From a virus: 29,741 nt of DNA. The notes beneath the pieces are model-generated. The model had not been told where the DNA came from. It saw only the letters and a list, made by a program, of their open reading frames with translations, and ran no database searches. Positions 1-29,741 of this stretch are shown here, piece after piece. The stretch lies in IMG/VR virus record IMGVR_UViG_3300031565_003114, positions 1 to 29,741 of that record, one strand, 5' to 3'. The first letter of the stretch is position 1. Each line of letters begins with the position of its first letter. The position numbers and the translations under genes are program-made.

Positions 1-3000
1 CTGACAGCTTCGAGAATATCATTCATAATTCTGGTATCACTAGGTGTACCCTCTACTAGAATCCCTGATCTTTGTAACCCGGCATCAGCCCGCTCAAGAT
101 CATTAAGTTGCGAGTAACCAGTAATTCTATTCCACATCTCGGCGTCTGCTCGCCTGACTATTTCCTGGCCGGGAGCTAGTTCCCCTTGAATAGCTTTAAT
201 CTGGCTCTCTAATTCTTCTGTGGTCTTACCGACTATAAGGCGTGCCTTGTCGAAGCTGTCGCCACGATTAAAGATATAAGCTACGTTCTGTTCTGATAGA
301 TTATTATAAGGGAACCACACACCTAGTCTATTCAGGGGACCTATCCCAGCTAGCTTACGGTTAGTATTCTGCATATTATACAGAAGCTCCTGCACCTTTG
401 GCCAGGAGTCTACAAAGAAAGCTTCAAGATCAGGATTATTAATAGTGATAGTCTCGTCAGCAAACTTCCCGTCTCTGACATACTTGAGAAAATTAGTGGG
501 GCGACCAAGTTTGTCGGTGCCCATAACAAAGCTCTTATGGTTAGGAGAATAAACCAGTAGTTGCTGTTGTTCTTTTGGTATTTTCTGTAGAGCTTTATAG
601 ATATCGTTAAACTGAATAAGAGCTGCCTCATCCTTAGCTATTGCATTAAAGTTACCAGCCAAACTAGTTCTAATAGGTGTAATAGTCTCGTTAACATGGC
701 GAAGAAAATCTTGTCCCGTCTGAACAACAAACTGCCCCAGGGCCTCACCATCAGGAAGCTGATCTAGTTTCCTAAGTGCGAAGTCCATACTATTGATAGT
801 AGGATTGCCTAATACTTCCCTACTAAAAAAAGCGGAAGCGTGTTTAATCATGGCCCTAAATTCTGAACGGTCAACTAGATTGTATAGCTCACCTATCAGT
901 GGTACTGCACTAGCTCCTTGAGCAGAGACTTCTCCTACTATAGCATTGTGCATATCTATAGCAAGCTGAGCATCCTGCTTAGACCACTGCTGGTTACGTC
1001 GTAAGTTTTGATTGACCAGAGGGTCACCGTCTAGTACCATCTGCTTAGCATTTAGATACTCAGCCAGTCTACCCTTTTCTGTAGTAGTATAGGTGAAGAA
1101 GTCTTTACCGATATCTACTCCCTGACTAGTAATATCCTGGATTCTATGTCCAGAAGTAACCATCATCTCCACACCGGAGATAGGAGTATTAGTATATACG
1201 GATGCTTGCTCCATGCCATAACCAGACTCTTGTAGTCTGCGAGACCAGATAGCTTTAGCTTGGAATACCTGGTCAGCTAATTCTTGGGGGTGGCGAAGAA
1301 TCTGAATAGAACCATCTCCCAATCTTAGCTTAACAGCCGAGCGACTAAGATTACCCAGATAGGCAGCTTGTAACCTGGGCAAATCATCAAAGTCTATAAC
1401 TACACTCTTTGGCTTTTGATTCCTAACAGCATGAAGCGCGTCCATAAACATAGAGTCTACTTCAGCTGTACTCATGGTGAAGGGATCATATTCTTTCTTA
1501 GTCTGTCCCTGCATAGAGAAGTTCTTATTAACTCTATATCCGTCCTCTAAATCTGCTGCACGTTGAATAGATCTAGCAACAGAAGCAGGAATAATAGCTT
1601 GGCTATATGGATCCATGACAGCGAATTCATCGAAGTCAGGGGATATACCATGAGCATTCCGCTGGGCGGCCGCCGCCTCCTTAATATCAGCAGGCAGTCT
1701 CCTCTTAACCTTTACACCAGCGGTAGGAAAGAACTCGACAGCAGGAGCCTTAGAGCGCCTCTTAGCAGCATTAGGAATCTCTCTGCCTACGAATCCCCGA
1801 GCCTTTAGGAATTCTATTAGTTTAGCATCAGCTGGGTCTAGGATATTTATCCCAGCAGCATCGGCTTCTGGTAATAGCTGGCGAAGATCATGATGGGAGG
1901 CGATCCTAGTGCCCGCTGGTAATTCTGCAACAGCAAAACTGCCGTGGCCATCCGGCATATCCAACATATCCCTGTAGCCTACACCACTTCCAACTCCCTG
2001 TCCCTCTAATCTCTGAGTAGGGAGGAATATCTGGTTAGGGCTGGGGGACCTAGTGCCGTGGAGCATATCCTGAGTTATACTCTTAGGCATAGAGTCTGTC
2101 TGAAACTGTCCGACCTCAGGACTAAGCCCACGTCTAGCATTATACCGTGCGCCTAGGGTACTTATATTACTCGGCTTCTTAGATGTATGATGGATAAAGA
2201 TATCAAGATTAACCTCATTGCCGAATTCTTTTTGTACGCCCCAGAGGAATTCACGGATAGCTAGGTTAGTCTTAGAGCCATCTTTTACCAGTGCGCCATC
2301 AGACCGTATTCCATCATTATCTATGTGGAGTTCAAACTTCTTATTACCGTGGTTGACTACTCGCAGTGTTCCTACGTTATCGTCATAAAAAGCTTTAGTC
2401 TTGCCGGTAGTTAGTGCTCTCCAGTCTCCTGGTGCTGCTGCGTCTATACTACTCTGAAGGGGCGACAGCTCTCCAGGCTTGGCAAAGACTTGATTAGGAT
2501 CTATTCTTTTTCCTGTGAGTATTCTATTCACAGAGTCAATAGACCCACCTTTGAATTCTTCTACAGCAAAGTCAGCAGAACCACGGAGGCGAAAATCATC
2601 TACCATCTCGTAGCTTATATCACTGATAGTCCTATGCGCTCGTCCAAGTGGCGCCGCCGTGTTAAAGAATTTAGCTTGCTTAACTCCGTTAATACTAGCC
2701 ATATTCTTTTTAATAACCTGGAGTATCAAACCTACAGGACCTTGCTTGTAGATATCAGTTTCTTCCGCAGCGATAGCTCCCGGGCGACTAATCTTTTTAG
2801 CTGCTGACTTAGCCTCATCATCCAGCATACCAATAGCTAGGTCATTAGCTGCTGCTAATTCCTCTCTTTGATTTCTCTGGGCTAGCTCAAAGCCACCACG
2901 ATTATCTGACCAATCCATCCCCCTGATCTCTTCATCCATGCTGACACTGTTATGTACCCTAGCAGTAAGCTGATCTCCTTTAGCTCCGGTAATACCCAGA

Positions 3001-3734
3001 TGATTCTTATATACGCCGACCTTAGCCGACTCTGCCATTTGTCTTTCTACTTCCGCAGCCTTTAAGCTAAACACTCTCCTATCCCACATAAATCTTAACG
3101 GGACAAAAGCGGCGCCGAAAGCAGTACCAATTATAAAGTCAGTGCCATCATATTCATCCATGAAAGCATGGCCATTGAACATACCTACAAAGGCGGCTTC
3201 AAAGGCTGCCCCCTCCATGAATCCTTCTTTTAGCGCGCCTCCTGCCCAGGCTCTCCTGGCTCTCTTGTATTCTTTGGTATAGAAGTCGCCACCCTTAACC
3301 AGACTAAGTGCCTGGTCAGCCCGTAATTGCTTATTAGCAGCGAGCTTATTAATTCTACTCCCAACTAACTTACCACCAGTAAGAAGGGAATACTTACCTG
3401 CTCTAGCTAACTGTAAACTCTTACCTACTAATCCGCCAGGGATAATTAATCCGGCCACAAAGGAACCTACATTAACTAATGTCCTGTGGTTCTCGTAAAA
3501 GTTAGAGGCGTCCTTAAATCCCGCACTGGATAAAACTTCTGCTGTGTCTAGATTAATATCAGCAAAGGGAATAGAATTAGCTATAGACACAGCCGTGTCC
3601 GTAACGATGGCTATTGGGGCGTCGATAATATCATCTAGTTCAAAGCCAGATTGATTCTTATCCGACAGTCCATTCCAATACTGCTCTTCCAGGTAAGAGA
3701 TATCCGAGCCAGTAAGCGGATTAGGAAGTGCCAT
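1..3734 (-). CDS. Giant internal virion (ejection-type) protein, C-terminus beyond window edge
   Basis: An open frame runs without a stop from ATG at 3734 to the left edge, giving at least 1244 residues. The start is preceded by GAGG 8 nt upstream and lies 4 nt after the stop of the 577-aa gene. Residues about 85-115 and 165-215 are Gly/Ala-rich and hydrophobic, as in phage proteins that are ejected and cross membranes. Residues about 556-666 carry, in order, an L-H-G-T motif, G-x-G-S-G-V-G-Y, L-K-A-R-G-F-V-G and A-V-E-F-F, an arrangement that resembles the ADP-ribosyltransferase fold. The rest is mostly charged and helical. Its place at the end of the late operon, after two helical virion proteins, matches T7 gp16-type core proteins or other giant ejected proteins (N4 virion RNA polymerase sits in a similar place). 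I saw no polymerase motifs in the part present. The structural role is inferred from context. Confidence 0.75.
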   Translation of the reverse strand, partial: MALPNPLTGSDISYLEEQYWNGLSDKNQSGFELDDIIDAPIAIVTDTAVSIANSIPFADINLDTAEVLSSAGFKDASNFYENHRTLVNVGSFVAGLIIPGGLVGKSLQLARAGKYSLLTGGKLVGSRINKLAANKQLRADQALSLVKGGDFYTKEYKRARRAWAGGALKEGFMEGAAFEAAFVGMFNGHAFMDEYDGTDFIIGTAFGAAFVPLRFMWDRRVFSLKAAEVERQMAESAKVGVYKNHLGITGAKGDQLTARVHNSVSMDEEIRGMDWSDNRGGFELAQRNQREELAAANDLAIGMLDDEAKSAAKKISRPGAIAAEETDIYKQGPVGLILQVIKKNMASINGVKQAKFFNTAAPLGRAHRTISDISYEMVDDFRLRGSADFAVEEFKGGSIDSVNRILTGKRIDPNQVFAKPGELSPLQSSIDAAAPGDWRALTTGKTKAFYDDNVGTLRVVNHGNKKFELHIDNDGIRSDGALVKDGSKTNLAIREFLWGVQKEFGNEVNLDIFIHHTSKKPSNISTLGARYNARRGLSPEVGQFQTDSMPKSITQDMLHGTRSPSPNQIFLPTQRLEGQGVGSGVGYRDMLDMPDGHGSFAVAELPAGTRIASHHDLRQLLPEADAAGINILDPADAKLIEFLKARGFVGREIPNAAKRRSKAPAVEFFPTAGVKVKRRLPADIKEAAAAQRNAHGISPDFDEFAVMDPYSQAIIPASVARSIQRAADLEDGYRVNKNFSMQGQTKKEYDPFTMSTAEVDSMFMDALHAVRNQKPKSVVIDFDDLPRLQAAYLGNLSRSAVKLRLGDGSIQILRHPQELADQVFQAKAIWSRRLQESGYGMEQASVYTNTPISGVEMMVTSGHRIQDITSQGVDIGKDFFTYTTTEKGRLAEYLNAKQMVLDGDPLVNQNLRRNQQWSKQDAQLAIDMHNAIVGEVSAQGASAVPLIGELYNLVDRSEFRAMIKHASAFFSREVLGNPTINSMDFALRKLDQLPDGEALGQFVVQTGQDFLRHVNETITPIRTSLAGNFNAIAKDEAALIQFNDIYKALQKIPKEQQQLLVYSPNHKSFVMGTDKLGRPTNFLKYVRDGKFADETITINNPDLEAFFVDSWPKVQELLYNMQNTNRKLAGIGPLNRLGVWFPYNNLSEQNVAYIFNRGDSFDKARLIVGKTTEELESQIKAIQGELAPGQEIVRRADAEMWNRITGYSQLNDLERADAGLQRSGILVEGTPSDTRIMNDILEAV

Positions 3735-3738
3735 TATA

Positions 3739-5472
3739 TTAGCCTCTTACCCCAGGAGTAGTTACACGGGAGAATTGTGGATCAGTCTTTACAGCGTTGA
3801 TGATCTCTTCCAGCTGTGCAGTATCCCCGCCTTGTAATTCAAACTGTTTTAGTATTTCCCTCATCTGTCTCTCAGTTGCATCATTCAAAAGCTTTGCACC
3901 TCTGCCAGTAGCAAAGTCACTCCTAGGCTTACCCTCATTACCAGTCTGTCCTGTTTGTGTCCTACGACTAACCTGGGATTTACCTCCAGAAGAGAAGTCT
4001 AAGCCTATTGCCTTCAGAACCTTGTTAATATCCTCTGCCTTAATTCCAGGAGAGGGCGGTAGATCTCCGCCTACCACTAAGGCTGGCCCTTGTTCTTGCT
4101 GATCTACCCTTATCTTATCTATGGTAATCATGTTAAAGCTGAAAGCCTGAAGCATTCCATCATATCGCTGCTGGGATACAGAAGCTCCTAATGGCTTATG
4201 TACAGAATTGAATTGGCTCCTGTAATTATCCAGCATCTTTCCTACGATACCAACAGCCCGTTGCTGACTAATCCCCCTAGTTTCCATGACGGATTTAGCA
4301 GCCGCAGCATAGGCAGATTCGATACTGCTAGCATTAGGATTAACCATTCCCTGAATTACTTTGGCTATCTCATAGTCATCCTGATTCTGCCCAAACCAGC
4401 TTTGATCTATATCTGTGGGGCTGGCTCCTAATACCCTAGCCTGATAATTGTTATAGTTAGTTTGGCGCATGATAGTATCAAACGCCTTAAATTCTTCCTG
4501 TGCTCTAAGCTCAGGATTATCATTGAACTCTTTTAGTTTTGCGGTGCCCCCAGCTTTTATAGCTTTATCTACCTCGTCCTTAGCCGCCGTCCGAGCCCTT
4601 AACATAGTCTCATCCATCTTGACTATAGCAGCCCTCATATTATCTTGCTGATCCAGAGGGACTGAATTGACTAGGAAATCCTGGTATAGTGTTCTACCAC
4701 CTGCGTCTATAAGTCCATCCCAATACTCCAGAGGCTTACCAGTGTTAAACCTAGCTCCACCTTGACGGAACATTTCTTTGGTGGCGTCTGGGGATGAGCG
4801 CAAGAACTTATCCGCATCGAGAGGGCTAGTAACTACACCAGAAGATATAACAGCATTAACAGTAGTAGGAGGAAAGATAACATCTTTCTCCTTCCCAATC
4901 TTTGCTGCTCGTTCTGCTAGGGCTACTCGCTGTGCTTCCAGTCTGGCGATATCCGCATCGAGTAAAGCATTCTGAGTATTAAGCTCAGAGCTTGCCCTTC
5001 TAGTAGCATTCTCCAGTGCCTTATCCCTAATTTGTGTAGCCTGAGTTAAGCCACGAGTAACCTCGTTCTTCCTGTCTCCGGGAGGCATAAGCCTAAGAGC
5101 GTCAGTTAGGACATCTACCTGATTCTGGGCAGAGCTAAAAGCTATATCCTTTCTGATTGACTCTTCTAATCTAGCCTGATTCTCGAACTTCTTTCCTTGT
5201 AGTTCTCCTATACGGAGCACTGCATTATCTTCGCCTTGCCGACTAGGATCATCGAGCTGGCGGAAGTTCATCCCAAGCCCAGAGATATTCTGACCTAGTG
5301 GGGTAGTAGCACTAATAGGAGTACCTGTCCTATTAATAGCCTCCTGATGTAATTCAACATCAGCATTACCAAAAGAAGGTACCCCATCAGGAGAGGTACT
5401 ACCTATCCCAATAGATATCAATGTTCTGATATTCTCGGATACAGCATCTTTATCGAATTTAATTGTAGCCAT
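3739..5472 (-). CDS. Helical virion protein, probable internal/ejection protein (577 aa)
   Basis: The product is 577 residues, hydrophilic and mostly helical, with no signal peptide or membrane segment. Residues about 90-200 are rich in Gln, Arg, Ala and Glu and look like a long coiled coil, including a stretch with alternating A-R-L-E-A-Q-R type heptads. The C-terminal third is Ser/Gly/Gln-rich and probably flexible. The gene lies between the 302-aa protein (6 nt upstream) and the giant protein (4 nt downstream), all on one strand. In T7-like podoviruses this position after the nozzle gene is taken by internal core proteins that are ejected with the DNA (gp14, gp15, gp16), and the same role is inferred here. 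No conserved catalytic motif is visible and I do not recognise the family. Confidence 0.7.
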   Translation of the reverse strand: MATIKFDKDAVSENIRTLISIGIGSTSPDGVPSFGNADVELHQEAINRTGTPISATTPLGQNISGLGMNFRQLDDPSRQGEDNAVLRIGELQGKKFENQARLEESIRKDIAFSSAQNQVDVLTDALRLMPPGDRKNEVTRGLTQATQIRDKALENATRRASSELNTQNALLDADIARLEAQRVALAERAAKIGKEKDVIFPPTTVNAVISSGVVTSPLDADKFLRSSPDATKEMFRQGGARFNTGKPLEYWDGLIDAGGRTLYQDFLVNSVPLDQQDNMRAAIVKMDETMLRARTAAKDEVDKAIKAGGTAKLKEFNDNPELRAQEEFKAFDTIMRQTNYNNYQARVLGASPTDIDQSWFGQNQDDYEIAKVIQGMVNPNASSIESAYAAAAKSVMETRGISQQRAVGIVGKMLDNYRSQFNSVHKPLGASVSQQRYDGMLQAFSFNMITIDKIRVDQQEQGPALVVGGDLPPSPGIKAEDINKVLKAIGLDFSSGGKSQVSRRTQTGQTGNEGKPRSDFATGRGAKLLNDATERQMREILKQFELQGGDTAQLEEIINAVKTDPQFSRVTTPGVRG

Positions 5473-5478
5473 GCTAGC

Positions 5479-6387
5479 CTACCCTTGGAACTGTGGTGCG
5501 TTATTAGATAAGAGAGTCTGTAGTAACTCAGGGTCTAAATCCTTTGGAAGTAATCCTAAAGCATTAAGGATATCCACAGAGCCAGAAGATTGCTGATTCT
5601 CTGTAGGAGTACGTGTGATTAAACTAATCAGCTGCTCTGAGATTGGATCAGAGGCGGTCAGTCTTTCAACTACCTGGCCAGCTGAAGCCTGTACTCCAGT
5701 TAACCCAGTGATAGCTTGTATCGTAGCGGTGGCGGCTTTCTCTGCCGTGCGCGCAGCGATATCATTAAGCTGTAAGGAATCTAAGGCGGACCGACTAGCC
5801 CCGGCGCCCTCACCACTAGCCTGAAGCTGTGGGATAAGTTGGTCTAGGGTAGTCCGGATAACATCATCTACTAGTCCCTGTGCTAGAGCAGTAGCATTAG
5901 CTACGGATAGATCCTGCACTGTTTGGCCAAGAGCTTGCGTAGCTTGAGTGCGCTGAGCCTGTCCAGCTTTAGCTTCAGGAGTTCCACCTGATGCTATAAT
6001 CTGTGAGAGTAAATCCTCCAACTGCGGCTGGATATCTGACCTACTCTGCTGCACATTAACTGAGCCTGTAGCTCCCCCAGTTCTACTTCCGCCGCCTGTT
6101 CTAGCTCCTGCTAAGGCTTGAAGATTACGAGCCGTAGGAGCAATACCAAATCTAGTAACTGTGCCTGATACTCCTACACCGCTAGGAAAAGAAGCAGAGG
6201 GAGTCAGGTTAAGACTCCTATCGAAATTAAAAGCTGCGATATTAGGCTTTAAGGACCGCTGAGTTGTTAGCGTAGTATCACCAAAATTAGCAGCTATCTG
6301 ACTAGGAGCACCAAATCCTGTATTAGCAGTAGTTAGGAGATTCCTAGCTCTTGCTGCATCTGCATTTAGTTGTGCTAGTGTAGGCAT
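5479..6387 (-). CDS. Ala/Gln/Thr-rich helical virion protein (302 aa), possible internal protein
   Basis: The product is 302 residues with very few aromatic residues and almost no Cys. It is rich in Ala, Gln, Ser, Thr and Gly. A flexible N-terminal third includes a Gly/Thr-rich linker around residues 93-112. It is followed by predicted helices with repeated A-x-x-A and L-x-x-L spacing (about 120-300). The composition and position, directly after the nozzle-like gene and before the larger helical protein, match the small internal virion protein of T7-like phages (gp14-type), but sequence identity to any family is not recognised. It starts at ATG 6387, 8 nt after the stop of the 1008-aa gene, so it is likely translated by coupling. 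Confidence 0.65.
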   Translation of the reverse strand: MPTLAQLNADAARARNLLTTANTGFGAPSQIAANFGDTTLTTQRSLKPNIAAFNFDRSLNLTPSASFPSGVGVSGTVTRFGIAPTARNLQALAGARTGGGSRTGGATGSVNVQQSRSDIQPQLEDLLSQIIASGGTPEAKAGQAQRTQATQALGQTVQDLSVANATALAQGLVDDVIRTTLDQLIPQLQASGEGAGASRSALDSLQLNDIAARTAEKAATATIQAITGLTGVQASAGQVVERLTASDPISEQLISLITRTPTENQQSSGSVDILNALGLLPKDLDPELLQTLLSNNAPQFQG

Positions 6388-6395
6388 AACCTTTC

Positions 6396-9300
6396 CTATT
6401 CTTTACCTAGTGGTGATCCCATGAATTCCAAGCCAGTTAAATGGTACCGGCTACCACGTACAATTATATTAAACCAGCGTGCTGTTATTGTACCATACCA
6501 GGTGTGTCCTGCACGGACTACTGGCTCACTACGCATATTATACGGATCTAGTGTTCTGCGGTCAAGGGAGGATTCCAAGATAATGTTGGCGTTAGGATTC
6601 TCCGCGAACTCCAGGAATATCTCCTGCATCATAGTCATCCTGGACCGTCGCCATCCAATCTTTCCATAAACCAAATAGCTATCCTCAGGAGCATCATCCC
6701 ACATGGTAGTTACGCCATTCTCTAATACTGCTCCTAGACGACTTAGGAAGTTATCATAGGTAAATCTAGTAACCGCCTCTTCTAGAACCGGGTCAAAGGT
6801 TACTTCGTTAATGGGGCTAAAATCTACAAACAGACTCAAGGGTACATCACAGGTTCCCCACCGCTGAAGAAGTCTATCCCAAAGTAATACCCTAGTCCAA
6901 ATAGGCCAGAGCTGACCGGGGGCACCTGTCTGAGTTAAGAAGATAGTCTCGGGGCCAGTAAGATCTGGCTGATTAAAGAACTCCTCTAATAGTTCCTGGA
7001 ACTTGTTATTGAATCCTGGGTCCACGCTAGCTAGATGATTAGGCCAAACATCCCTAGGTAAAAGCCTGAAACACTGTAGGCCGCTATCGAAATATTCCTG
7101 GAAGGTTCCACTGGGATCTGTCCCATTATAGATATTCCCAATCGGCGGAGAGGCTTGTACCAGTGTCGGCGCCACATACGGTATACTAGCCGGGGGGTCT
7201 AAGACTGTCCATCCCCAGTTAGCATAAGCCTGTCTGATATCTATTCCCTGGGTCTCAGCATACGCATACATTGGTTTTAATACGCCTGCTGGATTAGCCC
7301 CAGACGGATGTGATATTACAGCTAAAGGTACAGGAGTCATCTCGTATTTGAGACTGATATTCGGTCCTGGCTCATTAGTAAGATCAGGATGAAGCCTTTC
7401 AAGATTATAGTCTGTATTAATCTGTTGGCTCTGCTTATGCACATAAACAGACTCGCCAGCTACTTCGTCCTCTCCTACATATTCTAGGGTAGTAGTAAAG
7501 GTACGAGTAGTAGTAGTATTAGTAGTAGCCCGGTTCTTAGTAAAATTCCTAAGATTGCCATAAGTACAACGGTCAGAGGTGGCGACTATAGTCGAGGCAG
7601 TAGACCATATCTGCGGCTGCCAACCAGGTAAGTATGCCTGATCTCCTAGGGCTGCCACCTCCTGAAACACCACATTAAATTCGCTGGAGTCGTATTCTCC
7701 GTCTACACTAAGATCAGTTAGATTATCTACTGAGGCTACCTGTAGAAAGTTAGTAGCAAAGATAACATCATCTTCCCAGTCGCCTACTGCTGCATTAGCT
7801 AGATAGGCAATACCCTGTGTACCTTGTTGGGAAGGAATAACAGTAATTACTGGAGTTGGTCCGGCTATCACCTCTCCGTCTCTTGCACCAAAATCCTGTG
7901 GGCTCTCTCTAGTTTGTATAGGAGTTATATTAAGTTGTACTTCAGCTGCATCTACTATGGTCTGTCTGGTATTAGCTGTAGCATCCTCGATAATAACTAC
8001 TCTGGTATTAGTAAAAACATATCTATCTGTAGTATCATCTACAACTACAGTGCTCTCATAGGCGCCACGGCGACTATCTACAGTTATGCTAGGATCTGCC
8101 TCTACGGTATTAGATATATTAACTACACCAGATCTACTAAATACATCATGCAGATAGACAGCATTAACATCTGCGTCTTGCTCATCTACCATTATGCTTT
8201 TACTAAACAAGTGCTGAAAGTTATTATTATCTTCAGCCTGCCAGACATAAGGCTGATACATAAGCAACGCATGAACATCAAAGCTGTAACGTATCAAGGG
8301 CTGAATAACATATCCTGGATGATTAAGTGCGATATCAGCAAAAGAAGCCCTAGTTGGTACATACTGTTGACGCTTATAGCTTTCAGCAAAGACAAATTCT
8401 CCTGTAACAGGACTACGATACAAGGGGATATTCTCCTGGGGCGTCCCACCATCATCCCATTCAATAGAATCTATCTCTATTTCTTCTAATTCAAAGTTAG
8501 GAAAGTCCTGTGCTATCATCCCCCATAGGATAGTATCCGTCTGATCTGGGGGGCACACGCCCACCTCAGGATAACAATCAAACGGAAGTCCGTCATTAAA
8601 AGCATAACCCTTATTAGGAGTTAGAGCCTCTAAGAATACCGGAGGATTCTTTAGATATTCAGGATTATAAGCAAACTGCTGACGCCAATAGGTGGCGGCG
8701 TCTACGAAGTTCCGTTGTCTAATAGTTCTGCCGAATTCTAATTCTTCATCATGCAGCCAGATAGCTAGATAGCGGTTAAGGTGATGGGATAGGCGTGGCG
8801 CCTGTTGGAAACTAGTTAAGTAATCAGTAACCTCAGTAGCGAATGGGGCTAATCCGTTCTTCTGATTCTGGATCTTGTATAGTCCACCATTAGTCCAGGC
8901 AAAATGCTGTCCATCATCTGCCTTAGTTACAGAATAATCAGAGAAGATACCCAGATTATCTGCTATCTCAAAGAAGTTAAAGACTTTCTGACTATTAGGA
9001 TCATATGTGGCACCTACAATATTAGCAGTAGTATAAGTAATAAAGCCCTCAGTAGAACCTAGGACTATAATGATATTACCTTTAAGAGCATCCGCCTTTA
9101 CAGTATTAGCTCGGGTTCTAAGATCAGGCTTAAAATTAAGAACATCAGCAGTATCACCCCAATAATGAGAGTTATCAGAATCCCAGAGTCCAAGCCTAGA
9201 TCTGGCTTCAAAGATTCCTTCAACCGCTGCCATGTTGACAAAGCCACCAGTATCCACCTGCTCGATAATACTGACAGAGCCTGGCAAACTAGTATCTAAT

Positions 9301-9422
9301 TCTAGGATAAACGGATTACCCTGATTGAATAGATATAATTTGTTCTGCGTAATAGCCCTAGTCCAGAGATTTCTAATCCCCGGAGGGGGAGGCGTAATGT
9401 CATATATCTTTTGCCAAGGCAT
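6396..9422 (-). CDS. Large tail nozzle-like protein (1008 aa)
   Basis: The product is 1008 residues, rich in beta-strand residues, Trp, Tyr and Asn, with no transmembrane segments. The N-terminal 200 residues contain repeated short strands and an R-x-R-L-G-L-W-D-S-D-N-S-H-Y-W segment, typical of the propeller part of nozzle or tail-tubular B-type proteins, where an S-D or W-S motif precedes a D-x-x-N-F. The C-terminus (about 975-1008) ends with W-F-N-I-I-V-R-G-S-R-Y-H-L-T-G-L-E-F, like the closing 'N..w.i.GlE' strand pair of nozzle proteins. T7 gp12 is 794 aa, so this one is longer. A Thr-rich stretch near residue 635 is encoded by a GTA microsatellite. It would form the distal tail channel below the adaptor. 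Two tandem ribosome-binding sites precede it. The nozzle call rests on pattern resemblance, not on a search. Confidence 0.55.
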   Translation of the reverse strand: MPWQKIYDITPPPPGIRNLWTRAITQNKLYLFNQGNPFILELDTSLPGSVSIIEQVDTGGFVNMAAVEGIFEARSRLGLWDSDNSHYWGDTADVLNFKPDLRTRANTVKADALKGNIIIVLGSTEGFITYTTANIVGATYDPNSQKVFNFFEIADNLGIFSDYSVTKADDGQHFAWTNGGLYKIQNQKNGLAPFATEVTDYLTSFQQAPRLSHHLNRYLAIWLHDEELEFGRTIRQRNFVDAATYWRQQFAYNPEYLKNPPVFLEALTPNKGYAFNDGLPFDCYPEVGVCPPDQTDTILWGMIAQDFPNFELEEIEIDSIEWDDGGTPQENIPLYRSPVTGEFVFAESYKRQQYVPTRASFADIALNHPGYVIQPLIRYSFDVHALLMYQPYVWQAEDNNNFQHLFSKSIMVDEQDADVNAVYLHDVFSRSGVVNISNTVEADPSITVDSRRGAYESTVVVDDTTDRYVFTNTRVVIIEDATANTRQTIVDAAEVQLNITPIQTRESPQDFGARDGEVIAGPTPVITVIPSQQGTQGIAYLANAAVGDWEDDVIFATNFLQVASVDNLTDLSVDGEYDSSEFNVVFQEVAALGDQAYLPGWQPQIWSTASTIVATSDRCTYGNLRNFTKNRATTNTTTTRTFTTTLEYVGEDEVAGESVYVHKQSQQINTDYNLERLHPDLTNEPGPNISLKYEMTPVPLAVISHPSGANPAGVLKPMYAYAETQGIDIRQAYANWGWTVLDPPASIPYVAPTLVQASPPIGNIYNGTDPSGTFQEYFDSGLQCFRLLPRDVWPNHLASVDPGFNNKFQELLEEFFNQPDLTGPETIFLTQTGAPGQLWPIWTRVLLWDRLLQRWGTCDVPLSLFVDFSPINEVTFDPVLEEAVTRFTYDNFLSRLGAVLENGVTTMWDDAPEDSYLVYGKIGWRRSRMTMMQEIFLEFAENPNANIILESSLDRRTLDPYNMRSEPVVRAGHTWYGTITARWFNIIVRGSRYHLTGLEFMGSPLGKE

Positions 9423-9424
9423 CG

Positions 9425-9446
9425 TCAGGCTCCTATCAGGCTCCTA
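9425..9446 (-). repeat. Duplicated ribosome-binding site before the nozzle-like gene
   Basis: Read on the minus strand, TAGGAGCCTGA occurs twice in perfect tandem immediately before the ATG at 9422. The downstream AGGAG is 7 nt from the start codon. The upstream copy overlaps the TAG stop of the 977-aa gene. The duplication may raise initiation or rescue ribosomes that finish the upstream gene. Confidence 0.8.
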
Positions 9447-12377
9447 CAGTACTGAAGTCCACTTCATATTAACAGGCACCGGCTTTCTAGCAGCTGCTGC
9501 AGCCTCACTAGAATTAGGGATATTTATGATAATATCTTGCCCGTTCTCTATGACTGTGACAGCTGCCTGTCCTAGACCACCTGGGCCTTGTGTGATAGTC
9601 CCACGCATATTACCAAATTGGACATCACGTTTAGTTGTTCTAGTAGAATTATAAGCATTACCAGTAGGATCTGATATAACAAACGGGGGCGGCGGAACAA
9701 CAGCCGCTAATGGGATAACTACTGATCGCCCCAAATATCTTCTTAGGTTAGCTCCTGGAATACCATTGGGGGAGCCCGCTGATCCTATAGTAGTTCCTAC
9801 AGTCTGGCTATCCTCTGTGACATCACTTCCACCTATACCATATGCTCCGCCTATATTAGGAACTAGGTCTGCAAAGGCGGAGTCCATTCTATAGACTTGA
9901 CCACCAGGAAATAAGAAGGTATTAGGATTATCTGCCATAAAGGCTATACCATCCCATAACATGGGAGTTTTAGGACTAGTTATTTCTCCAAATACTCCTG
10001 ATACAAAAGGTCTGTATTTCCATGCATTAAAGGAACCAGCTGCCTTAGTAGGAGTATTGTTCCAGGTATTCCCATTATCAGTTGATATTGCAAATTCACC
10101 TGTATTCCTAAGCCACATCAGATCCCCATTACGCTGAGGATCTGAATTATCTCCAGGATAAACTCCCAACATCTCTTGCCCAGGAATGGTGTAATCAGCA
10201 CTATTAGTATTATTAACTAGGACATCAGTCCAAGTAACCCCGTCAAATGAGAAGGAGTAACCTAGTTGACTAGTAGATACCCTCTTCCATACAACATAAG
10301 CCATATTAGCAGTAGTGCCCAATGCTAGAATTTGATTAGGTGTAAAGCTAATACTATGTTGAAAAGATTGTGGGCCTAGCGGAGCTGCTGGACTGGTAGT
10401 TATAGGATTAGTCCAGATATTATTAACAAATCCCTGCTCTAATCCTATAAGGAGATTCTTTTCTTTCCAGAAGGTATTATGTCTATATTTAGTTAATCCG
10501 GGGCTCTGGAATATCCAAGAACCAGTAGCCGGAAAGAAGAAGTCTATATCTTGTTGACCGGGTGGACCAGCAAAATTAAGTTGATCATCCGTATCTAGAT
10601 CTCTGGACATAACAGGACCAAGACCATTAGCGAATTTACGGATAGTAAATGTACCCATAGCTCCGCCAGATGTAGTAGGCGCTAGGAAAGCATTAACTCT
10701 AGTAAAATTAGCAGCGGTTATACTAGCTAAGGCTACTCGTCCACCTGGGTCATTAAAAGGCCAAGGAACCGCAGTTAAATCTGGAGTCCAGTGTAAGGAA
10801 TAATCAGAGACTAAACTAGGTACAGTAGGATGATTAACCAATCCAACTACAGTCCAGCCCTCTCCGTGGGCTCTAAGAAACACTTGGCGATTAGTAGTAA
10901 ATCCTGGCGGAGCTATTAACCTAGTACCTGGTATGGAATAATTTGCCCAACTAACTCCACTATCTAAGGTATAGGCTATCTCACCAAAGCTAGGAGTACC
11001 AAAGTTCTGGGTGGTTATAAACCCAATACCAGGAACTGCCAAAGGAGTAACCTGATAGGTATTAGCATCTATCTGGTGGGTTCCTAATATCGTCCCATCT
11101 GGCTGTACCTGGAAATCAGAGAAGGTATACTTAGAACTTAATGACCCAGGTAGTGGGATAACATACCCTTCTGTAATAGGAACGGAATCAGTAGCTATAA
11201 CTCCAGTAGAATCTGAAACTGTGATATCAAAAGTATTAGTAACTAGATTAACTATAATCTCAGTAGTCTGTCCTGTAAAGCTATTAGACTCCGAGATAAC
11301 AGTCTGACTGGAACTATTAATGAATACATGATAGTCGTAATTTATAACTATCGGTGGTAAATCTTGAATAGGCCCAACTGCATCAGTAAACATAGTTGGG
11401 TCTAGCACTACATTCATTTTGACAGAACTCTGGGATTTTACATCAGAGAGAAGATAATTCTGTCCTAGTGTAGTATTTGTAAGGGCTACGTCTAGAGTAG
11501 CATCAAAGCTAGATACTGTAGTTCCGTCATCTAGCTTAGTAGATCCTAATTCTGTTCCTTCTGCATCGAAGATAATATCCCCATCTGTGCCGTCTACCTC
11601 ACGGTCAGCTACAGCAACAGTCCATGCAGGATCTTCAAAGAGGGGAGGCTGGAATGCTGGATTAGGTACATCCACACCATTATCAAGATAGCTCACAGTC
11701 GAGCCAGGTAGTGTAGTAAGTAACCCGAAGGTTCCTCCTGATACTCTACCATAAACATTCCATTGAGAGACTTGGGTGTTAGGCAACCAGTCTATCAGGA
11801 TGTCAGCAGAACCGGCCAAAGTGACAGATAGGGTACGAGATCCTGCACCCAGCCTCCCTGAACCGTCAACAGGGACTATACAATAGATATAGGTTCCAGC
11901 ACCTAAACCAACTCCAGCTACTTCTCCAGCTAGGGGTTGCTCTACGGATGCTTTGAATAGGGTATGTGTGCCGTCAAAGTTAAATTGTACAGTTCCATCT
12001 GTCTTAGGCGCAGCAATCCATTGCCCGTTCCAAACTCCTGTATCATCACGAATGGTTATTTGGGGCGACCGCCACACCCCCATGCCAGAATCTGGATTAA
12101 GTTCAGCATCCTTAGCATCATGAAGATAGTTAACGAAGTTATTAATCTCGTAAGGAAGTCCAGTAGGAACAGACGTAGTAACCTGAATAGTACGAGCAGA
12201 ATCACTGTACAGCGCACATATTAGATTAGTAGGAGTAGGAGCTACATACTCATCTACTATACCAAAGTAGGTTACAGCATTAACAACAAGTTCAAAGAAG
12301 CTACCAGGTGGGAGCCTCTCCCATTCTGCTTCAGCTTCGTTGTCTATTAGAGTATGTCGCTGTCTACAGTATGTCAT
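9444..12377 (-). CDS. Tail receptor-binding-type protein with Asp-box repeats (977 aa)
   Basis: The product is 977 residues, almost entirely beta-strand in character and rich in Gly, Thr, Asn and Pro. Three Asp-box-like motifs (S/x-x-D-x-G-x-x-W) are visible: L-D-S-G-V-S-W near residue 470, F-D-G-V-T-W near 712 and S-T-D-N-G-N-T-W near 767. Such motifs mark sialidase-type beta-propellers, common in phage adhesins and depolymerases. Before them, residues about 140-250 look like an immunoglobulin or fibronectin-type domain. I see no catalytic Arg triad that would show a true sialidase. Its start shares one base with the stop of the micro-ORF (TAATG). Its position next to the nozzle-like gene suggests a surface-exposed tail appendage that binds glycans on the host. 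Host binding is inferred. Confidence 0.6.
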   Translation of the reverse strand: MTYCRQRHTLIDNEAEAEWERLPPGSFFELVVNAVTYFGIVDEYVAPTPTNLICALYSDSARTIQVTTSVPTGLPYEINNFVNYLHDAKDAELNPDSGMGVWRSPQITIRDDTGVWNGQWIAAPKTDGTVQFNFDGTHTLFKASVEQPLAGEVAGVGLGAGTYIYCIVPVDGSGRLGAGSRTLSVTLAGSADILIDWLPNTQVSQWNVYGRVSGGTFGLLTTLPGSTVSYLDNGVDVPNPAFQPPLFEDPAWTVAVADREVDGTDGDIIFDAEGTELGSTKLDDGTTVSSFDATLDVALTNTTLGQNYLLSDVKSQSSVKMNVVLDPTMFTDAVGPIQDLPPIVINYDYHVFINSSSQTVISESNSFTGQTTEIIVNLVTNTFDITVSDSTGVIATDSVPITEGYVIPLPGSLSSKYTFSDFQVQPDGTILGTHQIDANTYQVTPLAVPGIGFITTQNFGTPSFGEIAYTLDSGVSWANYSIPGTRLIAPPGFTTNRQVFLRAHGEGWTVVGLVNHPTVPSLVSDYSLHWTPDLTAVPWPFNDPGGRVALASITAANFTRVNAFLAPTTSGGAMGTFTIRKFANGLGPVMSRDLDTDDQLNFAGPPGQQDIDFFFPATGSWIFQSPGLTKYRHNTFWKEKNLLIGLEQGFVNNIWTNPITTSPAAPLGPQSFQHSISFTPNQILALGTTANMAYVVWKRVSTSQLGYSFSFDGVTWTDVLVNNTNSADYTIPGQEMLGVYPGDNSDPQRNGDLMWLRNTGEFAISTDNGNTWNNTPTKAAGSFNAWKYRPFVSGVFGEITSPKTPMLWDGIAFMADNPNTFLFPGGQVYRMDSAFADLVPNIGGAYGIGGSDVTEDSQTVGTTIGSAGSPNGIPGANLRRYLGRSVVIPLAAVVPPPPFVISDPTGNAYNSTRTTKRDVQFGNMRGTITQGPGGLGQAAVTVIENGQDIIINIPNSSEAAAAARKPVPVNMKWTSVL

Positions 12378-12424
12378 TAGTAGGGCCTTGGTCTGCCTCT
12401 ACCTTTCTTTCTTTTCTTTGGCAT
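12377..12424 (-). CDS. Basic 15-residue micro-ORF coupled on both sides
   Basis: A 15-codon frame encodes MPKKRKKGRGRPRPY. Its ATG shares a base with the TAA of the 125-aa gene (TAATG at 12426-12422), and its TAA shares a base with the ATG of the 977-aa gene (TAATG at 12379-12375). A good GGAGG lies 9 nt before its start, inside the end of the 125-aa gene. Nine of 15 residues are Lys or Arg, and G-R-G-R-P-R-P resembles an AT-hook core. The identical coupling at both ends implies that it is translated. It may be a functional basic peptide, or mainly a device that carries ribosomes across the gap. The function is unknown. Confidence 0.65.
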   Translation of the reverse strand: MPKKRKKGRGRPRPY

Positions 12425-12801
12425 TAGGGTAATCCTCCGAAACCGCCCCCTTCTAACCCGGCGCCTCCAGCTATAGCAGCAGGAGTAGTGCCGTCACCAA
12501 ACTGTGCATAGATACCATCTTCGCACAGCGCTATCATTATATTATCCCCTTCTGGACTTTTATAGACAAACATAAAGTCACAGTGAGGGCCTAGGGTATC
12601 GTTACCTACAGACTTGTTAGTCCCAAAGAAGCTACTATAGCCCGAACTTCTAGGGAATATATTTTTACCTTCATAGGCAAATACAGGAGTCCGTCCTTCA
12701 AACTCCTGCTCTAAATTCATAGGAAGATTAGAGGGATACTCCTCTGGATTGATAGGTAAGTATGTCTTACGGAGGTCTATTTTATCCCGTCTAGCAGTCA
12801 T
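12424..12801 (-). CDS. Small tail-associated protein with Gly-rich tail (125 aa)
   Basis: The product is 125 residues. The middle (about 55-100) has strand-like segments ending in D-N-I-M-I-A-L-C-E-D-G-I-Y-A-Q-F-G-D-G, a pattern like one blade of a propeller or of a nozzle N-terminal domain. The C-terminal 20 residues are Gly/Ala-rich and probably flexible. The ATG shares a base with the TAA of the 149-aa gene, and its own TAA shares a base with the ATG of the micro-ORF. It may be a nozzle accessory or a tail-tip component, which is inferred from position only. No signal peptide or membrane segment is seen. Confidence 0.6.
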   Translation of the reverse strand: MTARRDKIDLRKTYLPINPEEYPSNLPMNLEQEFEGRTPVFAYEGKNIFPRSSGYSSFFGTNKSVGNDTLGPHCDFMFVYKSPEGDNIMIALCEDGIYAQFGDGTTPAAIAGGAGLEGGGFGGLP

Positions 12802-13250
12802 TAACCTCTCCTTAGACTCTCATCAATTGCTATAGCTTCAAATCTAGTAAGGACTGATACGAATAGTTCTCCTGGATTAGCCAGACTAATAACGGATAAC
12901 CATCGTAAGACGTTATTGATATCTGTAGCCTGTAAATAGTTTGGCGGGGTCAGGATTATCCTGTCGGGGGCTTCGGCTATAGTGGCGCCCAAACGATAAC
13001 TAAAGGGTACAATGCCGCCAGCTCCATCAGGCCGACTAACAGGAGTAATATCAAAGCCCACCATACACGTTTCATTAGTCCACAACTCTAATATATCCCA
13101 TTCGGGATCTAAAGATAATGGAGCAACCATAGGACTAGAAGTAAAGCACAGAGAGAAAGTAAGCTCGGGACGAGAGACTTCAAGAGGTATTACCTGTCCG
13201 TCTTGGCCAGGAGATGAGCTGGGATACTGATGCTTAAAACCTACTGTCAT
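12801..13250 (-). CDS. Small structural protein of unknown function (149 aa)
   Basis: The product is 149 residues, mixed strand and helix, with no membrane segment, signal peptide or recognisable motif. The first half is strand-rich with several Pro. The last 40 residues look helical (around residues 108-145). It overlaps the upstream 112-aa gene by 4 bases (ATGA) and shares one base of its stop with the next gene's start (TAATG). It is therefore a coupled member of the tail cluster between the fibre-like gene and the nozzle-like genes. A small tail or head-tail joining protein is possible, but nothing in the sequence settles it. Confidence 0.6.
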   Translation of the reverse strand: MTVGFKHQYPSSSPGQDGQVIPLEVSRPELTFSLCFTSSPMVAPLSLDPEWDILELWTNETCMVGFDITPVSRPDGAGGIVPFSYRLGATIAEAPDRIILTPPNYLQATDINNVLRWLSVISLANPGELFVSVLTRFEAIAIDESLRRG

Positions 13251-13585
13251 GGGTAAGTTATTGCATCTAATTGAGCTAAGGTTCTAGCATTCTGAATCTC
13301 TATTAGCTTAGCTTGATACACGGCATCCGCAGTTAGAATAGCACTATGATGAGCTTGAATAGCTATCTCTGATATTCTTTTTATTTTATCTGCTCTATCC
13401 GAACCATTAATTGCATCTGTTTTATTTACTACAGCATCCCTAGCAGCTGTTAAAATAACTGTAGTTACATCCGGGCATTCAAGCTGTCCTGCGGCGACAT
13501 CATATGATGCCTTATTAGGATCAGCAGCGGCCTTTCTTATAACCCTTTGTAGGTCTGCATTACCTGGTACAGTTACCGTGCCCAT
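13247..13585 (-). CDS. Small helical protein of unknown function (112 aa)
   Basis: The product is 112 residues, mostly helical and rich in Ala, Asp and Ile, with one Cys and no membrane segment. Residues about 60-112 form an amphipathic helix that could be a coiled coil (A-D-K-I-K-R-I-S-E-I-A-I-Q-A). Its ATG shares a base with the TAA of the fibre-like gene, and its end overlaps the 149-aa gene by 4 bases, so it is translated as part of the coupled cluster. A chaperone or assembly factor for the adjacent fibre is an attractive reading because such helical proteins often follow fibre genes, but this is only an inference from position. Confidence 0.6.
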   Translation of the reverse strand: MGTVTVPGNADLQRVIRKAAADPNKASYDVAAGQLECPDVTTVILTAARDAVVNKTDAINGSDRADKIKRISEIAIQAHHSAILTADAVYQAKLIEIQNARTLAQLDAITYP

Positions 13586-14583
13586 TAGTTTCTAACCCTC
13601 TTAACAGTAATCTTAGCATTGTCAAGTCCTACAACTAAGGAGCTACCCCCTAATTGGACTAACTGAAGCTGTAAGGTAACGAAGTCGGTGGCGGCAGCAG
13701 GAGTAAAATAGCAACGTCCTACTAACTGTTGTGGATGAGTTTCAAAGTTATCTAAACTACTATCATTAAATAAATTAGTAGTAGAGAAAGAACGGGGTAA
13801 CACAGTAGTATCATTAGATCTAACCCTAGCTTGAAAAGAGGCTATATCATTAATTTGCTCTAACATACTAGCATCTACAATATATTCTATTTCGTATTTA
13901 GCTCCAACTACTTTACAGATTATATTATCTAGTAAAGCTCCGCTTCGTTCTACTACAGCAATATTAGTAGATTCATCCACATTACCCCAGGTTAAATCAG
14001 CCCAAGCATTTGGTACAGCAAAAGCAGCTGAACGTCCTAAGGCTACAAATTCTTGAATAGGAGAACCTGCTGCAGCAGCGGCCCATATCATATCAAAATC
14101 GGCAGCAGAAGCTTTAGTTAATACGAATCCAATAGCTCCACCTACCGGAGGATGGGCTGCTATCGGGGGGCTGCCACCACCATTTAATCCCGCATGAGTT
14201 AATAGTCCGTTATGCTGAGTAACATTAGATCCTGCAATTCTAGCATCTGCAAAGGTTCCAGAGGTTATATCCCCAGCAGCATGAGCATGGGCTAAGGCAG
14301 CATATAGTAAATCAGCCGCAGCCTGTGTAAGCGCACCTACTTGAGCGGCTGTAACTGCATGAGGATTAGATGTACTTGCTAAGTGGGCAGCTATAGCTGC
14401 TAATTCAGCTGTATTAAGATGAATAAACTCTGGCCCGGTACCCTCTTTTCCACCAAGAGCATTATGCAAAGCGGTAGATAAATCTATATCTGCTCCAGAT
14501 ATCAGATCACCAGTAGGAAGTTCACCTAGAGCCGTATGCGGCCCGCCTTCAGGAATACCGATTACAGGTTTTCTTAATGCCAT
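13585..14583 (-). CDS. Tail fibre-like protein (332 aa)
   Basis: The product is 332 residues. Residues about 53-125 contain the Ala-rich phage-fibre signatures T-S-N-P-H-A-V-T-A-A-Q-V-G-A and I-T-S-G-T-F-A-D-A-R-I-A, found in many tail fibre, baseplate and appendage proteins as trimeric shaft modules. After a Gly/Pro linker (about 133-150), residues about 180-332 are strand-rich and end in V-G-L-D-N-A-K-I-T-V-K-R-V, like a jelly-roll (C1q/TNF-like) head domain. It is short for a fibre, so it may be a whisker, head fibre or short tail fibre attached to another protein. It shares one stop/start base with the genes on both sides. The shaft signatures are seen directly, and host binding is inferred. 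Confidence 0.7.
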   Translation of the reverse strand: MALRKPVIGIPEGGPHTALGELPTGDLISGADIDLSTALHNALGGKEGTGPEFIHLNTAELAAIAAHLASTSNPHAVTAAQVGALTQAAADLLYAALAHAHAAGDITSGTFADARIAGSNVTQHNGLLTHAGLNGGGSPPIAAHPPVGGAIGFVLTKASAADFDMIWAAAAAGSPIQEFVALGRSAAFAVPNAWADLTWGNVDESTNIAVVERSGALLDNIICKVVGAKYEIEYIVDASMLEQINDIASFQARVRSNDTTVLPRSFSTTNLFNDSSLDNFETHPQQLVGRCYFTPAAATDFVTLQLQLVQLGGSSLVVGLDNAKITVKRVRN

Positions 14584-15011
14584 TAGCAGGGTACCACTGG
14601 TATGGGGGATGGACTACCATCTAATAGGAAAAACGGAAGTTCGAATCCGATCAAGGGAATTGGACTATACATTCCATCTAATAGATAAAAAGGTAAGCAT
14701 AACTCTACTACTGTGATATTGGCATCGTAAAGATATGCCTCTGCACAGGTTTGTCCAGTGCCTGACACAAGAACTCTGAGACAGATTGCGCTTGAGTCAA
14801 GAACCGTATATTGATAAGTTCCATTAGCATCTATAGTAGCTAATACTTCTCCATCTGGCTTAGATACTACTTCTATTTCTAATCCACCAGCTATACCAGA
14901 TAAAGTAAATTTGATACGAGTAAAGGCTTTAGTGTCCCAGCACAGCACCTCCATCCCTGGAGAGGCTGTGCTATCAAAACATACCGGACACTGGTTAGCA
15001 GAAGATTCCAT
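14583..15011 (-). CDS. Cys-containing beta protein with tandem C-terminal peptide repeat (142 aa)
   Basis: The product is 142 residues. Residues about 25-100 look like a single beta-sandwich domain (I-K-F-T-L-S-G and C-L-R-V-L-V-S-G strands). The C-terminus carries two copies of a 17-residue unit, LPFYLLDGMYSPIPLIG (106-122) and LPFFLLDGSPSPIPVVP (125-141), ending in a Cys. Eight Cys residues are present, which is unusual for this phage. It shares its stop base with the fibre-like gene. The hydrophobic Pro-rich repeat could be a docking peptide for another virion protein. I do not recognise the family. Confidence 0.6.
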   Translation of the reverse strand: MESSANQCPVCFDSTASPGMEVLCWDTKAFTRIKFTLSGIAGGLEIEVVSKPDGEVLATIDANGTYQYTVLDSSAICLRVLVSGTGQTCAEAYLYDANITVVELCLPFYLLDGMYSPIPLIGFELPFFLLDGSPSPIPVVPC

Positions 15012-15019
15012 CCTGATTC

Positions 15020-15292
15020 CTAGTCTGTAGCTAATGCCTTGGCATCGCCTGCACAGTAGGTCTTATCGTCGCCGGGGCAACGCAGGCAGATAGCCATATC
15101 CTTTTCTTTGGCCGCAGGAGTAATCTGTTCCCTGACTACTTTTCGGCCCGTAGGAGTATTAGCCTCACAGTAGGCAGCGGCTGCGTCCACAGACTTATAA
15201 GCTGCCTTCTCGATATAGGCGCAGCCGCTACTGAGTCCTACGATTAGGATCAGGAGGGCCGACATTATTCCAGTTCGGATTAGATCTTTCAT
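15020..15292 (-). CDS. Outer-membrane spanin subunit (o-spanin, Rz1-like lipoprotein)
   Basis: The product is 90 residues, with a short charged N-terminus, a hydrophobic stretch (8-21) and a lipobox-like G-L-S-S-G-C that puts the lipidated Cys at residue 24. The mature part is about 67 residues with three further Cys clusters and a Thr-Pro/Gly region. The gene begins inside the 3' end of the 106-aa i-spanin candidate in another frame, with a strong AGGAG 5 nt before its ATG. This overlap is the classic Rz/Rz1 arrangement. In such pairs the o-spanin sits in the outer membrane and contacts the i-spanin across the periplasm to fuse the membranes in the last step of lysis. The many Cys and low Pro content are less typical, so a plain lipoprotein remains possible. 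Confidence 0.65.
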   Translation of the reverse strand: MKDLIRTGIMSALLILIVGLSSGCAYIEKAAYKSVDAAAAYCEANTPTGRKVVREQITPAAKEKDMAICLRCPGDDKTYCAGDAKALATD

Positions 15293-15548
15293 ATGCTCTC
15301 CTAGCTTCTCGCTCTTTAACAGCCTGTAGTACTTCCTTTTGAATTTGGCTCTGGTTCTCTATAGTGGTTCTAAGAGCCTCCAGAACCTCTACTAAGTCTC
15401 GTCCCTCAGTCTTAGTTAGATCGTAAGCTCCATAAAGAACCATAGCTAAAAGAGCTAAGGATCCTAGCTCACGAAAATAAATTAATAAAGTAGGCATAGC
15501 TTCTTTCATGTGCCCATTAGCCTCCCCTAAGACCTTTTTTAGTTCCAT
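15228..15548 (-). CDS. Inner-membrane spanin subunit (i-spanin, Rz-like)
   Basis: The product is 106 residues. A single hydrophobic segment (about 28-44, L-A-L-L-A-M-V-L-Y-G) follows a short N-terminus. Then comes a charged helical region (about 47-86) with heptad-like Leu/Val/Ile spacing, and a Pro/Asn-rich end. One N-terminal membrane anchor plus a periplasmic coiled coil is the standard i-spanin plan. The o-spanin gene starts within its last 65 bases in a different frame. Its own start shares a base with the stop of the LamG-like gene. A single-span holin is the main alternative. No endolysin gene is visible in the window, so the lysis module is not complete here. Confidence 0.6.
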   Translation of the reverse strand: MELKKVLGEANGHMKEAMPTLLIYFRELGSLALLAMVLYGAYDLTKTEGRDLVEVLEALRTTIENQSQIQKEVLQAVKEREARRAYERSNPNWNNVGPPDPNRRTQ

Positions 15549-16351
15549 TAGGCTATGGGAAACGGACCAGAGTATTTAGCATCGAGATATGCTATAAGGT
15601 CTGTTATATCCTGATTTGTTAGTACGTAATTAGGCCAGATAGCAGATTCCACTGTATCTGAATTAACACCTCCCATACGGATAGAACTATCTGCTCCAGG
15701 AGGGTTATAGGTTCCTACTCCATTAACCTCTGTTCTACCAGATAGCTGCATTCTCCAACTACCGGCAGCATCAATAGTAGCCCATGCCCATACCCAGTCT
15801 GTATCAATAGCTCCATTCTCTAGGGTTTGAAATCCTGAACCGCAAAAATCCATACGATAGAAAGGAGGACCAGAGGGAATAGTCTGTGCTAGTATCTGCC
15901 CACCTAGCCCAGAACTTTTATGAGCCCCTATTGTACCTTGACCACCGGCTGCTGTTGGGTGGCGACCAACTCCGAACCAGCTAGTTCCTATTGGTCCCAT
16001 AGTAGGATGAACAGGAGTAGCAGCCCCAAAGGAAGTACCATTTCCTATATAAGGAAGATTATTTGGGCCACCAGATGCGAACCATCGTTGGCTAGGAGAG
16101 GCATCCAGGTCAAAGGCAGTCTCAAATCCTAGATTTTCCCAAAAGGCAATCAGGGTATTATCTGTAATAGGAACAGTACCAGGATTATCAGCCCATATAT
16201 TACCTACTGGTTGAGTAGGATCAAACCAGTAGCCCACATCAGGAAATGCAGGCAAAGGCCCAGTAGGTAATACTACCTTTCTTCTAGACCCCGCAGTCAC
16301 AGGACGGATACCAAAGGTACTAGGAGATCTTTGTGGCCAAGGATTAGGCAT
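15548..16351 (-). CDS. LamG-like virion surface protein, paralogue 2
   Basis: The product is 267 residues if started at ATG 16351. An in-frame ATG at 16369 would add six residues, but only 16351 has a GGAGG (11 nt upstream), and the shorter start aligns exactly with the start of the neighbouring paralogue (M-P/S-N-P...A-G-x-R-R-K). The protein has a Trp/Gly-rich beta-sandwich character with Y-W-F-D-P-T...P-I-T-D near residues 42-65 and ends in a helix (T-D-L-I-A-Y-L-D-A-K-Y-S). This layout is typical of concanavalin A/LamG-like phage proteins that bind glycans or decorate particles. Its start overlaps the upstream paralogue's stop by 8 bases. Surface exposure is inferred. Confidence 0.6.
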   Translation of the reverse strand: MPNPWPQRSPSTFGIRPVTAGSRRKVVLPTGPLPAFPDVGYWFDPTQPVGNIWADNPGTVPITDNTLIAFWENLGFETAFDLDASPSQRWFASGGPNNLPYIGNGTSFGAATPVHPTMGPIGTSWFGVGRHPTAAGGQGTIGAHKSSGLGGQILAQTIPSGPPFYRMDFCGSGFQTLENGAIDTDWVWAWATIDAAGSWRMQLSGRTEVNGVGTYNPPGADSSIRMGGVNSDTVESAIWPNYVLTNQDITDLIAYLDAKYSGPFPIA

Positions 16352-17141
16352 TGTGGGGTAAACCTCCATACTTTTTATTTAGATAGTTACGTATCTGGGC
16401 TCTTCCATTATAACCTAATGCTATATCCCAGATTATTCCTTCTGTTTGTTTACCTGTGGATAGCCCACCGAATCCTATTTGTTCTGCTGCTGGAGTGGGT
16501 ACATATGGAGTATTACCTGTAATTGGTGTATTTCCATTGACTTCCACAGTATAATCTCCTGTTATACTGTGGGTGACTATCATATAACTCCACTGAAAAG
16601 GAACTGTAGGAATCCCAGTATCTACGAATAAGGCAGCTGCAAGATCCCCATATCCCCAATTAGGTGGAAAGCTGAATAACCCACTTGTATCATCTACCAG
16701 AAGTTTAGCCGAGATATCCCCTAATCCAAAAAGAATACTAGAGGTTGCCCCTGATCTGTAACCTACAGAAGCTATGGTAATTCCCTCAGCCCCCGAAGGT
16801 ACACTTAATACTCCGAATAGAGCTGATAGTGCAGGATCTGCTTCCGTGTCTACTGCGGGAAGTCCATTAATTTGGTTCTTTCTCCATATCATGGGAGTAA
16901 CCTGAAAAGCATCATCAATTAGGTTATCTCCGGCATAGCCCAGATCATCTATTCTTTTTACTGCGCCTGCCTCTGTTACAGGTATAGTTCCTCCGGCATC
17001 AAGCCAAACAGAAGAACGATTAGTAACATCATATCTATGTTGAATATTTAGGAGCAAAGGTAGTTTAGCTCTCCTAGCTCCGGCTGATACAGAATTAATC
17101 CCAGCGACATTAATAACTGAGGGGCTAAAAGGATTACTCAT
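16344..17141 (-). CDS. LamG-like virion surface protein, paralogue 1
   Basis: The product is 265 residues. It resembles the next gene downstream in overall plan: the same N-terminal M-x-N-P...G-I-x-x-V-x-A-G-x-R-R-K, a Y-D-V-T-N-R-S-S-V-W-L-D-A-G-G-T-I-P-V-T segment near residues 37-56, and a final amphipathic helix ending N-K-K-Y-G-G. The 'W-x-D-x-x-G-T-x-P-V-T' pattern is a hallmark of many phage LamG or concanavalin A-like tail and surface proteins. It starts 6 nt after the adaptor-like gene ends and overlaps the downstream paralogue by 8 bases. The pair looks like a tandem duplication followed by divergence. Carbohydrate binding or particle decoration is inferred from the fold resemblance. 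Confidence 0.6.
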   Translation of the reverse strand: MSNPFSPSVINVAGINSVSAGARRAKLPLLLNIQHRYDVTNRSSVWLDAGGTIPVTEAGAVKRIDDLGYAGDNLIDDAFQVTPMIWRKNQINGLPAVDTEADPALSALFGVLSVPSGAEGITIASVGYRSGATSSILFGLGDISAKLLVDDTSGLFSFPPNWGYGDLAAALFVDTGIPTVPFQWSYMIVTHSITGDYTVEVNGNTPITGNTPYVPTPAAEQIGFGGLSTGKQTEGIIWDIALGYNGRAQIRNYLNKKYGGLPHNA

Positions 17142-17147
17142 TATCTA

Positions 17148-17789
17148 TTATCTCCCGGTGCCTACGTAGGCGTCTACATCACGGAGCATATCTTCGATAA
17201 AGACAGATAGTTGGGTCTGCGCTAAAGCAGCTAGACCGGCTGTTCTATCTCTATCACCTAAACTAGCCATTAAGAACTGCCCTGCCCAATCAATAACTAA
17301 ATCCGGCATAAGCTCTGTAATCCAATTAGTATCATCTGGGGAGACCATACGAGGAGGATATTGATAGTACCCCCAGATTACTTTCTCCCCGCCTATTTCT
17401 TGTCTCAGGATAAGATTAGCACCAGACGTGTAATAGGCATTTCTAATATCCCTGCCTTCACGTCTAGTTGATCTGGGGTCTACGCGATTGTAGACTAATC
17501 CGTTAGTTATCCTGCTCTCTAGGAGCCCAGTCGTCGGGCTAATCGAGGATAGGTCTCGCTCTATATAAGCAGGCTTACGAAATCTTCCTGGCAAAGCCAA
17601 GGTTTGTACATTGGTGGTAGTTTTGAAGTCTGGGTGATCTGATAGAAGTTCTTCTACCAGATCACGCCAGTAAGTTCCTGATAGACTAATTGTCCTAACA
17701 ACCGAATTAATCTTCTGCCTGGCCAGATCTTCCTTGTCTGGCCGGACAGTCATCGCTGCAACTTCGTCTATCAATTCGCCTAGGTTCAT
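17148..17789 (-). CDS. Head-tail adaptor/connector-like protein (213 aa)
   Basis: The product is 213 residues. The N-terminus reads M-N-L-G-E-L-I-D-E-V-A...V-R-P-D-K...I-N-S-V-V-R-T-I-S, then a Y-W-R-D-L-V-E-E, a pattern common in podovirus adaptor proteins (T7 gp11 / P22 gp4-type helical bundle that sits under the portal). A middle part with strands (about 60-140) and a C-terminal helical pair (about 155-205) fit the same plan, and T7 gp11 is 196 aa. It is encoded in the late operon between the capsid genes and the tail genes, 6 nt after the 222-aa gene. The connector role is inferred from motif resemblance, size and position. Confidence 0.55.
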   Translation of the reverse strand: MNLGELIDEVAAMTVRPDKEDLARQKINSVVRTISLSGTYWRDLVEELLSDHPDFKTTTNVQTLALPGRFRKPAYIERDLSSISPTTGLLESRITNGLVYNRVDPRSTRREGRDIRNAYYTSGANLILRQEIGGEKVIWGYYQYPPRMVSPDDTNWITELMPDLVIDWAGQFLMASLGDRDRTAGLAALAQTQLSVFIEDMLRDVDAYVGTGR

Positions 17790-17795
17790 GGCTTA

Positions 17796-18464
17796 TTATT
17801 TCCCTCTACGTAGGAGATCTAAGGCACTAACCTTTACCGGCGGCTGTTGGGGACTGCTCGGCTGGCTGCTGTCATCCCCGTCTCCAGATTCACCGCCGAT
17901 GGCTGGCCCACTGATGGGCTGTTCTGGGTTGGACGAACCTTCTCTTCCTGCCCCGCTCCTATCTGTGTCTGCCGTAGGCTCTTCCCGTCGTTGGGATTTC
18001 GGCTGGTCTTGTAGTTTGGGCTGGTTAATACTGACGCTGCCTCTCTGGCTGCGTTCGTGTTCTGCTGGTACTTCTGGCCTTGTCCCGGCATCGCTAGGAT
18101 CCTCCTGTAGCTCCAGATAGTCGATATGATTCCCATCGACGAAGTGCTGGAGAAAACTCATAACGGATCTATTGTCAGTCTTATATAGACCCTTGATAAA
18201 GTTGATGGACTTTCCTGCTGCATCAACTGTGTTAAATACCCCGCTAAGGGCATAATAGACACGGGTTCCTTTCCTGTCTTGCATAGAAAACATTTGCTGC
18301 GCTCTATCCGCCAGAGTAATGGTAGGCATTTCCTGCATTGCCATACTTTGGTGTGAGCTGCTACCAACTCGTCTAGCTGAATTGGCTGTAGTTTTCACCC
18401 CCGCTGCTATCTTACCAGCTAGCGGGTGGTTACTTGAGAAGGGACTTCTTGGGTCATTAGCCAT
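17796..18464 (-). CDS. Protein of unknown function with disordered Pro/Ser/Gln-rich tail (222 aa)
   Basis: The product is 222 residues. The first 125 residues are folded in character, with a mixed helix region (about 55-115: M-F-S-M-Q-D-R-K...S-F-L-Q-H-F-V-D). The rest, from about 125 to 210, is Pro, Ser, Gln, Glu and Gly-rich and surely disordered. The last residues (V-K-V-S-A-L-D-L-L-R-R-G-K) look like a short docking helix. The gene is the first after the major capsid protein and the hairpin terminator and lies just before the adaptor-like gene. A head completion or head-tail joining role is plausible from position only. An overlapping 100-codon frame (17834-18136) on the same strand is taken as a chance product of the low-complexity region. 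Confidence 0.55.
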   Translation of the reverse strand: MANDPRSPFSSNHPLAGKIAAGVKTTANSARRVGSSSHQSMAMQEMPTITLADRAQQMFSMQDRKGTRVYYALSGVFNTVDAAGKSINFIKGLYKTDNRSVMSFLQHFVDGNHIDYLELQEDPSDAGTRPEVPAEHERSQRGSVSINQPKLQDQPKSQRREEPTADTDRSGAGREGSSNPEQPISGPAIGGESGDGDDSSQPSSPQQPPVKVSALDLLRRGK

Positions 18465-18507
18465 GATAGAATACTCCTGATAGGTTGATTTAAGGTTTAG
18501 ATTAGAA

Positions 18508-18539
18508 CTCCGGGTAGAACATCCCTAGTCTACCCGGAG
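18508..18539 (-). terminator. Terminator-like hairpin after the major capsid gene
   Basis: A perfect 11-bp inverted repeat, CTCCGGGTAGA at 18508-18518 and TCTACCCGGAG at 18529-18539, has a 10-nt loop. It lies 39 nt beyond the capsid gene's stop in the 113-nt gap before the 222-aa gene. On the minus strand the stem is followed by TTCTAATC, a poor U-tract, so it more likely attenuates or protects the 3' end of the capsid message than stops all transcription. That would leave the capsid gene more strongly expressed than the tail genes. Confidence 0.7.
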
Positions 18540-18577
18540 GTGGTTATAGCTTTCTATCCTTTAAGCTACTCGTCTAC

Positions 18578-19807
18578 TTACGGAACGGCTACGCCTGCGG
18601 TAAGTCCGTTGATTACTCCCATAGCACAGGGATTACGGAACTCAGTAGCAAACTCGGAAGTTAAGCTACCGCCTTGGGCGTCGATGCCATTGTCACCAGG
18701 ATTCAGCCTGTTCTGGCCAAACTCTTCCTTCTTAACATCGCGGCCGTTCATGTAGGCTAACCGCATTGAAGGAAGCTCGACCGTAACAGCCAGTCCGGGA
18801 GTGATAGACAGACCATTGAAGAGCGGGTGCTCCACAATGAACAGCATACCCTTGTACAGCCTGAAAGCCGTAAAGTGCATACCGAAGGTAGTAGTCCGCA
18901 GGTCCATGATAACCTGCTCGCTCTTTCTGCCAATCTCGTTAAGTACCCGGTTAGCCTGTGCGTCTACGAACATGACACGTTCTTTCGTATTACCCAGGTT
19001 ACTGGAAGCTGCGAAATAGGGCTCCACGAATCCTACGAGCTGGTCGTAGTTTGTGGTCGCAGCGGCTGTGGCGACGTTAGCTGGCGCATACTGGATAATC
19101 GCGTCGATGATACCCTGAGTAGTATGCGTAGGAGGACTACCGAATGGAGCCTGTGGCTGACCCCAGAATAGCACAGACTCGATATCCGTGGCATGGAGCA
19201 TCATCGCGTCTTGACGACTCTCCTGGATATTGTTGAATCCTGCTTCGGCCAGACTAGCACGCGCAGTATCCGAGATAGCCCAGCTATTACGGATGATCTG
19301 GGTGAAGTTAGGCACGTACAGGACTTCCATAGTCCGTGCGGTAGGACGATTGCTAGCCTGCTCATGGCTATTACCGACTGCGAATAGGACTTCAGAAGCT
19401 ACGATGGCAGCTGCGGCGACTGAGCCGTAACCTCTCGTAACTGTGATATCCGTCGCGTTCGGAACAGTCAGAACACGGATTAGCTCACGCGAGGACGGAA
19501 CCTGGAATACCATACCAGGAACTATGCCTAGAGTAGACAGTCCCTCGATAGTAGTATCACCGGCTAATGCTCCTGAACCGTCGTCTGTGAAGCTACTAAA
19601 TGCCATAGCTTTGGTGTGGTACCCATGCTCCACAGCCTTAGCCTGCATCTTTGGCAGCTGGCCTGTCATCGCAAACAACGGTGCAGTACCATCCGGGAAT
19701 AGGCGTAGGATAGTATCTGCAAACGACCGCTGGTTGAGAGTGGCAGGATTGAAGGAAGCAAAGAAGATACCCGTTGGGTTAAAGGTACCTTGGTTAAAAG
19801 TGGACAT
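18578..19807 (-). CDS. Major capsid protein (DUF5309/SU10-type HK97 fold)
   Basis: The product is 409 residues. Residues 164-190 (Y-V-P-N-F-T-Q-I-I-R-N-S-W...D-T-A-R-A-S-L-A-E-A-G) carry the 'N-x-T-Q-I-f' signature of the DUF5309/SU10-type major capsid family. A strand region before it ends in I-T-V-T-R-G-Y-G-S, also typical. The size matches N4- and SU10-type capsid proteins of about 400 aa. It follows the scaffold-like gene, sharing one base of stop and start (TAATG), and is followed by a strong hairpin. Codon use is visibly more GC-rich than in the neighbouring tail genes, as expected for a highly expressed gene. It would form the icosahedral shell with HK97 fold. This is one of the best-supported calls in the window. 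Confidence 0.85.
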   Translation of the reverse strand: MSTFNQGTFNPTGIFFASFNPATLNQRSFADTILRLFPDGTAPLFAMTGQLPKMQAKAVEHGYHTKAMAFSSFTDDGSGALAGDTTIEGLSTLGIVPGMVFQVPSSRELIRVLTVPNATDITVTRGYGSVAAAAIVASEVLFAVGNSHEQASNRPTARTMEVLYVPNFTQIIRNSWAISDTARASLAEAGFNNIQESRQDAMMLHATDIESVLFWGQPQAPFGSPPTHTTQGIIDAIIQYAPANVATAAATTNYDQLVGFVEPYFAASSNLGNTKERVMFVDAQANRVLNEIGRKSEQVIMDLRTTTFGMHFTAFRLYKGMLFIVEHPLFNGLSITPGLAVTVELPSMRLAYMNGRDVKKEEFGQNRLNPGDNGIDAQGGSLTSEFATEFRNPCAMGVINGLTAGVAVP

Positions 19808-20616
19808 TACTGATCTCCTGATTCTCCACTGGTAGGATCAGCTCCACCGGGATTGTTTACCGAGTCTCCCATAGCGAAGCCCATCCAGTCTACATCTCCC
19901 CCAGGAGTCGGCTTGTTGCCTGGCTCTCCGGGACCTGGGTTAGAGCCTGCGTCGCCGCCACTGAGTAACTTAGCAGACTGTAAGAAGTAATTAGTAGCCT
20001 GTTCAGTAACCCATTTAGGATCAGCGTCTGGCTGAGACCTCTGAAGTCTTTCAGCCATCATGCTAATCCCGGCTTTGAGTACAGGAGATTTGTTGATTAT
20101 TTCGTTTGCAGAGAGGTTAGATCTGACTTGATGAGCGTTTATCTTTTCGCCTAGGCTTTTCTCGAATCTACCTAGTCTATCTTCCAAGATCTTTTCAGAT
20201 AGAGTAGAAGAATGAGATATAGCAGTCTGATAGGAACCTTTGGCTATCTCATTGAATGCTGTGAATAGAGCTTTAGAAGTAGTCTCTGGATTAGCCAGAG
20301 CTTCACGAGTCTCATCAGTAAGATAGCTATTGAAGTCTAGATTCTCTGTCAGTTTAGCAATAGTATCTGGTGTAAGCACAGAGGCTACAGACAGCGGAAC
20401 ATCCTTTGGGTCAGGAGTTCCAGGAGCCTTATTATCGAACATGGCGGCAAAAGCCGCAAGGGGGTCAACGGACACCGGATCTTTCTCCGGTTCCTTAACC
20501 TTTGGCTTACCTGTAGCCGGATCGATATTAGGATCTGGATTAGGTTTAGGATCATCATCCTTACCCTCAATTCCGATACCGGGGAATAATCTTCTGAGTG
20601 CATCTAGTCCGGCCAT
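19807..20616 (-). CDS. Capsid scaffolding protein (269 aa)
   Basis: The product is 269 residues, acidic, and without aromatic-rich or membrane segments. The N-terminal 50 residues are Asp/Pro/Lys-rich and disordered. The middle (about 85-215) is helical and likely coiled coil (E-K-I-L-E-D-R-L-G-R-F-E-K-S-L-G-E-K-I). The C-terminus is Gly/Pro/Asp-rich. An acidic, helical, low-complexity protein encoded immediately before the major capsid gene is the standard scaffold signature. It would guide procapsid assembly and leave before or during packaging. Both junctions share one base (TAATG). The call is from composition and position, and scaffold sequences rarely match one another. Confidence 0.7.
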   Translation of the reverse strand: MAGLDALRRLFPGIGIEGKDDDPKPNPDPNIDPATGKPKVKEPEKDPVSVDPLAAFAAMFDNKAPGTPDPKDVPLSVASVLTPDTIAKLTENLDFNSYLTDETREALANPETTSKALFTAFNEIAKGSYQTAISHSSTLSEKILEDRLGRFEKSLGEKINAHQVRSNLSANEIINKSPVLKAGISMMAERLQRSQPDADPKWVTEQATNYFLQSAKLLSGGDAGSNPGPGEPGNKPTPGGDVDWMGFAMGDSVNNPGGADPTSGESGDQ

Positions 20617-20897
20617 TAGCTTTCTCCTGGTAGATTAATAGATTGTAGAAGTGTGGCGGCTAAGTCCATTATACCTTTTAGATAAGCCTCTTCTAAGGCT
20701 ATAGTACGATCAATATCCAAGCCCTTAGCCTGTAGCGTAGATAACGGAGTCATCAGATGTTCCGTGATATAATTAGCACGAGCAGTCTGAATAAATGCCT
20801 TAACTATCTTATTGTCTAAGGCGGCTTTTATTACTACAAGTTCTTCTAGATCGAACGTGTAGCCTATTAAATCTTCTTTAGCCTGTCGGGGCTGCAC
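20616..20897 (-). CDS. Small helical protein between portal and scaffold (93 aa)
   Basis: The product is 93 residues, almost entirely helical in prediction by eye, with alternating hydrophobic Leu/Ile/Ala spacing (L-E-E-L-V-V-I-K-A-A-L and L-K-G-I-M-D-L-A-A-T-L-L). It has no Cys, Trp or membrane segment. It overlaps the end of the portal gene by 20 bases and shares one base with the scaffold gene start. Its position suggests a head assembly helper or a portal-associated protein. The family is not recognised. Confidence 0.6.
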   Translation of the reverse strand: MQPRQAKEDLIGYTFDLEELVVIKAALDNKIVKAFIQTARANYITEHLMTPLSTLQAKGLDIDRTIALEEAYLKGIMDLAATLLQSINLPGES

Positions 20898-22827
20898 TGG
20901 CGGCTCCTGGGGCGGCAGCAGCTTCTATCTGTGCTTGCTGTTGCCGCTGTTGTTCTGGTGGAACTTGAAACCTATCCAGTCCACGCATACCAGATAAAGC
21001 CATCATGTGAGAGAATAGGGGGCCTACCTGATACTGAGACTGGAGAAGCGGGGATTGAATAAGCAGATTGAAAGCTGCTTGGACTACTTCCGTATTAGCT
21101 AACAGACTGGTAGGCAGATAACCGTCCGCCACCTTAAAGTTCATTAACTTAGTACGGATATCTTCTACATTAACAGAGATAGCTCGCTGAGAACGATTAG
21201 AGATTAAATCTTGAGGGGAAGATCCCATGTTGAGTAGGATATTACCCTTGATCTGTTGCTTTAGAGGAGTAAAAATCTGATACTCCATCATAAGAGCGAT
21301 CATACGACTACGCATATCGCTGTTAGTCATAATCTCTGAAAACTCACCAAGGGTTCTGTTACCCCGCTTAAACCCTCCCTGCCTAGCGGAGTTTATACCG
21401 CCAAGGAATTCTGATAGCTGTAACAGGGGACTTATATCATCAAAGGCTCTAGCTGTGCCAGTATCATTAAATTCGATAGACCTATAAGCCTGATTAAGAT
21501 CAGCGTTCTTCAGATTCTGTTTAATTGGTATCTTGGCGGCAGGGGTTCGGCTATTGACATCCTGGGGGTCTATTAGACTAGGATTGTAAATAGCACGGTC
21601 TGAGATAGAGCGACGGGCTGAGTTAAGTCGGATATTAACTAACTCACTTGTGGCGTCCTGAATGGAAAGCTGTTGTTCTGCTACTGATTTAGTTTGCGCT
21701 CTGAAGCCATCTTCTGTGAACTGTCCTAGCTGAATCGGGAACATATCAAAGGCTGAGATAACCTTTTTCATATGTATGATAAAGCTGTTATTAACAGATA
21801 CAAACTTCCATATCTGGGGGACATTAGGCTCTGGAACGTCTAGCCCATGGTCAGCAGGAATAATACGGGCATAGGATTTGGTATACAGATACTTGTTGGA
21901 ATAGTCTATCCGGTCTTTATTATCTGGCTGTGCTAGTGCCCAAGCTAGCCAGTTAGTAGCCATATTGGGATCTTCAATTATATTGAAGTTAGAGATTAAG
22001 GGGCGTTCAATATAATGCTCCCGTGGAACACCATCGTTGCTAGCTCCCTGGGCGGACTCTAAAGCCTGACGAACATTCATAGTATTCTCACCAGCTTTGG
22101 TAAGATTACTGATATACTGTTTAATTCGCCCCCTAGTCCACAGATCGTTATAGCCTACATAATCTCCGAATTCTGTAACATCCGGGATATCCACAAGTTG
22201 GTCCCAAAACATGTTATACATATCCATGTTCCAGAGACGATTAATCTGTTCTACGTCTAGGGTAGGCTGACTAGGACTTCCTACTTGCTGATTGTTTTTA
22301 TTTACTTTAAGAGCACCAATAGGAGCCCATTCTAATTCTACTCCGCAGACGTTATACTTTGCGCCATCACGGAAAGTCATATTAAGCTGTCTAGGCCAAC
22401 GACCGCGGATACTATGGTCGTCTACAATAGCCTCTAACTGTTCACCAAATAGCGTATCCTCTGGTGGAGTAACCACAGGGAAAATAGGATAACCGCTAAG
22501 ATACAACTCGCTGAGAAAAGCAACAATAGAATCAACCTGGCTGACAACAACAGGAGTGGTGAAGTGTACTCCTGAGTCATCAATAATCTGGGCAACCTGC
22601 TCATCAGCTTTGTTCTGGTCCTTAGTTAATGTATAGCAGGCATAGGCCCTATCAATAACCTTAATCTTGTCCCGCCATAACTCATTGCGTTGATGGATAC
22701 GCTGAAACTCCTTAATTAGCTGAATCAGGGAGTCGTGGGTAGATCTAGAGATTGGGATAGGAGTAGCAACTCCTGGTATCTCAATCTCAACTCTTTGCTT
22801 TACTGTACCCTGTCTGAGTGCCGGCAT
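20878..22827 (-). CDS. Portal protein (649 aa)
   Basis: The product is 649 residues from ATG 22827. An upstream in-frame GTG at 22845 would add six residues, but it has no ribosome-binding site. The ATG has GGGAGA about 10 nt upstream and follows the TerL stop by 1 nt. The protein has a helical N-terminus, a strand-rich central part including F-H-T/V-V-S-Q-V-D-S-I-V-A-F-L, a D-G-A-K-Y-N-V-C-G-V-E-L-E-W segment (about 145-165) and a long C-terminal helical and Gln/Ala-rich tail. These features, the size and the position right after TerL match podovirus and N4-like portals that form the dodecameric DNA channel. No other protein in the head block fits the role. Confidence 0.75.
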   Translation of the reverse strand: MPALRQGTVKQRVEIEIPGVATPIPISRSTHDSLIQLIKEFQRIHQRNELWRDKIKVIDRAYACYTLTKDQNKADEQVAQIIDDSGVHFTTPVVVSQVDSIVAFLSELYLSGYPIFPVVTPPEDTLFGEQLEAIVDDHSIRGRWPRQLNMTFRDGAKYNVCGVELEWAPIGALKVNKNNQQVGSPSQPTLDVEQINRLWNMDMYNMFWDQLVDIPDVTEFGDYVGYNDLWTRGRIKQYISNLTKAGENTMNVRQALESAQGASNDGVPREHYIERPLISNFNIIEDPNMATNWLAWALAQPDNKDRIDYSNKYLYTKSYARIIPADHGLDVPEPNVPQIWKFVSVNNSFIIHMKKVISAFDMFPIQLGQFTEDGFRAQTKSVAEQQLSIQDATSELVNIRLNSARRSISDRAIYNPSLIDPQDVNSRTPAAKIPIKQNLKNADLNQAYRSIEFNDTGTARAFDDISPLLQLSEFLGGINSARQGGFKRGNRTLGEFSEIMTNSDMRSRMIALMMEYQIFTPLKQQIKGNILLNMGSSPQDLISNRSQRAISVNVEDIRTKLMNFKVADGYLPTSLLANTEVVQAAFNLLIQSPLLQSQYQVGPLFSHMMALSGMRGLDRFQVPPEQQRQQQAQIEAAAAPGAASAAPTG

Positions 22828-22828
22828 T

Positions 22829-24352
22829 TTAGTGCATTCTCCCACTATAGTGTGTGGCGGTATCCATAGGTGTATTCATTGATACTACCCTAGCTTTTAT
22901 TGACCTATCTATACTAGGAGTAATACCAAACTGATACTCTAACTCATCCCTGTGCTTATTCAGCATATAGTCACCAAATGCACAGCCGTCTAGGATATCG
23001 TCCTGATTATCTTTCTTGCCAGCACGATATTGAATTCCTTGATAGAGAACTAGAGCACGATCAACAGAACGAAGGATAGGATAATTACCACCTAATACAT
23101 TACCCACCCAGGCTCTTATCCTGCTATGCTTTGCGGCGATCCCAGGTTTGATTTCCAAAACTGTAATAGAATCGTCAAGATGATACATCTGTAAGTATAG
23201 TTCTATCCAGAATTTAAGAGTTTGCTGATAAGCTACAGATTCTACTCCTATGTGAGTGCAGGAGTTATCTATAGCACAGTCTATTGCCTCTAATATGGTA
23301 GTCTCTGGATCCCATTTGCCAGCACGAATCTCAGCTACCATGGGAGTGTCGTCTACTATCTTATGACAGGCTACGACATTATCATCCGAATCTTTTCTAA
23401 AACCCGCAGGATCAATGGTAATATAGCTTGCCTGTATCTCAAGCTCCGCATCTTCAGCATACGGGCAATCTGGTATTCTACCGTCGGGGAATAGACTTTG
23501 GGTAACAGACTGCGGGTCATTCATTATCTCCGCAAACCAGATATCAGCTTTACCTAGAGAAGCATCATGCTCATACTCTTCTAGGAGATTCTTTAGTGGA
23601 TGTAGCTCTTCCCACAAGGCTGTACCATCGGCCAGAATGGCACCGGTGATAAGGCTAGTCCACATCCTGTTACTTTGCAGCTGCTTAAGTATGCACTGTT
23701 CGCTGTACATATTCCCGATGTAAAAAACAAAGCAATGCTTAGGGTCCCGGGATTTAAGTAGCGTTGACAGGATCCACCGCAACAGTCTGTCTCTTTCGGC
23801 AGGGGACTCGTCATTCTCTTTAGTCTGGACATCATCCAATAGAATAAATCCCGGTCTCCTATTTCGGATGTTGATTCCACGTAATGCAGTGCCAGCTCCA
23901 ACTGCTGCAAGAATAATCTCTCTTCCAAGGAAGTTACGGATCTTAACCTCTCTGGTGTCTCGTTCAACAGCTGTAGGACCGTTCCAATCTCCAAAGAGTT
24001 TTCGGATATTATCTGATCCAAGGATACCGTTAATGTCATCTAATATATCCTGTGCTCTATCCTCTGACGAACCAACTATAAGCACGAAATCAAATAGACC
24101 AAATAGGATACCATAAGCTACTAATAGTTTACTAAATGTTGTCTTAGCATGGCCTCGGGGTAGACCAAGGGCGAATCGGAAGATACTATGTAGGGTATCC
24201 CTGACGGATATAATCTGAGCAAGAAGGAAGAACCAGATCTCTCCATAGAATACCGGTAGGTCGTTATCATGGACCTGTGGTATAGCAACACGGCTAAAGA
24301 AGTTAAGATCTGTTTTACAGCTCTCAATAGCCTGCTCTCTGGTTACTTCCAT
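22829..24352 (-). CDS. terL: Terminase large subunit (packaging ATPase-nuclease)
   Basis: The product is 507 residues. The ATPase domain has a Walker A-like L-P-R-G-H-A-K-T-T at 64-72 and Walker B F-I-L-L-D-D-V-Q at 169-176. The nuclease domain begins about residue 307 with Y-I-T-I-D-P-A-G (Asp314), then G-V-E-S (Glu371) and N-Q-D-D-I-L-D (Asp452/455), matching the RNase H-like Asp-Glu-Asp layout of T4 gp17 and relatives. It packages DNA into the prohead and cuts the concatemer. It starts at ATG 24352, 9 nt after the stop of the 71-aa gene, with no clear ribosome-binding site, so coupling is likely. The key ATPase and nuclease residues appear intact. Confidence 0.9.
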   Translation of the reverse strand: MEVTREQAIESCKTDLNFFSRVAIPQVHDNDLPVFYGEIWFFLLAQIISVRDTLHSIFRFALGLPRGHAKTTFSKLLVAYGILFGLFDFVLIVGSSEDRAQDILDDINGILGSDNIRKLFGDWNGPTAVERDTREVKIRNFLGREIILAAVGAGTALRGINIRNRRPGFILLDDVQTKENDESPAERDRLLRWILSTLLKSRDPKHCFVFYIGNMYSEQCILKQLQSNRMWTSLITGAILADGTALWEELHPLKNLLEEYEHDASLGKADIWFAEIMNDPQSVTQSLFPDGRIPDCPYAEDAELEIQASYITIDPAGFRKDSDDNVVACHKIVDDTPMVAEIRAGKWDPETTILEAIDCAIDNSCTHIGVESVAYQQTLKFWIELYLQMYHLDDSITVLEIKPGIAAKHSRIRAWVGNVLGGNYPILRSVDRALVLYQGIQYRAGKKDNQDDILDGCAFGDYMLNKHRDELEYQFGITPSIDRSIKARVVSMNTPMDTATHYSGRMH

Positions 24353-24361
24353 AAGAGACTA

Positions 24362-24577
24362 TTAGAAGCCTAGCTTTTGCAGCTCTCGGCTAATGTTACT
24401 GCGCTGTCTCTCTTCCTGGCGCTGACCGAGAGGAAACTTCTGCCCACCGTCTCCGATAGTAGCGACAGCCTGCTCAGAGGCAATCGGTACAAGCGTACTC
24501 GTATTCGGGCTCTGGGGTAGCATTCCGGCCATGCCGTTCTGCTGCTCGTTGCTCATTGGGATCTTTGGCTGCGGCAT
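24362..24577 (-). CDS. Small overlapping protein between terminase subunits (71 aa)
   Basis: The product is 71 residues, polar, rich in Gln, Pro, Ser and Gly, with a helical basic C-terminus (Q-R-Q-E-E-R-Q-R-S-N-I-S-R-E-L-Q-K-L-G-F). The gene starts inside the 3' end of the small terminase candidate in another frame and overlaps it by 104 bases. A strong AAAGGAG lies about 7 nt before the ATG at 24577. It ends 9 nt before the TerL start and fills the only gap between the terminase genes. The strong start site and fit in the operon argue that it is real. A link between terminase subunits or a packaging accessory protein is possible. Confidence 0.6.
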   Translation of the reverse strand: MPQPKIPMSNEQQNGMAGMLPQSPNTSTLVPIASEQAVATIGDGGQKFPLGQRQEERQRSNISRELQKLGF

Positions 24578-25064
24578 TCCTTCTCTCCTTTACTGCTTCT
24601 AACACGCGCTTAGCCGGCATAGGAGCCATACTCCTGCCAGCGATTTCGATAATCTCGTTGTTACCTGTCCTAGTAATAGAGACCGCTACTGGGGCGTCCC
24701 CTAGGTTAAGGTTAATAGTCCCCGGCACTTCGGCGCCTGCCCCATGGCCTGCGCTCCTAGTCAGTGCTTGAATCTGTTTAATCAGCTGCAAGCTCTTCAC
24801 TGACTCTATCAGACTGTCACTCATGTCAATCTGAGCTTTAATCTTCTCCAGTAGGTCAGCCTCAATAGTCTCCTCACTGACTTTATTATTATGCTGACGT
24901 ACAGCGATATCAGTAGCCTTAGTCTGTATCAAGGCTTGAACCTTGGCGTCCTCTCGAACTAGGTTAGCTATATATTGGGGAGTGACACCAAAGGCATCCC
25001 CTATCTGTGAATGGGGGATACCGTAGGCTACTAATTCTGCTACTGCTTCTTTGTTAACGGACAT
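24474..25064 (-). CDS. Terminase small subunit candidate (196 aa)
   Basis: The product is 196 residues. The N-terminal 45 residues form a helix-turn-helix-like unit (A-Y-G-I-P-H-S-Q-I-G-D-A-F-G-V-T-P-Q-Y-I-A-N-L-V), as in many small terminase subunits that bind the packaging site. A helical middle (about 65-105) could oligomerise. A strand part and a basic stretch (about 150-180) follow. Start ATG 25064 has AGGA 7 nt upstream. It is the first gene of the late block, directly before the 71-aa gene and TerL, which is the usual place for TerS. TerS proteins diverge strongly, so the name rests on HTH, size and position. Confidence 0.65.
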   Translation of the reverse strand: MSVNKEAVAELVAYGIPHSQIGDAFGVTPQYIANLVREDAKVQALIQTKATDIAVRQHNNKVSEETIEADLLEKIKAQIDMSDSLIESVKSLQLIKQIQALTRSAGHGAGAEVPGTINLNLGDAPVAVSITRTGNNEIIEIAGRSMAPMPAKRVLEAVKERRNAAAKDPNEQRAAERHGRNATPEPEYEYACTDCL

Positions 25065-25109
25065 AGGTATATCCTGGCTAGATGAGTTCGCTGCCTGTTA
25101 TTCAGTCAT

Positions 25110-25118
25110 AGTATAACA
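25110..25118 (-). promoter_or_regulatory. Extended -10 promoter for the late block
   Basis: On the minus strand TGTTATACT gives an extended -10 (TGn plus TATACT, 5 of 6 match to TATAAT) about 46 nt before the small terminase start. No good -35 is seen at 16-18 nt, as allowed for extended -10 promoters. Around 25144-25175 are two small inverted repeats (ACCCG/CGGGT and TATCCT/AGGATA), possible binding sites. No other promoter candidate of similar quality was seen for the head genes. The region 25065-25250 holds no gene. Confidence 0.45.
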
Positions 25119-25253
25119 GATTCTCTTGATGTGATTCGGGCATACCCGGAATGCGGGTCGTATCCTATTAGGATATCACTAGCTAGGTATTCTAAAACTA
25201 TTTGTAATATTTTTTGTGTGCTGGCTATTGATAGGAACCCAGGAGGACAGCCT

Positions 25254-25288
25254 AAAAAGGCCCCCACACCCCCTACGAGCAGGGCCTT
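25254..25288 (-). terminator. Leftward terminator candidate before the late promoter
   Basis: The inverted repeat AAGGCCC (25257-25263) and GGGCCTT (25282-25288) has an 18-nt loop. Read leftwards it is followed by a T-run (TTTTTA). It lies upstream of the late promoter and would end leftward transcripts from the 88-aa gene. The stem is 7 bp and the loop is long, so termination strength is uncertain. Confidence 0.5.
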
Positions 25289-25773
25289 ACAGCCTTTAGA
25301 GTAATGATGGCCACCTGTTGTCCCCCGGCTAGGCTATTGTGTCTCGCTCTTCTCTTCTCTTTCTGATGGTGGTCGTAGTCTAGTAGCCTATAGTAACACA
25401 CTGTAGGCTAGTGTAGCTAACCCCGCCGACCGCAAGCGAAGCGCGCAGTGATTGGAACAATCACGTAGAGTGAGATGATAGCACAGCGAACGCAGGAGAA
25501 CAGTGCGTAGAGACCTACTGGTCTCGTAGCACCTGTAGGCAGCGCAGCTGCTGTTCGACTAAGAGAGTGAAGCTGTAGCCGAAGGCTACTCCTTGGAGTC
25601 TTATCTTTCCGAGCGCAGGATGCCACAGTTAGTGGCATTAAGCGGCCAAGCGATAGCGCAGGCTAGAATAATAGCCGTTAGGCTATTCATCACTACGCGC
25701 CGCCAGGCGCAATCTTAGCCTAGCGCAGCGCCCGGCTGTAAGCTGGTAAGGCACATCCTTGTGCCGAAGTCTA

Positions 25774-26040
25774 TTACATTGCAGCGGCTCTCATCCGCTC
25801 CAGGTTATTCTTCATCTTCTGCCAGTTGCGGCAAGACCTAGCCGACTTCTCCATCTTAACTTTGTGCTTGCGCGTCAAGTTAGGCCAAGCGCCTCCCAAC
25901 TGGCAGTGGGCTCGGCATATGATGTACAGATTGCGATAACGATAGAAAGCAGTACGAGCCTTCAGATATTCCGCCATGATTTCACTGGCAGGAATGAATC
26001 GGGCTGCTGTGTCAACAAAGCCTAAGTTGATTTTAGTCAT
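25774..26040 (-). CDS. Small basic protein inside the hairpin island (88 aa)
   Basis: The product is 88 residues, basic and helical, with a Y-R-Y-R-N-L-Y-I-I-C-R-A-H-C segment (Cys42, His45, Cys46) and a further Cys70, so it could bind a metal. The C-terminal third is Lys/Arg/Met-rich. GAGG lies 8 nt before the ATG at 26040, and a near-consensus leftward promoter lies about 120 nt upstream. Codon use differs from the structural genes: CGC/CGT and CTG are used, with almost no CTA. That fits a gene of separate origin. The opposite-strand frame covering the same bases has no start signal and is rejected. A nucleic acid-binding role is possible, but the family is not recognised. Confidence 0.5.
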   Translation of the reverse strand: MTKINLGFVDTAARFIPASEIMAEYLKARTAFYRYRNLYIICRAHCQLGGAWPNLTRKHKVKMEKSARSCRNWQKMKNNLERMRAAAM

Positions 26041-26058
26041 GAACGTGTCCTCAATTAA

Positions 26059-26121
26059 CCCGAGAGCTTATTCTCTTGGGCGTATCAGTCTAGTAGCAAT
26101 GACAGCAGTCTGGCGCTGTCA
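26059..26121 (-). promoter_or_regulatory. Two inverted repeats in the leader of the 88-aa gene
   Basis: TGACAGC (26100-26106) pairs with GCTGTCA (26115-26121), and CCCGAGAG (26059-26066) pairs with CTCTTGGG (26073-26080) with one G-T pair. Both lie between the promoter at 26158-26186 and the gene start at 26040, so they would be in the transcript leader. The first also overlaps a perfect TTGACA on the minus strand (26122-26117) that has no good -10. They may be operators or leader hairpins. Confidence 0.45.
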
Positions 26122-26157
26122 AGATTGAACGAGACAATATCAGACTAGATAGACCTT

Positions 26158-26186
26158 AGTATAGCCGAGGATACCAGTAGAGTCAA
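26158..26186 (-). promoter_or_regulatory. Near-consensus sigma-70 promoter, leftward
   Basis: On the minus strand TTGACT (26186-26181), exactly 17 nt, then TATACT (26163-26158). Each hexamer matches 5 of 6 consensus bases at the ideal spacing. Transcription would start near 26151 and give the 88-aa gene a leader of about 110 nt with two hairpins. It is the best sigma-70 promoter found in the window, consistent with recognition by unmodified host polymerase early in infection. Confidence 0.65.
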
Positions 26187-26587
26187 GCAATCTTTACAGT
26201 GACAGATGCCCAGACGCTTTAGCGTCGTAGCATCATTGCTAGACTTAGAATAGCCCGAGAGAGATTATTATAACCGCTGAATAGCGGTGCCGAAGGCATA
26301 ATTAGATTCTTATCTTCTCTTTACCTTGCTGCCGCAGGCCCAAGAGGAATAGCGTAGCTAAGCGTAGCTATGTATCTTGTAGTCTACGCGAGCCTGCCGA
26401 GCACCGATAGCGAATTTGGGAGATTAGTTCCCAGGTCCACAGGAGTAACGGACGGAATCAGGATAACCAGCGTAGGCTATCAGATAATTAATGTCAGCGT
26501 AGGCTGACTCATTTTATCTTTCCCTGTCGAGCCGAAGGCGAGACAAATTTTTTTCCTATTCCTCCCTGGTAGGCTACCGGCAAAGAA

Positions 26588-26621
26588 AAACCCCGGTAGA
26601 AAGTTAATCCTACCGGGGTTT
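26588..26621 (-). terminator. Strong intrinsic terminator after the 213-aa gene
   Basis: A perfect 12-bp inverted repeat, AAACCCCGGTAG (26588-26599) and CTACCGGGGTTT (26610-26621), has a 10-nt loop. Leftward it runs into TTTTTCTTTG, a good U-tract. It lies about 43 nt after the stop of the 213-aa gene and isolates that gene from the hairpin island. The short T-run on the other side makes it partly bidirectional. Confidence 0.85.
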
Positions 26622-26664
26622 AATAAGCTAGGATGGGTTCCTAGCGGATTTAGGCCATTGCAGC

Positions 26665-27306
26665 CTAAAAGTCGTCAGCCTCAGCCTGTTCGGATTCGGC
26701 CGAGGTGATAACCTTAGTTAAGACTGCATCGTAGCGGTCTCGGTTATCCTGGGAAAGTGCCTCGATATAAGGTGAGAGATAGTTTTCGAGGAAAGTCTCC
26801 CGCGTTTTAACAGGCGAAACATCAAGCGCCGCTGGGTCACTGAATAGCTTTTTAGCCATATCCATAGCCTTTTGGCTCTTATCCAGCGTAGTCAGCCAGT
26901 TGCCAAAGTCAGCGATAGCCTCATGGCGAATTTTAAGATACTCGCCACCCTGCCGCTTATGTTCCTCGCACAGTTGGGCAAAGTTCTCCGGGATTGGGCG
27001 AGTAAACTCTAGCTTGTAGCCGCTCTTGGAATCCTTGTCCTCGACTACCTTAGTAACGTTCCTAGCCTCACGCTTGACCGCATCAAGGATAGCATCCTGT
27101 GCCCATTGCAGCCGCTCATCATCGTATAGCGGCTCCTTGCTGCCGTCTTCATCCTCCTGAAACTTGTCAGGAAGCGACAACTTAGCGTCGATATCGTGGA
27201 GCGTAGGATATGGAACCTCCACGCTATCCACGTCTACACGCTTTTTGTCGATGGTAGTCCGTATCATTAGGACTAGGTTATAGTCGAATTTCTCTGTCTC
27301 AGTCAT
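26665..27306 (-). CDS. Acidic protein of unknown function with SSB-like C-terminal tail (213 aa)
   Basis: The product is 213 residues and acidic overall. The N-terminal 35 residues are strand-like (Y-N-L-V-L-M-I-R-T-T-I-D), then mostly charged helix, and the C-terminus is S-A-E-S-E-Q-A-E-A-D-D-F. An acidic tail ending in Phe is the hallmark of bacterial SSB and of T7 gp2.5, where it recruits replication partners. An OB-fold cannot be confirmed by eye, so this is a suggestion. The gene stands alone, with AGGAG 9 nt before the ATG, its own promoter block at 27384-27415 and a strong terminator behind it, so it is regulated apart from the late block. Codon use is more GC-rich than in the tail genes, which fits high expression. 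Confidence 0.75.
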   Translation of the reverse strand: MTETEKFDYNLVLMIRTTIDKKRVDVDSVEVPYPTLHDIDAKLSLPDKFQEDEDGSKEPLYDDERLQWAQDAILDAVKREARNVTKVVEDKDSKSGYKLEFTRPIPENFAQLCEEHKRQGGEYLKIRHEAIADFGNWLTTLDKSQKAMDMAKKLFSDPAALDVSPVKTRETFLENYLSPYIEALSQDNRDRYDAVLTKVITSAESEQAEADDF

Positions 27307-27383
27307 GGCTAGAATCTCCTATTAGATTAGCCTGGGTTTGAAATAACATCCTGTTCTCGTTTCCCGTCCCTGGGAGTGTGACC

Positions 27384-27415
27384 AAAGTACAGGAAATCGC
27401 GCCATGCGTCAAGTG
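27384..27415 (-). promoter_or_regulatory. Leftward promoter with shared CACTTGAC-N6-CGCGATTTC block
   Basis: On the minus strand CACTTGAC (27415-27408), 6 nt, CGCGATTTC (27401-27393), then CTGTACTTT. It holds a -35 TTGACG and a weak -10 TACTTT at 17 nt. The transcript would start near 27377 and lead to the 213-aa gene at 27306. The same block occurs in the rightward promoter at 27874-27906. The conserved bases in the spacer are not needed by sigma-70, so they may bind a regulator. Confidence 0.55.
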
Positions 27416-27473
27416 ATAATTTTCAGCCGTAATCTATAACAGGGTTCCTATCCTAGCCTAGCAGTCTAGCCTA

Positions 27474-27509
27474 GAACTAAACTAGTATCCCGGAATTAAA
27501 CTAGTATCC
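27474..27509. repeat. Tandem 17-bp repeat with 19-bp period
   Basis: GAACTAAACTAGTATCC (27474-27490) and GAATTAAACTAGTATCC (27493-27509) match at 16 of 17 positions. Their period of 19 bp is close to two helical turns, and each holds the palindrome ACTAGT. Just before them CTAGCCTAG occurs twice (27453-27461, 27466-27474). They lie in the gene-free 27307-27954 region and look like operators or iteron-like sites. Nearby CCTAGC/GCTAGG (27545-27563) is a further small inverted repeat. Confidence 0.6.
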
Positions 27510-27673
27510 TGCTTTTGAGACCCTAATCTATTACTATCTTAAATCCTAGCCCGCCAAGCTAGGTGCTTACTGCAACGGAAAGATAGCATAAAGGCCAGAC
27601 TAAAATTTCGACCCCGGAATCCCGATATTCACGATTTTACCCCCGTTCCCCTCCTAACCCCGACGGTTCAGCC

Positions 27674-27713
27674 AAGTATCCTACGGAGTCTTATTAGACT
27701 ATCTGGGATACTT
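27674..27713. promoter_or_regulatory. Nested hairpin in the divergent control region
   Basis: AAGTATCC (27674-27681) pairs with GGATACTT (27706-27713). Inside it AGTCT (27687-27691) pairs with AGACT (27696-27700) around a TATT loop, leaving symmetric 5-nt internal loops. A T-run (27724-27728) lies 10 nt to the right, too far for a classic terminator. It stands between the two divergent promoters and could be an operator, an origin-associated structure or a weak terminator. Confidence 0.45.
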
Positions 27714-27873
27714 CTTAAAGTGTATTTTTCAAAGCCGGGTCAAAATAAGACATCAATCATAGTCTATAGGATATGACATGCTCACCAGGATGACAGGATA
27801 GGGCCGATTTCATGGGATATCAGGATTTCGGGACCAAAACGCTCGCAAGTCGTTGAAAAATAAGGACTTTTAG

Positions 27874-27906
27874 CACTTGACTGATACCGCGATTTCATGG
27901 TATTCT
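27874..27906 (+). promoter_or_regulatory. Rightward early promoter with shared CACTTGAC-N6-CGCGATTTC block
   Basis: CACTTGAC (27874-27881), 6 nt, CGCGATTTC (27888-27896), then ATGGTATTCT. It contains -35 TTGACT and an extended -10 TGG-TATTCT at 18 nt. Transcription would start near 27913, about 42 nt before the 347-aa gene. CGATTTCATGG is also found at 27805-27815, 85 bp upstream, perhaps a third, degenerate site. Confidence 0.6.
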
Positions 27907-27954
27907 AATTCTTACTACCGGGCAAGTTATAGGCTATTCTAGGAGTATATTCTA

Positions 27955-28998
27955 ATGACCACTAATAGGTTATCCAAGCCGCTAGGCTTATCAAAGGTCT
28001 ATTGTGCTGTCAGTGGCGTTAAATTCTATATCGCTGATAGCATAGGACTACAATACGTAGCAGAGATTAATAAGTGTCATCCTGCTATGTTAGATTCTGA
28101 TACCATGCGAACTATCCTCAAATATGAGTCTAATCGTAACTTGAAGCCGGAGGCTTTACATACGTTAGACTGGCAGGATATCAGCCTAGGAGTTGAAAGT
28201 GATTTTGACGTTCCTAAAGAGAATCAGATACTAGCTAAATCCTATATTGTCGGAGTAATCTTCGCACAGTTACGGGATAAGAAGCTAGCATTTAGCAGAT
28301 TACCTGGCCGCAAGTTACATGAGCTTAATATAGCTCTCTGTAAGCACAGGCGCCGGAATCAGCTCCTATGGTGGGCACGTAGACTATGTACCTGGGATAA
28401 ATCTCGTCGGGCTGACAAGATAAATCTCGATACAGTCTACGAGGCTAATCAGGGGCAGAAATACCAGACTAATAGTTGGTCAGATTCTATTGGAGCTTAT
28501 CTTACTTCGATAATCGAGGATGATAGTTCCATGCTTCCTAGACTGAGAGGCAAGGCTCAAGCATCTGTTACAATCTATGATAGGGAAATAGCCGCTAGAG
28601 CCAGACAAAGAAGAGCAGACAAGCCTCTTAATGGTCAACACGTAGACTGGGGTATTGATAAGGCTATTAATTGCGTAGCTACTCTAAAAGCTACTGGGAT
28701 AGTTACTAAGAAACAAGCTATGAACATAACAATGGCTCTCAACCATTGGGCTGACTATCCAGTAGAAACTAGGGAGAAGCTAGGCCACAGACTGATAGAG
28801 CTTTCTTCCTGTGCCCAGCTTAAACAGGACTATTCTACAGTTCTGGAGCGAATAGGTTACGGGTTCGTAACAGGCGAGATTAGCTCAATAGCCAATACTA
28901 GCAAATATACCCTGGGCGAAACCTTCCTAGGAGACCGTATTGAAAAGCCTAAGCGCGAGCGTCCTAGCTTGCTGCTAAAGTTACGGGCTAGAGGATAA
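27955..28998 (+). CDS. Protein of unknown function, first gene of the rightward operon (347 aa)
   Basis: The product is 347 residues, basic overall, with no membrane segment. Residues about 115-160 are Lys/Arg/Trp-rich (K-H-R-R-R-N-Q-L-L-W-W-A-R-R-L) and may bind nucleic acid. Residues about 205-300 are helical. The C-terminus ends S-L-L-L-K-L-R-A-R-G, a motif that recurs in the gene two places downstream. AGGAG lies 8 nt before the ATG. It is the first rightward gene behind an extended -10 promoter, so it is probably made early and may take part in host takeover or replication. Codon use includes many CTA and AGG/AGA codons like the late tail genes. I do not recognise the family. Confidence 0.75.
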   Translation: MTTNRLSKPLGLSKVYCAVSGVKFYIADSIGLQYVAEINKCHPAMLDSDTMRTILKYESNRNLKPEALHTLDWQDISLGVESDFDVPKENQILAKSYIVGVIFAQLRDKKLAFSRLPGRKLHELNIALCKHRRRNQLLWWARRLCTWDKSRRADKINLDTVYEANQGQKYQTNSWSDSIGAYLTSIIEDDSSMLPRLRGKAQASVTIYDREIAARARQRRADKPLNGQHVDWGIDKAINCVATLKATGIVTKKQAMNITMALNHWADYPVETREKLGHRLIELSSCAQLKQDYSTVLERIGYGFVTGEISSIANTSKYTLGETFLGDRIEKPKRERPSLLLKLRARG

Positions 28999-29002
28999 GA
29001 TT

Positions 29003-29209
29003 ATGAGAACCAGATATCCTAGACCACAAGGCTTTTGCCATATCTGCGAAGAGAATGAAGCTATAGTCTATGCTGAAGGTCAATGGATTTGCATTGACTG
29101 TGAGATAGACCTAGTAGAAGAGCCTATATCTTCTAAGCTAGAATGGGCTGGGATTATATGGGGCTGTAAAGCCAGATTAATCCTAGGAGGTCAGTATGGC
29201 AAAGACTAG
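29003..29209 (+). CDS. Zinc-ribbon-like small protein (68 aa)
   Basis: The product is 68 residues. Two C-x-x-C pairs are seen: F-C-H-I-C at residues 11-15 and W-I-C-I-D-C at 29-34, spaced 16 residues apart, as in zinc ribbons or treble-clef knuckles. The rest is mixed, ending in a hydrophobic stretch. The ATG lies 4 nt after the stop of the 347-aa gene, with GAGG about 8 nt upstream inside that gene's end. Its last 14 bases overlap the next gene. Such small zinc proteins in phage early regions often bind nucleic acids or inhibit host proteins. That role is only an inference here. Confidence 0.7.
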   Translation: MRTRYPRPQGFCHICEENEAIVYAEGQWICIDCEIDLVEEPISSKLEWAGIIWGCKARLILGGQYGKD

Positions 29210-29741
29210 CCTCCTACTCAAGTTATCCAAACATAAGACTAGTCAAGCTAGTCTACCCTTTTCGGGACCGGCGGCTGACAAGCCTAGCCCGGTAAGTCAG
29301 GAGGCCCAGCCAGCAACTCCTAGGCCGTCGGTCCCACCTAATTCCAAACCTATTAGCCTATTAGATAAACTAAAGGCTAGAGGAGTAGAGGTTAAACCAG
29401 TTATAGACTCACCCCCTAGACAGGAGAGTGGCAAAGGATTACGCCTGGGTGAGTCTACTACCGTCAAAGCTAGTCTAATAGACAAGCTACGTGCACAAGT
29501 TTCGGAGAAAGCAGGAACTGAACAGGCTAAGCTGCAACAGAAGAGGCAGCCTGTACAGGAGGCGCGTAATTCGTATAGCGTAGCACCTATTCCTCCTATT
29601 GCTCCGGCCTCCCAGGATATCCTTTCCTCCCCCCGCCCTGAATTGTCCTCGGAGGTTCCTTACGCAGGCTCTAGGCTATCTCTGTCTGACCGTATAGCCT
29701 TAGCTAAACGGGCTGATATAGAGATAGATTCTAACTTTGAG
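29196..29741 (+). CDS. Protein with Pro-rich disordered N-terminus and repeated SLLxKL motif (cut at right edge)
   Basis: An open frame from ATG 29196 to the end of the window gives 182 residues with no stop. AGGAGG lies 5 nt before the ATG, one of the strongest ribosome-binding sites in the window, inside the end of the zinc-ribbon gene. The visible part is Pro, Ser, Gln and Lys-rich and disordered. It carries short helical units S-L-L-L-K-L-S-K (5-12), S-L-L-D-K-L-K-A-R-G (54-63), S-L-I-D-K-L-R-A-Q (93-101) and L-S-L-S-D-R-I-A-L-A-K (near 163). A folded domain probably follows outside the window. The spaced motifs suggest a tether that binds a partner several times. The family is not recognisable from this part. 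Confidence 0.7.
   Translation, partial: MAKTSLLLKLSKHKTSQASLPFSGPAADKPSPVSQEAQPATPRPSVPPNSKPISLLDKLKARGVEVKPVIDSPPRQESGKGLRLGESTTVKASLIDKLRAQVSEKAGTEQAKLQQKRQPVQEARNSYSVAPIPPIAPASQDILSSPRPELSSEVPYAGSRLSLSDRIALAKRADIEIDSNFE

Follow-up and report, generated by a model that had tools for sequence, protein, structure and literature searches.

The 29.7-kb virus record analyzed here (29,741 nucleotides; the window) contains, between the gene for the small terminase subunit and a gene that is conserved in its family, a dense set of short DNA hairpins that differ in sequence while sharing a form. Distant relatives have their own versions of these hairpins at the same place and on the same strand, which suggests that the shape of the DNA, rather than its sequence, is what matters. 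The reading toward which we tentatively lean is that these hairpins make up an optional, cis-acting array of mini-hairpins that could be extruded from supercoiled DNA at the genome end and would be selected for shape.

Hairpins in the window

The initial annotation had described positions 25384-26545 as a single hairpin island of about 1.2 kb and had suggested a comparison with shuffled sequences. We counted perfect stems with loops of 3-8 nt in this region and in 300 dinucleotide shuffles. The region contains 18 such stems of at least 5 bp against 6.3±2.6 in the shuffles, 10 of at least 6 bp against 1.7±1.2, and 4 of at least 7 bp against 0.5±0.7; the excess is about three-fold at 5 bp and six-fold at 6 bp, and none of the 300 shuffles reached the observed count at any of the three lengths, which bears out the claimed density. 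Counted without overlaps, there are 28 stems of at least 4 bp, 17 of them of at least 5 bp. The overall excess stands, but it is confined to two arrays that flank an 88-aa ORF on the minus strand (25774-26040), where a single hairpin was found versus 1.5 in the shuffled sequences. The left array (25384-25770), with its GNA-type loops on the plus strand, has 10 perfect stems of at least 5 bp (2.5±1.6 expected; 0/300 shuffles), and the right array (26045-26545, also plus) has 7 (2.6±1.6; 3/300 shuffles). The product of the ORF, which has no family match and is 52% identical to its homologue in the related sequence L004, is predicted to be a helical hairpin. The arrays of the window and L004 are homologous overall although the right array is absent from L004 and individual hairpins have no one-to-one alignment; a one-to-one covariation between the two, read by eye, was dropped after alignment.

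Triloops of the GAA, GCA and GTA type are present as had been noted, at 25448 and in the plus-strand hairpins GCAGC(GCA)GCTGC (25539-25551), GTAGCC(GAA)GGCTAC (25575-25589), TGCC(GAA)GGCA (26288-26298) and TAGC(GTA)GCTA (26350-26360), the last with one of two adjacent AGCGTAG copies. A further GNA triloop caps GTC[GA]GCC(GAA)GGC[GA]GAC (26526-26544), which has tandem G·A in its stem and is followed by AAATTTTTTT. The loops are not all of this type, however: TACT, AGTTA, TTTA and TCAT loops also occur in the arrays, the first in GTGC[GTA]GAGACC-TACT-GGTCTC[GTA]GCAC (25503-25532, plus), with its symmetric GTA/GTA internal loop, and GTCAGC(GTAG)GCTGAC (26493-26508, plus) has a GNAB-type tetraloop. 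On recount, AGCGNAG occurs nine times on the plus strand and not at all on the minus strand of the island, and GCCGAAGGC occurs three times, both as originally reported; CGTAG, reported nine times, occurs eight times within 25384-26545, the ninth copy lying just outside, at 25374. Local folding of the left array as DNA gave z = -6.3 for the plus and -4.3 for the minus strand; local fold energy carries little weight by itself, given that terS likewise has z = -3.6 with DNA parameters, and we dropped it as proof of hairpins.

Genome context and the probable terminus

The large terminase subunit, portal and major capsid protein place the phage near Pseudomonas phages PaMx41 and 119X, Polaromonas phage Tiera and EBPR podovirus 3; PaMx41 is listed under Fredfastierviridae. 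A DNA search for close relatives among phage isolates gave no match for the window, and the genomes compared here are mostly metagenomic fragments. One metagenome record, L003, is 99.9% identical to window positions 17129-27726, with a sole difference near the island, at 26579. The structural operon runs leftward, with terL at 22829-24352 and terS at 24474-25064 (phrog_16503), both on the minus strand; 3-3734 (minus) holds the beginning of what is predicted to be a very long virion protein (about 1850 aa in relatives). On the other side of the island are an intrinsic terminator of the upstream gene, with a 14-bp stem (26588-26621, minus), and the conserved gene itself (26665-27306, minus), which was found in 13/13 relatives searched; wherever its position in a relative was inspected, the homologue lay upstream of terS.

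Between terS and the island lies an element, at 25200-25290 on the minus strand, that is conserved across the family (26 aligned rows, including Tiera and L005) and probably represents the genome terminus. In the window it consists of a G-run, GGCCTTTTT, about 22 nt, TATCAATAG and an A+T-rich part; its family form is a G-run, GGCTTTTTT, about 22 nt that are often CGCG-rich at the end, TATCAATA and an A+T tract. The linear record of Tiera terminates exactly within this element, at TATCAA|TAGG; its authors placed genome ends with PhageTerm, the text giving no result specific to Tiera (PMC9959647). By analogy with Tiera, the cut in the window would fall between 25228 and 25227. Because the Tiera record ends inside the conserved element that adjoins the island, the island is probably situated 150-1320 bp in from the right-hand end of the linear genome, a position that derives from the record of this one isolate. 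The Tiera and PaMx41 records contain no terminal repeat. The contig ends of G002 (L046 1-341 and L047 3048-3388) overlap by 341 nt with differences clustered just inside the terminus, which suggests that this spot changes fast even inside a single population.

Recurrence, strand and place in relatives

We examined 53 intergenic regions between the conserved gene and terS from the podophage family related to PaMx41 and Tiera. Perfect C(GNA)G hairpins of at least 4 bp were found 25 times on the strand opposite terL and 5 times on the terL strand, compared with 1.5±1.2 in shuffled sequences. The asymmetry is complete for hairpins with tandem G·A (18 versus 0; 0.02 shuffled) and for GNA/GNA internal loops around GNA triloops (4 versus 0; 0.04 shuffled). 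On the terL strand of the same interval, the complementary C(TNC)G is the commonest of the triloop classes (24 versus 1.5). Triloop classes counted over whole contigs, coding sequence included, showed no GNA excess; the signal is limited to the intergenic region. In nine records that were picked for having arrays, the array region has 5.9 per kb on the array strand and 0.2 on the opposite strand, versus 0.24 in the rest of the non-coding DNA and 0.13 in coding sequence (in counts, 30 and 1 hairpins on the two strands of the array and 5 in the remaining 21 kb of non-coding DNA), the statistics themselves resting on the unselected 53 regions.

The arrays are not universal. The strand opposite terL carries C(GNA)G hairpins in 17/53 regions, with clear examples in L071 (five in 130 nt), L099 (three) and L024 (five tandem-G·A hairpins), as well as in L067, L066, L072, L078, L060, L079, L092 and L004, and none of Tiera, PaMx41, EBPR podovirus 3 and L005 carries such hairpins at this place. 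Because several relatives have no array, the element is dispensable across the family and is an optional extra rather than a core requirement. A second type of GNA-hairpin cluster, at L013 3115-3640 (G006:C1:37507-38024), lies upstream of the conserved gene in the opposite orientation, beside a divergent operon. No relatives of terL were found in bacterial genomes.

The hairpin core and compensatory change

AGCGNAG turns out to be largely the core of these hairpins, namely, a GNA triloop on two pairs followed by tandem G·A or by a GNA/GNA internal loop, as in GT[GA]GC(GTA)GC[GA]AC, CGC[GA]AC(GTA)GT[GA]GCG (L004) and CCC[GAA]GC(GTA)GC[GTA]GGG. At one site with the conserved flanks TAATGCTTTTA ... 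TATCTATTCCC, the stem is GTGC/GCAC in L072, ACGC/GCGT in L078, GT[GA]AC/GT[GA]AC in L079 and GT[GA]GC/GC[GA]AC in L060, L066 and L092. Judged from about ten sequences, the stem changes at this site are compensatory, with the form kept. The earlier observation that form persists while stem sequences differ is borne out, and sequences also differ between relatives. Neither of the refuting outcomes named in the initial annotation was obtained: shuffled sequences do not reach the hairpin density, and the related phages show comparable arrays at the same place and compensatory stem changes, although several of them have no array.

DNA or RNA

Stems that are under selection in RNA normally include G-U pairs. 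Among 70 seeds that were fixed only at the loop and the two inner pairs, the third pair is Watson-Crick in 34 cases, G·A in 27 and anything else in 9, and over pairs 3 to 6, G·T and A·C are about equally rare (14 and 12). Similarly, perfect stems of at least 6 bp are strongly enriched in the arrays (48 versus 12.6 expected) whereas stems with one G·T pair are not (5 versus 4.0). The lack of G·T enrichment points to a structure in DNA rather than RNA and disfavors the structured RNA that had been offered as one option. Given that tandem G·A would read C·U on the other strand, the folding strand is the one opposite terL.

A structured non-coding RNA from this strand, or a late-operon leader RNA, is accordingly improbable in our estimation. 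In its favor, the RNA fold energy of the plus strand of the left array is also below that of shuffles (z = -5.0), and several arrays end, on the strand opposite terL, in AAATTTTT or in T runs, in a terminator-like manner. Apart from the scarcity of G·T, however, a plus-strand tandem G·A would become C·U in a late-operon RNA, the number of promoter-like sites does not exceed chance, and a search of Rfam 15 gave no match at the gathering score. A tRNA search likewise found nothing. RNA terminators with UNCG tetraloops were rejected as a general account: they fit only stems with C and G runs, such as CCCCTACGGGG, and most stems fit the triloop register only.

Discussion

The hairpin promoters of phage N4, to which the initial annotation had drawn attention, are relevant at the level of the loop. 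In N4, the hairpin has a C-G closing pair and a triloop with 5'G and 3'A that form a sheared G:A on the template strand; owing to this closing pair and triloop, the template-strand hairpin extrudes at physiological supercoiling, whereas the loop on the other strand stays reactive and that hairpin is melted by SSB (PMC4496689). The hairpins described here have the same closing pair and the same 5'G/3'A triloop, and probably lie, as do N4 P1-P3, at a genome end. A promoter function of the N4 type is not supported. The sequence that is conserved in N4 from -17 to +1 has no counterpart around these many and varied hairpins, the flanks of which differ both within the window and between phages, much as the initial annotation had argued; moreover, with the geometry of N4, transcription would run toward the terminus and terS, not toward early genes. 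No RNA polymerase was recognized by Pfam among the proteins of the window, which is a fragment; PF00940 had no match in 8 genomes, nor in the controls; a PDB sequence search with two large structural proteins of Tiera, including the homologue of the ~1850-aa virion protein, gave no polymerase match and, for that homologue, no match of any kind; and inspection of motifs revealed no virion RNA polymerase. These polymerase tests are weak and not exhaustive. Taking together the polymerase searches, the unshared flanks and the direction of transcription, we consider N4-like promoters unlikely here, and their reading by a virion RNA polymerase is the least probable of the explanations that we weighed.

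Neutral evolution provides the main rival explanation. Mini-palindromes, neutral or selfish, could originate in a spacer free of constraint and multiply there by replication errors, for example, when fold-back template switching makes stems perfect; GNA loops would then prevail as the best folders in single-stranded DNA, and the strand bias would mark the exposed strand. The rapid change of the arrays, their absence from several relatives and the mostly perfect stems all fit such a process, to which we assign a real, if lesser, probability. The motif GAGCGNAGCGA, which combines GNA with tandem G·A, is also mildly enriched in ordinary bacterial genomes (868 versus 494 for the backward control in 75 genomes of one class, that of G025), and its presence in evenly spaced arrays in Mycolicibacterium implies that it accumulates outside this phage context. 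In G029 (Mycolicibacterium), GAGCGAAGCGA repeats every ~30-36 nt in several places (e.g. C1:552036-552226), far above the backward control. Against neutral accumulation, the hairpins are about 25 times less frequent in other non-coding DNA of the same phages and, in the nine array-selected records, are not scattered over many non-coding sites on both strands in the manner of dispersed repeats. Furthermore, correction by template switching would erase tandem G·A mismatches, which are nevertheless kept while compensatory changes occur around them. Transcription terminators or insulators placed back to back at the end of the genome are improbable. In many relatives the array is flanked by T runs on both strands, among them GGCTTTTTT on the terL side and AAATTTTTT at the opposite side, and a single array hairpin, read in both directions, accounts for two of the three terminator-like sites found in 25000-28000. 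However, three such sites compare with 2.3 expected by chance, most array hairpins have no adjacent T run, short stems interrupted by G·A would make weak RNA terminators, and the asymmetry of GNA loops between strands is left unexplained.

The interpretation that we prefer, a cis-acting array selected for shape, translates into a simple model. C(GNA)G, GNAB and GNNA loops, which fold unusually stably in DNA, are borne, some of them on stems with tandem sheared G·A, by the strand opposite the terminase genes (plus in the window). Under this model, the array would occupy the right-hand end of the linear phage genome, adjoining the packaging terminus. Negative supercoiling of a circular or concatemeric form, or a single-stranded state, should cause extrusion on that strand only, as would be expected because the loops obey the N4 rule on one strand. 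The hairpins would then have a cis-acting role at this end, whether in processing of the terminus, in replicating the concatemer junction or in packaging; the place of the array is what suggests such a role to us. A more specific version, which we advance with more reserve, is that in this podophage lineage the packaging-end array, with its GNA loops and tandem sheared G·A, extrudes on one strand under supercoiling and is read as a set of single-strand structures by a phage or host protein, thus providing a shape signal that does without sequence conservation.

Should this model hold, the conserved signal at a phage genome end would be a secondary structure of DNA rather than a sequence, and the hairpin principle of N4 would extend to phages with no recognized N4-type polymerase. 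The arrays would also form a comparative set, with covariation, for determining when short hairpins extrude in living cells. The pattern YGA-xC-GNA-Gx'-GAR, which exceeds its control in many bacterial genomes too, would serve as a simple search term for elements structured at the level of DNA rather than RNA.

Several classes of DNA loops are stable in vitro, including d(GCGAAGC) mini-hairpins, cGNNAg and cGNABg tetraloops, tandem G·A and GNA/GNA motifs; these classes of loop and of mismatched stem appear here too, but as an array that recurs at a fixed genomic place rather than as chemical motifs. Small palindromic repeats of bacteria and organelles, such as REP, cyanobacterial repeats and GC clusters, are likewise short palindromes in spacers that vary in sequence and keep their form; unlike the present hairpins, which are found at one place and on one strand, they are genome-wide and occur in either orientation. 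In T7, a DNA hairpin at the concatemer junction is proposed to help make the genome ends (cited in PMC4281155), and offers a precedent for a hairpin at such a junction. T7, however, duplicates a terminal repeat, whereas the Tiera record has none and the hairpins here are many and small; a T7-like maturation hairpin at a terminal repeat was rejected given the Tiera and PaMx41 records. N4 differs in having three promoters with a conserved sequence from -17 to +1 and its own 3500-aa polymerase, compared here with arrays whose hairpins are diverse, stems with tandem G·A, no recognized polymerase and an orientation toward the genome end. What is shared with N4 P1-P3 is the small DNA hairpin at a genome end, with a C-G closing pair and a G..A triloop, in which the loop of one strand is the stable one and the stems may vary as long as pairing is kept.
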